Origin: Sulfurovum sp.
Lineage (GTDB): Bacteria; Campylobacterota; Campylobacteria; Campylobacterales; Sulfurovaceae
Direction: 5' to 3'
Length of the DNA stretch: 64,000 bases
Assembly (NCBI GenBank): GCA_002733215.1
Contig: NVUY01000008.1
Span: 1 to 64,000, forward strand
Position numbers and translations under genes: made by a program
The notes under the pieces: generated by a model
Told to the model about the DNA's origin: nothing
Database searches by the model: none
Seen by the model: only the letters and a program-made list of their open reading frames with translations
Shown: piece after piece, positions 1 through 64,000 of the stretch
How the letters are laid out: every line of letters begins with the position of its first letter
Numbering within the stretch: the first letter of the stretch is position 1

Positions 1-76
1 CTCGCTTCTCCCGCTTGTTGTTCGATGCGGATGCATCGGGCAGCAAGTGGGTGTTCAGCCCACGCCCCCGTTGTTC
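1..76 (-). other. Integron-type attC site of an ORF-less micro-cassette, truncated by window start
   Basis: Positions 2-70 match 2254-2322 with one mismatch. R'' core GAACAAC (rc of 70-76) is complementary to GTTGTTC (rc of 92-98) at the start of the same micro-cassette. Confidence 0.65.
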
Positions 77-91
77 GAATGCGAAGCGTTC

Positions 92-149
92 GAACAACGT
101 TTGACTTCAGCGACGCTCTCTTTGCGTTCGTTGCAAGGTTTTGTTATGT
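92..149 (-). other. attC recombination site (58 bp) ending the caspase/DUF1643 cassette
   Basis: Minus strand ACATAAC-AAAACCTTGCAACGAACGC...GCGTCGCTGAAGTCAAAC-GTTGTTC; canonical attC size and layout. R'' ACATAAC is perfectly complementary to GTTATGT at the start of the cassette (rc of 2194-2200). Confidence 0.8.
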
Positions 150-191
150 ATTTCATTAAAACTCAAATGCTAGTTCATCTTCTTCAAGGTT

Positions 192-1607
192 TTAAAAAAC
201 CATTTTTTTGATTTCTATATTTTCATTTACATTGATTAATTCTTCAGGAGCACCTAGAAATTCTTTTAACTGTTTCTTTAAATTGAGTGAATTAGTTCCT
301 GTTTGACATAACATGTTCATTGACTGTGTAATATCTTTACCAAGAACAGTAATAGATTTAATTAATTGAGCTTCTTCTTTGGTTCCTCCAAAAGATGTGA
401 TTTCTGATTGTTCTGCTCGTACATCAATATCTATTATTTCATCATCTTTACTAGGAATATAATATAAATCATCTTTAAATGGTGCTAAAACCTTTTTAAT
501 AAACTCAAATGACTCTTCATATTCAGGCACATGTCTTAGTTTGAAAATTTCATCAAGATGATACTTTTTTAAATTATCCCTTCTAAAGTCACCATTATTA
601 TCGAAGAAAATTTCATAAAGAATTCCATTTAAAATATGATTTTCTCCATCATCATCATATTTTTTAAGTTTTGAACTTAAATCTTGAATAAAGTTAGTGG
701 CATTGAATGCATCTCTAGAGGATTGGAGTATATTTCGTCCGATGATAAATTGCTTATTCTTATCTAAATCACTTGCTGAAATGGAGTTAAGGGCTGTTAT
801 TGCAGGGTTTTGTTTATCCCAATTACAAGTTTTCAAATTAGTAATTACATCATCTCCAATACCACCTTTTGATACATAAGTTCTATCTTTAATTACAGAT
901 TCATCATATGGTATACTAATAGAATAGACCATTTGACCTGTGTTAAAATAAAAATCACCTACAAGTGATGTATGTTCCCAGCTAGTTTGTGTTCCACTAG
1001 ATAAATTATAAAGAGTTTTTCTTACTTTTTTAAATAGTTCTTCTACTGACAAAAGTTCTCTACCAATATATTTTAATAATACACCTGTATACATACTATG
1101 TCCATCCATACCGGCATCTTTTGCACTTTCACCAGGTGAAGTTGAAAATGCAATTATTGTACCTTCGGGAGCATTTACTTGTGTAAAAGATGTTGAGACT
1201 CCTCGACCAAAACTTTGTCTACAGGCATCAATAATTATAATATTTACTATTGTAGATGATTTTTTTAAAATATCAGTGATTTCAGTTAATCTTATACAAG
1301 TTCTCTCACAAATATGTTTGTTTGGATTTTCTATAGGGCATTCAATAGATGCTAAATAATTTTCTCCATCAAATTGAAATCCATGCCCAGCAAAGTAAAA
1401 TATTGATGCATCATATTCTTTTAATCGTTCATCAAATTCTGATAATAAATCTCCGTAATCACTTGAGTTACAATCTTGTTTATATATAACAGCGTATCCC
1501 AATTTTTTAAATATATCTGAGACAGCTTTTGCATCATTAACAGCATTATTAAGTTTTGATGCTCCGTTATAGTTATTATTTCCAATTACAAGTGCTAATG
1601 TTTTCAT
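192..1607 (-). CDS. Caspase-like (peptidase C14) family protein
   Basis: N-terminal caspase fold with FYFAGHG (His) and IIIIDACRQ (Cys) motifs. Confidence 0.9.
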   Translation of the reverse strand: MKTLALVIGNNNYNGASKLNNAVNDAKAVSDIFKKLGYAVIYKQDCNSSDYGDLLSEFDERLKEYDASIFYFAGHGFQFDGENYLASIECPIENPNKHICERTCIRLTEITDILKKSSTIVNIIIIDACRQSFGRGVSTSFTQVNAPEGTIIAFSTSPGESAKDAGMDGHSMYTGVLLKYIGRELLSVEELFKKVRKTLYNLSSGTQTSWEHTSLVGDFYFNTGQMVYSISIPYDESVIKDRTYVSKGGIGDDVITNLKTCNWDKQNPAITALNSISASDLDKNKQFIIGRNILQSSRDAFNATNFIQDLSSKLKKYDDDGENHILNGILYEIFFDNNGDFRRDNLKKYHLDEIFKLRHVPEYEESFEFIKKVLAPFKDDLYYIPSKDDEIIDIDVRAEQSEITSFGGTKEEAQLIKSITVLGKDITQSMNMLCQTGTNSLNLKKQLKEFLGAPEELINVNENIEIKKMVF

Positions 1608-1635
1608 TTGATTTTCCTAAAGTATTTTTTAAATT

Positions 1636-2178
1636 TCATATAGTAAAACTATTGATACCATAGTTTAAATTTGAATATGTTATTTTTGGGTTACCTGGAT
1701 GTGGAGGATATTCAGTACTATTTTTAAGGTTAATTTTAAATAGTTTTTTTTCTTTAAGTTGAGCTTTTATATCGTCAAATTTTGAATGGAAATTATATGC
1801 TCCATCTTTTTTTGATGCACCAAAAACTAAAAGAAAATCATTATTTTCTTTGATATTTTTTACTAGCTCATTATATGTTTCGGTACGTTCTAAATCCGAA
1901 AGTGATTTTTTTTCTGTATCAATTCTTGAGTATAAATTAAGCATTATAATTCTTGAATATTCAGGGAGATTCTTATATACGAATATTTCTAAGTATTTCA
2001 AAGTTTTATCGGCATGATGTTCATTGGCATCACTTGGGTTTTGTCCAATAATACATAGTGTTTTGTCATTACTTCGATTTAAAAATGGGATAATAAGGCT
2101 AGACCGATGACTCATATCCTCAGTAAAATTAGCAATAATATTTAATATGTCTACTTGCTCAAAATGTGGAACAGTCAT
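1636..2178 (-). CDS. DUF1643-like protein
   Basis: TLCIIGQNPSDAN...; ORF extended to 2328 in the track, but ATG at 2178 with AAGGAG upstream is preferred because the extension runs through the attC repeat. Confidence 0.7.
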   Translation of the reverse strand: MTVPHFEQVDILNIIANFTEDMSHRSSLIIPFLNRSNDKTLCIIGQNPSDANEHHADKTLKYLEIFVYKNLPEYSRIIMLNLYSRIDTEKKSLSDLERTETYNELVKNIKENNDFLLVFGASKKDGAYNFHSKFDDIKAQLKEKKLFKINLKNSTEYPPHPGNPKITYSNLNYGINSFTI

Positions 2179-2193
2179 TAATCTCCTTGTGTT

Positions 2194-2328
2194 ACATAAC
2201 GGGGGCGTGGGTAAGCGACAGCCGATGGGAAAGTTTACTTTCGCATTGGGTGATCGCTTCTCCCGCTTGCTGTTCGATGCGGATGCATCGGGCAGCAAGT
2301 GGGTGTTCAGCCCACGCCCCCGTTGCAC
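2194..2328 (-). other. Long attC-type site (135 bp) of an ORF-less micro-cassette (cassette about 2200-2353)
   Basis: Terminal inverted repeat GGGGGCGTGGG/CCCACGCCCCC bounded by GTGCAAC and GTTATGT; GTGCAAC is complementary to GTTGCAC (rc of 2348-2354) at the start of the micro-cassette; nested stems CTTGCTG/CAGCAAG and GATGC/GCATC. Confidence 0.65.
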
Positions 2329-2605
2329 GCATCCGCTCCGCGGTTGCGTGCAACTATTTATTAACCGAACACTTTGTCCTGCTATTACGTTATTTCAGTA
2401 TTAAGAGTATATCAAAAGTGTCCTGATATTTGAAGGAAGAGGTGCTTTTGATGCATTTATGTGCGTATGAGTAAAAGTATAATATTTACTTATGTCCTTT
2501 TTGTCCAAATATAGCCGTTATTTGGACAAAGTGTTCCTTTATTTGTTTCTTTCTGGCAATAACGGACATAATGTCCTTTTATTTTATAGTACATAGAGCT
2601 TATAT

Positions 2606-3043
2606 TTAATCTATAAACAACTCCTCCTCACCTTCTTTTGGTATGCGACAACTCTCCCTTTTACCAAAAGTCTTATATCGGTATTTGGCGATAACATCGT
2701 AGATATAGTCTCTGATAAGGCGAGGTATAAGATAACAGATATTGCTAATGATCCATATGCCACCCAAAGACTTGAGTATTTTGAGGATGGCAGTTGATTT
2801 GTAGTAGACAGTACCATCTATATAAAAGATGATACTGTCAATATCTGGCTTAATATCTAAGGTTTTTACATACTCGCCTTGCAGTGAAGTGTACTTAAAG
2901 CGCTTTTCTTTATCCATTTTTATGAGGAGGTCAACGGACTTGTTGCAAAGTCCGCATGCACCATCGAAGATTATGACCTGATTTATTTTAGACAACACTT
3001 TCTTTCTCTTCATCTCGCTCTTTATTTGGAGGTAAGGGCACAA
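2606..3043 (-). CDS. DUF393 (DCC family thiol-disulfide oxidoreductase-like) protein
   Basis: IIFDGACGLCNKSVDLLIKMD motif. Confidence 0.85.
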   Translation of the reverse strand: MCPYLQIKSEMKRKKVLSKINQVIIFDGACGLCNKSVDLLIKMDKEKRFKYTSLQGEYVKTLDIKPDIDSIIFYIDGTVYYKSTAILKILKSLGGIWIISNICYLIPRLIRDYIYDVIAKYRYKTFGKRESCRIPKEGEEELFID

Positions 3044-5549
3044 AATACCCTATGAGAAGCAGTAATGATCCCACAACAATGAAAGAGATAATTCTTTCTA
3101 TCGTTCCTGAATTTGCAAGCTCGACAAAGAAGAGTTTTAGTACAACGAGTATCAAGAGCCCAAAACCTGCCATCCACAGTGGACGGTTTTTGTAACGTTT
3201 AGACAATAGCATTAAGACAATGGCTATCATACTCCAAAGTATGGAGAGCCCTGCTTGGAAATAGTCATCTCGCCATAGGGAGTTGAATCTATAGTTAACT
3301 TCTCTAAACATATGTACCGCGCGTGCAAAAATGACAGATGCAAAAATGGTACTTAGTAGAGCCAGTATGCCATAAAATGAAACCTTGACATTTTGTGTAA
3401 AAGAGACTTTGTTTTTGACTATCCAGTAATATGCTATACCCAATACTAAACCTTGCAACATATCTAGAGGATTAAGCAGAGGTATATACGATAAGTTAGC
3501 ATGAGGAGGGACAGAAAATGCTTGCAGTTCCCAAAGTATAAGCATCCCTATGAGCCCACCTGCACCTATGAGTTGATAAGTGTTCCTATAGGGTTCTATC
3601 CAAGCTATGTATCGTTTAGGATATAGTAAGAAAACAGAGAGTATCAATGATGTTAGGGCTATAGATATCATAATGAAACTTTTGTCCATCTTTAAAAGAT
3701 CAGCATGATAATGTAATTCCAGAGTAAGTATGATGCTGATGAACCAGAGTGCAAGGATGTGTAGCTGTTTTGTGAACTTCCATACTGCATCATACTGATG
3801 AAGCAGTAGATAGTTTACAAATACCAAGAGGCCAAAAGAGATAGCACCAAACCCTTCAAAGGGGTGCATGAAGTAAGAACTATGTGTCATATTTAGAAAG
3901 AAAAATAGCATACCTAAAACCAGATACGCTTGAAGTGTGGAGATAAGCACTTTCCATTGTATGAACTTTGTTGTTATAAAGAGTATTAATGCCCCTAAGA
4001 CCAAAGAGAGTATCATCGCATTTAAGTGGTTACTGTCTATATAGGTCATCAGTTTCATTGGGGTACTCATAAACCATAAAATGATCGCCAACCCAAGTAA
4101 GACTTTAGACAAATACGTATCTATTTTAGAGAGTTGTTCTTTGTGTCTGTCCAGCAGATATGCAGAGATAAATGTTGCTATTATAATGATAATAAAGCCT
4201 AGATACTCAGCCAAACTCATACGATATTCATAGACATCATTTGGATAGATGAAAATGGAAGCGAGTAAAAGAAGCTCACCAAAGTATCTGGTGTATACTT
4301 TTTCCTGTTTAAGGGCTATCCAAATGACAGCAGCACCTTCCAATGACCATAAAGCTGCACTTACATCTGCATCAAACAGATAGGGTACTGCTATGGTATA
4401 AAAGACCACGGATAATGCTAAAAATGCTTGGGCTAAAAGCTGGGTTCTCTCTTTTTTCCGAAGGGTTTGGAAAAGCATTAAATAGAGTGTTCCCAAAACA
4501 ATGGCACTATAGGCTTCACCATACTGCATAGTGTTGACTAAATTAACCTGTAGAGGAAAAGCAACCAGTGGCAAACCAAATACCAGTGTACCGTCTACAA
4601 AGTTTTTTGGTTTAAACGGGTGTTTCATGGTAAAGAGTATCGAGATGGTCAGATACATTAAAAAATAGAGTATGAGAAAAGGCTCTGTTGTACTAAATAG
4701 ATCTGAGCTGTAACGTAACACGCCCCAAGCCCCTGCAATGACAAAGGTAAAGAGAAAACCAACGACATTCAGTACACGCCAGGAACGATACCATGCCACA
4801 ACAAAGATACCAAGATTTAGCAATGCATAGTAGCTAAAAAGCATGATATGTGAGCCATCTCCAGAAGAGGTTAAAATAGGGACTAAAAAACCACCTGCTG
4901 TAGAAAAGAGTGCCAGAGGTAAAGCATCCTCTATCACAGCTAAAACTGAACCAATGATGACTACCAGAAGCATCAAAGCAAAAGCGATGTCAAGAGAGAG
5001 TATGGCATAGAACTTAGATGCCGCGTAGATGACCAGGTAGAACATAGCTATACCAAGACCTTGCAGTATTTGACCATAGGCACCTTCTCTGTCTCTAAGT
5101 TTCCATCCCACGATAATCAGTGTTATGGCAGCAATAGCAATGAAGATCAGCCTGGTTTGCATACTAAGCACACTATGTTCCGCTGCATACTTCACTAAAA
5201 AAGCCAATCCAAAAAAGAGTATGACACCACCTATACGGACAAGTAAATTACCTCCTGTAAAGTAATTTGTAATAAAAACCAGTACCTTTGAAGGCTCTCG
5301 TGGTGACCGTGATGTTTTAAATGTTTGTGCACTGCTTTGAAGTTCTTCTGCTTCTAAGGCTACAGTTTTCTGTGATAATTCTTCTGATACTTCCTGAAGC
5401 TCATCTTTTACGGTTTCTTCTTCATTAGAAGGAACATAAGGTTTTTTATCTTTTAGTCCATTCACTAACTTTTCAAGATGTTTGATCTTGCTTTGTAATG
5501 TAAAGATCCAAAAGCCGAGTATAATAAACAATAGTGCTGAAGTGTTCAT
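2988..5549 (-). CDS. DUF2339 multi-spanning membrane protein
   Basis: 853 aa, many TM segments, VRIGGVILFFGLAFLVKYAAEH. Confidence 0.8.
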   Translation of the reverse strand: MNTSALLFIILGFWIFTLQSKIKHLEKLVNGLKDKKPYVPSNEEETVKDELQEVSEELSQKTVALEAEELQSSAQTFKTSRSPREPSKVLVFITNYFTGGNLLVRIGGVILFFGLAFLVKYAAEHSVLSMQTRLIFIAIAAITLIIVGWKLRDREGAYGQILQGLGIAMFYLVIYAASKFYAILSLDIAFALMLLVVIIGSVLAVIEDALPLALFSTAGGFLVPILTSSGDGSHIMLFSYYALLNLGIFVVAWYRSWRVLNVVGFLFTFVIAGAWGVLRYSSDLFSTTEPFLILYFLMYLTISILFTMKHPFKPKNFVDGTLVFGLPLVAFPLQVNLVNTMQYGEAYSAIVLGTLYLMLFQTLRKKERTQLLAQAFLALSVVFYTIAVPYLFDADVSAALWSLEGAAVIWIALKQEKVYTRYFGELLLLASIFIYPNDVYEYRMSLAEYLGFIIIIIATFISAYLLDRHKEQLSKIDTYLSKVLLGLAIILWFMSTPMKLMTYIDSNHLNAMILSLVLGALILFITTKFIQWKVLISTLQAYLVLGMLFFFLNMTHSSYFMHPFEGFGAISFGLLVFVNYLLLHQYDAVWKFTKQLHILALWFISIILTLELHYHADLLKMDKSFIMISIALTSLILSVFLLYPKRYIAWIEPYRNTYQLIGAGGLIGMLILWELQAFSVPPHANLSYIPLLNPLDMLQGLVLGIAYYWIVKNKVSFTQNVKVSFYGILALLSTIFASVIFARAVHMFREVNYRFNSLWRDDYFQAGLSILWSMIAIVLMLLSKRYKNRPLWMAGFGLLILVVLKLFFVELANSGTIERIISFIVVGSLLLLIGYFVPLPPNKERDEEKESVV

Positions 5550-5563
5550 AGTCTGCTCCTTTT

Positions 5564-8500
5564 TTAGATGTTTTCACTCAAGATAAGAGCTAACTTCTTA
5601 GTCCCTTTAAAATCCGCCTTACCCGTACCAAGTTTTGGTAACTCTTCCACTTTAAAATAAAGACTAGGAACAAAAAGAGGATTCATTCCTAAAGACTTTA
5701 TCTTCTTTTTGAGATCATCTAGTTCTATTTCTCCCTCAAGTAAAAGCACAAGTTTTTCACCTTTTTTGGCATCGGGGATGGCTGTGACAGAGACCTGCTC
5801 CTCTTCGCCCAGTATTTTGGCTACTTCAGCCTCAACAAGTCCTAAACTCACCATCTCTCCTGCCACTTTGGCAAAGCGACTGTAACGGTCAACGATGGTG
5901 AGGAATCCGTCTTCATCCAAGCGACCTTTGTCTCCTGAGATGTACCATCTTATGCCGTCTATCTCTCTAATGACAGAAGCGGTTTTTTCAGGGTCGCCTA
6001 TGTAGCCTTTCATGATCTGTGTGCCACCTATGAGTATCATGCCTTCTTCATCCGTCTCAAGGGTTTCAAAATTCTCAGGATCCACGATGCGGAAAGCAGA
6101 TCCCGGCAATGGTAATCCCACCGTACCTACTTTTTGACCTACTTGCGGTTTCCAGGAGTCGAGCATAAGCACATCAGGCATATTACCAGAAGCCACAGGG
6201 GTGGTCTCCGTGGCACCGTAACCTTCATAAATATCAAGCCCAAATTTCTTTTTGAACTCATCACGTATCTCCAAAGGCAGTTTTTCTGCACCTGCTATGA
6301 CCATGCGTATGTTAGTGAACATCAGAGGAATGAGTTTGCGGTTTCTCGTGTAGAGTCTAAGGAAGGTTGCTGTTGCCAAAAGTATGGTTGCTTTGTATTT
6401 TGCAGCGATTTTTCCTATGCCAAGCCCATCTGTAGGATCCGGATGGCAGGCAACAGGGATACCTTCTATAAGAGGCAGCAGCGTCGTGACCGTCAATCCG
6501 AATGAATGGAAGATAGGCAAGGTTCCCAGCATCACATCGTTATCTGTAGGGTTGAGCAGGGTAGTGGTCTGTTTGATATTTCCCATCATATTTTTATGGC
6601 TTAACTCTATACCTTTTGGAGTCCCTTCACTTCCGCTTGAAAAGAGTATCGCTGCCGTATCTTCTCTTTTGCTTTCTTTGACAAAGAGCATACTGAGCAG
6701 TGAGGCTGGCAATAGTTTGACCATCATCAAAGTAAAAAGTCCTTTGGTCTTACTCATATTCTCTTTGATCTCTTCAAGGTAGATGACATCCACCCCTTTG
6801 AGTATATTTGTCATATCAAAACCTTTTGCTTTGAGTTTTGTGAGAAAAAGTTTTGACGCAACAACTTTTTTTATGTTTGCGACCTTAAGTGCATGAAGCA
6901 GGCTCTCTTCTCCAGCGGAGTAGTTTAAATTCACAATGGTTTTTCCCAGTGTAAGCACTGCCATATTTCCCATAGAACCTCCTACAGAGGTAGGTAGGAT
7001 AAGACCTATGTTCTGACTCTCTCCCAGTTTTGGTTTGAGTGCAGAAGCCATTATGAAGGTTGCCGTGATAAATTTGTTACCACTCACTTCCATACCGGTG
7101 GAGTCCGCCATACAAAGGTTGGAATTGACATTTTTTGCAGAGTGTATCCATGCTTTTTGTAAACAAGGCAAGGTTTCTGCATAATGTTTCCAACTTTGAA
7201 CAGAGAGGTCAAATACAGACTTTTTTACTTCTGAAGCAGAAGAGTGAATATCTAAAGGAGCTGCAAAACTCACAGAGATGTCCTTGTTCTTTTGACGTTT
7301 CATTTTGTTTGATGCATAAGAGAAGTTATCTTCCCAGAGCCCCCTAAGATAAAAAGGAATGATCACAGCATCTTCCACCCCCTTGGTTGCCACTTCAAAG
7401 CCTCGTTGGAAAGTACCCAAATGTCCGTTACGTGAGAGGTTTCCTTCAGGGAAAAGTGCCACTGTTTCACCACGCTTCAGTGCTTCAGTTACTTGGGACA
7501 GGGCACCCCTGCTTCCTTTGCTGGAGATGGGTATCACACCAAAAAAGTTTAAAAACGGTTTAGTGTACCATTTTTCATAGTATGCTCTTTCTATCACAAA
7601 ACGGATTTGTTTCGGGTAGGCCATCTGTAAGATAGCCCAGTCTAAAAATGAGACGTGATTTCCTAAAAGAAGTATGCCTTTATCTGCCTTGATGTGTTTA
7701 AGACCATCTACATGGAGCGAGTACTTAAAGCCTATGATCATTTGTACAAGATAACGTACAAGTGACTGAGGCAGCTTGATAAAGGTATAGACCATCCCTA
7801 TAAATGAGATGGTAGAAACAATATAGAAAAGTCCTATAGAAGAGAATTCAAAATATCCAAAAATGGCAGTCAGGAGTAAAAAAAGAAACATACTCACATT
7901 TTGCATAAAGTTATTACCTGCGAGTATCTTTCCCAGTATCTTATGTGGTGATTCAAATTGTATGATGGCATTGAGCGGAACAATAAAAAGTCCGGCAAAG
8001 AAACCAAAAGAGAGAATGGTCATACCTAGTGCCCATAAAGAAGTAAAAGAAGGGATCAGAGAGAGTGAAAGAGCTACACCAAAACTGCCAAGAGGTATGA
8101 TGCCTGTTTCGATGTAGTTTTTGCTCACACGTCCTGCAACTATGGAGCCCAGTATCATCCCTACACCTGCCAGTGCCAACAAACCTTGTGCAATGATCGT
8201 ATTGGTGATGCCAAGCGTGCTTTTGAGATGTTCTCCAAAGATGGCTAAAACCACTTGCGAAACACCCCAAAGTACGGAGAGTCCGATGATACTTAGCCAG
8301 ATCGTCTGGTTTTCTTTTAAGACAGAGATATTTTGTTTTAAGTAAGAGAGATTTTTATACTCTTTTGCTTCAAAAGTCATATTTTTATCGGCAGCTTCAT
8401 CAAGATCAACCGCTTTAAACTTTTTTACCAGACGTCTTGCCAAAAGGTACTCTAAGGCACTTGCCCCTATAAGCAGGTAGCCCACAGGTGCAATGTATTT

Positions 8501-9031
8501 GAGTATTTCTGAAGGGATGCTGCTGGCATCCTGCAGTAGATTTTCAAAAAAGATAGAGTAGATCACTGCGCCCGCAAGTATGGAAGAGATAGTGACCGCC
8601 TGTACCAGTGCATTGGCTTCAGCCAGCTTTTCATTGCCTGTCATCTCTTTAATGAGACCATACTTTGCCGGAGAATAGATGGCAGATTGTGCTGCAAGTA
8701 TAAAAGTCAATGCAAAAGCTACCCAAAACCAACCCATAGTATAGGAGAGAAGTATCAGTGTCGTGATGCCGACTGCTGCGAGAGCGGCATACTCAATAAC
8801 CTTTGTTTTAGGATACTTATCTGCGATAAATCCTGCCGGGGAGAAGAGGAAGATGAAAGGCAGAAGTATCAAGGCATTGACGATGGCGGTCAGTACGATG
8901 AGTTCCGAACCTTCGTAGGCTTTAAAAATAGTATTCTGCAAGATGATCTTGTGCCCCAGGTCTGTCATGGCGTTAAGGAGTATGATGAGTATATAGGGAG
9001 TAAATCCGGCTATTTTAAAAAGTGATTTCAT
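5564..9031 (-). CDS. aas: Fused MFS transporter / PlsC acyltransferase / AMP-dependent acyl-ACP synthetase (Aas-like)
   Basis: N-terminal MFS, central GNHVSFLDWAIL...FPEGNLSRNG acyltransferase, C-terminal FSSGSEGTPKGIELSHKN AMP-binding motif. Confidence 0.88.
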   Translation of the reverse strand: MKSLFKIAGFTPYILIILLNAMTDLGHKIILQNTIFKAYEGSELIVLTAIVNALILLPFIFLFSPAGFIADKYPKTKVIEYAALAAVGITTLILLSYTMGWFWVAFALTFILAAQSAIYSPAKYGLIKEMTGNEKLAEANALVQAVTISSILAGAVIYSIFFENLLQDASSIPSEILKYIAPVGYLLIGASALEYLLARRLVKKFKAVDLDEAADKNMTFEAKEYKNLSYLKQNISVLKENQTIWLSIIGLSVLWGVSQVVLAIFGEHLKSTLGITNTIIAQGLLALAGVGMILGSIVAGRVSKNYIETGIIPLGSFGVALSLSLIPSFTSLWALGMTILSFGFFAGLFIVPLNAIIQFESPHKILGKILAGNNFMQNVSMFLFLLLTAIFGYFEFSSIGLFYIVSTISFIGMVYTFIKLPQSLVRYLVQMIIGFKYSLHVDGLKHIKADKGILLLGNHVSFLDWAILQMAYPKQIRFVIERAYYEKWYTKPFLNFFGVIPISSKGSRGALSQVTEALKRGETVALFPEGNLSRNGHLGTFQRGFEVATKGVEDAVIIPFYLRGLWEDNFSYASNKMKRQKNKDISVSFAAPLDIHSSASEVKKSVFDLSVQSWKHYAETLPCLQKAWIHSAKNVNSNLCMADSTGMEVSGNKFITATFIMASALKPKLGESQNIGLILPTSVGGSMGNMAVLTLGKTIVNLNYSAGEESLLHALKVANIKKVVASKLFLTKLKAKGFDMTNILKGVDVIYLEEIKENMSKTKGLFTLMMVKLLPASLLSMLFVKESKREDTAAILFSSGSEGTPKGIELSHKNMMGNIKQTTTLLNPTDNDVMLGTLPIFHSFGLTVTTLLPLIEGIPVACHPDPTDGLGIGKIAAKYKATILLATATFLRLYTRNRKLIPLMFTNIRMVIAGAEKLPLEIRDEFKKKFGLDIYEGYGATETTPVASGNMPDVLMLDSWKPQVGQKVGTVGLPLPGSAFRIVDPENFETLETDEEGMILIGGTQIMKGYIGDPEKTASVIREIDGIRWYISGDKGRLDEDGFLTIVDRYSRFAKVAGEMVSLGLVEAEVAKILGEEEQVSVTAIPDAKKGEKLVLLLEGEIELDDLKKKIKSLGMNPLFVPSLYFKVEELPKLGTGKADFKGTKKLALILSENI

Positions 9032-9066
9032 TTATTATCCTCTGTAATATTTTTTAATATAATTGT

Positions 9067-9774
9067 CTAGTAAGTCGTTTCTGTTGTGAGCTCATCAACA
9101 CAGGTAAGTTCATAGACCCAGAGATGTAGGTCAAGCATATCGTCATAGACTTTGAAATTATGCTCTATGATAGCTTCCGAGTGAAAGGTGCTGTCAGGTT
9201 CAAAGGTTGTAAATGCATACATCGCACCATGAAGGTACAAATAGGCATATCTGTCCTCTTTGTCACAGCCTAAAGGGTAACGTTTAAACTTCGGTTCAGG
9301 CACAGAGTATCCTTTAGCTTTGAGCTCTTCCAGTATGTGATGCAGGGCTTCTCTCTTTGCATCATTTTTGATGTACTCTCTGTAGACGGAGAGTAGGGGT
9401 GCTTTAAAGTTACGGATACCCGTAGCAGCAAAAACTTCAAAGGGATCATAATGCATGTAAAAAGAAGCACTCTGCATCCTGTGCGTTGGACCCTGCCAAA
9501 AAATGATGCCTATACGCTCTTTGATGGGATCAAGTTTGTGAAAACGTGCATCACGATAAATACGAAAGAGTGATTTATTAACTTTGGGGATGGCATGAAT
9601 GTTCGGCACCAGTATCTGCAAATGCTCACCCATCTCTTCAACATAAGCTTTGTTGGGAGCTACGATATATTTCTCATACTCATCCCGGTGCTCATCAAGC
9701 CACTCTTTGGAGTTGTTTATGATGATGTTTGAAAGAAAAGTAAGTCCTTGTGGAGGGAAACCAGTAAAGTGCAT
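9067..9774 (-). CDS. DUF2461 family protein
   Basis: FLSNIIINNSKEWLDEHRDEYEKYIVAP and FRIYRDARFHKLDPIKERIGIIFW. Confidence 0.75.
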   Translation of the reverse strand: MHFTGFPPQGLTFLSNIIINNSKEWLDEHRDEYEKYIVAPNKAYVEEMGEHLQILVPNIHAIPKVNKSLFRIYRDARFHKLDPIKERIGIIFWQGPTHRMQSASFYMHYDPFEVFAATGIRNFKAPLLSVYREYIKNDAKREALHHILEELKAKGYSVPEPKFKRYPLGCDKEDRYAYLYLHGAMYAFTTFEPDSTFHSEAIIEHNFKVYDDMLDLHLWVYELTCVDELTTETTY

Positions 9775-9873
9775 GTATTATCCTGTAGCGATAGATAGGG
9801 TATTTATCTACTATCGTAACTTTTCTATTCTCAATAGTACCTTACAGAAATAATACACCATGCACTAAATTTC

Positions 9874-10521
9874 CTAATATCTGGTACCAAAATTTTGTGT
9901 CCAGTAATTCTCATATGTAGATCCCTCTTTGGTTACTAGAGCCAATCCTACTTCTTTAAATTCTGGATTCATCATATTTGCACAATGCCCGTCACTATCT
10001 AGCCAAGCATCAATCACAATTTGTGCAGTTTTACGTCTTGAGCCTGCTGCTATGTTTTCCCCCCAAGTCTTCCAGTCCGTATAGCCATTGTGTTCTATAC
10101 GTTGATCAGCGCTACTTCCTTGACTGAGTGATAGTTCTCTTGCAGTGATATCGTATTGAGTATTTGACCCCGTATGGCTAAAAGTATTACTATATGCTAG
10201 GTCATAACTATGTGCATACGCTGCTTTATAGAGTGCATCATTCCATTTGACAGGAGTGGCTGCACTAAAGTCTCCTCTTGAACCACAGTGTTGGGTATTG
10301 CCTCTTGCCACATTGATAGCATCTAGATAATCATGCTTTACTGCTTCATCTAGTGGAGGTATGGTAAAACCTGAAACAGGTGCTGGTGCTGGTGCTAGTG
10401 TTGGTGTCTGGTTTTGTACTAAAGGTTGATTATTGATGCTGGAAACAGGATTACTTCCACCACCACATCCATTTATAATAAGTGTTGCAGTAAGCAATAT
10501 AGACGAGGTTAAGATTTTCAT
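9874..10521 (-). CDS. CAP/SCP-like domain lipoprotein
   Basis: Start likely MKILTSSILLTATLIINGCGGG (lipobox); HSYDLAYSNTFSHTGSNT, GENIAAGS, GHCANMMNPEFKEVGLA. Confidence 0.85.
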   Translation of the reverse strand: MKILTSSILLTATLIINGCGGGSNPVSSINNQPLVQNQTPTLAPAPAPVSGFTIPPLDEAVKHDYLDAINVARGNTQHCGSRGDFSAATPVKWNDALYKAAYAHSYDLAYSNTFSHTGSNTQYDITARELSLSQGSSADQRIEHNGYTDWKTWGENIAAGSRRKTAQIVIDAWLDSDGHCANMMNPEFKEVGLALVTKEGSTYENYWTQNFGTRY

Positions 10522-10576
10522 AATATACTCTTTGATAGATTGAAATTTGAAAATGAGAAATACATGCAACGTTAGG

Positions 10577-10652
10577 AGTAAGGTAACCTGGCGATCTTAG
10601 AATTACTAAGACCCATGGCTTTCCGTCCACACTTCACAATGTGTTTGGCTTT
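10577..10652 (-). promoter_or_regulatory. Cyclic-di-GMP-I (GEMM-I) type riboswitch
   Basis: Minus strand AGCCAAACACATTGTGAAGTGTGGACGGAAAGCCATGGGTCTTAG...CTAAGATCGCCAGGTTACC, matching GEMM-I conserved GGACGnAAAGCC and GCCnGGTTACC; located in the 5' leader of the CAP-domain gene. Confidence 0.85.
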
Positions 10653-10684
10653 AACATTTCAATTATATTATAGCAAAACTTGCA

Positions 10685-11452
10685 TTACTTGATTATTACC
10701 AAAATCTTGAAATTTTGCCAGAGTATGCCTAGGATTTCATGAAATACAAGGCGGGATTTTACCAGTGCCTTAGATGAGAAAAATTTTGTGTAGTTGGGAT
10801 GTTTAATGCTTGCGCGATGATTGGTCGGAGCAGGGATGGGGTTCATTCCTTCTTGTGTGAAAAATTTTAATGCTCTTGTCATGTGAGATGCGGAGGTGAC
10901 CAGGATAAACGGTTCTTCCCTTAGTAGCGCTTTACCTGCCTCTGCTTCTTCCTGAGTATCTCTGGTGCCAAGATGTAAGATGAGGTCATTTCCGTCTACG
11001 CCTAGTGAGACAGCTAATTTTTTTTGCATGACAGCATGTTCTGTACTGTCATATAAACCATGGTATCCGGAGACTATGATTTTTGCTTGACTGTTCAGTT
11101 GACGGTAAAGGCGTATGCCTTCGTTGAGCCTTACAACAGATGTTTCAACTACCTGGGAAGTAATGGGTAAACTTTCATCCGTATGATGTCCTCCTCCGAG
11201 CACATAGATATATTTGATATTTTCAGGAGCCTTATGCAGTGTCGGGTGCTCAGATTCTATGCTATGCAAAAGGGTATTGGCAAGAGGCGGGTAGGAAAAG
11301 AGAAATAGCCATACAAGACTAAATATAAGTGTGACTTTTGCTTTGAGCAGTTTATTTTTATAGAGAAAGAATAGCCCCAGTATAATAAATGCCACACCTA
11401 AAGGCAGAGGCATTAAAAACATTGAGATAAACTTTTTGAGTAAAAAGTCCAT
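10685..11452 (-). CDS. YdcF/ElyC (DUF218) family protein
   Basis: YIYVLGGGHHTD, VSGYHG, ILVTSASHMTRAL. Confidence 0.85.
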   Translation of the reverse strand: MDFLLKKFISMFLMPLPLGVAFIILGLFFLYKNKLLKAKVTLIFSLVWLFLFSYPPLANTLLHSIESEHPTLHKAPENIKYIYVLGGGHHTDESLPITSQVVETSVVRLNEGIRLYRQLNSQAKIIVSGYHGLYDSTEHAVMQKKLAVSLGVDGNDLILHLGTRDTQEEAEAGKALLREEPFILVTSASHMTRALKFFTQEGMNPIPAPTNHRASIKHPNYTKFFSSKALVKSRLVFHEILGILWQNFKILVIIK

Positions 11453-11454
11453 TT

Positions 11455-12672
11455 TTAGTCTACTATTCTTGTTTCATTTGCTCCAAGTTCTATCACTTTC
11501 CATGGTAAACCTTGTACATTTAATTCATCCATAAAAGGGTCTGGATCAAACTCTTCCATGTTAAAGACACCTTTACCCTGCCATTTACCCTCTAGTATCA
11601 GTTTTGCGCCTATCATGGCTGGTACGCCTGTAGTGTAGCTTACTCCTTGACTAAGAACTTCGGCATAACATTTTTCATGGTCAGAGACTTGGTAGATATA
11701 AACGGTTTTTTCTTCTCCACCTTTTATCCCTTTGGCAAAGATCCCGATATTGGTTTTTCCTTTGGTGCGTGATCCAAGGCTAGCGGGGTCTGGGAGCAGG
11801 GTGGCTAAAAATTCCAAAGGGACGATCTTCATGCCTTTATGTTCTACCTCTTTGATGCCTAACATGCCTACATTTTCTAAACATTTCATGTGGGTAAGGT
11901 AAGACTCTCCAAAGGTCATAAAGAAGCGTATACGTTTGAGTCCTTTGATGTGTTTGATTAAAGATTCCATCTCTTCATGGTAGAGTAGGTAGCTGTCTTT
12001 AGGTCCTATTTCCGGATAATCCCATATTTGTTTGATCTCCATTGGGTCAGTTTCAATCCATTTACCTTGTTCCCAATAACGACCTTTAGCTGAAACTTCA
12101 CGAAGGTTTATTTCAGGGTTGAAATTCGTAGCAAAAGGGTATCCGTGATCTCCGGCATTACAGTCGAGTATGTCTATGGTATGTATTTCATCAAAGTAGT
12201 GTTTTTGGGCATAAGCACAAAAGACATTGGTGACACCAGGGTCAAAACCGGAGCCAAGCAGTCCCATAATGTTAGATTTTTTAAAGGCCTCATCTCTTGC
12301 CCATTGCTCTTTGTATTCAAATTTGGCAGTATCTGGATGTTCGTAGTTGGCTGTATCTAGGTAATTCACACCGGTTTGTGTACAAGCATCCATAATGGTC
12401 AAATCTTGATAAGGAAGTGCCACATTGATGACGATGTCTGCTCCTGAACTTTGTATCATGTCTATGAGTTCAGGTATGGAATCTGCATCTACAGAGGCAG
12501 TTTGTATGTGTAGACCTATTTTTTCTTGTATGTTTTTTGCTATGGTTTCACACTTACTCACAGTACGAGAGGCAAGCGTAATGTCTCCAAAGGTATCACT
12601 ATTCATTGCACATTTAAAAGCAACAACATTTCCAACTCCACCAGCACCGATGATAAGGGTTTTTTTATTCAT
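11455..12672 (-). CDS. Saccharopine dehydrogenase family; probable carboxynorspermidine synthase/dehydrogenase
   Basis: LIIGAGGVGNVVAFKCA Rossmann motif, MGLLGSGFDPGVTNVFCAYA. Confidence 0.85.
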   Translation of the reverse strand: MNKKTLIIGAGGVGNVVAFKCAMNSDTFGDITLASRTVSKCETIAKNIQEKIGLHIQTASVDADSIPELIDMIQSSGADIVINVALPYQDLTIMDACTQTGVNYLDTANYEHPDTAKFEYKEQWARDEAFKKSNIMGLLGSGFDPGVTNVFCAYAQKHYFDEIHTIDILDCNAGDHGYPFATNFNPEINLREVSAKGRYWEQGKWIETDPMEIKQIWDYPEIGPKDSYLLYHEEMESLIKHIKGLKRIRFFMTFGESYLTHMKCLENVGMLGIKEVEHKGMKIVPLEFLATLLPDPASLGSRTKGKTNIGIFAKGIKGGEEKTVYIYQVSDHEKCYAEVLSQGVSYTTGVPAMIGAKLILEGKWQGKGVFNMEEFDPDPFMDELNVQGLPWKVIELGANETRIVD

Positions 12673-12747
12673 AAAATACTCCTAAAAATAGTGAGGATAT
12701 TTTAGCATAAATTGTAGTTTTTTATCTCTAAAATAAGGAAAAAATTT

Positions 12748-15273
12748 TCAAAGAAGAAGAGAAAGTGAGAGCACCTCTCCTGTATAGACATTGTATTGGG
12801 TATGCTGAAGTCTTTGTTCCACGGTCTGCGCATCTAGAGGCTTGTCGTAGAGATATCCCTGTACGGCGGTACATCCCGTAGATATGAGATACGAAGCTTC
12901 TTCTTCAGTCTCAACACCTTCTGCCAGTGTACTGAGTCCAAGTTTTGAAGCCAATGAAATGATAGTATCGACTATAGCACATGCATCTGCTTCTTCCGGA
13001 ATATCATCTATAAAAGATTTGTCAATTTTTAAAAGATTCAATGGAAGCTGTCTTAAGTAAGATAAAGAAGAATATCCTGTACCAAAATCGTCAATAGCAA
13101 AATGTACTCCCTGTTTTTTAAGATCTGAAAAAAGGTTGACCCAGCGTCCAGGATTTTTCATGATAACCGATTCTGTAATTTCAATCTCAAGTTGATCTGG
13201 GGACAAACCTGAACTGTTAAGCGCATTTGCTATAGTTTTCGGAAGGTCACTGTATTCCAGTTGTATTGCTGAAATGTTTATAGCGATCCTACCATCAAAA
13301 ATACCTTGTTGCTGCCATTTCGCGGCTTGTGAACATGCCGTTGTTATGATCCACTCACCTAAGGCGATGATCATGTGATTTTCTTCGATAATAGACATAA
13401 AACTTTTAGGAGTAAGGAGTCCTTGTTTAGGATGGTGCCAGCGGATAAGTGATTCCACTCCAATTATTTTTCCATCTTTTAAACTGACCTGTGGTTGATA
13501 AAAAAGTTCAAATTGTTCTTCTTTGAATGCAATTCTAAGATCATCTTCCATCTGTAATCTTGAGATAAGCGTATTGGTAAATGATAAGTCATAAAAAGAA
13601 AAAGAACGTTTTCCATTTTCTTTTGCCTTGTACATGGCTGTATCCGCAGCTTTTAAAAGAGTACTTTTGTTTTCACCATCATACGGATGAAGCGCTATGC
13701 CGATACTCCAACTTAAATGGAAAATTTGATTTTCAACCTTAACTGGATGATGAAATTTTTGCAAGATCTTTTCTGCTAGTGTGCTAGCGTTATTTTTGGA
13801 ATGGAGATGTTCAGACAGTATCACAAATTCATCACCACCAAAACGTGCAAGGGTGTCTTCCTTTCCAATAAGTTGCTGCAGTTGCTTTGCAACAACTTGC
13901 AATACTTTATCTCCAGTCTCATGCCCATAAGTATCATTGATATCTTTAAAGTTGTCTAGATCAAGAAGTAACAGTGCAATTTTGTTATCATCGAGGTGGC
14001 TGCTTAGTAAAGCATGTTCCAAACGATTTTCAAATTGATAGCGATTATAGAGTCCTGTCAGAGTATCATGCAGTGCAAGATAACTTATTTTTTCTTCGGA
14101 TGCTTTCTCTGTACTCAGATCTGAAAAAATACCAATATAATTGATAATATCACCGTTGTGATCTCTAATGGTCGAAATGCTGAGCCATTGAGGGTAAATT
14201 TTATTGTTTTTCTTTTTGTTCCAAATTTCTCCAGACCATCTGTCCTGTGTATTGATACTTTCCCACATTTTTTCATAAAAGGTTCTTTTATATTGCCCTG
14301 ACTTTAGCAGTACAGCATTTTGACCTATGGCATCACTTTCACTATATCCTGTGATTGAAGTAAAAGCTTCATTAATGGCAACAATTTTCTGTTGTTTATC
14401 TGCAATCATCACCCCCTCACGGCTATTTTGTGTCACCGCAGCAAATTGCCGTAGCTGAAGTTCATTGTTACGAAGTTCGGTAATGTCATGTGATATAACA
14501 AGAATACTGAGTTTCCCATTTTTATCTTTAATGGGTTTTTTGATAGATTGAAAATGGCGTACCTCACCTGTATTAGCATCAGTAGAACTTTCGTATACTA
14601 CTTGAGTTTCAAATTTATCCATAATTTCTCGGATATTTTGTAAAAAGAAATCTCTTTGTTCCTTATTTGGATTAAAACTTTCATCTGTTTTGCCTATCAT
14701 TTCTTCAGGAGTTGTTGCATAAAGTTTGGCAAGTGTCTCATTTACAAAAAGGAATTTCCCCTCATAATCCCGCATAAGGATAATATCTGGGTTTTCATCA
14801 TTAACCAGGCGAAAAAGTTTATTTTGCTCATCAAGAGATGTTTCTATTTCATGGATCTCTTCTTTTTGCTGAGAGATATCTTTAATGACTGCTACACAGC
14901 CTAAAATAGCTCCTTTTTCATTTTTTACCGGTTTTAAATACATTTCCTCGTAGCGAATTGTTCCGTCAGGTAGTGTATATGCCCCATTTACTGTAAATGA
15001 CTCACCTTTTAATGAACGCTGAAGTAATACACCAATATGGCTAAAGTTGTCTTTTCCAATGATCTCTTCAACTTGAATACCGGTAAACGCATCAGTAGCC
15101 TGATTATGAAAGAGAGCATAAGAGTGATTTACGGTGATATAACACATACTGGAATCAATAAATGCAATCATGTCTTCCGATGCATCAGCCAGTTGGCGTA
15201 AGTGCATATTAGCATCTTTTGCTTTTTGAAGGGCATGTTTATAATATGTTATAGATTCTTTATTTGACATCAT
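12748..15273 (-). CDS. PAS-GGDEF-EAL c-di-GMP signalling protein
   Basis: ARFGGDEFVIL, ESLIRWHHP, DDFGTGYSSLSYL. Confidence 0.95.
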   Translation of the reverse strand: MMSNKESITYYKHALQKAKDANMHLRQLADASEDMIAFIDSSMCYITVNHSYALFHNQATDAFTGIQVEEIIGKDNFSHIGVLLQRSLKGESFTVNGAYTLPDGTIRYEEMYLKPVKNEKGAILGCVAVIKDISQQKEEIHEIETSLDEQNKLFRLVNDENPDIILMRDYEGKFLFVNETLAKLYATTPEEMIGKTDESFNPNKEQRDFFLQNIREIMDKFETQVVYESSTDANTGEVRHFQSIKKPIKDKNGKLSILVISHDITELRNNELQLRQFAAVTQNSREGVMIADKQQKIVAINEAFTSITGYSESDAIGQNAVLLKSGQYKRTFYEKMWESINTQDRWSGEIWNKKKNNKIYPQWLSISTIRDHNGDIINYIGIFSDLSTEKASEEKISYLALHDTLTGLYNRYQFENRLEHALLSSHLDDNKIALLLLDLDNFKDINDTYGHETGDKVLQVVAKQLQQLIGKEDTLARFGGDEFVILSEHLHSKNNASTLAEKILQKFHHPVKVENQIFHLSWSIGIALHPYDGENKSTLLKAADTAMYKAKENGKRSFSFYDLSFTNTLISRLQMEDDLRIAFKEEQFELFYQPQVSLKDGKIIGVESLIRWHHPKQGLLTPKSFMSIIEENHMIIALGEWIITTACSQAAKWQQQGIFDGRIAINISAIQLEYSDLPKTIANALNSSGLSPDQLEIEITESVIMKNPGRWVNLFSDLKKQGVHFAIDDFGTGYSSLSYLRQLPLNLLKIDKSFIDDIPEEADACAIVDTIISLASKLGLSTLAEGVETEEEASYLISTGCTAVQGYLYDKPLDAQTVEQRLQHTQYNVYTGEVLSLSLLL

Positions 15274-15491
15274 TTACCTTTGGCAAGAATGATAACATAC
15301 TTAGTTGAAGTATCTATTGATATAGCAGCGATTTAGTATATAACTATAAGATATAATTAAATTAATTTTAAGTTATATTTAATGCTTTATTATGTATACT
15401 GCTCTTGTGTCAAAACTATAAAGGGCACCTCCAATAACCCTGAGTACATAGGGTTATGTTATTAGACGTGCTCTAAATTAAGGAGAATCCA

Positions 15492-15587
15492 ATGGAAGTA
15501 TTAATACTTATCGCTGGTCTTGCTCTAGTTAGTCTAGGGTGGATCAGTGGATTATATACAGAAATATATAGATCTATATTCAAATAA
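15492..15587 (+). CDS. Small hydrophobic protein (31 aa)
   Basis: AAGGAG then ATG: MEVLILIAGLALVSLGWISGLYTEIYRSIFK; not in ORF track because of length. Confidence 0.55.
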   Translation: MEVLILIAGLALVSLGWISGLYTEIYRSIFK

Positions 15588-15695
15588 ATATTCTAATGTA
15601 GTCCATGTTAAATGGACTACATTCAACACTTACTTTAACTCTTATCCTAACAAATCCTCGCATTTTATTTATACAGAAAACTTTAGAGATCCCCT

Positions 15696-16613
15696 TTAGA
15701 CTAAATAGTAATGATCTATGACATAACTCAGTCCAAACAAAAAAGGAATAAAGAGTAGTGTACTCAGTAAGATAAGCGAAGTCACATCTTTCGGTTTGCA
15801 ATCATATAGAGAAGCGAGGTTGATATTTGCAACAGCAAGCGGTACCATCATCTCCATCAAGATCACACCCTGTACAAAGAGTGGTAAGTTTGTAAGGCTG
15901 AGTATGACGGCTGTAGCCAAGGGGAGGAGTATGAACTTTTGAACCATCGTACCTATGAAGAGTTTGGGGTGCAGCTCTTTGATGCGTATACCCTGTAGGA
16001 AGGTGCCTAGTAAAAAAAGCTGCAAGACAATGCCTGCGTAAGCTCCCATCTTGAAGAATTCTTGTATCTCAGTACTGATAGACACATCATATATATTAAT
16101 TAATATGGCAAAAAGAGAAGCAGGAATGATAGGTATTTTTATAATGTTAAAGAGGGAGTCTTTAATGCTAAATGAACCTCTTGAATAGATATACACACCG
16201 ATGATGTAAACAACAAAGACATTGGCGATGTTGATGAGGGTAGTATAGATGACGCTTTGTTCTCCAAAAATCGCAATGCCTAAAGGGATGCCGATATTAC
16301 CTGTATTGCCCACAAACCCTGCAATGGAAAAGATAGCACGGTCTTTTATATTTGTAAATATTAGTTTTCCTATCATAATCGCAGGAATGAGTAAAGACAA
16401 GATAATAGCAAGATAAAGTAATGGCACATAAACATGCTCTACATGTAATTTAGCAGTAGAGAAACCCCAAATGGTCACAAAGGGTTGAAGGAAATAGACA
16501 GACATCAATGTCAGGGTCTTGGTATTTATATCCTCTTTAAAGATACGTTTAGCCATATAGCCAAGCATTATGAAGACATAAACAAAGAGGATGGAGAGTA
16601 GTGTGCTTATCAT
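15696..16613 (-). CDS. AEC family (auxin efflux carrier-like) transporter
   Basis: GFVGNTGNIGIPLGIAIFGE motif, multi-TM. Confidence 0.88.
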   Translation of the reverse strand: MISTLLSILFVYVFIMLGYMAKRIFKEDINTKTLTLMSVYFLQPFVTIWGFSTAKLHVEHVYVPLLYLAIILSLLIPAIMIGKLIFTNIKDRAIFSIAGFVGNTGNIGIPLGIAIFGEQSVIYTTLINIANVFVVYIIGVYIYSRGSFSIKDSLFNIIKIPIIPASLFAILINIYDVSISTEIQEFFKMGAYAGIVLQLFLLGTFLQGIRIKELHPKLFIGTMVQKFILLPLATAVILSLTNLPLFVQGVILMEMMVPLAVANINLASLYDCKPKDVTSLILLSTLLFIPFLFGLSYVIDHYYLV

Positions 16614-16657
16614 GGGTATGATTATAGCTTATTCACTCTGTATGTTGATATAAGTAC

Positions 16658-17098
16658 CTACTCTGCTTCATTTGCCATTTTTTGTGCTATATATCTTGCT
16701 GTTGGGACATCCACAGTGTTGATATGCAGTACTATCCACTCTGGTGACTTAAATATAAAATTGATCACTTTATTTATATCACCAAAATTTTTCCATTGTT
16801 GGATAGCATAATCAATATCAGTTAAAAACATATCGTGTGCCGTTTTATGCATTTCATAAGAAGGGAAATTATATTTTTTCATAAGACGCTCTTCATTAGC
16901 AAAGTGTACTTTTATATGTTCAATATACTCATCTAACTTTGCTTCTAGCTCACTTAGTTTTGATTTGTTCGATTTGTCCATTGTATACTGTGTTGCAAGT
17001 TTTTCCACTTCATTTAAGATTTTTATTTCTTCTTCGTGTGTCTCTTGCATCTCCTCAACATCTAGATATTCAACTTGTTCTGCGTAAAGTAATGCCAT
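16658..17098 (-). CDS. Bacteriohemerythrin
   Basis: HVHFANEERLMKKYNFPSYEMHKTAHD-type HxxxE...HxxxH iron ligands. Confidence 0.85.
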   Translation of the reverse strand: MALLYAEQVEYLDVEEMQETHEEEIKILNEVEKLATQYTMDKSNKSKLSELEAKLDEYIEHIKVHFANEERLMKKYNFPSYEMHKTAHDMFLTDIDYAIQQWKNFGDINKVINFIFKSPEWIVLHINTVDVPTARYIAQKMANEAE

Positions 17099-17258
17099 TA
17101 GATAATCCTTTTTGTTGTATTATAAATAAAAATGTTAAAATACCACTTGATACATATCAAGATAAGTTATGAGAGGTGCCCATGTTTTTTTTCTATAAAA
17201 ACATTCAACCATTAAACTATTTTAGATATGATTTCTTAATTTTAATTTAGGATATTGT

Positions 17259-17819
17259 ATGGATTTTGCTTCTTTAGAGACTTGGGGTTACCTGGCGGTA
17301 GCATTTTTTGCCTTTGGCGGTTCGTTGTTCATAGTAGCAGCTGCGGGTGTATTTTCTTTTATGGGTAAAATGGATTTGACCACAGCCTTGTCCATAGCGA
17401 TTGTTTCCAATTATATGGGAGATATGTTTCTTTTTTACCTTGGGAAGTATCAGAAAAAAGAGATACAGCCTTACTTTGCAAAACATAAACGTAAAATTGC
17501 CCTTGCTACACTCATTATGCGTAAGTACGGGATAGCCGCCATTTTTATACAGAAGTTTCTCTATGGCATTAAAACACTTGTACCTCTTTCTATGGCACTT
17601 TCAAAATATGATTTTAAAAAATTTGCGTTTTACAATGTATTTGCTTCGATTGTATTTGTACTCACCATTGGACTGAGTGCATATTATTCGAGTGAGGTGA
17701 TCATCGCAATGTTCGCCTATATTAAAATAAATCCATGGATAGCACCTGTTATTTTGTTTAGTATCATCGGTTTGGTTTGGTTTGTGATGGAAAATATGAC
17801 TAAGAAGAAGAAAAAATAA
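17259..17819 (+). CDS. DedA family membrane protein
   Basis: SNYMGDMFLFYLGKY, RKYGIAAIFIQKFLYGIKTLVPLSMALSKY. Confidence 0.8.
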   Translation: MDFASLETWGYLAVAFFAFGGSLFIVAAAGVFSFMGKMDLTTALSIAIVSNYMGDMFLFYLGKYQKKEIQPYFAKHKRKIALATLIMRKYGIAAIFIQKFLYGIKTLVPLSMALSKYDFKKFAFYNVFASIVFVLTIGLSAYYSSEVIIAMFAYIKINPWIAPVILFSIIGLVWFVMENMTKKKKK

Positions 17820-17867
17820 GAAGTGTGAGGGAAGTGTATCTTCTTCCGACAGACTCCTAGGTTGGCA

Positions 17868-19037
17868 TTAGACCTTTTTGTTTTTTATAAACTTTTCAAT
17901 ACGTCTAATACCTTCACGTATAGTGGTGATATCCGTCGCAAAAGAGAATCTGAAGTAACCTTCAGACCCAAAGCCTATACCCGGAACAACTGCAACACCC
18001 ATCTCCTGAAGCAGTTCTTTACAGAACTCTATAGAATCATTGGAAACATCCTTGATATTGACAAAGAGGTAAAATGCCCCTTGTGGTTTTAAAACAGAAA
18101 GACCATCTACTTCATTGAAGAGTTTCACGGCTTCATCGGCTCTGCCTTCAAAGGCTCTTCTCATGTTTTCAATGTCACTGTCTATTTCACCAAGCAGTGC
18201 GGGAATCGCTGCTTTTTGGGTAATAGAGTTGATGTTTGAGGTACTTTGGCTTTGGAGTTTGTTCATCGCTGCTATGAGTGCTTTATTGGGTGTAGCCAAA
18301 TACCCAAAACGCCATCCTGTCATGGCTGCTGACTTACTAAGACCATTGACTGTTACCGTACGTTGGTACATGTCTTCCGAGATGCTGGCAGCGGCTGTAA
18401 AGTCTATGTCATAGACAAGTTTTTCATACATTTCATCAGAGACTACTATGATGTCTGTGCCTTTTAATACTTCAGCCAAAGATTCAAGCTCACTTTTAGA
18501 GTAGACTGAACCCGTAGGATTGGAAGGTGTGGTTAATATGATCATTTTTGTTTTAGCAGTAATAGCTTCTTGAAGTTGTTCTGCTGTGATTTTGAAATTA
18601 CCAATTTCATCCGTCTCTATAATGACAGGTATAGCGCCTGCATACTTCACCAATTCAGGGTAGGTAACCCAATACGGTGCAGGGATGATGACTTCATCTT
18701 CTGGATTGAGTGTGGCCTGTAAAAGGTTAAAAAGTGACTGTTTCGCACCATTACTTACGATGATATCAGAAGGAGCATAGTTTAGACCATTGTCTCTTTT
18801 GAGCTTTATGGCTACGGCTTCAAGCAGTTCTGGTATGCCCGGTACAGCGGTATATTGTGTAAACCCATCATTGATGGCTTTGATAGCCTCATCTTTAATA
18901 CGTCGTGGGGTACCAAAGTCTGGTTCTCCCGCAGAAAAGGAGAGAATGTCTTTGCCTTGTGCTTTTAAATCACGTGCAAGTGAAGAAATGGCAATAGTAA
19001 GTGATGGAGATAGTGTCTGTATGCGATCTGATAACAT
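17868..19037 (-). CDS. aspC: Pyridoxal-phosphate aspartate aminotransferase
   Basis: SFSAGEPDFGTP, SNPTGSVYS, NGLSKSAAMTGWRFGYLA. Confidence 0.92.
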   Translation of the reverse strand: MLSDRIQTLSPSLTIAISSLARDLKAQGKDILSFSAGEPDFGTPRRIKDEAIKAINDGFTQYTAVPGIPELLEAVAIKLKRDNGLNYAPSDIIVSNGAKQSLFNLLQATLNPEDEVIIPAPYWVTYPELVKYAGAIPVIIETDEIGNFKITAEQLQEAITAKTKMIILTTPSNPTGSVYSKSELESLAEVLKGTDIIVVSDEMYEKLVYDIDFTAAASISEDMYQRTVTVNGLSKSAAMTGWRFGYLATPNKALIAAMNKLQSQSTSNINSITQKAAIPALLGEIDSDIENMRRAFEGRADEAVKLFNEVDGLSVLKPQGAFYLFVNIKDVSNDSIEFCKELLQEMGVAVVPGIGFGSEGYFRFSFATDITTIREGIRRIEKFIKNKKV

Positions 19038-19128
19038 AGTAAACCCTTAAAATAAATTCATTTAGTATATCAAAATGAGGTTGATAAAGGACTAAGAAGG
19101 AGGGACTTATCGTAAATATAAGTCGTTT

Positions 19129-19830
19129 TTAGTCCATACTGTGGAGATAGTTATCATAAATTTCATCAAGGTCGTGATCTTTTTTCTTAATTACTTCTTG
19201 TTTTCCTTTTGGCAGAGCAGCTTCTAGTACTTCTATACGTTTGATAAGATATTCAAATATCTCTTTATTGACATCTGGTATTTTGTCATGGCTTAGTGGA
19301 TTTTTGTCATATCCACGTTTTAGTACACGGGCAGGTATGCCTACCGCAGTAGAATTTTCAGGGACATTTTTAACGACAACCGAATTTGCGCCTACTTTAG
19401 AGTTTGCACCAATGGTAATATTGCCAAGTATTTTTGCACCTGCCCCAACCACTACATTGTTTTCCAGTGTGGGGTGTCGTTTACCTTTAGAAGTACGCAC
19501 GCCCCCCAGTGTAACTTGTTGATAGATAAGGACATCATTTTTTATGATAGCTGTCTCACCTATAACAACACCTACGCCATGGTCTATAAAAACTCTACGA
19601 CCTATTTGTGCCGCAGGGTGTATGTCGATTACAGTTAAGAATTGACCAATAGCAGAGATAAACCTAGGGATAAAACGTAAACCTTTGTTATAAAAACTAT
19701 GCGCTATACGGTGAAAAAAGAGTGCCCATAAACCAGGGTAATTAAAAAAGAGTTCAAATGTAGAGTGCAAAGCAGGGTCATTTCTCTTAACATTTGAAAA
19801 GTCTTCTTTTATAAGACTAAATACATTCAC
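19129..19830 (-). CDS. cysE: Serine O-acetyltransferase
   Basis: IHPAAQIGRRVFIDHGVGVVIGETAII hexapeptide repeats. Confidence 0.93.
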   Translation of the reverse strand: MNVFSLIKEDFSNVKRNDPALHSTFELFFNYPGLWALFFHRIAHSFYNKGLRFIPRFISAIGQFLTVIDIHPAAQIGRRVFIDHGVGVVIGETAIIKNDVLIYQQVTLGGVRTSKGKRHPTLENNVVVGAGAKILGNITIGANSKVGANSVVVKNVPENSTAVGIPARVLKRGYDKNPLSHDKIPDVNKEIFEYLIKRIEVLEAALPKGKQEVIKKKDHDLDEIYDNYLHSMD

Positions 19831-19835
19831 GTTGA

Positions 19836-21713
19836 TTATCCTTGGGTTTCTTCATTTTCATTCTGGGCTTGAATCGTTTTAAGATAGCTATTTTCACTTA
19901 AAAAGAGGTATAGTTTACCTAAAACTTCTCTTTTCTCTTCTTGGCTCATATGTTTGGACTCTTCAATACGGTACTTGAGTGTTTTGTCCATGATGTTGGT
20001 ATCATACTCAAGATCATCAAGCACATCCATAAGGTTTTGTGCCTCTATGAGGTTTTCAATCGTATATCCACCTTTTGTATCAAAGACAATGACTGCTTCT
20101 GTTGGATGGGTAAAAAGATTATGTTTCATGCCGAGAACTTCTTGATAAGCACCCGTTAAAAAGAAGCCTAAAAAGTATTCTTCTTTACTCACATCTATAT
20201 CGTGCAGATACAAGGGTAAGTCACGGTTAAACCCTATCTCCCCATCAGAGTCACAGGTAATGTCCCAGATACTTGCAGGATTTGTAGGTTTGATATTTAA
20301 TTTATCCAGCGGCATGATCGGAAACTGCTGTGCCAAACCCCAAAAGTCAGGTAGTGACTGGAACGCTGAAAAGTTTACAAGATATTTTTCCTGTATGCGG
20401 TCTTGCAGTTTTTTAAGTTCATCTGTTCCTTCATCCCGAAGGAGTGAAATAGCTTTTTTTATGATGAGATTGACAAGTATCTCCGTATTGGAACGGTCTT
20501 CCAAGTCTATGTACCCCAGGTCAAAGAGTGTCAGCAGGCTTTCCATGTGATCAAGTGCATCATGCAGGTACTCTCTGGCATGTTCACGTGATAAAGAGTT
20601 ATACAGATCATGCAGTTCTTCTATAAGCGGCGGGTTTGTTTTTTTGAGTCGTAAAGCTTTTGCATTGTATTCCTGAGAAAAAAGTTCAAGAACGGGAGTG
20701 ACTAACACAGAGTGGGATGCTGCAATATATCGTCCGGATTCTGTAAATATATCCGGTTCCGCCACACCTTTACTTTTAGCTATCTCTTGCATAAGATAGA
20801 CGACATCATTGGCAAATTCGCCCAAGGAGTAATTCCTTTCTTGCTTACCTTCATGCTGACTGTACTCTACAGCCAAGCCACCACCGATGTTGATGGCGCC
20901 CAGTGCATAAGCACCGCGTTTTTTAAGTTCTGCATAAATGTTTCCAGCTTCTCTGAGTGCTTTTTTGAGCGGAGCGATGTCAGACATCTGTGAACCTATA
21001 TGAAAATGGATCATCCAAAGGTGGTCCAGAAGAGTGTTTTTCTTGAGCATTTCATACGCTTCAAGCAGTTCTGTAGAAGTCAGTCCGAATTTAGAAGAGT
21101 ATCCGCCGCTTTTTGCCCAGATACCGATGCCTGAACTGTGAAGCCGTATACGTACTCCGATCTTAGGCGAGACAGGAGTTTCAATGTCTGCATTGAATTC
21201 TTTGTTGACCTGTATGATCGTCTCGAGTTCACCCAGACCTTCTATGGTCACTGTGATGTTGTGTCCCATCTTTGCTGCGATGAAGCAAAGTGAGATCATC
21301 TCTTTGTCTTTAAATCCATTGACCGTGATAGGAGCGCCCAGAGGGGTTTTGGTCATGGCAATGATAAGTTCTGCTTTAGACCCGGCTTCCAGACCATAGT
21401 TATAATTTTTAGAGACATTCATAAGGGCATGTATAAAGTTTGGAAATTGATTGACCTTAAGAGGGAAAACCGCTTGAAAGTTTCCTTTGTAGTTGAATGC
21501 TTCTTTGGCTTTTTCAAAGGTGTTAAAGAGTGTTGAGATCTGTTTTTCTATGAGATGGGGAAAACGAAGGAGAAGAGGACCCTTGTATCCTTTCTCTCGT
21601 ATCTCCTGAGTGATCTCAAGAACTGAGGGTTTGGAAGCATGGTTGATGTTGACAGTATCATTTTGAATGATAAAGTTATTATCACCCCAAATGTCCAAAC
21701 CAAAATTTTTCAC
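19836..21713 (-). CDS. speA: Biosynthetic arginine decarboxylase
   Basis: FPLKVNQFPNFIHAL, GLEAGSKAEL, INIGGGLAVEYSQHEG. Confidence 0.93.
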   Translation of the reverse strand: MKNFGLDIWGDNNFIIQNDTVNINHASKPSVLEITQEIREKGYKGPLLLRFPHLIEKQISTLFNTFEKAKEAFNYKGNFQAVFPLKVNQFPNFIHALMNVSKNYNYGLEAGSKAELIIAMTKTPLGAPITVNGFKDKEMISLCFIAAKMGHNITVTIEGLGELETIIQVNKEFNADIETPVSPKIGVRIRLHSSGIGIWAKSGGYSSKFGLTSTELLEAYEMLKKNTLLDHLWMIHFHIGSQMSDIAPLKKALREAGNIYAELKKRGAYALGAINIGGGLAVEYSQHEGKQERNYSLGEFANDVVYLMQEIAKSKGVAEPDIFTESGRYIAASHSVLVTPVLELFSQEYNAKALRLKKTNPPLIEELHDLYNSLSREHAREYLHDALDHMESLLTLFDLGYIDLEDRSNTEILVNLIIKKAISLLRDEGTDELKKLQDRIQEKYLVNFSAFQSLPDFWGLAQQFPIMPLDKLNIKPTNPASIWDITCDSDGEIGFNRDLPLYLHDIDVSKEEYFLGFFLTGAYQEVLGMKHNLFTHPTEAVIVFDTKGGYTIENLIEAQNLMDVLDDLEYDTNIMDKTLKYRIEESKHMSQEEKREVLGKLYLFLSENSYLKTIQAQNENEETQG

Positions 21714-21783
21714 AGGGCTATCCTTAGATTTTATTATGATAATTATATCAAAACTTAATCTAATCTTACCTATAATAGTTCTT

Positions 21784-22887
21784 ATGAAGCAACAGTTCTT
21801 AGAGTATGAAGCAGACCAGCATCATCTTAAGCTTATTTCCCGGGGAGAATGGACACTGAACTTTATCCTCCTCATTGAAAAAGAACTGCGTAAGATCCCT
21901 TGTGATAAAAAGATAGTCTGGGATGTGTCAGGAGTGAGTGAATTTGACTCTGCAGGTATACTGCTTTTTATAGAATATTTTGAACGCTTTAAAAAAGAGA
22001 CCAGTCTGGAAGTCATGGGTTACAGTGACAAGCAAAAAGAGATGTATAGACTTTTGAGAACAAGTACCCAAGAGATAGAAGTGCCTAGAAAACGAAGCAC
22101 TCTTGAACGTTTAGGCAGAAATACCTTTGAGACCTATACGGATATCAAGGAGTTCATTACTTTTATCGGACATCTTTTTTATGCGATATTCCATACTTTT
22201 ACTAATCCCAAAAATATACGTTTTAAAGAGATGGTATATCACATCCACCAGTCAGGATTCAATGCGATCATTATTATAGGTTTGACCTCCTTTCTGGTCG
22301 GTATGGTCATCTCTTATCAGGGCTCTGTTCAACTGGCGAAATTTGGTGCAGATATCTTCATTGTCGATACGGTGGCGATCTCCATCACTCGGGAATTGGG
22401 ACCCATGATCACTGCTATCGTCATCGCAGGGCGCAGCGGGTCTGCCTATACTGCCGAGATAGGGGCCATGAAGATCACGGAAGAGATCGCTGCCATGCGT
22501 ACCATGGGTTTTGACCCTTATGCATTTTTGGTACTTCCCCGTGTTTTTGCATTAATGATCGCCTTACCGTTATTGATCTTCTTTGCTGATATTGTAGGTA
22601 TAGCGGGCGGTATGTTTGCAGCAAATATGCAACTGGGTATCTCTCCGGCACTGTTTATAGACAGAGTATACGAAGTACTGGAAGTAAAACATTATCTGCT
22701 TGGTATGATGAAAGGACCGGTCTTTGCCTTTCTCATAGCGTCTATAGGATGTTTTCGAGGATTCCAGGTTTCTCATAACACAGAGAGTATCGGACTGCAT
22801 ACCACACAGTCTGTTGTCAATTCCATTTTCCTGGTCATCGCTTTTGATGCCGTTTTCTCAGTGATATTTACGGAGCTCGGACTATGA
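21784..22887 (+). CDS. mlaE: ABC transporter permease, MlaE family with N-terminal STAS domain
   Basis: ITRELGPMITAIVIAGRSGSAYTAEIGAMKITEEI; start re-set to ATG 21784 (MKQQFLEYE). Confidence 0.92.
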   Translation: MKQQFLEYEADQHHLKLISRGEWTLNFILLIEKELRKIPCDKKIVWDVSGVSEFDSAGILLFIEYFERFKKETSLEVMGYSDKQKEMYRLLRTSTQEIEVPRKRSTLERLGRNTFETYTDIKEFITFIGHLFYAIFHTFTNPKNIRFKEMVYHIHQSGFNAIIIIGLTSFLVGMVISYQGSVQLAKFGADIFIVDTVAISITRELGPMITAIVIAGRSGSAYTAEIGAMKITEEIAAMRTMGFDPYAFLVLPRVFALMIALPLLIFFADIVGIAGGMFAANMQLGISPALFIDRVYEVLEVKHYLLGMMKGPVFAFLIASIGCFRGFQVSHNTESIGLHTTQSVVNSIFLVIAFDAVFSVIFTELGL

Positions 22888-23672
22888 AGTGCATGATCAA
22901 AGTGGAAAATGTTGTCACAAGATTTGGATCAAGAACCATCCATGACGGGGTCTCTCTTCAGATCAATGAAAATGAGATCTATGGTATTTTGGGGGAGAGT
23001 GGTTCTGGAAAATCAGTACTGATGAAAGAGATGATCATGCTTATGGAACCTTGTGCGGGAGAGGTAACGGTTCTGGGTAAACCTTTAAAAGGCATCTCTT
23101 TTAAAGATGCTCAGGCACTGCGTAGTGACTGGGGGGTACTTTTTCAGTTTGGAGCGCTTTATTCCTCTTTGACGATCGCCGAAAATATAGAAGTACAGCT
23201 CAAAGAGTTTACAAACATTTCCAAGATGATGAGAGATAAACTGGTACAGTCAAAGTTGGCACTTGTAGGACTGGAACCCTATGTCGGGGCACTTTATCCT
23301 TCTGAACTCTCCGGGGGTATGGTGAAACGTGCAGCTCTTGCCAGGGCACTGGCGATGGAACCAAAGCTGCTTTTTCTGGATGAACCAACCTCGGGACTCG
23401 ACCCCATAGGTGCACGTAATTTTGATGCGCTTATCGTAGAACTGCGTGATCTTCTGGGGATCACGGTGGTGATGATCACCCATGATCTTGATAGTATTTT
23501 CAGCATTGTGGACAGATTGGCTGTTTTGGCAGACAAAAAGGTAGTAGCAGAGGGATCGCTTGAAAATGTGTTACAATCACAACATCCTTTTGTGGAAGAA
23601 TTTTTTAAGAATGAGTACAGCAAAACGCATTTTCAAGATAAAGCAGTAATGAATAAGGGTAAAGATGTATAG
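22884..23672 (+). CDS. mlaF: ABC transporter ATP-binding protein, MlaF family
   Basis: GESGSGKSVL, LSGGMVKRAALARAL, LFLDEPTSGLDP. Confidence 0.93.
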   Translation: MKCMIKVENVVTRFGSRTIHDGVSLQINENEIYGILGESGSGKSVLMKEMIMLMEPCAGEVTVLGKPLKGISFKDAQALRSDWGVLFQFGALYSSLTIAENIEVQLKEFTNISKMMRDKLVQSKLALVGLEPYVGALYPSELSGGMVKRAALARALAMEPKLLFLDEPTSGLDPIGARNFDALIVELRDLLGITVVMITHDLDSIFSIVDRLAVLADKKVVAEGSLENVLQSQHPFVEEFFKNEYSKTHFQDKAVMNKGKDV

Positions 23673-24597
23673 CAAAGTAAATTATACAATAGTCGGTCTT
23701 TTTGTTCTGCTTTTTGGTATAGCGATGGTCTGGTTTGCTTTTTGGCTTGCCAAATATGGTTTAGATGAAGACTTTGAGACCTATAGACTGGAAATAAAAG
23801 AGTCCGTTGCAGGACTTTCCATAGACTCCAATGTCAAACTGCATGGTGTGAATGTCGGGTCTGTCAGCGAAATACGTATCAATCCTGAAAACATAGAAAG
23901 GGTTGAAATCCTTGTGAAAATAAAACAGGGCATACCTATCAAAGAAGACATGGTCGCCCATACACAAATGTTCGGTGTGACAGGACTCTTGTCTATAGAG
24001 ATCGACGGTGGTACGAACAGCGCTAAAACCCTGGTACCGACAGAAGAGTACATTCCCCTTATACCGACAAAACCTTCATTGTTATCGAAACTCTCAAACA
24101 GTCTTGGCGGTCTGAGTGAGAAGCTGGAAAATCTGCTGGCACAGAGTGAAAAACTGCTTTCGGAGCATAATGTTGAAACCCTGGGGAATATTCTTGATAA
24201 TACAGAGAAAATAACAGCCAAAGGAGAAGCGTTGGAAGATAAAGTCATGGTGACACTTGAAGAGTTCAGGGTTTCTATGGCCAATATCAATACAAAGTTT
24301 ACAGAAGCGACCATAGATTTCAAAGAGATGCAAAAAGATTTTTCAGAGATCAAAGAAGTGACTCTGCCTGCTATTGATACTTTGAGGGAAAGCGGTAAAA
24401 ACTTTAATAGGGTGGCAAAGAAAGTTGAGAAGAGCATAGACAGAGGGGATTATAATCTCAAAAAGATCTTTGAACCGATGCTTGTAGATATAGAAATACT
24501 TTTAAATCAGCTCAACGATATGTCACGAAATTTAGGCAATAATCCAAGTGATCTGCTGTTTAAATCCAGAAAATCAAGAAGAGGACCGGGAGAATGA
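23665..24597 (+). CDS. mlaD: MlaD (MCE domain) protein
   Basis: N-terminal TM, SVAGLSIDSNVKLHGVNVGSVSEI MCE motif. Confidence 0.92.
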   Translation: MYSKVNYTIVGLFVLLFGIAMVWFAFWLAKYGLDEDFETYRLEIKESVAGLSIDSNVKLHGVNVGSVSEIRINPENIERVEILVKIKQGIPIKEDMVAHTQMFGVTGLLSIEIDGGTNSAKTLVPTEEYIPLIPTKPSLLSKLSNSLGGLSEKLENLLAQSEKLLSEHNVETLGNILDNTEKITAKGEALEDKVMVTLEEFRVSMANINTKFTEATIDFKEMQKDFSEIKEVTLPAIDTLRESGKNFNRVAKKVEKSIDRGDYNLKKIFEPMLVDIEILLNQLNDMSRNLGNNPSDLLFKSRKSRRGPGE

Positions 24598-25175
24598 CAA
24601 GAAGTAAACACTTAGCACTCAGCATACTGTTGATCGGCTTAATGGGATGTACAAAAGCACCGGCACTGAAGATCTATAGCCTTGAGATCCCTGCTGTGGG
24701 AGCAGTGCATAGCAGTCCATACAGAAGTAAAAGTATCAAGGTCGCCTACCCTCAAAGTTTAAAAGAGCAGATATCGCAAAAGATGTACTTTTCATACAGC
24801 AGCAGTGACAGAGGGAATTATCAAAACTCTGAGTGGTCAAACACGGTCTCAAAACTTTTACAGGGTACCTTTATAGAAGTGTTAGACAGCAGCAGACTGT
24901 TTAAAGCAGTGCTCTTTGACACATCAGCGGCCAACGAAGATTACAGGCTGGAGAGTACGGTATTTGCTTTCTCTCACAGTGTAAGAGGGACAGCATCCTA
25001 CGCTCTGGTTTCCATACAGTTTAATCTGATAGATACGAACACAGGCCGTTTGGTAAAAAGTAAAAGGTTCAGCTACAGGGAAGAAACAGACAGTGTAGAT
25101 GCCCAGGGCTATGCTGCTGCTACTAATGTGGCGTTGGCAAGGTTGAGCAGAGACTTGGTGAGATGGTTGCGTTAG
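24594..25175 (+). CDS. ABC-type transport auxiliary lipoprotein (PqiC-like)
   Basis: Lipobox LMGCTKAPALKIYSLE; overlaps mlaD stop. Confidence 0.75.
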   Translation: MTRSKHLALSILLIGLMGCTKAPALKIYSLEIPAVGAVHSSPYRSKSIKVAYPQSLKEQISQKMYFSYSSSDRGNYQNSEWSNTVSKLLQGTFIEVLDSSRLFKAVLFDTSAANEDYRLESTVFAFSHSVRGTASYALVSIQFNLIDTNTGRLVKSKRFSYREETDSVDAQGYAAATNVALARLSRDLVRWLR

Positions 25176-25234
25176 CGTTAATTTTATGTTATCATACGTT
25201 TGAAGAGAGAGTTTTAGCTCTCTCTATGGAAATA

Positions 25235-25297
25235 CTATTTATTGAGATATCGCAAGATAATCAATAAAATAGCGAGTATTAGGATAAGTTCATCCAT
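25235..25297 (-). CDS. Candidate 20-aa membrane peptide (type I toxin-like)
   Basis: MDELILILAILLIILRYLNK preceded by GGGAGTGGGTG and a long stem GCAGTTCT...AGAACTGC. Confidence 0.35.
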   Translation of the reverse strand: MDELILILAILLIILRYLNK

Positions 25298-25443
25298 AAT
25301 ATTCACCCACTCCCACAGTTAAGATTTAACTTGGGTTCAAACAGCAGTTCTTACCTGTTGTTTGATTAAACAAGCTAGAACTGCAAAATTATTTTAGCTA
25401 AGTTATTTTTTATTTGTAGAAAATATGTCAAATTGACATACTT

Positions 25444-26655
25444 TTAAAACTCTCCAACCAAAACAGTTGACTCTACCTTACTCTCCAGATCTTTCACCCA
25501 TACCGTACCGTTTTTCAACTCATCTTCACCTATAAGAACACAGTAACGTGCCTTGACTTTGTCTGCACCTTTCATATGGCTTTTGAAGCCTTTTGAAGCA
25601 TATTCCAGGGTCACTTTTGTCTCTTTGCGTTTAGTTCTGGCTAGAGGAAAGAGGGCTTCTACTGCCTCTTCTACCATAGCACCCATATAGATGCCTTCAC
25701 GTGTCACTTCCGGCATTTGTACCAGTTCCATGATCCTCTCTATCCCTATGGCGAAACCAACTGCCGGGGTAGGTTTACCATCTAAGAATTCTACAAGTTT
25801 ATCGTAACGCCCACCGCCTGCGATGGCAGACTGTGAACCGATCTCGTTGCTGACAAATTCAAAGGCTGTTTTATTGTAGTAGTCCAGTCCTCGTACAAGG
25901 TTTGTGTCCACTTCATACTTTATGCTTGCCTTGTCGAGAAGGAGAATGAGTTTGTTGAAATTTGGGTCACATTCGTCACAAAGATTATGTATGAGTTTTG
26001 GTGAGTTTGTGAGTAGTGTCTGACACGTTGTATTTTTACAGTCAAGTACACGTATAGGGTTAGTCTCTATACGTCTGTTACAGTCTTCACACAACTCTTC
26101 CTGTGTCTCTCTCAAAAAGCCTACAAGGTGTTGTTTGTATGGAGGCATACAGGTCGTACATCCCAGTGAGTTTATCTGTAGGTCAAAACCAATGCCAAGT
26201 TCTTCAAAGATCTGGCTTATCATTGTGATGATCGTAAAGTCTTCATAGACAGAAGCTTCCCCAAAACTCTCACAGCCAAACTGGTGAAACTCCCTCAAAC
26301 GACCTTTCTGCGGTCTTTCATAACGGAACATAGGTCCGTAGTAGTAAAACTTCTGTTTCACAGGCTGGCGGTCAAGTTTTGCATGCACAAAAGCACGCAC
26401 GACACCTGCAGTTCCTTCAGGACGCATACAGACATCATTACCGCCTTTGTCTTCAAACTGGTACATCTCTTTTCCCACGATGTCAGAACTCTCACCTACA
26501 GAACGTTTAAAGAGTGCAGTCTCTTCAAGTATAGGGGTTTCGATGTAGCCATAGCCATACTTTTTCGCTACAGCTATAGCCGTCGTTATGATGTGGACAA
26601 AGCGTTGGCTGTCATCAAAAGTGAGGTCTTTCATGCCTCTGAGTGGGTTTATCAT
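25444..26655 (-). CDS. hisS: Histidyl-tRNA synthetase
   Basis: INPLRGMKD, MRPEGTAGVVRAF, RGLDYYNKTAFEF; start re-set from 26700. Confidence 0.95.
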   Translation of the reverse strand: MINPLRGMKDLTFDDSQRFVHIITTAIAVAKKYGYGYIETPILEETALFKRSVGESSDIVGKEMYQFEDKGGNDVCMRPEGTAGVVRAFVHAKLDRQPVKQKFYYYGPMFRYERPQKGRLREFHQFGCESFGEASVYEDFTIITMISQIFEELGIGFDLQINSLGCTTCMPPYKQHLVGFLRETQEELCEDCNRRIETNPIRVLDCKNTTCQTLLTNSPKLIHNLCDECDPNFNKLILLLDKASIKYEVDTNLVRGLDYYNKTAFEFVSNEIGSQSAIAGGGRYDKLVEFLDGKPTPAVGFAIGIERIMELVQMPEVTREGIYMGAMVEEAVEALFPLARTKRKETKVTLEYASKGFKSHMKGADKVKARYCVLIGEDELKNGTVWVKDLESKVESTVLVGEF

Positions 26656-26749
26656 TTTAGTGCCTTTTGTGTAAAGAGGGTACCCATAAAGGGTACCCAT
26701 ACGGGTAATGTAGGGGCAATCCCTTGTGGTTGCCCTTTAATAGTTGTAA

Positions 26750-27325
26750 TTATAGCTCTAAATAGCTCAATATCTTTTGATGTATGTTCTCAATACTATC
26801 GGTAGCATCTACTTCCAGATAGTCAATACCCAGTTTTTTCAAACTCTCGTGCATTTTATTTTGTACATTTAGTAGGTATTCTAATCCCCGTAACTCTATA
26901 CCATCGAGCTTTTTTTCAGAGGTTCTTTGCTGTAATGTCTCCATGTTTGTTAGAAACAAGATGATTTTATCAGGAAAATGTCCACTTAACGCAAACTTGT
27001 TGAGTCCGACCAGTTCTTCAAAATCAAAATCATCATTGGCAAGTGCATACCCAATCCCTGAAAGAAAGCCTCTATCGGAGATAATCGTTTTGTCTTTATT
27101 GGGTGCAATAATTTCCTGGTAATGTTCTGCACGGTCAGCTAAAAACAGCAGGAGTTCTGCTCGTTTAGAAGCTAAATTGTCTGCAAGGAGTATTTCTCTG
27201 GCTTTTTTCCCAAAAACAGTACCGCCAGGCTCATGTGTGACTATGACCTCTGGATGTTTTTGTGCTATGAGGTCTATCTGCGTACTTTTCCCACAAGTGT
27301 CTATACCTTCAAAGAGTATGTACAT
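26750..27325 (-). CDS. tmk: Thymidylate kinase
   Basis: LFEGIDTCGKSTQIDLI, VTHEPGGT, SDRGFLSG. Confidence 0.95.
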   Translation of the reverse strand: MYILFEGIDTCGKSTQIDLIAQKHPEVIVTHEPGGTVFGKKAREILLADNLASKRAELLLFLADRAEHYQEIIAPNKDKTIISDRGFLSGIGYALANDDFDFEELVGLNKFALSGHFPDKIILFLTNMETLQQRTSEKKLDGIELRGLEYLLNVQNKMHESLKKLGIDYLEVDATDSIENIHQKILSYLEL

Positions 27326-27810
27326 TAGCTTAGGTATCCTTGTATCATTTTAAGTACTGTAGGATGAAGAAGATGTTCCACCTTGCCATTAAAAGGTAAA
27401 ATGGAACGAACAACAGAAGAGCTTACATAGCCATACTCAAGACTAGGCATAAGGAAGATAGTCTCTAAATCTTTTTTAAGTGAGGCATTGGCATAACCCA
27501 TTTGGAGTTCATACTCAAAGTCACTCACAGCTCTTAAACCACGTACTAAGATGTTAGCATCTAATTCATCAGAGAGGTCAACAAGCAGTTTGTTAAAGCC
27601 TATGACTTTGATATTCATCATCCCTTCGGTACCTGCTTTTACCATAGCAACACGTTGTTCCAGCGTGAACATAGGTTTTTTAGCGGTAGAGTCTGCCACA
27701 GCCACGATGATTTCATCAAACATATGGGATGCACGTTTGATAATGTCTAAATGTCCTACCGTAATAGGGTCAAATGTCCCTGGGTATATGGCACGTCTGA
27801 TACTACTCAT
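27325..27810 (-). CDS. coaD: Phosphopantetheine adenylyltransferase
   Basis: AIYPGTFDPITVGHLDII, LVRGLRAVSDFEYELQM. Confidence 0.97.
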   Translation of the reverse strand: MSSIRRAIYPGTFDPITVGHLDIIKRASHMFDEIIVAVADSTAKKPMFTLEQRVAMVKAGTEGMMNIKVIGFNKLLVDLSDELDANILVRGLRAVSDFEYELQMGYANASLKKDLETIFLMPSLEYGYVSSSVVRSILPFNGKVEHLLHPTVLKMIQGYLS

Positions 27811-28338
27811 TTATTTTCTCCCCCATCTTTCATACAAATTATTTTCAATACCTAAAACATCATACCACTTCCCAATGATGAATTTCTCCATATCTTCCAG
27901 AGAAGAAGATTCAGAATAATATCCCATCACAGGAGGTGCGACTATGACACCCAATGCGGCTAATTTTTGCATATTTTCCAAAGCGATGGCAGAAAAAGGC
28001 AACTCTCTTGGAGCAAGAAGTAGCTTTTTCTGCTCTTTCAGTGCCACAGCAGCGACACGGGTAGGTAAGTTGTCAGATATGCCACAAGCCACCTTTGCCA
28101 ACGTGTTCATGCTGCAAGGGATGATAGCAGTCGCATCGACTCTAAAAGAACCGCTTGATATTGAAGCCGCAATATTATCTGATGAATGCAGTGTGACTTG
28201 TTTGTTTTCAAAAGATTCAACAGTAAGGGCATTATCTGAAACAACAACATGCACTTCGATCTCTGAAGGCAAATAGTCAACAAACTTCTTGCCCAATAGA
28301 ACACCACTGGCACCGGTAATTGCAACGACGAGCTTCAT
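27811..28338 (-). CDS. ubiX: UbiX family flavin prenyltransferase
   Basis: VVAITGASGVLLG, IIPCSMNTLAKVACGISDNL, REL; start re-set from 28371. Confidence 0.92.
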   Translation of the reverse strand: MKLVVAITGASGVLLGKKFVDYLPSEIEVHVVVSDNALTVESFENKQVTLHSSDNIAASISSGSFRVDATAIIPCSMNTLAKVACGISDNLPTRVAAVALKEQKKLLLAPRELPFSAIALENMQKLAALGVIVAPPVMGYYSESSSLEDMEKFIIGKWYDVLGIENNLYERWGRK

Positions 28339-28351
28339 GATATACCTAACT

Positions 28352-28380
28352 CTCGTTCCCATGCTCTGCATGGGAACGAG
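28352..28380. repeat. Perfect hairpin CTCGTTCCCATGC-TCT-GCATGGGAACGAG
   Basis: 13-bp perfect arms, 3-nt loop, in the leader of ubiX. Confidence 0.85.
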
Positions 28381-28463
28381 GTTTTATTTATTTTATTAAA
28401 AAGATTATATCAGAAAGAAAATTAGTTTTTGGATTTATATTCCAATAGGAAGTATCCTATAAC

Positions 28464-29276
28464 TTATTGTATCTTGAGTCCTAGCATTTTGGCAATATTT
28501 AATACAGACTCTTTATGTTCTTCTGGAGAATGCCTGTACCATTCCTTTAATTTTTGGGAAATATCTTTATGCTTATTTTTTTTCCCGAGATTCAAATATT
28601 GAATGCTGCGGACATCAAATTTACCTGATTTAATTAATCGATAGATAGCAGTTCCTACGACTTCATTTTTTTTCCTTAAATAAGGATTCTTTCTCAGAGA
28701 CTCCTCATGTATAATGAGCCATTCAGATAAATGATCACTGTTACCCCTATGTTCCTCAGAGAGCAAGTTGATAAGATAATCTTTGAGTGAAGAAGCATAT
28801 GGTTTCCAACTAGGATGAGGAGGTGTGTGTTCCCACTGGATACTCATCTTATCTATAGTATGAAGAGATATGGCTTCACATAATGATTCTTCGAACCATT
28901 GGTTCTTATCATTGCCTTTTTCATAATTAGATAAAATATGGCAGAATTCATGAGAAAACTGATAGGCTAGCTGTGCCCAATAATTACCAGCAATATTTAC
29001 AAAGATAATATATTCGTTATTTTGTCCTCTTTGATAAAGTACTTTTGGACCTCGTTTGTCATTTTTTAAGAGTATTGGATTTAGCTTTTTCATAGGAAAA
29101 TAAGGCATTAAATTTGATACTACGGATACTGCAACTGCCCGAACAGCAACACCTTCGTCATAATTCCAGTTATCGAGTACTGGGTAAATATCTACAGCAT
29201 TATAATTTTTTGCATAGGCAGGTGAGTTTAAAAGTACTATAAGCAGTGCCATTGCTATACATTTTAAGTATTTCAT
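28464..29276 (-). CDS. Secreted zincin-like protein
   Basis: Signal peptide MKYLKCIAMALLIVLLNSPAYA and FSHEFCHILS (HExxH). Confidence 0.6.
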   Translation of the reverse strand: MKYLKCIAMALLIVLLNSPAYAKNYNAVDIYPVLDNWNYDEGVAVRAVAVSVVSNLMPYFPMKKLNPILLKNDKRGPKVLYQRGQNNEYIIFVNIAGNYWAQLAYQFSHEFCHILSNYEKGNDKNQWFEESLCEAISLHTIDKMSIQWEHTPPHPSWKPYASSLKDYLINLLSEEHRGNSDHLSEWLIIHEESLRKNPYLRKKNEVVGTAIYRLIKSGKFDVRSIQYLNLGKKNKHKDISQKLKEWYRHSPEEHKESVLNIAKMLGLKIQ

Positions 29277-29570
29277 ACATTAATCCAATTGTATCCAAGT
29301 TTTATGGCTTGTTGTAAACATAATAATATCTAAATTAACTATGGAATATTTGAAATTTATAAGAGATAATATGTATCTAGGAGTCTGTTAATATAAACAG
29401 CAGTGGTACAAAAGATAAGGCTCTAGAAAATATAGGTGGCGACTGAGCCTAAAGTTTTATAGTTTTAAGAAAAGATTAAAAAAACTTTAAGAAGAATAAC
29501 ATATCGTAGGGGATAAGATATAGTTATGCGTAGCAGCACTAAAATTTAAGATAAAAAAGGAGGAAATAAA

Positions 29571-31850
29571 ATGCCAGCACCATTTATGGATAAGATATTT
29601 ACATTTACCCAACCAGATGGAACGAAGTTTAAGGTACGTGGTACAGGTGATCAAGGTTATGCGGTGTTTGAAACGTTAGATGGTTATACCGTTGTTAAAA
29701 ACCCAAACACTGGATTTTATGAAATTGCTCAAATTTCAGATGATGGCACAATGCTAGAACCGGCATCTGCCCCTCAAGGTAATTTAGATGCTACGAGGGC
29801 TGGTGCTGCACCTGGAGTAAGGATTGACCACGAAGCAGCGCGCGCCAGAGGGATGGAAGGCGTTTTAAGAATGGGTGGAAGAAGATGTGATCTACGTCGT
29901 GAACAACGTAAAAACCTTTCCAGAGCAAGACGTAATTTAGATGGTCCTGTTATGGCACCGCCGCAACGTGATACTGTTGGAGATTTTGTGGGGCTTTGTC
30001 TTTTGATAGACTTTTCAGACGAACTTGGAACCATTACAAAAGAGGAAGTTGAAAAGTTTTGTAACGAAGAAAATTATTCTGGTTTTGGTAACAAAGGATC
30101 GGTTTATGATTATTTTCTAGACAATTCTATCGGTCGCTGTCGTTATACAAATATAGTGGCGGAGTATTATAGAGCCAAACATCCTAAATCGTATTATACT
30201 GATCCTAATATCTCACAGGGAATACGTGCCAGAGAGTTGATCGTTGAGGCGCTTGCACATTTAGAAGCCAATCACTTTGATTTTACAGCCTTGACTGCAG
30301 ATAGTGATGGTTTTGTCTATGCTATGAATGTTTACTATGCAGGAGAAGTGGTGAATAATTGGGCAGAGGGATTGTGGCCACATGCCTGGCATCTTGCCGC
30401 ACCTGTAGAGTTAGCAGTTGGAAAGTCAGCTTTTGATTATCAGTTTACGGACATGAGTCATGAACTGTCACTAGGTACATTCTGTCATGAAAATGGTCAT
30501 ATGTTATGTGATTATCCAGATTTATATGATTATGGAAGTGAATCAAGCGGTGCCGGAGCGTATTGTCTTATGTGTGCTGGAGGTAACATCGATGAGAAAA
30601 ATCCAACCCATATCTCTGCGTATTTAAAGAGAATGTCTGGCTGGGCAAAAAGTGTTGTATCTATCCAACCAAATCAACACATAGCACTTGCTGCAGGTAA
30701 AAATGAATTTGCTATTTTCTCTAAAGACAGTGGAGAATACTTTATCATTGAGAACCGTCAAAAGTCTGGTCGAGATGTTTCTTTACCAGATGAAGGACTT
30801 GCTATTTGGCACGTGGATGAAGATGGTAGTAACAGCAATGAACAGATGACACCAGGTAAACATTACGAACTCTCTTTAGAGCAGGCAGATGGAAATTTTG
30901 ACTTAGAGAGATCAAGGCATTACGGTGATTCAGGAGATCTTTTTGGTGAAACAAATAAGAGATTCTCAACTTCTACTACACCTAACAGTCTATGGTGGGA
31001 TGGTACAGTCTCCAACCTTGATATGAGTGAAATTACACATCCAAACAGTACTGTAAGTTTCAAAACTACATATGAAGGAAATTTGCAAGCAGTTCAAGGT
31101 GAATCTACACCAGCAATAGATATACCTGATAACCGAGCTGATGGGATATTTGACTCAATCGTACTTAGTCAAGATGCAAATATTATAGGTGTTGAAGTAA
31201 CATTAGACATTTCTCATACCTATCGGGGTGACCTTCAAGTAACACTACTGACTCCTTGGGGAGTTGCTATTGTTTTGCATCAGCGTAATGAAGGAGGAAG
31301 TTCAGATAATATTCAAAAAATAATCAATGAATCTGACTTGCAAACATTGTCTTTACTCCATGGACACAGTACCAAAGGTGCTTGGATGTTACAAGTACAG
31401 GATTTAGCTCCTGCTGATGTTGGAATCCTTAATCATTGGGCTTTGAAATTTACTGTCGCTTCCCCCTCTCAAGGTAAGGTCGTACTTGAAGAAGTTATAG
31501 GTGTACACATTCCAGACGATGACCCCGTGGGGATTATACGAACACTCTCCAGTAGTGCTACAGGTAACATAGCAAGTGTGGAAATCTCTGTTGATATTGT
31601 CCATACATGGATTGAAGATTTACAAATTAGTCTACGCTCACCATCGGGAACAGATGTGATCCTCCATGACAATGTTGGTGGAAGTAATGATAATATTATG
31701 GAGACCTATACAGAAACTACAACGCCACTGTTGGGTACTCTTGTCGGACAACCTATAGATGGAGAATGGCAACTTCAAGTGTCAGATCAGGCTGGTCAGG
31801 ATGTCGGTAAATTAAACAGTTGGCGTGTGGTTATTCATCCTGAACAGTAG
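29571..31850 (+). CDS. M6-family metalloprotease with two C-terminal P (proprotein convertase) domains
   Basis: FCHENGHMLCDYPDLYDY zinc motif; VTLDISHTYRGDLQVTLLTPWG and VSVDIVHTW-like IEDLQISLRSPSGT repeats. Confidence 0.85.
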   Translation: MPAPFMDKIFTFTQPDGTKFKVRGTGDQGYAVFETLDGYTVVKNPNTGFYEIAQISDDGTMLEPASAPQGNLDATRAGAAPGVRIDHEAARARGMEGVLRMGGRRCDLRREQRKNLSRARRNLDGPVMAPPQRDTVGDFVGLCLLIDFSDELGTITKEEVEKFCNEENYSGFGNKGSVYDYFLDNSIGRCRYTNIVAEYYRAKHPKSYYTDPNISQGIRARELIVEALAHLEANHFDFTALTADSDGFVYAMNVYYAGEVVNNWAEGLWPHAWHLAAPVELAVGKSAFDYQFTDMSHELSLGTFCHENGHMLCDYPDLYDYGSESSGAGAYCLMCAGGNIDEKNPTHISAYLKRMSGWAKSVVSIQPNQHIALAAGKNEFAIFSKDSGEYFIIENRQKSGRDVSLPDEGLAIWHVDEDGSNSNEQMTPGKHYELSLEQADGNFDLERSRHYGDSGDLFGETNKRFSTSTTPNSLWWDGTVSNLDMSEITHPNSTVSFKTTYEGNLQAVQGESTPAIDIPDNRADGIFDSIVLSQDANIIGVEVTLDISHTYRGDLQVTLLTPWGVAIVLHQRNEGGSSDNIQKIINESDLQTLSLLHGHSTKGAWMLQVQDLAPADVGILNHWALKFTVASPSQGKVVLEEVIGVHIPDDDPVGIIRTLSSSATGNIASVEISVDIVHTWIEDLQISLRSPSGTDVILHDNVGGSNDNIMETYTETTTPLLGTLVGQPIDGEWQLQVSDQAGQDVGKLNSWRVVIHPEQ

Positions 31851-31968
31851 GCTTTAAGGGATTGCTTCTTAGTTATGAGCAACATCTAGCAAGACCAATC
31901 CTTGTAAGTGTGTGAGAGATACTAGGAGTCTGTCGGAAAACTGCAAAAAAGTATACAAAGGATAAGCA

Positions 31969-32157
31969 ATGAAATACACAGATGAAGAACTAGAGTTATT
32001 GGATGCATTAGAGCAAAAAAAGCCAGAAACAATTGCTTTTGACAATGAAGAGTTAAAAACTATGGCAGGAGATACGCTAGAGTATCTGAATGAAAAAAAG
32101 CAAATCAGCATCAACCTCAAGCGTTCTGACCTTGACTTTATCAAGCAAAGGGCTTAA
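31969..32157 (+). CDS. Small CopG/BrnA-like putative antitoxin
   Basis: 62 aa; C-terminal KKQISINLKRSDLDFIKQRA resembles ribbon-helix-helix. Confidence 0.5.
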   Translation: MKYTDEELELLDALEQKKPETIAFDNEELKTMAGDTLEYLNEKKQISINLKRSDLDFIKQRA

Positions 32158-32366
32158 AGACATAAGTATATCATACCAGAGTATCATTCAGTCATTGGTT
32201 CATAACTATACTACTAATAAATTGGAATTGAAGCATTAGCATCACCTGACACCTATTTACAACCGACCACACAGCCAGAATTTAAATCATACTTTCGCTG
32301 TAAGGGTTAAAGGGTAATGGGTTATCATTATCACCTCGTTTATCTAGGTACGCCATTGACTTATTC

Positions 32367-32702
32367 TTGTATTTATATTATACTAGTTACATGGAAATAG
32401 TAGAAACCTCACTCTTTACCAAAGAAATAACGCGCATTTTAACTGATGATGAGTACAAAGTATTACAAAATGCATTGGTAACTAACCCCAAAAGTGGAGC
32501 AGTTATCAAAGGCTCAGGTGGGTTAAGAAAAATGAGATGGAAAGTTAAGGGTAGTGGTAAAAGTGGTGGTATTCGTACCATTTACTACTACCAAGAGAGT
32601 GAGAGTCTGTTACTTATGATATATCTTTACGAGAAGAATAAAACAGAAAACCTAACACCTAAGCAGATAAAAATGCTTAGAAAAACATTTATAGAGGAGT
32701 AA
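32367..32702 (+). CDS. RelE/HigB-like toxin
   Basis: LRKMRWKVKGSGKSGGIRTIYYYQ; true start may be MEIVETSLF. Confidence 0.85.
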   Translation: MYLYYTSYMEIVETSLFTKEITRILTDDEYKVLQNALVTNPKSGAVIKGSGGLRKMRWKVKGSGKSGGIRTIYYYQESESLLLMIYLYEKNKTENLTPKQIKMLRKTFIEE

Positions 32703-32705
32703 ATC

Positions 32706-32987
32706 ATGGATGATGCATCATTTAACAAGCTACTAGAAAGCACAAAAGAAGCCAAAGAGATACTGGCTAAAAAAACAAGCCCTAGCCGTACCTTTTACAT
32801 AGAAGAACCTAACGCAAAAAAGATACGTTCTAAATTTCACCTGACACAAAATGAATTTGCCAAAATGCTCAATATCTCTGTAGCCACACTACGTAACTGG
32901 GAACAAGGCAGAAGAAGACCAGAAGGCCCTGCAAGGGTGCTTCTGAATGTTGCCAATCGTAATCCTGAGGTTTTGATGGGGTTGTAG
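32706..32987 (+). CDS. HigA-type XRE antitoxin
   Basis: KIRSKFHLTQNEFAKMLNISVATLRNWEQGRRRPEGPARVLL. Confidence 0.9.
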   Translation: MDDASFNKLLESTKEAKEILAKKTSPSRTFYIEEPNAKKIRSKFHLTQNEFAKMLNISVATLRNWEQGRRRPEGPARVLLNVANRNPEVLMGL

Positions 32988-33120
32988 TAGGATGGTTTAT
33001 GGGCTACCACGTGCAACATGGAGTTAGATAGTTATTTGTTATTTTATGGGCATATACAGTAGATTTGACATTAGATACTTATAATGATATACTTTGGATA
33101 TACATAAAAAAGGATTTATA

Positions 33121-33366
33121 ATGACAGCAACCATTTCTAGTTGGGGAAATTCTCAGGGATTACGCTTTCCTAAAGATGTTATGAAAGAACTACACCTTTC
33201 AGTAGGTGATAAGATGAAAATCTTAGTAGAAAATCAAACGATTATATTAAAGCCTATTAAAGAGCCACGCGAAAAGTTTGATATTAATGTACTTGTAGCT
33301 GAAATGCCAAGTGACTACAAAGCTCGTGAAGTATTTGATGATGCTGCAGGGCTAGAAGAGTGGTAA
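33121..33366 (+). CDS. MazE/AbrB-type antitoxin
   Basis: TATISSWGNSQGLRFPKDVMKELHLSVGDKMKILVE. Confidence 0.9.
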   Translation: MTATISSWGNSQGLRFPKDVMKELHLSVGDKMKILVENQTIILKPIKEPREKFDINVLVAEMPSDYKAREVFDDAAGLEEW

Positions 33367-33710
33367 GGTATATCCCCGAACAAGGCGATATAGTAGCACT
33401 TAACTTTGACCCACAAAGTGGTCATGAGCAAAAAGGGCGAAGACCTGCTATTATCGTAAGCAATAAGGTTTTTAACAAACATTTAGGACTTGCCTTTGCT
33501 TGCCCCATAAGCAATACGAAAAGAGATTTCCCTTTTCATGTAAAAGTTGAAAGTGATAATATTACAGGCTATATCATGGCAGAACAGATGAAGTCTATAG
33601 ACTATCATTCTAGGAAAATTAAATTTATAGAAAAAGCTGATGAGAAGACTATCAATCGGATATTGGGGATTATTGATAGTATCTTGGATTTGAATTCGGG
33701 GAGTAGTTGA
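33360..33710 (+). CDS. mazF: MazF toxin
   Basis: PEQGDIVALNFDPQSGHEQKGRRPAIIVSN; overlaps antitoxin. Confidence 0.92.
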   Translation: MVRYIPEQGDIVALNFDPQSGHEQKGRRPAIIVSNKVFNKHLGLAFACPISNTKRDFPFHVKVESDNITGYIMAEQMKSIDYHSRKIKFIEKADEKTINRILGIIDSILDLNSGSS

Positions 33711-33742
33711 TGAGTTATCATTATCACCTCGTATCCTTACTC

Positions 33743-33811
33743 TTGTCGTTGTCACCCGACCCCTAAAATTTGTCGTTGTCACCCGACCCCTAAAATTCGA
33801 CCCCTAAAATT
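33743..33811. repeat. 27-bp tandem repeat TTGTCGTTGTCACCCGACCCCTAAAAT (2 full + 1 partial)
   Basis: Two exact consecutive copies then TCGACCCCTAAAAT. Confidence 0.9.
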
Positions 33812-33897
33812 CGGTATCTGGGTATATCAGCCGCTTTGGTTTCTTATGTCTTTAGGAGTTCTGGTGATTAGTGGTTTGTTACCTGACCCTAAATTTT
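33812..33897 (+). pseudogene. Transposase C-terminal remnant, repeat copy 1
   Basis: 84/86 identical to 35462-35547; encodes YLGVSAALVSYVFRSSGD* tail. Confidence 0.7.
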
Positions 33898-34029
33898 TGA
33901 CCCTAAATTTTTTATGACTTTGTTACCTAATCCTAAAGTTTATTAGGGGTTGGGTGAGGAGATATATAGGTAATAAAATCCCTATATTTATGATATACTT
34001 AGGTATTAAGATACCCATAGGAGTATGTA

Positions 34030-35241
34030 ATGCTAGAAAAAATCACCATAGAATCAAAAAAATTCTTATTAAGAAATAACCTCGATTATAAAAGATACTT
34101 TATTAAAGAAGATAAAATAAAACATCGTCTTACAATAATTACAGGGCAAAGAGGCATAGGTAAGACCACCACTATCGCTCAGTATATGGCAAAATATCCA
34201 GAAGTAAAATCTTTGTATGTAAGTATGGATAGTTTTCTTATTGGTGAATTGAGTATGTATGAGATTGCTGAAGTGTTCGAGGCTGATGGAGGTAAGCTTT
34301 TGTGTTTTGATGAGATCCACAAGTACAGTAACTGGTCGCAAGAGCTTAAAAGTATCTATGATAACTTTCCAAATCTTCAAGTACTGGCATCTGGTAGTTC
34401 TGCTTTAGAGATAAATCGTGGCAGTCATGATTTAAGTAGAAGGGCGCATCAGCTAAAAATGTATGGTATGAGTTTTAAAGAATATTTAGAGTTGACGTTA
34501 GCGTTGAACTTCGATACATTGACACTAGAACAAATACTCAAGACTCATGAAACTTTAGCTTTTGACATTGCTATGAAGCTCGAACATAAAGGTAAAAAAA
34601 TCCTTCCATTGTTTAAAAAATATCTCAAATCAGGATATTATCCTTATTCTTTGAGTATAGATGATGAAGATATATTTTTAGATATGTTGAAACAAAATAT
34701 TAATGTGTCACTCTCTAGCGATTTACTTTTTGTCTACCCTTCTTTAGATGGCAATAGTATCAAAAAGCTCAAACTTCTTCTAAGTATCATCATGGAGAGT
34801 GTCCCTTTTGTACCTGTCATAGAAAAACTAAAGCATTCACTAGATGTGGGAGATGGAAGAACGCTAAAAGACTATTTTATCAAGCTAGAAGATGCTGGTA
34901 TTTTAAAATTACTCATGAAAGCAAGTTCAAAAGGTTTAGCCAAATTAGAAAAACCTGAAAAGATTTACTTGGACAATACAAATTTGTTGAACATTGTAGA
35001 AGCCAATGTAGGTACAGTAAGAGAAACATTTTTTTTAAACATATGCAGTAAAGAACATAAAGTCACATACCCTAAAAAAGGAGATTTTTTAGTAGATGAC
35101 ACCTATTTGTTTGAAATAGGGGGTAAGAATAAAGGTTTCTCACAGATAAAGGATATAGAAAACTCCTATATCGCGATGGATGACATAGAGACAGGCAGTG
35201 GCAATAAAATTCCTCTTTGGTTGTTTGGGTTTTTGTATTGA
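34030..35241 (+). CDS. AAA ATPase (DUF4143-type)
   Basis: GQRGIGKTTTIAQYM Walker A, LLCFDEIHKYSNW Walker B, ASGSSALEI sensor. Confidence 0.85.
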   Translation: MLEKITIESKKFLLRNNLDYKRYFIKEDKIKHRLTIITGQRGIGKTTTIAQYMAKYPEVKSLYVSMDSFLIGELSMYEIAEVFEADGGKLLCFDEIHKYSNWSQELKSIYDNFPNLQVLASGSSALEINRGSHDLSRRAHQLKMYGMSFKEYLELTLALNFDTLTLEQILKTHETLAFDIAMKLEHKGKKILPLFKKYLKSGYYPYSLSIDDEDIFLDMLKQNINVSLSSDLLFVYPSLDGNSIKKLKLLLSIIMESVPFVPVIEKLKHSLDVGDGRTLKDYFIKLEDAGILKLLMKASSKGLAKLEKPEKIYLDNTNLLNIVEANVGTVRETFFLNICSKEHKVTYPKKGDFLVDDTYLFEIGGKNKGFSQIKDIENSYIAMDDIETGSGNKIPLWLFGFLY

Positions 35242-35321
35242 TCTTGTGATGTGGTGCTAGAGCGTTTTTGTAAAAGTATCTACATAGGTGGTGAAATAAC
35301 CCACGATATAGTGGTGTATGG

Positions 35322-35351
35322 TTATACTTATACTTATACTTATACTTATAC
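35322..35351. repeat. Hexanucleotide microsatellite (TTATAC)x5
   Basis: Five exact consecutive units. Confidence 0.95.
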
Positions 35352-35431
35352 GAGAAGAGACGGTGCACGTGGTGATGGTATTTAGATAGAGGGCTTTGTA
35401 GCATTAGCATCACCTTACACCTATATTTTTA

Positions 35432-35547
35432 AAAGATGGATATACTCAGGGAGAATTAGCACGGTATCTGGGTGTATCAGCCGCTTTGGTTTCTTATGTC
35501 TTTAGGAGTTCTAGTGATTAGTGGTTTGTTACCTGACCCTAAATTTT
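35432..35547 (+). pseudogene. Transposase C-terminal remnant, repeat copy 2
   Basis: KDGYTQGELARYLGVSAALVSYVFRSSSD* with no upstream transposase body. Confidence 0.7.
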
Positions 35548-35619
35548 AAATTTCGATTGCGTTCAGATGATATCTATTTTCAGTAATAATTATTTTATAA
35601 AAAGTGAGAAAATATAAAT

Positions 35620-35885
35620 ATGAAACTTACAGCATATGCAGATGAGTTTGGTAATAATTCATTTAAATTTGATACACAAGGTACACATTTTATTATTGCA
35701 ACAGTTATTGTCAAGCTAGATATGATTAAAACACTTGAATCAGAAATTGATAATATTAGAGAGAAACATAAGTTCCAGACTGGAGAATTAAAGTCAAATA
35801 AAGTTGGTCAAAATACAAGTAGAAGAATTAGAATAAGCTAAAAAGTATGGGAAGGTATATATACTTAAGCCTGTTGCCGCATAGA
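35620..35885 (+). pseudogene. DUF3800-like N-terminal fragment, frameshifted
   Basis: MKLTAYADEFGNNSFKF...FIIATVIV; near 35835 reading shifts to AKKYGKVYILKPVAA* in another frame. Confidence 0.65.
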
Positions 35886-36049
35886 TGATTGCCTAGTAGC
35901 CATTATTTTGTAACTTCAAAGCATAGGTGTCAGACAATAATAACTCATTTCCAACAAAAATACTATGTCACCCCAAACATGAACGGAAGCTACTCCATCA
36001 TCTGCTATAATACACAGCATAAAACATACAGCTAACCCAAGGAAAGAAA

Positions 36050-37309
36050 ATGAACAAAGCAGATTTTAATGAAGGTCTTTTGGGCTTTTTAGATGCATCA
36101 CCTACACCTTTTCATGCTACACAAAATATGGCTATGATGCTTGCAAATGCTGGATTTGTTCGACTCCTTGAAGAAGAGAAATGGGAGGTAGAAGAGGGAG
36201 CCAAATACTATGTGACACGTAATGACTCTTCACTTATAGCATTTACTTACCCTAAAGCCTCTAACTATATGATGTTAGGATGTCATACAGACTCACCTAA
36301 CTTAAAACTAAAACCAAACCCTGTCATAAAAGAGCATGGTGTGGTGAAGTTTGCTGTGCAGCCCTATGGTGGACTGCTTCTTAATCCTTGGTTTGACAGA
36401 GATTTGTCAATGGCAGGGAAAGTCTCCTACCTCAATGCACAAGATGAGATAAAAGAAACACTCATAGATGTGCGTAAATCCATAGCCATCATCCCCTCAC
36501 TTGCCATACACCTAGACAAAAAGGCAAATACAGAGCGTACAGTCAACAAGCAAACAGACATTTCTCCCATACTTTCAACCAATGATGACTTTGACTTTGA
36601 AGACTTTATACGTGGGCAGTTAGAAGAAAATGAAATACGTGATGTCAAAGAACTCTACGCTTCAGAGTTGAGCTTATATGCAACACAAAAAGCGTCTTAT
36701 GTAGGTCTTCAAGACGACTTTATAGCCTCGGCAAGGCTAGATAACCTTTTGTCTTGTTATGTGGGTCTGGTATCACTTTGTTCAGTAGATGCAGATGTAC
36801 CTATGCTTTTAATAGCCAGTGACCATGAAGAAGTGGGTAGTGTCTCTAGCTCTGGAGCGGCGGGAAGCTTTTTGGAAAATACACTTACACGTATGTACCC
36901 TGACTATGATGCATATATGCATATGATACGCACCTCTATGATGATAAGTGCAGACAACGCACATGCCATACACCCAAACTATGCAGATAAACACGACAAA
37001 AACCACAGCCCATACATAAACAAAGGTACAGTTATAAAAGTAAACGCCAACCAACGGTATGCTTCAAACACTACAAGTATTTCAAAGTTTATGCATGTGG
37101 CTAAAAAGGCAGGAGAACCGTACCAGCAGTTTGTTACACGTTCAGACATGGGATGTGGCTCAACCATAGGGCCTATCACCGCCACAAGACTAGGTATAGA
37201 AACACTTGACATTGGACTACCCACTTATGCGATGCATTCTATACGTGAATTGGCAGGGGCAGATGATGCTTATTCGTTATACAAGATTTTACTTGGGTGG
37301 AGAAATTGA
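36050..37309 (+). CDS. apeB: M18 family aminopeptidase
   Basis: GCHTDSPNLKLKP, ASDHEEVGSVSSSGAAG, DMGCGSTIGPI. Confidence 0.93.
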   Translation: MNKADFNEGLLGFLDASPTPFHATQNMAMMLANAGFVRLLEEEKWEVEEGAKYYVTRNDSSLIAFTYPKASNYMMLGCHTDSPNLKLKPNPVIKEHGVVKFAVQPYGGLLLNPWFDRDLSMAGKVSYLNAQDEIKETLIDVRKSIAIIPSLAIHLDKKANTERTVNKQTDISPILSTNDDFDFEDFIRGQLEENEIRDVKELYASELSLYATQKASYVGLQDDFIASARLDNLLSCYVGLVSLCSVDADVPMLLIASDHEEVGSVSSSGAAGSFLENTLTRMYPDYDAYMHMIRTSMMISADNAHAIHPNYADKHDKNHSPYINKGTVIKVNANQRYASNTTSISKFMHVAKKAGEPYQQFVTRSDMGCGSTIGPITATRLGIETLDIGLPTYAMHSIRELAGADDAYSLYKILLGWRN

Positions 37310-37439
37310 GGAAAATTTAGCTATTTCATCTCAAGGGCATTTCCTCGCTACAATAATGACAAATAATGGGGAGCATTATATATCTCAAAGGATTGAAGAT
37401 AAAAAGTATATAATCACCTATCTAAAATAAGGCTAACCC

Positions 37440-38366
37440 ATGGCAAAACATCCAACACTTTTACAACATTTCCGTTCTTTCGCTTTCCAAAACAACATAA
37501 AAGACTTTGATAAGGCATTGGAATATTTTACTGTTTTTGGTGGTACGGGGTGGGATGTGGATATCTCGAAAAGTGTGGCAGCCCTCATCGAAGAGAAAGT
37601 ACTTGCTAACTATGAAGCTCTGCATGAGAGTATGACGCGGTATACACACAATAATGGCTTATACCATATGCTGTTGTCCATTATTGCATTGGGTGTAAAC
37701 CATGAAAATGATGTGTTAAAAAAGGCCAAAGTAGGTAGAGACAAAGGTGAAGAAGCCATCGACTACTTGGTTAGTAAAAGTTTAATCAAGTTTGATTTGT
37801 CTGTAGAAAAACCTTTAAAAGAGGGGGGAGGTAAATCGGACAGAGTCTTGTTTGACTTACCTTTTATGCGTTTCTGGTTTGCTATGATTTCTCCTAACTA
37901 CCAAAGTGTTTCCCAAGGTAATTATGATGAATTTGTACAAAAATGGCATAAAATAAGAGACAACTTTTCCATTTTACTAAATAATATTTTACTTTTAGAA
38001 CTCGTGAAAGAAACATTTAACGCAAAGTCTAAAGATGACCCTATTGTAACTATAGGTTCTTACTACGATAAAAAGTTAGAGATAGACATACTTGCCAAAA
38101 GAAAGTCAGGTGCTATGATAGCTGGTGCCTGTAAATACTCTAAAGAGCCAGCAAAGAGTAATATGATGCATACCCTTATAGAGAAGTGTGAAAAAGCAGA
38201 ACTGGAAATTTCTGATTATGTACTTTTTTCTAAAAATGGATTTATTCCAGAAGTTGAAGCGTTGAAAGAAAAGGAAGTGGTACTTTTGTCTCGAACAGCA
38301 CTTTCTTCGTTACTAGATGACTTGAGTGAAGATGATCTATTGGTGTACAGGAACAAAAAGTACTAA
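37440..38366 (+). CDS. DUF234-containing protein
   Basis: LPFMRFWFAMISPN...GSYYDKKLEIDILAKRKSGAMIAGACKYS; resembles C-terminal half of archaeal-type ATPases, lacks Walker motifs. Confidence 0.65.
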   Translation: MAKHPTLLQHFRSFAFQNNIKDFDKALEYFTVFGGTGWDVDISKSVAALIEEKVLANYEALHESMTRYTHNNGLYHMLLSIIALGVNHENDVLKKAKVGRDKGEEAIDYLVSKSLIKFDLSVEKPLKEGGGKSDRVLFDLPFMRFWFAMISPNYQSVSQGNYDEFVQKWHKIRDNFSILLNNILLLELVKETFNAKSKDDPIVTIGSYYDKKLEIDILAKRKSGAMIAGACKYSKEPAKSNMMHTLIEKCEKAELEISDYVLFSKNGFIPEVEALKEKEVVLLSRTALSSLLDDLSEDDLLVYRNKKY

Positions 38367-38370
38367 CTCA

Positions 38371-40167
38371 TTAAAAAGGCCAAAATACCATGATGAGTGG
38401 AATAGACACAGCAAGTATAAGTAGCTCTAAAGGCAGACCCATTCGCCAATAGTCACCAAATTTATACCCACCTGGACCCATGATGATAGTGTTATTTTTA
38501 TGACCAATAGGCGATAAAAAAGCACAAGAAGCTGCAACAGCAACTCCCATAAGAAAGGCATCTGGGTTAACACCCAGCTCATTTGCAAGGCTTATGCCTA
38601 CGGGTGCTGCTACTAGTACAGTGGCTATGTTGTTAAGCATATCTGAGAGTGTCATGGTGACTACCATCAAGAGTGCCAAGACAGCCACCACTGGCCAACC
38701 ATCGGTCATGCTAAGGATACCATTGGCAATGAGTTGCGTCCCCCCTGATGCTTCAAGTGCCGCGCCTAGTGGGATGAGGGATGCCACGAGGACTATGACT
38801 GACCACTGTACGGAATGGTACATTTGTGAGGGTGTGAGTACTTTTAAAAATCCATAAAGAACAACGACCATAGCGAGTGCAACAGGTAGATACACGATGC
38901 CAAAACTTGACAGAGCAATGGCAAGTGCAAAGAGGGAAATAGCCAAGCCTGCTTTGTCTCGTTGAATCACTTGTAGCCCTCGCTTCTCTAAGGGTAATGC
39001 ACCTAGCCATTGCGTTGTATTGTTTAGTTGTTCATTTTCTCCCATGAGTAACAGTACATCACCCGCTTTAATCAGAGTTTTTCTCACTCTTTTACGCAGC
39101 GTCTTACCTTGTCTTGAAATCCCAAGTAACATAATCCCCTGTCTACTCAATAGACGAACATCATTTGCGGATTGTCCTACGATTTGTGCATCATAAGGTA
39201 TGGTTACTTCTGTCATGTGAAGTGTTCCTGCCAGTGTACCTTTGTGTTTTGATGATTTGGAATACGATAATTTGAGTTCTCCAGACAAACTTTCAAGAGA
39301 CTTTGGACTAGCCTCTATAACCAGTAGGTCACTCTTTCTAATCTCTTCATCAAGGGCTATACCAGGTAGTCTTTTCCCTTTTCTAATCAACCCAATGATG
39401 ATGGCATCATGTTCTTCTGTTAATTGTTCTAGTTGTGAAATGCTTTGTCCAATGGCAGAAGAATTATGATCGAAACCAATCTCTATGGTATAGTCATCTA
39501 AGTTTCGTAGATCATGAGAGGTATTTTTCTTTTGAGTGGACTCTGGAACAAGTCGCCAACCTATAAGCGAAACAAAAGCTATACCCGCAACAGCAGCTCC
39601 CAGTCCAACGTATGCAAAGTCAAACATAGTATAAGGGTCTCCTAGAGCAGTCTCACGAAATTGAGAGATGACAATGTTAGGAGGAGTCCCGATGAGTGTG
39701 ACCATCCCACCTAAGATAGTAGCAAAGGAAAGAGGCATAAGTGTTTTAGAGGGGGAACGTTTAGCCCGTTTAGCAGTTTGGATATCTACAGGCATAAGTA
39801 AGGCTAAGGTAGCAACATTATTCATAAAAGCAGACATGATAGCCCCAAGTATACCTATGGAAGCTATATGAGAAACCAAAGACCTACTAGAGTCTATAAA
39901 TTTTTCTGAGAGCATTTCTATGGCACCTGATTGAGACAATGCCTTAGAGATCATGAGTACCAGAGCGATAATAATAACAGCAGGATGTCCAAAGCCTGAA
40001 AACGCAGCTTCTTTAGGAATGACATTTAACAATAATCCTAATGATAATGCCCCAAAGGCTACAAGATCATACCTCCATCTTCCCCAAACGAGGAGTACAA
40101 GTACACCTCCCATCAATAAAAATAAAGTGATTTGTTCATAAGTCATGTTAGGAATGTATCCTTTCAT
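38371..40167 (-). CDS. SLC13-family permease with two RCK_C/TrkA-C domains
   Basis: MNNVATLALLMPV, GTPPNIVIS, two RCK-like segments, DMLNNIATVLVAAPV. Confidence 0.92.
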   Translation of the reverse strand: MKGYIPNMTYEQITLFLLMGGVLVLLVWGRWRYDLVAFGALSLGLLLNVIPKEAAFSGFGHPAVIIIALVLMISKALSQSGAIEMLSEKFIDSSRSLVSHIASIGILGAIMSAFMNNVATLALLMPVDIQTAKRAKRSPSKTLMPLSFATILGGMVTLIGTPPNIVISQFRETALGDPYTMFDFAYVGLGAAVAGIAFVSLIGWRLVPESTQKKNTSHDLRNLDDYTIEIGFDHNSSAIGQSISQLEQLTEEHDAIIIGLIRKGKRLPGIALDEEIRKSDLLVIEASPKSLESLSGELKLSYSKSSKHKGTLAGTLHMTEVTIPYDAQIVGQSANDVRLLSRQGIMLLGISRQGKTLRKRVRKTLIKAGDVLLLMGENEQLNNTTQWLGALPLEKRGLQVIQRDKAGLAISLFALAIALSSFGIVYLPVALAMVVVLYGFLKVLTPSQMYHSVQWSVIVLVASLIPLGAALEASGGTQLIANGILSMTDGWPVVAVLALLMVVTMTLSDMLNNIATVLVAAPVGISLANELGVNPDAFLMGVAVAASCAFLSPIGHKNNTIIMGPGGYKFGDYWRMGLPLELLILAVSIPLIMVFWPF

Positions 40168-40342
40168 TATAGTGTTTTATTATAGTGTAAAAAAACAAAT
40201 ATTTTGCCAGTTTTTTGAGTAAATTTATAATTCTTTAGTGTAAAATTTATTTTCTCTTCTCAGTATTTTATGGGTAGTATATACATAGAAATTCAGAGTA
40301 GCATTATTTTTACTTAAAGATAATCAAAATAAAAGGATATAG

Positions 40343-41077
40343 ATGAAGTTAATACAAGTAAATACTCTTGATGAAGTTATCGATCAACTTGAAGTCTATA
40401 TTGATGACTGCATACAAACACAAAATCGAATGGGTTATTTTTCAACCTTATATCTTGAGGTAACTAAAGAGGTAAAGGAAGGTATTAGAACTTCACGTTT
40501 TGAAGATGGCCCTCGTATGGAAGTTTTAGATGTACACTTTGCAAACTTATTTTTTAGCTCTACTCAAGAGCCCTCTGTTGTATGGAAAAAAGCTTTCACG
40601 AGTGCGAAGTTTTCTAAGTTTATCTTAGTACAACACCTTCTTTTAGGTATGAATGCTCATATCAACTTTGATTTAGCACTTGCAGTAAATCAAAGTGTTA
40701 ATAAGGCTGAAATGGATGACTTGTTTAGGGATTATAGTGAAATCAATAGTATTTTAATAGAACAAATCGATGTTATGCAAGAAAAAGTGAATAGAAGCTG
40801 GTGGATTTTTAGAGTTCTAGACCTTATAGCACTAAGATTTGATGAATTACTAGTTGGGTTTAGTTTAATTAAAGCACGTGAGAGTGCCTGGAACTATGCC
40901 AAACAGATACAAAATGAAGACAAGGTTGATAAAGCATTAGAAGAGATGGAAACCTTAACTCTGTCTTTTTCCAATATACTTATCAAACCTAAGGGACTTA
41001 TTATTAATACAATTATATGGATAAACCACCTTTGTGAACCAAAATCAGTTAGTAAGTTAATTAAGACAATACGATGA
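40343..41077 (+). CDS. DUF5995-like protein
   Basis: RMGYFSTLYLEVTKEVKEGI...EVLDVHFANLFF...LVQHLLLGMNAHINFDLALAV. Confidence 0.65.
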   Translation: MKLIQVNTLDEVIDQLEVYIDDCIQTQNRMGYFSTLYLEVTKEVKEGIRTSRFEDGPRMEVLDVHFANLFFSSTQEPSVVWKKAFTSAKFSKFILVQHLLLGMNAHINFDLALAVNQSVNKAEMDDLFRDYSEINSILIEQIDVMQEKVNRSWWIFRVLDLIALRFDELLVGFSLIKARESAWNYAKQIQNEDKVDKALEEMETLTLSFSNILIKPKGLIINTIIWINHLCEPKSVSKLIKTIR

Positions 41078-41119
41078 AGCTTACTATACGTTAGACAACT
41101 TTTTAAATCTACCCAACGG

Positions 41120-41195
41120 TTTATATTGTTACACAATCACTGCACATGGATTAAATATACTTAAGTATATTTTTAAAATTTGTATTTTAAAGGTT
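41120..41195 (+). promoter_or_regulatory. 76-bp duplicated upstream element, copy 1, with palindrome ATATACTTAAGTATAT (41155-41170)
   Basis: About 69/76 identical to 43781-43856; lies immediately upstream of the patatin gene. Confidence 0.85.
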
Positions 41196-41197
41196 TC

Positions 41198-43687
41198 ATG
41201 ATGTCTAATGAAAAAGAAAAACAGCTACTTTTATTTTGTCAGAAAAGTGAGTTTGTAGAGGTGTTGAAAAAAGTTCAAGATGAAACGGGTGAAGATATTA
41301 TTGGTGATTTGATCCTTTTAAATAAGTTACTTAAAGATCAAGACAAAATAGATCAAGTATGTGAAAAATTGGACGATATATTTACAAAAAATAAAGAAAT
41401 ATTACAATTAGATAAGAAAGATGCCATAGAAAAGTTGCTTTTAGAATCTGAAAAAAAACAACTTATAGGTATTTGGGAAAGAATCCATTATACGATTACT
41501 TTATACCATATCAAAAAACAAGAGATGCAGAAGATAAAAGAAAGAAGAAAGAAAATTAATGGAGGGGAAGAAAATGCAAGCAAATATCGAAATGATGGAA
41601 GTTTTGGTCTTGCATTATCCGGAGGGGGTGTTCGCTCTGCCACTTTTAACTTAGGCTTGCTGCAAGCATTGCAAAGATGTAAGCTCTTAAAAGATATAGA
41701 TTATCTTTCAACTGTTTCAGGAGGAGGGTATATAGGTTCTTCTTTAACATGGTTTATGTCAAAAGATGGGAAATTTCCATTTGGTACCACAAGAATCGAT
41801 ACTAACCATGAAAGTGGTAACAGGGTATCTTGGATTAGGGATCATGGAAGTTATCTTGCCCCAGGTGATGGATTAAGTATTTGGTCTTTTTTTGCTGCTT
41901 TACTAAGTGCTATGTTTAAAAATATAGTCATTATATTTTTATTTTTTATTTCAATCTTTATTATTCTCAGTATACCATTTACAAGTTTTATGGGGATGTT
42001 TATTGGCTTTTGTATGTTTATTGGACTCATAGTCTTAGCATTCAAAATATTACCATTACAAATATTACACCATAAAAAGAAACTCTATATCCCAGTAAGC
42101 ATTATCCTTTTTGGATGGCTTTTTTATACTTTTTTATTTCCCTTATGTCAATCTAACGGTTTTGCATTTATTTTAACTACAGGAGTTTTTTATATTACAC
42201 TATTGGCTTTATATACTTTTCCCGACATCAAAAGTGATTATTCATTTATAAATGAAAGAAGTTGGAAAATAATTCATGGTAATTTATTGATGTATAGTAG
42301 CTTTTTTATTTTACTTGGGCTACTAACCTATACATTTGGTTTCCATCATATTAAAGAAGGAATAGATTTTCAAGAACTCTATGATGATGTATATTTAGCA
42401 CTCATCTCAGGGAGTTCTGGACTTATGATTATTTTAGGTGCATTAAAACAATTTTCTAACAATCGATATAAAAGTATTTTATTATTTGTTGGTGTCAATC
42501 TCCTGCTAGTTGGGTTAATATGGGTATTTTATATATTAGCGATATTTTTGCATAACTATATGAATATATTTTTTATGAATATATTTGTTTGGTATGATTT
42601 ACCAAACTTTATAGAGTCTTTTCCCGTAATTATAACTGTCTCTGCATCAATCGTTTTATTTCTATTATATCGATATATGGATCTTATGGATGTAAACTAT
42701 ACCTCTATGCATCGCTTTTATAAAAACCGATTAAAAGAAGCTTTTATACCTGGCACAGATGATAGTGAAATCTCTAAATCATATTTATGTAACCTGGACA
42801 CACTTCAATCACCATACCACATCATCAATACTGCAGTCAATACAATCAATTCCCAAAAAGTAAAATTACAAGGTAGAGGAGGCGATAATTTCATTTTTAG
42901 TCCACTGGTATCAGGGTCAAATGTGACAGGATATATTGAAACTAAAAAATACGAAGGAGGTACTATTGATTTAGCAACTGCAATGACCATCTCAGGTGCT
43001 GCGGTCAGTCCACATACTTCTATAATGAGATCTAGAGCAATATCTTTTCTTTTAACTTTATTTAACATAAGACTTGGATATTGGATCAAAAATCCGAGCT
43101 TTTCTGGAAAAAAAGGAAAACTTGATTCAGCTGGATTCTATCATTTTTCTATGCTGTTTCGTGAGTTGTTTGGTAAAGCACTCGATGAGACTAAAAAATA
43201 TTTACTTTTAACTGATGGCGGACATTTTGAAAACCTAGCACTTTATGAGTTAGTACGTAGGAAATGTAGATATATTATCGTAAGTGATGCAGGTGCTGAT
43301 CCAGATAGAACTTTTGAAGATCTTGGTAAAGTAATTGAGATGGTGAGGGTTGATTTTGGTGCCCAAATTAATATAAATACAATGCCAATGCATGCCAAAG
43401 GAAAAAAACGTTTATCAGATCTTGCATTTGTCCATGGCAGCATAAAATATAAAGATGGAACAAAGGCAGATCTTATCTACGTAAATACAGTGATGATCAG
43501 AGAGCTTCCGGAAGATTTATATACCTATGCAAAAGTCAATCCACAGTTTCCTGACCAATCAACTGTAGATCAGTTTTTTGATGAAAAACAGTTTGAAGCC
43601 TATCGTGAACTTGGTTACCAGATAGGATATAAAATGTGTCAAGAGATGTCACATGCAGATTTTAGGCAGATATTTAATATAAAATAA
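41198..43687 (+). CDS. Patatin-like phospholipase with internal transmembrane segments
   Basis: ALSGGGVRSATFNLG oxyanion motif, STVSGGGYIGS nucleophile, LTDGGHFENLALYEL Asp motif; multiple TM helices between. Confidence 0.9.
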   Translation: MMSNEKEKQLLLFCQKSEFVEVLKKVQDETGEDIIGDLILLNKLLKDQDKIDQVCEKLDDIFTKNKEILQLDKKDAIEKLLLESEKKQLIGIWERIHYTITLYHIKKQEMQKIKERRKKINGGEENASKYRNDGSFGLALSGGGVRSATFNLGLLQALQRCKLLKDIDYLSTVSGGGYIGSSLTWFMSKDGKFPFGTTRIDTNHESGNRVSWIRDHGSYLAPGDGLSIWSFFAALLSAMFKNIVIIFLFFISIFIILSIPFTSFMGMFIGFCMFIGLIVLAFKILPLQILHHKKKLYIPVSIILFGWLFYTFLFPLCQSNGFAFILTTGVFYITLLALYTFPDIKSDYSFINERSWKIIHGNLLMYSSFFILLGLLTYTFGFHHIKEGIDFQELYDDVYLALISGSSGLMIILGALKQFSNNRYKSILLFVGVNLLLVGLIWVFYILAIFLHNYMNIFFMNIFVWYDLPNFIESFPVIITVSASIVLFLLYRYMDLMDVNYTSMHRFYKNRLKEAFIPGTDDSEISKSYLCNLDTLQSPYHIINTAVNTINSQKVKLQGRGGDNFIFSPLVSGSNVTGYIETKKYEGGTIDLATAMTISGAAVSPHTSIMRSRAISFLLTLFNIRLGYWIKNPSFSGKKGKLDSAGFYHFSMLFRELFGKALDETKKYLLLTDGGHFENLALYELVRRKCRYIIVSDAGADPDRTFEDLGKVIEMVRVDFGAQININTMPMHAKGKKRLSDLAFVHGSIKYKDGTKADLIYVNTVMIRELPEDLYTYAKVNPQFPDQSTVDQFFDEKQFEAYRELGYQIGYKMCQEMSHADFRQIFNIK

Positions 43688-43780
43688 GGAAGCATTATAT
43701 TGTGAGTTTTGGTGGTAGCATTTTATGTTGAATAAAAGTAGTCACAAGTGCATATCCAATTTTATAATTTACGTTAACTA

Positions 43781-43856
43781 TTTATATTATTACACAACAA
43801 CTGCACAGGGATCAAATATACTTAAGTATATTTTTAAAATTCTTATTTTAAAGGTT
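43781..43856 (+). promoter_or_regulatory. 76-bp duplicated upstream element, copy 2, palindrome at 43816-43831
   Basis: See copy 1; lies upstream of the haem peroxidase operon. Confidence 0.85.
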
Positions 43857-43977
43857 AGGATTAGATAAGTGATAGTAGAACGTAGGGTTTTACTAATAAG
43901 GATTGCTTGTGTTTGTTCTGTAAATGTGAGCATTTGAAACGTAGTTCCGAAACTTAAGAAGTAGAGGAGACAGGACA

Positions 43978-46875
43978 ATGTTGAACTTTCGTATATCATT
44001 AGTTATATGTGTAACAATTGGGCTTATATCCAACAGTCTTTTTGCAGATTCATTAAAAGAAAAAATAAGTGCTCAAAAAGCTTGTGTAAAATTGCTTGCA
44101 AAGGGTTTACGGCCCCTTGCAGATAAACAAACAGATAGGTTTTTAGGTAAAGTAGAAGAATATACAGCCAATTGTAGAGGTGGACAAAAGGCACTTAAAT
44201 ATCGTGATACAGTTTGGGTTGACTGGTCTAATTATTGGGCAACGGGTGATATCAGCAGTAAGTCAAGCAGTAGAGAAGGGTTTACTTCTTTAGGCAGACA
44301 TTTAAAACCCAATGGTCGTGGGATCGATGGCGCTTTGATAGATTTAGAATACCAGCGAATGGAATTAATCAGATTTAATTTATTTGACAATAATACCTAT
44401 GAGCAATATATCAGCGGTCTGGATGAAAAAACTGGAAAAGTCTTAAAAAAATGGGACAGTATGCGTTTACCTGCATCTCATCCTGACTATCAAAAAGTCA
44501 CCAGTACCTCAGGTGAACAGCTTTGCAAGGGTGAACTTATTCGCCACCGTACACTCACAGGTATCTGTAATGACATTTATAATCCTGCAATGGGTTCGAC
44601 CAACCAATTATTTGCAAGAAATGTCAGTTTTGAGTCTACCTATCCGGATTTGGGTAAAACAGAACTCACACGTAACCGTCATGCCGACAGACTAAGTCTA
44701 CTTAAACCTGATCCTCAAGTCATATCTCGTATATTGTTTACACGTGCACAAGAAAAAGCAGATGCTTGTAATAAGGGACTGGGGTTACCCGGCTATGACA
44801 AGAACGCGCAGTGTGATTATAAAAAAGCGCCATTTTTTAATGTACTTGCAGCATACTGGATTCAGTTTATGACCCATGATTGGTTCAATCATTTAAGAGA
44901 AGGTCAAAATGCTGCTAGTAAAATGTCTGTAGGTTGTAAAAATAAAGGTATTAATAATACGGAACAAGTGCTTACGGAAGAAGAAGTTGCAAAACTTGGT
45001 TGTAGACCAGAAGATGAAGTAGATGTTGCTTTAATCGCACAAGAGTTGCCCGCTCCTGAGTTTGAACATAAAGGTAAAAAGTATCTGGCAAGGGCACATA
45101 AAACAACGCAAAATACAAATACCGCATGGTGGGATGCTTCTCAACTCTACGGTTATGATGAAAACTCACAAAAACGTGTCAAACGTGACAGTAAAGATCC
45201 TGCGAAACTACAGATGATAGCAAGAGGGAAACATACTGGAGAAGGGGAGAAACAGGGGTATTTACCCATATTCAACGATACAGACCCTATTAATCCTGTC
45301 TGGAAAGGTCAGGAAGCCACTGGTTTTCCGGGCAATTGGACTATTGGTCTGAGTTTTTACCACAATTTGTTTATACGTGAACATAATGTTTTTGTAGATG
45401 CTTTTAGGAAACAAGCAGCATCAACACCAGACGCAGACTCAGGATTACGTAACCCTGAGAAACCTGATAAGGTTATTAGCTATGCTGCTGTGAGTAATGA
45501 AGAACTATACCAAGTTGCAAGACTGGTAGTATCTGCTGAAATTGCCAAAATCCATACGATCGAATGGACAACACAATTACTTTATAATGAGCCTCTTTTT
45601 AAAGGTATGAATGCCAATTGGAGTGGTTTATTTGGAGAAGATAATCGTGTTTCGAAAATTTTAGAAAAGATCGTTGTCAATCCTTTAAATAAATCTTCCA
45701 ATGAAACCAAAGCAAATCAAATATATTCTGTATTTGCATCTGGAGCAGGTATCTTTGGCTTGGGAAGTCGCAGATATAAGGAAAAAGTTAGATTTTTAGG
45801 ACATCTTTCCGGGAAAAAAGACATTTGGGATTTAAAAAATCCTGATCATGTAAACGGAGGTGTTAACCATTTTGGCTCACCTTTTAATTTCCCTGAAGAG
45901 TTCACTACTGTGTACCGTTTACACTCACTTATGCCTGATTTACTAGAATTCAGAAAATGGCAAGACCCCAATAAGATCGATCAGAAAATTCCTGTGATCA
46001 GCACCTTTAGAGGAAAAGCAACCACTGCTATGACAGAAGGTGGTATGCGTAATTGGGCTTTAAGTTTGGGAAGACAACGTCTTGGAGCTTTAACCTTACA
46101 AAATCATGCACTCTTTTTACAGAATTTGGAATTACCTCGCTTAAAAAGCAAAAGCAATAAACTGGATATTGCAGCATTGGATCTAATTCGTGATCGTGAA
46201 CGAGGTGTGCCAAGATTTAATGAGTTTAGACGTCAATATGGATTAACCCAGTTAAGCAGTTTTGACGACTTTATCGATAAACGACTGGACAAAGACAGTG
46301 CGGAGCGAAAAGAACAGGAACGTTTGATCGGCTTAATGCGTGAAGTATATGGTCAGCATCAATGTGATGAAAGTAAAATCATTACCGACGCACAGTTAAA
46401 TGCAGACGGTTCACGGATCAATGATTGTTTAGGACATCCTAACGGTACGATGGTTGACAATATTGAAGATCTTGATACTGTAGTGGGATGGCTGGCAGAG
46501 TTTACACGACCACACGGGTTTGCTATTTCAGAAACACAGTTTCATGTGTTTATTTTAAATGCATCAAGACGCTTGTTTAGTGACCGTTTTTTCACGTCTA
46601 GTTTCCGACCGGAATTTTATTCTTCTATGGGTATAGAATGGGTAAGCAATAACGGGCCAGATGGCAAACAGATGGAAAAAGAACTTTATAATGGTCATAA
46701 AGTTGAAGTCTCACCGTTAAAACGTGTGATGATACGTACAATGCCCGAACTTTCAGGGCAACTTGCAGATGTAATGAATGTTTTTGACCCTTGGGCCAGA
46801 GACAGAGGTGAATATTATTCTCTGGAATGGAAAGCAAAATCTCATGCAAAATCAGATGAGAGTTTCAAGGAATAA
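43978..46875 (+). CDS. Secreted animal-type haem peroxidase / fatty-acid dioxygenase-like protein
   Basis: Signal peptide; FMTHDWFNH distal His, TWWDASQLYG, YHNLFIREHN, EFTTVYRLHSLMPDLLEF proximal His with Tyr at -3. Confidence 0.9.
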   Translation: MLNFRISLVICVTIGLISNSLFADSLKEKISAQKACVKLLAKGLRPLADKQTDRFLGKVEEYTANCRGGQKALKYRDTVWVDWSNYWATGDISSKSSSREGFTSLGRHLKPNGRGIDGALIDLEYQRMELIRFNLFDNNTYEQYISGLDEKTGKVLKKWDSMRLPASHPDYQKVTSTSGEQLCKGELIRHRTLTGICNDIYNPAMGSTNQLFARNVSFESTYPDLGKTELTRNRHADRLSLLKPDPQVISRILFTRAQEKADACNKGLGLPGYDKNAQCDYKKAPFFNVLAAYWIQFMTHDWFNHLREGQNAASKMSVGCKNKGINNTEQVLTEEEVAKLGCRPEDEVDVALIAQELPAPEFEHKGKKYLARAHKTTQNTNTAWWDASQLYGYDENSQKRVKRDSKDPAKLQMIARGKHTGEGEKQGYLPIFNDTDPINPVWKGQEATGFPGNWTIGLSFYHNLFIREHNVFVDAFRKQAASTPDADSGLRNPEKPDKVISYAAVSNEELYQVARLVVSAEIAKIHTIEWTTQLLYNEPLFKGMNANWSGLFGEDNRVSKILEKIVVNPLNKSSNETKANQIYSVFASGAGIFGLGSRRYKEKVRFLGHLSGKKDIWDLKNPDHVNGGVNHFGSPFNFPEEFTTVYRLHSLMPDLLEFRKWQDPNKIDQKIPVISTFRGKATTAMTEGGMRNWALSLGRQRLGALTLQNHALFLQNLELPRLKSKSNKLDIAALDLIRDRERGVPRFNEFRRQYGLTQLSSFDDFIDKRLDKDSAERKEQERLIGLMREVYGQHQCDESKIITDAQLNADGSRINDCLGHPNGTMVDNIEDLDTVVGWLAEFTRPHGFAISETQFHVFILNASRRLFSDRFFTSSFRPEFYSSMGIEWVSNNGPDGKQMEKELYNGHKVEVSPLKRVMIRTMPELSGQLADVMNVFDPWARDRGEYYSLEWKAKSHAKSDESFKE

Positions 46876-46888
46876 AAGGAGAATTATC

Positions 46889-47899
46889 ATGATAAAGTCA
46901 GTATTTTTCCTTTTGCTAATAGGTATATCTATAATTTATTTTGTAAGGAGTAATGAAGAGATGAAACAACAATTAACAATTAATCAACTGGTTGAACAAA
47001 TGGGGCAGAGTATTGAGGTTATTGGAAGTGCTGAACGTGAAAATGCTATCATACCTAGATTTAATCAGCCTAAAACCATCGCGTGTGTGAATGCAGAGTT
47101 TAAAGTGCATGATGACATCCCAGAAAAACTTAAACAAGGTATTTTTCTTCATGCAAGTACTTATCCTGCCATGATACGCTTTGCAAATGCCACTAATCAG
47201 GATGACTCGAAAAAAGATATACGAGGTCTATCCATTAGACTATCTGATGTGAAAGGTAAAGTACTTTGGGGTGAAGAAGGATATCAAGATTTTATATTTA
47301 ACAGTTATCCTGCACTTTTTGTAGCGACTCCAGAAGATTTTCTAACTTTTATACAAGCACGTCAAAAAGATAAAAAGTTAGGTTTTTTTCTTAATCCTTT
47401 CGATTTACATTTAAAATCACTTTGGATTGTATACAAAGCAAGAGAAAAACATTTAAGCCCTCTAGATATACGTTTTTGGAGTACTGTTCCTTTTCGTTTA
47501 GGTGATGTGGCAGTTAAATACTCAATGATCCCCTGTTCAAAATATAAAACAACAGAGGCTGTAAATCCCGGAGAGAATCAGCTACGTGCTGCACTTAAAG
47601 CACATTTAAAAAAAGAAGATGCGTGTTTTCTCTTTGCTGTGCAGATACAAACTGATCCCAAGTCTATGCCAATCGAAGATGCATCTGTGATTTGGGATGA
47701 GGAACTTTCTTCGTTTATCCCCTTAGCAACGATTACTATAAAAGATCAGGATTTTGACACAGAGAAATCATTAGAAAGCTGTGAAAAAAGTAGCTTTAAC
47801 CCATGGCAAAGTCTCGCAGCACATGAACCATTGGGAAGAATGAATGAAGTACGGCGTTCAGTCTATGACAATGCCGAGAAATTTAGAAATAAGGAGTGA
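46889..47899 (+). CDS. Catalase-fold family protein (membrane-anchored)
   Basis: N-terminal TM MIKSVFFLLLIGISIIYF; STYPAMIRFANA, DIRGLSIRLSDV, NEVRRSVY (RxxxY haem ligand); start re-set from 46778. Confidence 0.8.
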   Translation: MIKSVFFLLLIGISIIYFVRSNEEMKQQLTINQLVEQMGQSIEVIGSAERENAIIPRFNQPKTIACVNAEFKVHDDIPEKLKQGIFLHASTYPAMIRFANATNQDDSKKDIRGLSIRLSDVKGKVLWGEEGYQDFIFNSYPALFVATPEDFLTFIQARQKDKKLGFFLNPFDLHLKSLWIVYKAREKHLSPLDIRFWSTVPFRLGDVAVKYSMIPCSKYKTTEAVNPGENQLRAALKAHLKKEDACFLFAVQIQTDPKSMPIEDASVIWDEELSSFIPLATITIKDQDFDTEKSLESCEKSSFNPWQSLAAHEPLGRMNEVRRSVYDNAEKFRNKE

Positions 47900-47903
47900 C
47901 AAT

Positions 47904-48359
47904 ATGCATACGACTGTAAAAACATGGTTAAATAAAACCTCTGAAGAACTCGATGAGATATATAGCAAAGCAGAAGCAGGAAACATCCCAAGATCTGAAA
48001 TGAGAGGAACGGCAATTTTAGCGGGTTCACTCTTTTCAAAAACGGTGGCTTTTACAGCTCGTATGTTTGCTTGGCAGGGAAAAGTATTTGATCTTTTTTG
48101 TCCAGACAATAAAGCGGGATTACTGATTAATAAAATTACATTTTTTTCTTTGTCCTTTATCGTTGCCAAGGTTTATCGTGATAAAAGTTGGTTTGATGAG
48201 AAGGAGACGATTGTGATAGACTATTCTAAAACGTCATTTGTTGCTCAAGTCATTCGAGATGAAATTCGAGAAATAGAACCTGGTGTCTATTTGGGCAAGG
48301 TTTGGTGGGGGCAAAAACAGATTTTTCATTTTGCTTTAACAAAAGCAGAAAAAACATAG
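47904..48359 (+). CDS. Conserved hypothetical protein of peroxidase cluster
   Basis: FAWQGKVFD...VIDYSKTSFVAQVIRDEIREIEPGVYLGKVWW; possibly GXWXG/DUF4334-like; start re-set from 47844. Confidence 0.6.
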   Translation: MHTTVKTWLNKTSEELDEIYSKAEAGNIPRSEMRGTAILAGSLFSKTVAFTARMFAWQGKVFDLFCPDNKAGLLINKITFFSLSFIVAKVYRDKSWFDEKETIVIDYSKTSFVAQVIRDEIREIEPGVYLGKVWWGQKQIFHFALTKAEKT

Positions 48360-48366
48360 GAGTACA

Positions 48367-49677
48367 GTGATGACAGCACAATCAAGTTTTATGATTTTAT
48401 CATCTGTAAAAGATACTAAAATAGAAGAACTCACTACTTTGCTTTCCAGTATGAATTCAACGATTCCTGCACATGCTGACCCTAAAAACGATTTACTGCC
48501 ATTTGGTCGTTTTCCCCGACTACATTTTGCACGTTTTGTGATTATTGAGGCACATACTGCGGATGAGATTGAAGCGTTTGGGATAGCAGCAAGACCCTGG
48601 CAACCAACTCTGGCATTTTTTGGTGAAATAGATGGTGATATTGATTCATTTTTTACGGAACTTGAAGATCTTGCCAGTGTGGGATTAAGAAAGATATTTG
48701 CTTTGTGTGAAAAATTTCCTAAAGAAGAGGAAAATTTACAACAATGGCTCAAAAAGAATAATACTAAATCTAATGCAAATTATGTGAATTGGATAGGTCG
48801 AACGGTGAAACATATACATGAAGATGATGCTTTGCATCAGTCTTTAGCTGCTTATTTACGTGAACATAAAGATGACATTGACAAAAATAACACTTTAGCG
48901 TTAAGACAAAAACTTTTGTCTCATGTTGAAATGGAAAAATATGCAGGAAGGCTTACCCTTACAGCAGAAGAGAAAACACCTTTGAAATGGAAGATGTTTA
49001 ATTTCATACATATGATTGGCGTGCCTTTGGTCTTAGTGCTCTTGTCTCCATTATTTTTAATCATGGCACCATTCTTTTTTATACGTTTACGCATGTTAGA
49101 ACGTTCTGATCCGGAACTTTTTATACGTCCTGAGCACTCATATCTAGAAAAACTTACGATACAGGAAGACTGGAGTGTTAGCAATCAATATAATGTATTT
49201 GGTGACATTAAACCGGGAGTTTTTCGTTTACTTACTTTAAAGTTCATACTTTTTTTAGTCGATTATTTTTCCAGACATGTATACAAGCGAGGTTTTTTAG
49301 CACGGATCAAAACCATACACTTCGCTCGCTGGGTACTTCTTGATGATAACAAAAGAGCTTTTTTTGCCAGTAATTATGATGGCAGTCATGAGAGTTATAT
49401 GGATGACTTTATCAACAAAGTCGGATGGGGGCTAAATCTTATTTTCAGTCATGCTGTGCCTTATCCTAAAACATCTTGGCTCATAAAGCAGGGTGCCTAT
49501 AGAGAGCAGCAGTTCAAATATACACAAAGGCTGCATCAATTGCCTACAGAGGTCTGGTATAAAGCGTATCCAGATTTAACAAACACTGATTTAGCACGTA
49601 ATAGTCGTATTAGAAAAGGTGTGGAAATTCGTCAATCAAGTGTTGATGAAATTCGTGAATGGCTTCACTTAATTTGA
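48367..49677 (+). CDS. Hypothetical membrane protein with two HFARxV-containing segments
   Basis: LHFARFVIIEAHTADEIEAF (N-term) and IHFARWVLLDDNKRAFF (C-term) flank a TM hairpin MIGVPLVLVLLSPLFLIMAPFFFI. Confidence 0.6.
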   Translation: MMTAQSSFMILSSVKDTKIEELTTLLSSMNSTIPAHADPKNDLLPFGRFPRLHFARFVIIEAHTADEIEAFGIAARPWQPTLAFFGEIDGDIDSFFTELEDLASVGLRKIFALCEKFPKEEENLQQWLKKNNTKSNANYVNWIGRTVKHIHEDDALHQSLAAYLREHKDDIDKNNTLALRQKLLSHVEMEKYAGRLTLTAEEKTPLKWKMFNFIHMIGVPLVLVLLSPLFLIMAPFFFIRLRMLERSDPELFIRPEHSYLEKLTIQEDWSVSNQYNVFGDIKPGVFRLLTLKFILFLVDYFSRHVYKRGFLARIKTIHFARWVLLDDNKRAFFASNYDGSHESYMDDFINKVGWGLNLIFSHAVPYPKTSWLIKQGAYREQQFKYTQRLHQLPTEVWYKAYPDLTNTDLARNSRIRKGVEIRQSSVDEIREWLHLI

Positions 49678-49682
49678 GGATA

Positions 49683-51203
49683 ATGGAAATGAATAATGAA
49701 AATACTTTCAAGTTTGATGATTTACAGGCATTGCTTCGGTTTAGTCACGGACGATTAACTGATACTTGTTTTTTATTGTTACATGTGGCTGATGTTAGAA
49801 AAGCAAAAAAGTGGTTAGATACTGCGCCGATCAGTAATGCGACAGAGTCAGATAGCTTGCCTGACAGGGCATTGCAAATTGCTTTTACGGTGGAAGGATT
49901 ACGTGTGATGTGCGTGGCAGAATCTGTCATTGATGGATTTTCAGATGAATTTATAATGGGGATGTCGGGAGAAGAAAGTCGTTCCAGAAGACTGGGTGAT
50001 ATAGGTATGAATGCACCTGAGAAGTGGGACTGGGGTGGAGAGAGTAAAAAAATACCACATCTTATGTTGATGTACTATGCTAAAGAAAATGCTGTAAAAG
50101 ATTTTCGAACGAGTATAGAAACGGAAGATTTCGTAAAAGCTTTTCATGTGATACACGAATTACCTACTTTACATATTGGGGAGATCGAACCTTTTGGTTT
50201 TAAAGACGGTATCAGTCAGCCTGTCATTGATTGGGAGTGTAGGCAGAGTACTAATGCACATGAACGTGAAGGGTATTCTAATCTAGTAGCAGTGGGTGAA
50301 GTTGTTTTAGGATACCCAAACGAATATGGGCTTTATACCGCAAGACCACTCATAGATGAAAGAGAAGACAGTGTTGCAGCATGTTTACCTCATGCAGAAG
50401 ACAAGACTGGGTTAAAAGACTTAGGACGTAACGGGAGTTATCTTGTTGTGCGTCAATTAGGTCAAGATGTACCGGGGTTTTGGCAATTTCTGTATAAAAT
50501 GAGTGCTTCAAATTTCGATAAATGTGAGCTCTTGGCAGCATCGATGGTGGGGAGAAGACGTGATGGAAAACCCTTAGTCCTCAAAAGTGTAGCAGCAATA
50601 CCTGGTATTTCTACACAAAATTGTGACAATCATTTTACCTATGATTTTGATACAGAGGGATACCAGTGTCCTATTGGTGCACATGTCCGCAGAGCAAATC
50701 CACGTACTGGCGATTTACCGCCACGTGTTACCGGTATTATCAACCGAGTTATGAAAAAATTGGGTTTTGATCAAAAACAGGAAGAAGATCTGGTTGCTTC
50801 AACACGCTTTCATCGTATATTAAGACGTGGTCGCAGCTATGGTCCGAAATTAGCTCCAGCAGAAGCAATCAAAGCAGATGCAGAAGTTGCAGAACGAGGA
50901 TTACAGTTTATGTGTCTCTCAGCCAATATCTTACGTCAGTTTGAATTTGTTCAAAGTGCTTGGTCTATGAGTAGTAAATTTAGTGGATTACAAAATGAGA
51001 GTGATCCTTTACTGGGAAATAGAGAGGTACTAATGAATGGGGAAAGGACAGATCAGTTCAATCGTCCAAGTGCAAAGGGAGTGACAGAAAAAATATATAA
51101 TCTCCCAAAATTTGTCACTGTAAAAGGTGGAGCCTATTTCTTTATGCCTGGACTTAGTGCAGTGAAATATATCGCATCATTACCTATAAAAGAGGATACA
51201 TAA
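49683..51203 (+). CDS. DyP-type peroxidase
   Basis: FGFKDGISQPVI (GxxDG) and CPIGAHVRRANPRTG proximal His motif; start re-set from 49659. Confidence 0.9.
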   Translation: MEMNNENTFKFDDLQALLRFSHGRLTDTCFLLLHVADVRKAKKWLDTAPISNATESDSLPDRALQIAFTVEGLRVMCVAESVIDGFSDEFIMGMSGEESRSRRLGDIGMNAPEKWDWGGESKKIPHLMLMYYAKENAVKDFRTSIETEDFVKAFHVIHELPTLHIGEIEPFGFKDGISQPVIDWECRQSTNAHEREGYSNLVAVGEVVLGYPNEYGLYTARPLIDEREDSVAACLPHAEDKTGLKDLGRNGSYLVVRQLGQDVPGFWQFLYKMSASNFDKCELLAASMVGRRRDGKPLVLKSVAAIPGISTQNCDNHFTYDFDTEGYQCPIGAHVRRANPRTGDLPPRVTGIINRVMKKLGFDQKQEEDLVASTRFHRILRRGRSYGPKLAPAEAIKADAEVAERGLQFMCLSANILRQFEFVQSAWSMSSKFSGLQNESDPLLGNREVLMNGERTDQFNRPSAKGVTEKIYNLPKFVTVKGGAYFFMPGLSAVKYIASLPIKEDT

Positions 51204-51204
51204 A

Positions 51205-52413
51205 ATGAATAGAATTAAAATGCAAATATTGACAATGCTTCATAAACTACTCTTGGGGTTATTACATTTTGAACGTAGGTTAGAGCCTTGGTTTCGACAG
51301 AGATTTGATGCGTGGTTTCGTGAACCGCTTGCAGGATTTATACAGTATCTTATCAACAGAAAAAGAAAAGACGAAGGTTTGCAGCTTGCGGAAGAAAAAA
51401 TAGAGGAAGATGAAGAGGAAAGTTTAAGCAATATTATAGACCAAATGGCAGACCAAATGCGTGGACGGTTTAAACCAGGGGGTTATGAACGTGGAGGAAA
51501 TACAAAAACCCATGGAGTAGTACGTGCAACTGTAACTATACGGGATGATATACCTGAACAATACAAAAAAGGTGTGTTTGCCAATCCTCGTACTTATCCG
51601 GCATATGTACGATATGCAGGGCCTGGACCGGATGTACCTGCTGACATACGCGATGTTGGATTTATGAGCATGTCCGTAAAACTTATGGATGTACCTGGTA
51701 AAAAAATGATGGATGAAGAAAAATTTACGCAAGATTTCATCACGACCAGTGGAGGTGCAACGTTTGTGACACCAAATACACGTGAAAATGCTAAGTTACA
51801 GTATTGGAGTTTGCAGAATATGTCTTTGTTTTATTTTATCAATCCCTTTGATTCTCATTTTCTCGATATGGCGATGCAGAGTCTTTGGAATGAAACGCAA
51901 TACAATCCTCTAGGACAACGCTACTGGAGTTGTACACCGTATTTGTTGGGAGAAGGACAAGCGATGATCTTTTCTTTTATTCCAAAAACAGAAGTTTATA
52001 AAGAGATACCAGGTCTACCATTTGGTGCTGTTCCTTTTAATTATTTAAGAGATAACTTGATGAAGACTTTGGAAGAAAAAGATGTTGAATTTGATATGCT
52101 AGTGCAGTTGCAGACCGATCCGTTTTTAATGCCTATAGAAGACAGTTCAGTACGTTGGCCTGAAAAACTATCACCTTTTGTTCCTGTGGCTACGGTACAT
52201 ATTCCTAAACAAAAATATGACCATGAGGTAATGTCAGCATTTACTAAACGTTTGAAAATGAATCCTTGGCATTGCATACCAGAACATCGTCCCTTGGGTA
52301 ATTTAAACAGGGCACGATTTAAATTATATAAAGAGTTGTCAGATTTCCGCCAAAAAATGAATCAGACTACACATCTTGAACCTACAGGGGACGAGGTGTT
52401 TGATTTGGAGTAA
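51205..52413 (+). CDS. Catalase-fold family protein, second copy
   Basis: TKTHGVVRATVTIRDDIPE, TYPAYVRYAG, DIRDVGFMSMSVKLMDV, NRARFKLY (RxxxY). Confidence 0.82.
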   Translation: MNRIKMQILTMLHKLLLGLLHFERRLEPWFRQRFDAWFREPLAGFIQYLINRKRKDEGLQLAEEKIEEDEEESLSNIIDQMADQMRGRFKPGGYERGGNTKTHGVVRATVTIRDDIPEQYKKGVFANPRTYPAYVRYAGPGPDVPADIRDVGFMSMSVKLMDVPGKKMMDEEKFTQDFITTSGGATFVTPNTRENAKLQYWSLQNMSLFYFINPFDSHFLDMAMQSLWNETQYNPLGQRYWSCTPYLLGEGQAMIFSFIPKTEVYKEIPGLPFGAVPFNYLRDNLMKTLEEKDVEFDMLVQLQTDPFLMPIEDSSVRWPEKLSPFVPVATVHIPKQKYDHEVMSAFTKRLKMNPWHCIPEHRPLGNLNRARFKLYKELSDFRQKMNQTTHLEPTGDEVFDLE

Positions 52414-52468
52414 GAAGCTTTGGATAGCTGTTAAAGTATTTTTGGCTTCATCAATGTGTATTTAATCT

Positions 52469-53467
52469 TCAAATATCTGACAGCTTGAGTAATTTAAATT
52501 TATTAGCGTGGGGTACATATTCTCGATGTTTAAATTGCTCTGAGCCTTTTCCTTGCAGCAATGAGATGATGTCTCTGCCAACGATTTTATTCTCCTGATG
52601 GTAGGAATGTTCACTTAAGCCACTTACAACAGAGCTGGCATCAACAAGTACAACTTTCGCATGAATTTCATGGGGTTTATTGGGTCCGTCGTGTCCCATG
52701 CGATCAGGATTTCCCTTGGTGTGTTTAGAAAGCTTTAGAGCCAAATCCCCGCTATTGAAATAAACTGTAATACGTTGTGCCAAATCAGGTAGCCTAGCCA
52801 ATTTGTAGTCAAATTCAAAAGCATCACTGTCCTCATCTGCAGCTGTTAGTATAATATTGTCAAAAATGCGTGATAGAGATTTTCCTCCATCAATTTTATT
52901 TGCCTGTTGTAAAGCATGGCGCAAGACATAATTTCCCATGCTATGGGCGATTAAATGGATTTTTTGTTTACAAGCCACATCTGGGTCTGATGATTTCAAA
53001 AACGTGGACAGTTTCATCATGCCACGCACAAAAGCGTAACCAGAAGTTTCTGCATCGTGGCGATCATTTTTATACTTGTCAATTTCCCCATCTGAAGGCC
53101 AGGAAAATACAAAGATATTGGGTTTAAAACTTTTTTTAGATAGCTTAAAATAAAAGTCACCCATTTTTGCAGCTGATTCTATCGATTTTTTGAAATCGAC
53201 ATTAAAGCCATGAATGAAAATCAAAGAATCAATTTTGTCAATTTTCATTGACCCTCTTAATTCATCGAATAGTGCCTGTGATCCTTTTTTAGAATTGTCC
53301 GGAAGTACTTTAATACTACTGGTATCAAGTTTGCCATTGGTGACATTAGCATGTCCAAGCCTGATATCACCTAAACTCTTTTTAGAAAAGCCTTTGCCGA
53401 AATTTGTAGGTTTAGTTTTTCTATTGGGTTTACGGTTAGTTGCAAAATAGATAGTTGTGGTAGCCAT
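52469..53467 (-). CDS. Alpha/beta hydrolase (DUF900-like)
   Basis: SLIFIHGFNVDFKKSIESAA, FVFSWPSDGE, HLIAHSMGNYVLRHAL. Confidence 0.88.
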   Translation of the reverse strand: MATTTIYFATNRKPNRKTKPTNFGKGFSKKSLGDIRLGHANVTNGKLDTSSIKVLPDNSKKGSQALFDELRGSMKIDKIDSLIFIHGFNVDFKKSIESAAKMGDFYFKLSKKSFKPNIFVFSWPSDGEIDKYKNDRHDAETSGYAFVRGMMKLSTFLKSSDPDVACKQKIHLIAHSMGNYVLRHALQQANKIDGGKSLSRIFDNIILTAADEDSDAFEFDYKLARLPDLAQRITVYFNSGDLALKLSKHTKGNPDRMGHDGPNKPHEIHAKVVLVDASSVVSGLSEHSYHQENKIVGRDIISLLQGKGSEQFKHREYVPHANKFKLLKLSDI

Positions 53468-53905
53468 AGTAAAATCTCCTTTTTGTTACTAAGTAAAGAA
53501 ATAGATACAATTCTTCTAATCTAAACCATATGTAGAATGTTTATTAATATGCACTATTATACATACGACAATGTGTAATATATGTGTATTTTTTATTATT
53601 AATAATAAAAAATATTTATAACATTATATTAAAAGCATTAAACTATAGAGTCAGTCGCACCTGTATCTGCTGTCAAAAGTAGTATATTGGGAAAAGTAGT
53701 TGTTGTTACCCACAGTGGAAAAATGCATACAGTGCATACAGGACTTCTCAACATAGCCCCAACCATTTGTTTTGGGAGTAAGATAAAAAAGGGTATGCTG
53801 TGGGAAAAGTTAGTAGTAAACTGATGTTTCAGGCTACTAAAAACTCCAAACATATCAACCCTATGAAGTTAATACGTATTTAAGTGTTGTTTAGCTGTTA
53901 TTCAG

Positions 53906-54052
53906 CTAACGTCTAATCCATTGACCATTGATACATACATATGGCCCCATGGTTGTACCTTCTGGATACCAACGACCTCTGTGTTCGCAATCGGCATATA
54001 TAGCACTAGAGAATACAATAATGAATACTATTAATAATTTTTTTTTAAACAT
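53906..54052 (-). CDS. Small secreted protein (48 aa)
   Basis: MFKKKLLIVFIIVFSSAIYADCEHRGRWYPEGTTMGPYVCINGQWIRR; clear signal peptide and two Cys; below ORF-track length cutoff. Confidence 0.65.
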   Translation of the reverse strand: MFKKKLLIVFIIVFSSAIYADCEHRGRWYPEGTTMGPYVCINGQWIRR

Positions 54053-54176
54053 TTTATGACCTTTTAATTCATATTTTTATGAAATGTTTCTTTTCTTAGT
54101 ATAACTAATTTTTTAGATTATTTCAATAAGCAATTCAGATTTTTCAGATTTTTTTGTTTCATTTGAATCTAAAGAT

Positions 54177-55916
54177 CTATTGAAATATTTTACATTTATA
54201 TTTTTCGCGGTTTTCTGTAATATTTTTGTCTAAATATATATTTCTTCTTTGAAAGAATTTTCTAGCTTTTTCATCTTTTTTGAGTATGTCAACACAATTA
54301 ATAGCAGATGATTGAGATTTGCTTAAATTAATATCAAGAACACCTCTGATGCTCTTGTTTTGATCGTCATCAAGCAAGAGTTCATCTCTTAAAAATTTTG
54401 CATTACTGCCAAATAAGTTGGCATTTGTCATTGTTGCGCCAGTAATAGTAGGAGCCCCACATTCTGACTTATTAATTTCTCCATCCAGTGTTGTACACTC
54501 ATAAATATAATATTTCGTTTTGCTGAAATCTGCATTTGTTAGATTGGCATCTTTAAGAAGAGTATCTGTTATAATAGCCTCAGAAAAAGAGGTACCTTTA
54601 AGTTGAGCAGAAGTTAAATTTGTTTTGGTGAGGTTAGCTTTTCTTAAGTCAGCATCTTTAAAATTTGTATACTCAAGTTTAGCATTGTAAAGGTTTACAT
54701 TTTGCATATTAGTATTCTGAAAATCACTGACTTTTTTATTTTCTTTTGTAAACGTATTTATATTTTGCATTTGTGCACCAGTTAAATTTGCACCCTGTAA
54801 ATTTGCTCCACCAAGATAAGCATATTCAAATTGCACATTAACTAGCTCTGCCTCTGTCAAGTCAGCATTTTCTAAATCTACAGCTTGCATATGTGCATGA
54901 GTTAAATTTGACGCCTGTAGTTCAGTGTTTTTTAAATTTGCACGTGTAAGAATATTTCCCTTCAAAATAGCATAGCGTAGGTTTCTGTTTGACAAATCTA
55001 TACGTGTACCATGATTTATGATAAGATCATGTTCTTTGTCTTTTTCATCTATATTTTTCATAGTTAAATATCGTGGTATATAAAGAGCAGATTTTGAGAT
55101 TATTGCCATCTCTTCTTCCGTTACAATCAATCTAGGATAACATACTATATCCTCTGTATAGTTAGAAAGCTTATTGATTAATCTGCATGAATATTTATCT
55201 TTACTTGTGTTTTCATAGCGCTGATCATAATTTGCATAGACTGTGGGATAATAGTAGGAACGATAATATTCAATCATCATCGCTCCTATTCCTATGAAAA
55301 AGATAAAAGATAGTCCAATGTCTACTAAACGGTATATCTTATGAGAAAAATTAAAATGTTTATGATTATATAAAATAGAAGAAAGTATAAGTACCAAATC
55401 TATGATAAGAATAATTAAGTGAACTGGAGTGATCCAAAAATGATGATAATCAGCAAAACGAATATAGATGGTGACAAAAATAATTATCGGCAGAATATAG
55501 AGTAACAGATACAGCATTGAGTTAATCATAAAACCTTCCCAACCACGGGTTCCTTTTATAAATGCAAAACCATAAAGTGATGGATTAATAGTATTAAGAT
55601 CAATTCTGTTTTTATATTCGTCAAGTTTCTCGAGATTTTTATAGTGATTAAAGAGGAGATTAAAATGCAATAACAAGAGTAAAAGAGGTGCTAAAACATA
55701 AAAATGAAGCAGTCCGAGTTCAAAATCTATAAATGGCATTTTAAAACTATGTTTTGGAAGTAATAAGGCAATATCACTTGTATTTATGACAGAAATAAAT
55801 ACATAAAGACCAAAAGAAAAGAAAAATATTAAATTATTATTGGTTTTATTGGCAGAGTTATTAAGTAAATCTCTTATAGCTTCATTGGATAAAGAGTTTT
55901 TGGTTTTAGTGCTCAT
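54177..55916 (-). CDS. Membrane-anchored pentapeptide-repeat protein
   Basis: N-terminal TMs; repeated A(N/D)LxX units (NLRYAILKGNILTRANLKNTELQASNLTHAHMQAVDLENADL). Confidence 0.9.
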   Translation of the reverse strand: MSTKTKNSLSNEAIRDLLNNSANKTNNNLIFFFSFGLYVFISVINTSDIALLLPKHSFKMPFIDFELGLLHFYVLAPLLLLLLHFNLLFNHYKNLEKLDEYKNRIDLNTINPSLYGFAFIKGTRGWEGFMINSMLYLLLYILPIIIFVTIYIRFADYHHFWITPVHLIILIIDLVLILSSILYNHKHFNFSHKIYRLVDIGLSFIFFIGIGAMMIEYYRSYYYPTVYANYDQRYENTSKDKYSCRLINKLSNYTEDIVCYPRLIVTEEEMAIISKSALYIPRYLTMKNIDEKDKEHDLIINHGTRIDLSNRNLRYAILKGNILTRANLKNTELQASNLTHAHMQAVDLENADLTEAELVNVQFEYAYLGGANLQGANLTGAQMQNINTFTKENKKVSDFQNTNMQNVNLYNAKLEYTNFKDADLRKANLTKTNLTSAQLKGTSFSEAIITDTLLKDANLTNADFSKTKYYIYECTTLDGEINKSECGAPTITGATMTNANLFGSNAKFLRDELLLDDDQNKSIRGVLDINLSKSQSSAINCVDILKKDEKARKFFQRRNIYLDKNITENREKYKCKIFQ

Positions 55917-56106
55917 AAATCCTTCCTTAATAGCAGAAATTTATTAAGTTATCTTTTATTATATTCTAGCATAATTTTTGATAATAAAACTAAGATTCTT
56001 AAGATTTAAATCCAAATTATAGAACTTAATTTTCCTTTCAGTCCCCATAAATATAATAAATATGAATGGTTTATACAAAGAAGAATAGGAAGAATAGGGG
56101 GTCAAC

Positions 56107-56211
56107 GCCATTAAGTTAAGGATAAATCTTTTCGTGGAGTAGGGACTTAAGTCCCATAAAACGGGACTTAAGTCCCTGCTCCTTATGTAAAATAATCCTT
56201 AACTTAATGGC
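56107..56211. repeat. 105-bp double-arm inverted repeat (MITE-like)
   Basis: Outer arms GCCATTAAGTTAAGGAT / ATCCTTAACTTAATGGC perfect; inner arms GGAGTAGGGACTTAAGTCCC / GGGACTTAAGTCCCTGCTCC with one mismatch. Confidence 0.9.
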
Positions 56212-56510
56212 ATGAGGGAGGTGAACGTAATCGTATATTAATTCATAACCTGATAGATTCTAAAAAATAAAAGAGGGTCTGCCATACCTGGAAAGCCACG
56301 CATAGAAATATCTTAAGAACTAATATTAGAGGTTACGTGTAGGCATAATATAATATAAATAAACATAATTAAGGTAAATTATTTTTTACCATGCTAAAAT
56401 TAAAAGAAATAATAAATGCATATGACTCAAGGTTTGAGTTGACATAGATATTGCTAAAATAAAATTGCAAAATTTATAGTCCTATTTGATGCAAAATAGG
56501 AGATAATAGA

Positions 56511-57605
56511 ATGAATAGAAGAAATTTTCTAAAAAAATATAGCGTTATAATTGTAGGCATAACGGCTATGCCTAATTTACTAATAGCAGAAAATAAAAAG
56601 TCAAGAAAGTTTAAACTGCTTTATAACTTTGATATAAAATATGAAGATAAAAACTTTTCAGCTAAATTATGGAATCCCCTTCCTCTTCAGAGTAGTTATC
56701 AAAAAGTAAAAACATTTGTATTTCATGGGAATTATGATAATTATAATATTAATACAAAAAATATCTATGATGCTAAAATACTCTATGCCTCTTGGCAAAA
56801 AAGTGAAAAGAAAAAGCATTTGAAAATAGAGATGGAAATAGAGACATTTGAAAGAATTGTTCCATTAAAGACTATTGAAAACGCGAGTAAACAAAACCTA
56901 TCTATACCAAAAGAGGTACAGCTTTATTTGGAACCTACTTCACACATACCTACAGATGGAAAGGTTGCTTTAAAGAGTGGAGAATTGACGACAGGCATTA
57001 AGGATAGATTTCAAAAAGTACAAGCCATATATAACTGGGTTACCGAAGTAACGTTTAGAGACCCCTCAGTGATAGGATGTGGAGTAGGGGATGCAGGAAA
57101 AATGATGGATAGTGGATATTTTGGAGGTAAATGTACAGATGTCAGTTCTCTATTTGTAGCATTTTTACGTGCTGCCGGTATTCCTGCTAGAGAAGTGTTT
57201 GGCATAAGATTAGGTAAATCAAGTTTTTCAGATGCCTTGGGAAAGTCAGATAAAAATGGATTTGCAGATATATCTTCTTGGCAGCATTGTCGAGTGGAGT
57301 ATTATATCCCCGGGGCAGGGTGGATACCTAGTGACCCAGCAGATGTGACTAAGCTAGAGCTGGTTGAAGGGTTAAAATATAGTGATAAAAGAGTACAAAC
57401 GTTAAAAAATAAGTATTTACACTCTTGGGAGATGAACTGGATAGGGTTTAATTATGGGCGAGATTTTGTACTCTATCCTGAACCTGAACAGTTTCCTATC
57501 AATATGCTTGGATACCCTTATGGAGAGATAGAAGATGAAGTGTTAAATTATTACTCTCCTAAATCATTTTCTTACCAAATTACTTCACAAGAATTGGGTC
57601 TTTAA
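56511..57605 (+). CDS. Transglutaminase-like protein with Tat-type signal
   Basis: MNRRNFLKKYSVIIVG; GGKCTDVSSLFVAFLRAAGIPAREVFG...QHCRVEYYIPGAGWIPSDPAD. Confidence 0.88.
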   Translation: MNRRNFLKKYSVIIVGITAMPNLLIAENKKSRKFKLLYNFDIKYEDKNFSAKLWNPLPLQSSYQKVKTFVFHGNYDNYNINTKNIYDAKILYASWQKSEKKKHLKIEMEIETFERIVPLKTIENASKQNLSIPKEVQLYLEPTSHIPTDGKVALKSGELTTGIKDRFQKVQAIYNWVTEVTFRDPSVIGCGVGDAGKMMDSGYFGGKCTDVSSLFVAFLRAAGIPAREVFGIRLGKSSFSDALGKSDKNGFADISSWQHCRVEYYIPGAGWIPSDPADVTKLELVEGLKYSDKRVQTLKNKYLHSWEMNWIGFNYGRDFVLYPEPEQFPINMLGYPYGEIEDEVLNYYSPKSFSYQITSQELGL

Positions 57606-57950
57606 GTGAAAGAAAATAAATCCTTTTATACTCTCATAGTAGGCTCTCTTTTCTCTGCTCTCTTAGCAGGAAGTTGTTGTTTGGCACCACTGCTCTTTTT
57701 GCTTTTTGGTGTGAGTGTAGGTTCCTTATCTTTTTTACAAATACTTGCTCCCTATCAGCTTTATTTTTCCTTGGGCGCAACACTGGTAATTTTATATTTG
57801 TGGTATGATTATTTTAAGAGTAAAAAAGAGATTAAAACGTGCTCTCGCTTATTGTGTAAAAATCATAAACTCTATTTAGGACTAGGAACACTCTTTGTGG
57901 GAATTTTGTTAACGTATCCTTATTGGGTAAATATTATTTTGGAGTTATAG
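57606..57950 (+). CDS. MerT-like mercuric/metal transport protein
   Basis: LLAGSCCLAPLLFLLFGVS; GTG start. Confidence 0.8.
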   Translation: MKENKSFYTLIVGSLFSALLAGSCCLAPLLFLLFGVSVGSLSFLQILAPYQLYFSLGATLVILYLWYDYFKSKKEIKTCSRLLCKNHKLYLGLGTLFVGILLTYPYWVNIILEL

Positions 57951-58220
57951 ATGAAAATAATTTTAATGTTTTGCATCATATCTATGGCACTGCTTGCAGA
58001 GACCAAAACAGCACTTATAAAAGTAACAGGTATGACATGCCCCATGTGTACCACAGCGATTAAAAAGAGTTTAAAGAAAGTGAAGGGCGTACAAAAAGCT
58101 AAAGTAAAACTAAATACAGAAATAGCAACAGTGACGTATGAAAAAAATGTTACAAAAAAGGAGCTTCTTCAAGCGGTAAAAGACGTTGGATACACTGGAA
58201 TTATTATCTCCGTAGAGTAG
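57951..58220 (+). CDS. MerP-like periplasmic heavy-metal-binding protein
   Basis: VTGMTCPMCTTAIKKSLKKVKGV (HMA GMTCxxC). Confidence 0.88.
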   Translation: MKIILMFCIISMALLAETKTALIKVTGMTCPMCTTAIKKSLKKVKGVQKAKVKLNTEIATVTYEKNVTKKELLQAVKDVGYTGIIISVE

Positions 58221-58701
58221 CTATGAGTCTTTTAGGATATAAGATAAGCTCCATGGCATCGATGATGCTCTTGCAGATGATATCTGAAGATAAAAGAGTC
58301 TTCTTCGCACAGCCTTCATCACCTATAATGGACATGGAAACTACAGCAGATTTTAACATCTTAGCGTCATTATTGCCATTGCCAAGGGCGATAGTGTTCT
58401 TTTTGCCTATGGTTTTAAGAAAATCTTTTTTTTCTTTTGTGTGATTGTTGCTAGATAAAACAATGACTTCCAAATCCAAGCCATTGAGCTCTTTTTCTAC
58501 GCTGCCAAAAGTATCAGCAGTGATGACGTAGACTTGATATTGTTCACAAATTTTTTGAAGTAAACGTTTTCGTTTTTTACCGACTTTTCCATTTTTTGCG
58601 AGAGTACCGTTGTAATCAAAGAGTATATTTTTTATCTCTAGTTTTTTATAATTTGGTATATATGTCATTGTATGATTATAGGATATTTTTCTTTTTGACA
58701 A
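58204..58701 (-). CDS. HAD-family hydrolase
   Basis: ILFDYNGTLAKNGKVG, LGNGNNDAKMLKSA. Confidence 0.85.
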   Translation of the reverse strand: MSKRKISYNHTMTYIPNYKKLEIKNILFDYNGTLAKNGKVGKKRKRLLQKICEQYQVYVITADTFGSVEKELNGLDLEVIVLSSNNHTKEKKDFLKTIGKKNTIALGNGNNDAKMLKSAVVSMSIIGDEGCAKKTLLSSDIICKSIIDAMELILYPKRLIATLRR

Positions 58702-59699
58702 ACTTCACCTATGATAGCACTATAGACATACCCCTCGTCTATAAGTCTTGCTAGAAGCTGATTTGCATCCTCCTGTGATACAGCTATGAGCAGACCACCA
58801 GAAGTTTGGGCATCAAAAAGTAAAATATCTTTTTTTACATTAAATTGTACACGTTCTTCTAAATATTTTTGATTACTTTTACTTCCACCAGGAACGACAC
58901 CTTCTAAAGCTAATCTTTCAACTTCTTCAAATACGGGAACGGCATTTTTATTAAATGAGATAGTGACTTTATCATCAGCCATCTCCATAGCATGACCCAA
59001 GAGACCAAAACCTGTGATATCTGTACAGGCACTCACATCAAAATCTTGCATTGCTAAGGATGCTTTGAAGTTGAGTTGAGCCAGAATTTCTATCACTTTT
59101 TTAACACGTTCTTGGGGTAATTTATCTGCTTTAATGGCAGTTGTTAAGATGCCCATACCTAAAGGTTTGGTTAATATCAGTACATCACCTACCTTGGGTG
59201 TATTGTTTCTATATATATTTTGAGGATGTATGGTTCCCATGACGCTAAGTCCATAGAGCATTTCAGGGGTTTTGATGGTATGTCCACCCACGATGGAGCC
59301 ACCACATTCTTTAATCTTGCTTTCTCCTCCACGAAGAATCTCTTGGAGTATTTCAGGGGAGTGGTTTATGCCATCAAACCCAACCACATTTAGCCCAGTA
59401 TGTACTACACCGCCCATGGCGAATACATCACTTAGAGAGTTTGCTGCAGCTATTTGACCATAATAGTAAGGGTCATCTACAACTGGCGTTATGATGTCCA
59501 CAGTTTGCACTATAGCAGTATAGTCATTTATCTGGTAGACAGAAGCATCATCGCTACTGTTTAGGTCAATTAAAACATTGTCATCACTACATGTGAGGTT
59601 AGCAATTGCATGTGATAGCTCACCCGGAGCTAATTTGGCAGCTCAACCAGCAGCTTGAACATATTTTGTTAATTTTGCTTTATTATTTAGTTTTATCAA
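58665..59699 (-). CDS. selD: Selenide, water dikinase containing selenocysteine (in-frame TGA at 59643-59645)
   Basis: TTG start gives MIKLNNKAKLTKYVQAAG-U-AAKLAPGELSHAIANLTCSDDNVLIDLNSSDDASVYQINDYTAIVQTVDIITP..., joining the tracked ORF 58665-59510; 345 codons in frame. Confidence 0.92.
59616..59632 (-). promoter_or_regulatory. Candidate bacterial SECIS hairpin of selD
   Basis: TAGCTC-CGGGT-GAGCTA, 6-bp perfect stem starting 10 nt after the UGA. Confidence 0.6.
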
Positions 59700-59721
59700 T
59701 AGTTATTCTTTGTTTAGTATT

Positions 59722-59819
59722 TGGCGAGAAGGTGTAGGAATCGAACCTACCTCCAGACAGTCAACTGTCCAGACATCGGGTTTGAAGCCCGTGATGCCCA
59801 CCAGGGTCATATACCCCCC
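59722..59819 (-). tRNA. selC: tRNA-Sec (anticodon TCA)
   Basis: CGGGCTTCAAACCCG anticodon arm, long variable arm GACAGTTGACTGTC, T-arm GTAGGTTCGATTCCTAC, 3' GCCA; adjacent to selD. Confidence 0.88.
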
Positions 59820-60325
59820 ATTTATTATAGAGTAGATAATTTTATCTAAAATAAGGTAAATATATCTTTACTTTCTAGAAAAATATCGAAAAATGAGGTA
59901 AATTAATTTTTACAAGAGAATAGTATAAAAAGAAAAATAAGACAAATTTCTTTAATTTAGGTCTATAAATTAGCTAACTAAGCAATAATATCCTCTAAAT
60001 AATATACAAAAATTGAGTATTAATCTATTCTGTATCAAAATGTAACATGCATTAAACTGGTAAAAAATATTTCCCTTTTTAATAAAATGATATAATTTAT
60101 CTTGATATGATGTGCAGTGCAGTTAGATGAATAACACATTAGTTTTATCGGTGATTATGGCATGTGGAAACATGGTGCCCGTTAAACAATATGTAGTACT
60201 CAGCATGGTCAGGTATTGACATAATTTTATGTTTTTTTAAATTCTGAACATAATACTCTATTCTCCCCTGAGTGAAATCTCCTGCCTTGCTGAACCAGTT
60301 GAGTAGTACATATAAAAGGTAAATA

Positions 60326-60550
60326 ATGATTAAAGTAGAATTTTTAGGACCTATAGGGCTAAACCCTATTGAGTTGAATGTTAAAACAGTAGAAGAATTG
60401 TCAGAATCTTTAAAAAAAATTTCTGCCATGGATCAATGGATTGGTATTTCAGCAATTGCTATTAATGATAAAATGGTAACAAATAGTGAAGACTGTATGC
60501 TTAGTGATGGAGATGTTGTGAGTGTTTTGCCACCTGTTTGTGGAGGGTAA
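60326..60550 (+). CDS. MoaD/ThiS-family sulfur carrier protein
   Basis: C-terminal VVSVLPPVCGG diglycine. Confidence 0.88.
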   Translation: MIKVEFLGPIGLNPIELNVKTVEELSESLKKISAMDQWIGISAIAINDKMVTNSEDCMLSDGDVVSVLPPVCGG

Positions 60551-60552
60551 AG

Positions 60553-61233
60553 ATGATCACGAAAGAAGAATATTTTAATCGACAAATTTTACTTTGGGGC
60601 GAAGAGACACAAGCACAGCTTAGTTCAAAAAGTATTGCTATTATTGGTTGTGGAGGCTTAGGTTCTGCATTGGCGATCACCCTTGGTTCGAGTGGTATCG
60701 GTACATTACATCTGGTAGATTTTGATACGGTGAGTGTGCATAACATTCATCGTCAAATTGCATATACTATGGAGGATGAAGGTGCATATAAATGTGAGGC
60801 GTTAGGAAAGTTACTTAAAAGACGTTATGAGAGATTGAAAGTGTCTACATATAAAGAGAAGTTTGAAACATTTATTAAGCAAGAGCAAGAATTTGATCTT
60901 ATTATAGATGCGACAGACAGGTTCCCAGTAAGAGCGAGCATAGATAAATATGCAAAAGCACAAGGTATACCTTGGGTACATGGAAGTGTTGAAGCTTTTC
61001 ATGGGTATGTGTGTTTTTATGATAAAGCATCTTTTGATTCATTTAAAATATCAGATCAAGTACCAGGAGGTATTACTCCTCCTATTGTTGTGTTTATAGC
61101 ATCTTTGCAAGCGAATTTGGCATTACGGTATCTTGCAGGATTAAATGTGCGTAAAGATGAATTGCACTATCTTTATTTTGATGACCTTGGAAGCTTGAAT
61201 CATCGAAAGTTTTTATTGAATGAGGAGGATTAA
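60553..61233 (+). CDS. ThiF/MoeB-family adenylyltransferase
   Basis: IAIIGCGGLGSALAITLGSSGIGTLHLVDFDTVSVHNIHRQ; lacks the zinc CxxC pairs. Confidence 0.88.
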   Translation: MITKEEYFNRQILLWGEETQAQLSSKSIAIIGCGGLGSALAITLGSSGIGTLHLVDFDTVSVHNIHRQIAYTMEDEGAYKCEALGKLLKRRYERLKVSTYKEKFETFIKQEQEFDLIIDATDRFPVRASIDKYAKAQGIPWVHGSVEAFHGYVCFYDKASFDSFKISDQVPGGITPPIVVFIASLQANLALRYLAGLNVRKDELHYLYFDDLGSLNHRKFLLNEED

Positions 61234-62208
61234 ATGCTTATAGATGGACATGGAAGAACTGTAGATTATTTGCGTATCTCTGTCACGGAAAGATGTAATT
61301 TTAGATGTCAATATTGTATGCCAGAGAAACCTTTTTCATGGGTACCTAAAGAAAATCTGCTTACGTTTGAAGAGTTGTTTTTATTTGTTAAAGTTGCCAT
61401 TGATGGTGGTATAACTAAGATACGTTTAACTGGTGGTGAACCACTCTTAAGAGCAGATTTAGATATTTTTATAAAAAAGATTCATGATTATAAGCCAGAT
61501 ATTGATTTGGCATTAACTACCAACGCCTATCTTCTACCACAAGCTGCTCAAAAACTTAAAGATGCAGGACTCAAAAGGCTCAATATCTCACTAGATTCTT
61601 TAAAAGCAGACGTGGCGGCTAAAATTGCAGGTAAAAATGTACTACCACAAGTTTTAAAGGGTATTGATAAAGCTTTAGAAGTTGGACTAAAGGTTAAAAT
61701 AAACATGGTGCCGCTAAAAGGTATTAATGAGTATGAAATTTTAGATATTCTAGAGTATTGCAAGAAGAAAGGTATTAAAGTACGTTTTATAGAATACATG
61801 GAAAACAAACATGCTTCTAAAACACTCCAAGGTATGCATGGAAAAGAAATACTTGCTAAAGTGAAAGAAAAATATACAATTCGTGCACTTGGTCGAGAGG
61901 GGGCAAGCCCATCATTTAATTATAGTTTAGATGATGGTACAGAATTTGGGTTGATTGACCCACATAAACATGACTTCTGTGAAAATTGTAATCGTATTAG
62001 GTTAACAGCAGAAGGTAACTTAATACCTTGTTTGTATTTTGATGAAGCTATGAGTATTGCAGCATATGTAAAAGATGGAGATATACAAGGTGCAGCAGAT
62101 GTATTGGCACAAGTGTTAAAAGATAAACCTAAAGAGAACAGATGGAGTGAAGATAGACCTACTGAAGACAATATTTCAAGCCGTGCTTTTTATGAAACAG
62201 GTGGATAA
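61234..62208 (+). CDS. moaA: GTP 3',8-cyclase
   Basis: [51 protein letters not shown]. Confidence 0.96.
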
Positions 62209-62288
62209 ATAGCTAAAAGACACCTTTAATAATTTTGATTGAACTGTATTTTGGGTAAAATAGAATTTTGAAAAAGGTGAGATAATTT

Positions 62289-63623
62289 ATGGAACTACTC
62301 AAGCAGATACCACAAGTAGATAAACTAACATCAGATGATTTCTTTATAGGTTTAAATCAATCTATGCTTAACAAAATAGCACGCGATAAAATAGAGATTT
62401 TGAGAGAAGATATACTTTCAGGCAGTGTGAAAAAGATAGACATTTATGTATTGAAAGAAGCGATAAAAATAAAATATGAACAACTTCTAAGTTCCTCTTT
62501 AAAACCACTCATTAATGCTACAGGCGTGATACTTCATACTAACATGGGAAGAAGTCTTATTTCTAAAGAGATTTTAGAAAAGGCTTCAAAGGTCATTTGT
62601 AACTATTCTAATCTTGAATACAATCAAGATAAAGGGTGCAGAGGTGAACGCTATGAGCATGTGAGTAAACATCTTAAAACACTACTTGATGTTGAAGATG
62701 TCTTGGTGGTCAATAATAATGCCGCTGCTGTATTTTTGATTTTAAATACTTTTGCGAAAGAGCAAGAAGTGGTAGTCTCTCGTGGGGAACTCGTAGAGAT
62801 AGGTGGAAGTTTTCGTATCCCAGATGTGATGCGTCAAAGTGCTGCAGTGCTTCATGAAGTAGGTGCTACCAATAAAACAAAATTGCAAGATTATAAGAAT
62901 GCTATTAATGAAAATTCCGCCATGCTCATGAAGGTACACCAATCTAACTTTACCATCGAAGGATTTAGTGAAGATGTTGATTTTGAAGATATTCAAAGAT
63001 TGGCATTACAACATGGTTTATTGGATTATTATGATTTAGGTAGTGGTTATGTAGCGCCCTTACCGTATAATCTCTCTAATAATGAATTGCCCCTTGCAGA
63101 GATATTGAAAAAATCACCCTCGCTTATTAGTTTTAGTGGGGATAAACTTTTTGCTTCTGTGCAAGCTGGGATTATCGTGGGAAAAAAAGAGTTTATTGAT
63201 GCCTTGAAGAAAAATCAGCTCCTTCGTATGCTTCGTGTAGATAAAATTACTTTGAGTATATTAGAAGAGACACTAAAGGCATATCTGGAAGAAAAATATG
63301 ACTTAATACCTACACTTAAAATGTTATTTTCAGATACAGAAGCGTTAAGACAAAGAGCCCAAAAGATGCAATCTTCTCTAAAAATAGAAGCTTGTGAAGT
63401 GATAGAGTCTATCACAGTGATGGGTGGGGGTACCTTACCAAATAGAGAGTTTCCAAGTATTGCGTTACACATTAAAGGAAAAGCGAGTAGTCTTGAAAGA
63501 GACTTTAGAAAAAAGGGAGTTATAGGTCGTATTGAAGAGGATAGATTTTTGCTTGATATACGTACAGTATTGGAAGACAACGAAGTAGAATTATTAGAAA
63601 TCATCAATGAGATTGTAAAGTAA
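62289..63623 (+). CDS. selA: L-seryl-tRNA(Sec) selenium transferase
   Basis: INATGVILHTNMGRSLIS, LISFSGDKLFASVQAGIIVG. Confidence 0.96.
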   Translation: MELLKQIPQVDKLTSDDFFIGLNQSMLNKIARDKIEILREDILSGSVKKIDIYVLKEAIKIKYEQLLSSSLKPLINATGVILHTNMGRSLISKEILEKASKVICNYSNLEYNQDKGCRGERYEHVSKHLKTLLDVEDVLVVNNNAAAVFLILNTFAKEQEVVVSRGELVEIGGSFRIPDVMRQSAAVLHEVGATNKTKLQDYKNAINENSAMLMKVHQSNFTIEGFSEDVDFEDIQRLALQHGLLDYYDLGSGYVAPLPYNLSNNELPLAEILKKSPSLISFSGDKLFASVQAGIIVGKKEFIDALKKNQLLRMLRVDKITLSILEETLKAYLEEKYDLIPTLKMLFSDTEALRQRAQKMQSSLKIEACEVIESITVMGGGTLPNREFPSIALHIKGKASSLERDFRKKGVIGRIEEDRFLLDIRTVLEDNEVELLEIINEIVK

Positions 63624-64000
63624 ATGAGACATCTTATAGTAGGTACGGCAGGGCACGTTGACCACGGGAAAACAGCTCTTATTAAAGCATTAACAGGTTT
63701 TGAGGGTGATACGTTAGCAGAAGAAAAAAAAAGAGGTATCACTATAGACCTTAGCTTTTCAAATCTACAAAATGCTGAAGTTAATATTGCTTTTGTTGAT
63801 GTGCCTGGGCATGAAAAGCTTATTAAAAATATGATAGCAGGTGCTTTTGGTTTTGATGCATCACTACTAGTCATAGATGCAAATGAAGGAGTGATGCCTC
63901 AAACAAATGAACATTTAGAGATACTTAATCTTCTTAAAATTCCTCATGTTATTATTGCTTTAACGAAGTGCGATTTGGCGACAAAAGAGCTCTTAGAAGA
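63624..64000 (+). CDS. selB: Selenocysteine-specific elongation factor, 3' truncated
   Basis: MRHLIVGTAGHVDHGKTALIKALTGFEGDTLAEEKKRGITIDLSFSNL; start abuts selA stop. Confidence 0.95.
   Translation, partial: MRHLIVGTAGHVDHGKTALIKALTGFEGDTLAEEKKRGITIDLSFSNLQNAEVNIAFVDVPGHEKLIKNMIAGAFGFDASLLVIDANEGVMPQTNEHLEILNLLKIPHVIIALTKCDLATKELLE

Follow-up and report, generated by a model that had tools for sequence, protein, structure and literature searches.

A conserved six-gene cluster of Sulfurovum sp. and other bacteria as a candidate fatty-acid dioxygenase system

What is the function of a run of haem-protein genes in Sulfurovum sp., and how far does the run extend? The window analysed here is the 64,000 nt stretch at positions 1–64,000 of the forward strand of contig NVUY01000008.1 (assembly GCA_002733215.1). 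A first-pass annotation had described eight open reading frames at positions 40343–52413 as one cluster, with functions suggested to run in the order release, dioxygenate, isomerise and detoxify. All eight are present at their positions on the + strand, and the short or overlapping gaps described between them are also found, confined to 43978–52413. The conserved unit consists of the six genes in this segment, in the order HPX-CAT1-S171-H436-DYP-CAT2. We consider it fairly probable that their products form a bacterial system that dioxygenates fatty acids (or other lipids with a carboxylate). Searches of the open-access literature found no description of the cluster.

Extent, order and origin of the cluster

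The DUF5995 protein (40343–41077, + strand; Pfam DUF5995, E-value = 5.5e-55) and the patatin-like membrane protein (41180–43687, + strand; Pfam Patatin, 1e-7) are outside of the conserved unit, and the patatin gene ends 290 bp upstream of the gene at 43978. Among 80 HPX loci, DUF5995 has a match in one (weak), the patatin in four and the downstream DUF900 hydrolase in one, and the matches are mostly weak. Thus the cluster as originally drawn stands from 43978 onward but its left border was too wide, and on these counts the DUF5995 protein and the patatin are rejected as members of a conserved pathway. A full homologue of the window patatin was not found among 40 relatives of the genome. It is possible that the patatin-like protein supplies fatty acids. 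Patatin genes are also located near related genes in two plasmids, yet outside the core. Scans for promoters and terminators gave counts that were not above those of shuffled sequences.

The linkage of the remaining genes, which had been proposed from a single locus, is upheld by a comparative search. The identical six-gene order is present at ten other loci and at an additional one found independently (L101), thus the homologues are not merely scattered. These loci belong to Methylococcales, other gammaproteobacteria and a desulfobacterium. CAT1 directly follows HPX in all 25 loci that possess CAT1. No recognised partner is present inside the fetched flank in 43 of the 81 rows of the HPX tree, and therefore the rest of the cluster is not required everywhere for HPX function; some of the contigs are short.

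The window copy was acquired horizontally. In a search of 398 genomes across the phylum, the window's own genome was the only one with the peroxidase family above cut-off. Flanking genes at 36–40 kb lack close relatives in the genus, which raised the possibility of a methanotroph contig contaminating the genome bin. For the contig as a whole this is rejected: the arginine decarboxylase-like gene at 19836–21713 has up to 88% identity to same-genus genomes, thus the contig is genuine and the cluster lies in an accessory part of it. In Nitrosomonas a Nitrospira-type HPX is joined to a Methylococcales-like S171-H436-DyP-CAT2 block, which is an independent association of HPX with this block. The Nitrosomonas locus also holds a GMC oxidoreductase and a large cytochrome c.

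The alpha-dioxygenase-type enzyme and the catalase-fold proteins

HPX (43978–46875, + strand) encodes a 965 amino acid alpha-dioxygenase-type (alpha-DOX) haem dioxygenase with a Pfam An_peroxidase match (3.4e-67). Hydropathy shows a hydrophobic, signal-like segment at its N-terminus. The closest solved structures are the alpha-DOX of rice (4kvj, E-value = 1.9e-59) and Arabidopsis (4hhr, 2.9e-57); the next best match is lactoperoxidase, at only 8e-5. Residue positions were mapped through alignment to solved alpha-DOX and are distal His300, catalytic Tyr646, proximal His649 and the carboxylate-binding set His526/Thr531/Arg865. Every one of these is invariant across the 81 homologues; the distal motif doubled as a search word, the other positions did not. 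The peroxidase had been placed among the fatty-acid dioxygenases, and this is borne out specifically for alpha-DOX. By family and residues HPX is of the alpha-DOX type, and formation of a 2-hydroperoxide is predicted.

The first-pass annotation offered extracytoplasmic peroxide defence as an alternative. In this reading the four haem peroxidase/catalase proteins would clear H2O2 or lipid peroxides formed under oxidative stress. The alpha-DOX substrate-binding residues retained by HPX would have no role in such defence, and the two catalase-fold proteins also bear on it. CAT1 (46889–47899, + strand) is a catalase-fold haem protein whose Pfam Catalase match is weak (6e-6) and barely above cut-off. 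CAT2 (51205–52413, + strand) has no Pfam family, but its earlier assignment as a second catalase-fold protein is correct, as profile-profile alignment shows it to be a paralogue of CAT1 (100% probability). In profile searches CAT1 has coral allene oxide synthase (AOS; 1u5u, 1.1e-11) as its best PDB match, ahead of any catalase, in line with the earlier mention of this enzyme. Coral AOS is also the best match of CAT2, but a weak one (0.012).

Both proteins display the catalase fold and the proximal haem-ligand motif R-x-x-x-Y of the coral AOS/hydroperoxide lyase type, at Arg322/Tyr326 in CAT1 (22/22 members) and Arg371/Tyr375 in CAT2 (21/21). The distal His, which is essential for H2O2 dismutation by monofunctional haem catalases, is replaced by Gln60 in 22 of 22 CAT1 members and by Asn99 in 21 of 21 CAT2 members. 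It is retained by the homologues y4iL and those of M. currus and D. gobiensis, which align without gaps with CAT1 and CAT2, and by the genome's own true catalase, located elsewhere. A plain peroxide-defence operon is therefore unlikely. The coral distal Thr-His pair is also absent, with Asn-Gln in CAT1 and Gly-Asn in CAT2 at the T66-H67 positions, thus CAT1 and CAT2 are not classed as members of the coral AOS but only as probably working alike. From its sequence CAT1 is a candidate fatty-acid hydroperoxide isomerase/lyase.

Two other residue assignments, a proximal Tyr in the stretch YWSTTPY and a coral-like pair Thr102-His103 in CAT2, were dropped, as the coral AOS profile alignment together with the gapless y4iL alignment puts the ligand at the R-x-x-x-Y close to the C-terminus and the distal position at N99 (Q60 in CAT1). 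A gene for a Tle1-like hydrolase is found behind CAT2 in two loci, L010 and L016.

S171, H436, DyP and the exchange of partners

S171 (47904–48359, + strand) encodes a protein of about 150 aa that is predicted to form a lipocalin/fatty-acid-binding-protein-like beta barrel. Its AlphaFold model (pLDDT 77) has Tcur_1030, bile-acid- and fatty-acid-binding proteins and lipocalins as its top folds; the best match, a modest one, is 4mve (TM 0.53, E-value = 2e-4), with lipocalins and fatty-acid-binding proteins next at 0.02–0.3. On the basis of this model S171 is a candidate lipid carrier; it is found at 35 of the 80 HPX loci. H436 (48367–49677, + strand) is predicted to be membrane-anchored, with two ABM-like alpha/beta-barrel halves around a hydrophobic segment. 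Its model (pLDDT 86) gives a modest match to WhiE-ORFI (1e-3, TMq 0.39) and matches to other ABM-like folds. The first reading had called these two proteins novel, and neither has any Pfam match.

DYP (49659–51203, + strand) encodes a dye-decolorising peroxidase, as had been proposed, and is of the D type. The Pfam DyP domains are weak and the NCBIfam Dyp_perox_fam match (2e-22) scores below the curated cut-off; the profile matches PDB DyPs with E-values down to 4e-68. A GFKDG motif (Asp183), of the GxxDG type, and proximal His385 are invariant in 18 of 18 members. DyP adjoins H436 in five of five matches from an independent search of gammaproteobacteria. The peroxidase residues retained by DyP are in keeping with peroxide defence, as is the high flux of O2 and oxidants that several cluster carriers (methanotrophs, nitrifiers) face.

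Outside of the window, a P450 or tandem RoxA-like di-haem proteins replace CAT1 or accompany it. A P450 occupies the place of CAT1 behind HPX in four loci, the tandem RoxA-like proteins adjoin HPX in nine, and L019 displays an S171-RoxA-like fusion. Since these partners are oxygenase families they also argue against peroxide defence, which we judge improbable overall.

A P450-H436-DyP fusion protein was also found. It resembles a biosynthetic enzyme, and the closest matches of H436 are ABM/SchA-like proteins from polyketide pathways, which would suit a specialised-metabolite cluster in which a polyketide-like or other non-lipid acid is the substrate of HPX and DyP, with H436 and the calycin-like S171 as cyclase or tailoring proteins. 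However, among the neighbours annotated, most loci with the cluster share no gene family beyond those named here, thus the cluster has no synthase or ligase as a regular companion, and the S171 model is nearest to lipid-binding barrels. This explanation is very improbable.

The RoxA-like neighbours suggest instead that hydrophobic compounds (lipids, isoprenoids or others) are oxidised outside the cytoplasm for catabolism or protection, as by rubber oxygenases, and not to make signalling oxylipins. Lipases of other families near some clusters (the Tle1-like hydrolases of L010 and L016; patatins) and the two additional Nitrosomonas genes are consistent with it. However, RoxA-like proteins are absent from the window cluster, the complete carboxylate-binding set of HPX indicates free fatty acids, and the Nitrosomonas and Methylococcales hosts are, to our knowledge, not recorded as lipid degraders. 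We regard oxidation of this kind as doubtful.

Proposed function and comparison with known systems

In the proposed fatty-acid dioxygenase system, each chemical step of which is a prediction, the exported HPX would hold the carboxylate of a free fatty acid through His526/Thr531/Arg865 and oxygenate it via a Tyr646 radical to a 2-hydroperoxy acid, as residue identity with plant alpha-DOX suggests. CAT1, and perhaps CAT2, with Tyr-ligated haem and a distal Gln or Asn amide standing in for His, would cleave or isomerise this lipid hydroperoxide rather than dismutate H2O2; the catalase-related enzymes of corals and Nostoc and the distal-amide P450s of plants and fungi provide parallels. S171, judging by its fold, may carry or present the lipid, and the membrane-anchored H436-DyP pair may be a second redox unit, either consuming peroxide or oxidising the product. 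That the enzymes act one after another on a single lipid is suggested by linkage, fusions and the replacement of partners. Unlike HPX, the DyP, CAT2 and S171 proteins have no signal-like N-terminus, thus it is not obvious that the proteins form a simple linear pathway within a single compartment.

A more tentative reading is that CAT1 and CAT2 are a new distal-amide, Tyr-haem class of catalase-fold hydroperoxide isomerase/lyase, in a widespread and unrecognised oxylipin pathway with alpha-DOX, a lipid-carrier barrel and membrane H436-DyP, present in methanotrophs, nitrifiers and other bacteria and horizontally mobile between phyla. The distal amide might then, just as tentatively, have evolved convergently with the distal Asn found in two P450s, plant AOS and prostacyclin synthase. 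In plant AOS and PGIS an axial amide serves to break the O-O bond, and one is also predicted for the LDS and EAS P450s (PMC13049297). The change from distal His to amide in a catalase fold would probe what makes haem enzymes choose between catalase chemistry and lipid-hydroperoxide rearrangement.

Bacterial oxylipins are so far known from few systems, and oxylipin roles in prokaryotes are stated to "remain largely unidentified" (PMC5155153). Bacteria may thus possess an unstudied counterpart of the plant and animal pathways. The operon or parts of it are present in cultivable Nitrosomonas europaea, Methylomonas, Halomonas and Alteromonas, so the question is directly testable. There is also interest in alpha-DOX-type enzymes as biocatalysts that yield fatty aldehydes (PMC8720084; PMC9305512).

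HPX shares its fold family with plant alpha-DOX (PIOX; rice 4kvj/4kvk, Arabidopsis 4hhr) and cyanobacterial CalDOX and LepDOX, and the equivalents of alpha-DOX His311/Thr316/Arg559, both His ligands and the catalytic Tyr are all conserved. It differs in being about 330 aa longer, in its signal-like N-terminus and in its multi-haem gene cluster. Homologues of alpha-DOX have been listed in Proteobacteria and Acidobacteria, without gene context (Kim et al., PMC8720084).

Coral AOS/hydroperoxide lyase (1u5u) and the window proteins have in common the positions of the Arg, the distal Asn (CAT1) and the proximal Tyr. However the coral enzymes retain Thr66-His67 (PMC5617202), and CAT1 and CAT2 are not fused to a lipoxygenase. 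The fungal DOX-P450 fusions (LDS, AOS, EAS) likewise link a dioxygenase of the same superfamily with a haem enzyme for hydroperoxide rearrangement, and the P450 gene behind HPX in four related loci recalls them; at the window locus the genes are separate, the first enzyme is of the alpha-DOX type and there is no P450. The RoxA-like di-haem family includes the 10S-DOX/7,10-DS of P. aeruginosa (PMC4496055). The tandem proteins beside HPX in related loci have a family-level likeness to PA2077/PA2078 (10S-DOX/7,10-DS, FadCcp) and RoxA, and are absent from the window cluster.

By analogy, the direct precedent for the window system is in Nostoc punctiforme, where a 10S-DOX occurs with a catalase-related 10S-hydroperoxide lyase (PMC13049297). 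Both systems pair an animal-peroxidase-type dioxygenase with a catalase-fold partner encoded by a separate gene. The window dioxygenase, however, is of the alpha-DOX rather than the 10S-DOX type, there are two catalase-fold proteins with a distal amide in place of His, and S171, H436 and DyP are conserved additions.

The six-gene unit and its borders

Eight open reading frames lie on the forward strand at 40343-52413, as stated in the first-pass annotation. They are, in order, a DUF5995 protein, a patatin, the animal haem peroxidase (An_peroxidase) HPX at 43978-46875, the weak catalase match CAT1 (46889-47899), the small predicted barrel protein S171 (47904-48359) and the membrane-anchored H436 (48367-49677), neither with a family, a DyP peroxidase (49659-51203) and CAT2 (51205-52413). 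CAT2 has no Pfam family; profile-profile alignment identifies it as a CAT1 paralogue. From HPX to CAT2 (43978-52413) the genes overlap or are separated by 13 bases at most.

Scanning one genome for each species gave 209 HPX relatives; the best 80 of these were kept with flanks and searched with each window protein, CAT1/CAT2 matches being later assigned to the better family. Among these best 80 of 209 loci, S171 is matched in 37, CAT1 or CAT2 in 34, H436 in 26, DyP in 25, patatin in four, and DUF5995 and DUF900 in one each. CAT1 is directly downstream of HPX in all 25 loci that bear it, S171 comes after CAT1 in 23 loci and after a P450 in four, and DyP adjoins H436 in 23 of 26. The comparative search for co-occurrence found the exact gene order and strand of the window in ten loci, including Methylomicrobium, Methylomonas, another Methylococcaceae bacterium, Crenothrix, Desulfurivibrio, Pseudomaricurvus, a Chromatiales bacterium and a Ctena symbiont. 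One further locus has all six genes with the second half inverted and upstream. From this recurrent linkage and order, the conserved unit is the six genes HPX to CAT2; patatin and DUF5995, earlier counted as cluster members, are merely neighbours. In the HPX tree, 43 of 81 rows have no partner in view. In Nitrosomonas europaea and relatives (L061:12935-17653) a GMC oxidoreductase and a large c-type cytochrome separate HPX from an S171-H436-DyP-CAT2 block.

Because these loci had been selected by HPX, 369 gammaproteobacterial genomes were also searched with an H436 profile. This gave five matches, one being the centre genome. DyP adjoins H436 in all five, and the three strong ones have CAT2 as well. 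One of the two strong new matches (L101) has the complete six-gene order; the other (L100), on a contig of 12.7 kb, carries H436-DyP-CAT2 and no HPX.

The haem proteins and their partners

HPX matches the rice and Arabidopsis fatty-acid alpha-dioxygenases (alpha-DOX) with E-values of 2e-59 and 3e-57, lactoperoxidase only with 8e-5. In the alpha-DOX alignment His300 is the distal His, Tyr646 the catalytic Tyr and His649 the proximal His, and His526, Thr531 and Arg865 align with His311, Thr316 and Arg559 of the rice enzyme. A paper on His-311 is cited in PMC8720084. All six residues are unchanged in 81 of 81 HPX sequences. The search words included the distal motif, which makes its constancy partly a matter of selection, but none of the other residues. 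Together with structure matches, the invariant residues narrow the general suggestion of COX, alpha-DOX or LDS in the first-pass annotation to alpha-DOX. Plasmid-borne HPX relatives are annotated merely as "peroxidase family protein"; one, alpha-DOX-like, is on the mobilizable Calothrix plasmid pCAL6303.01 (L114:4842-11590), close to a GMC oxidoreductase and a patatin.

The top match of the CAT1 profile is coral allene oxide synthase (1.1e-11), above every catalase; this is also the best match of CAT2, but a weak one (0.012). The residue alignment included y4iL, the true catalase of the genome and two further bacterial catalase-family proteins; the proximal Tyr of the true catalase lay outside the aligned part and was placed by spacing. 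In CAT1 and CAT2 the Arg residues that contact the haem are kept, as is the family's proximal Arg-x-x-x-Tyr. The distal His position, however, is Gln in 22 of 22 CAT1 and Asn in 21 of 21 CAT2 sequences. The coral enzymes retain T66, H67 and N137 (PMC5617202). The lack of a distal His in CAT1 and CAT2 speaks against dismutation of H2O2. Plant AOS and prostacyclin synthase use an axial amide close to the haem iron, and one is predicted in LDS and EAS P450s (PMC13049297); by this analogy CAT1 and CAT2 may act on lipid hydroperoxides. On a Methylobacterium currus plasmid (L113:2419-4987) an animal-peroxidase-type protein adjoins a catalase-family protein with a distal His, resembling the Nostoc 10S-DOX/hydroperoxide lyase pair. 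In pNGR234a (L112:2107-8915), a distant analogue of the cluster's gene company, a catalase-family gene taken as y4iL is flanked by RoxA-like di-haem genes and a patatin.

The S171 model has moderate confidence (pLDDT 77) and is mostly beta, with best fold matches to Tcur_1030, a bile-acid-binding protein, lipocalins and fatty-acid-binding proteins. The H436 model is good (pLDDT 86) and displays two barrel-like halves and a membrane-type segment; its nearest fold is ABM-like WhiE-ORFI. DyP retains GFKDG and the proximal His and matches D-type enzymes.

Partner exchange and origin

Partners of HPX and S171 change between loci (REPLACEMENTS and fusions). A P450 gene, then S171, occupies the CAT1 site in four loci, and tandem RoxA-like di-haem proteins adjoin HPX in nine, mostly with S171 in between. 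The P. aeruginosa 10S-DOX and 7,10-DS are two characterised fatty-acid enzymes of this di-haem family (PMC4496055). In Thioalkalivibrio denitrificans (L019:14143-16191) an S171-like domain and a RoxA-like di-haem protein form one in-frame fusion, with HPX and a P450 upstream. One of the weak H436 matches, in a gammaproteobacterium (L102:8380-12651, reverse strand), is a 1423 aa fusion of P450, an H436-like membrane/ABM region and DyP. Every partner that changes belongs to a haem family in which some members form or rearrange lipid hydroperoxides; of the comparative arguments, this one speaks most strongly for an oxylipin role.

The window's HPX branches as sister to Methylococcales in the HPX tree, with support 100. 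The Nitrosomonas HPX falls inside a Nitrospira clade, whereas its S171, H436, DyP and CAT2 have 58-76% identity to the window proteins; thus the two cluster halves were joined more than once. The contig is genuine. Gene content points to Campylobacterota as the phylum. Only the window's genome, of 398 in this phylum, has the peroxidase family above cut-off, and by this distribution the cluster was acquired. For the M18-type aminopeptidase and the SLC13-type transporter beside it (36050-40167), the searched genomes of the genus gave no close relatives. The aminopeptidase has 39-43% identity in Methylococcales/Nitrosomonas, and the acquired segment may extend leftward beyond the cluster. Elsewhere in the window are a 579 aa membrane protein whose tail is a long run of pentapeptide repeats (54177-55916, reverse strand) and a caspase-like (p20-type) protease, judged by eye (192-1607, reverse strand).

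Proposed pathway and precedent

What the analysis shows is confined to protein families, residues, gene linkage, fusions and transfer; the following steps are the most likely proposal. HPX would oxygenate free fatty acid outside the cytoplasm, and the hydroperoxide would be converted by CAT1, perhaps also CAT2. S171 would bind lipid, and H436-DyP would form a redox unit at the membrane. A signal-like N-terminus is found on HPX and none on DyP, CAT2 or S171.

Neither the six-gene cluster nor the distal amide pair was found described in the open-access literature. Already known are alpha-DOX homologues in Proteobacteria (PMC8720084) and, in Nostoc, a peroxidase-type dioxygenase that works with a catalase-related hydroperoxide enzyme (PMC13049297).
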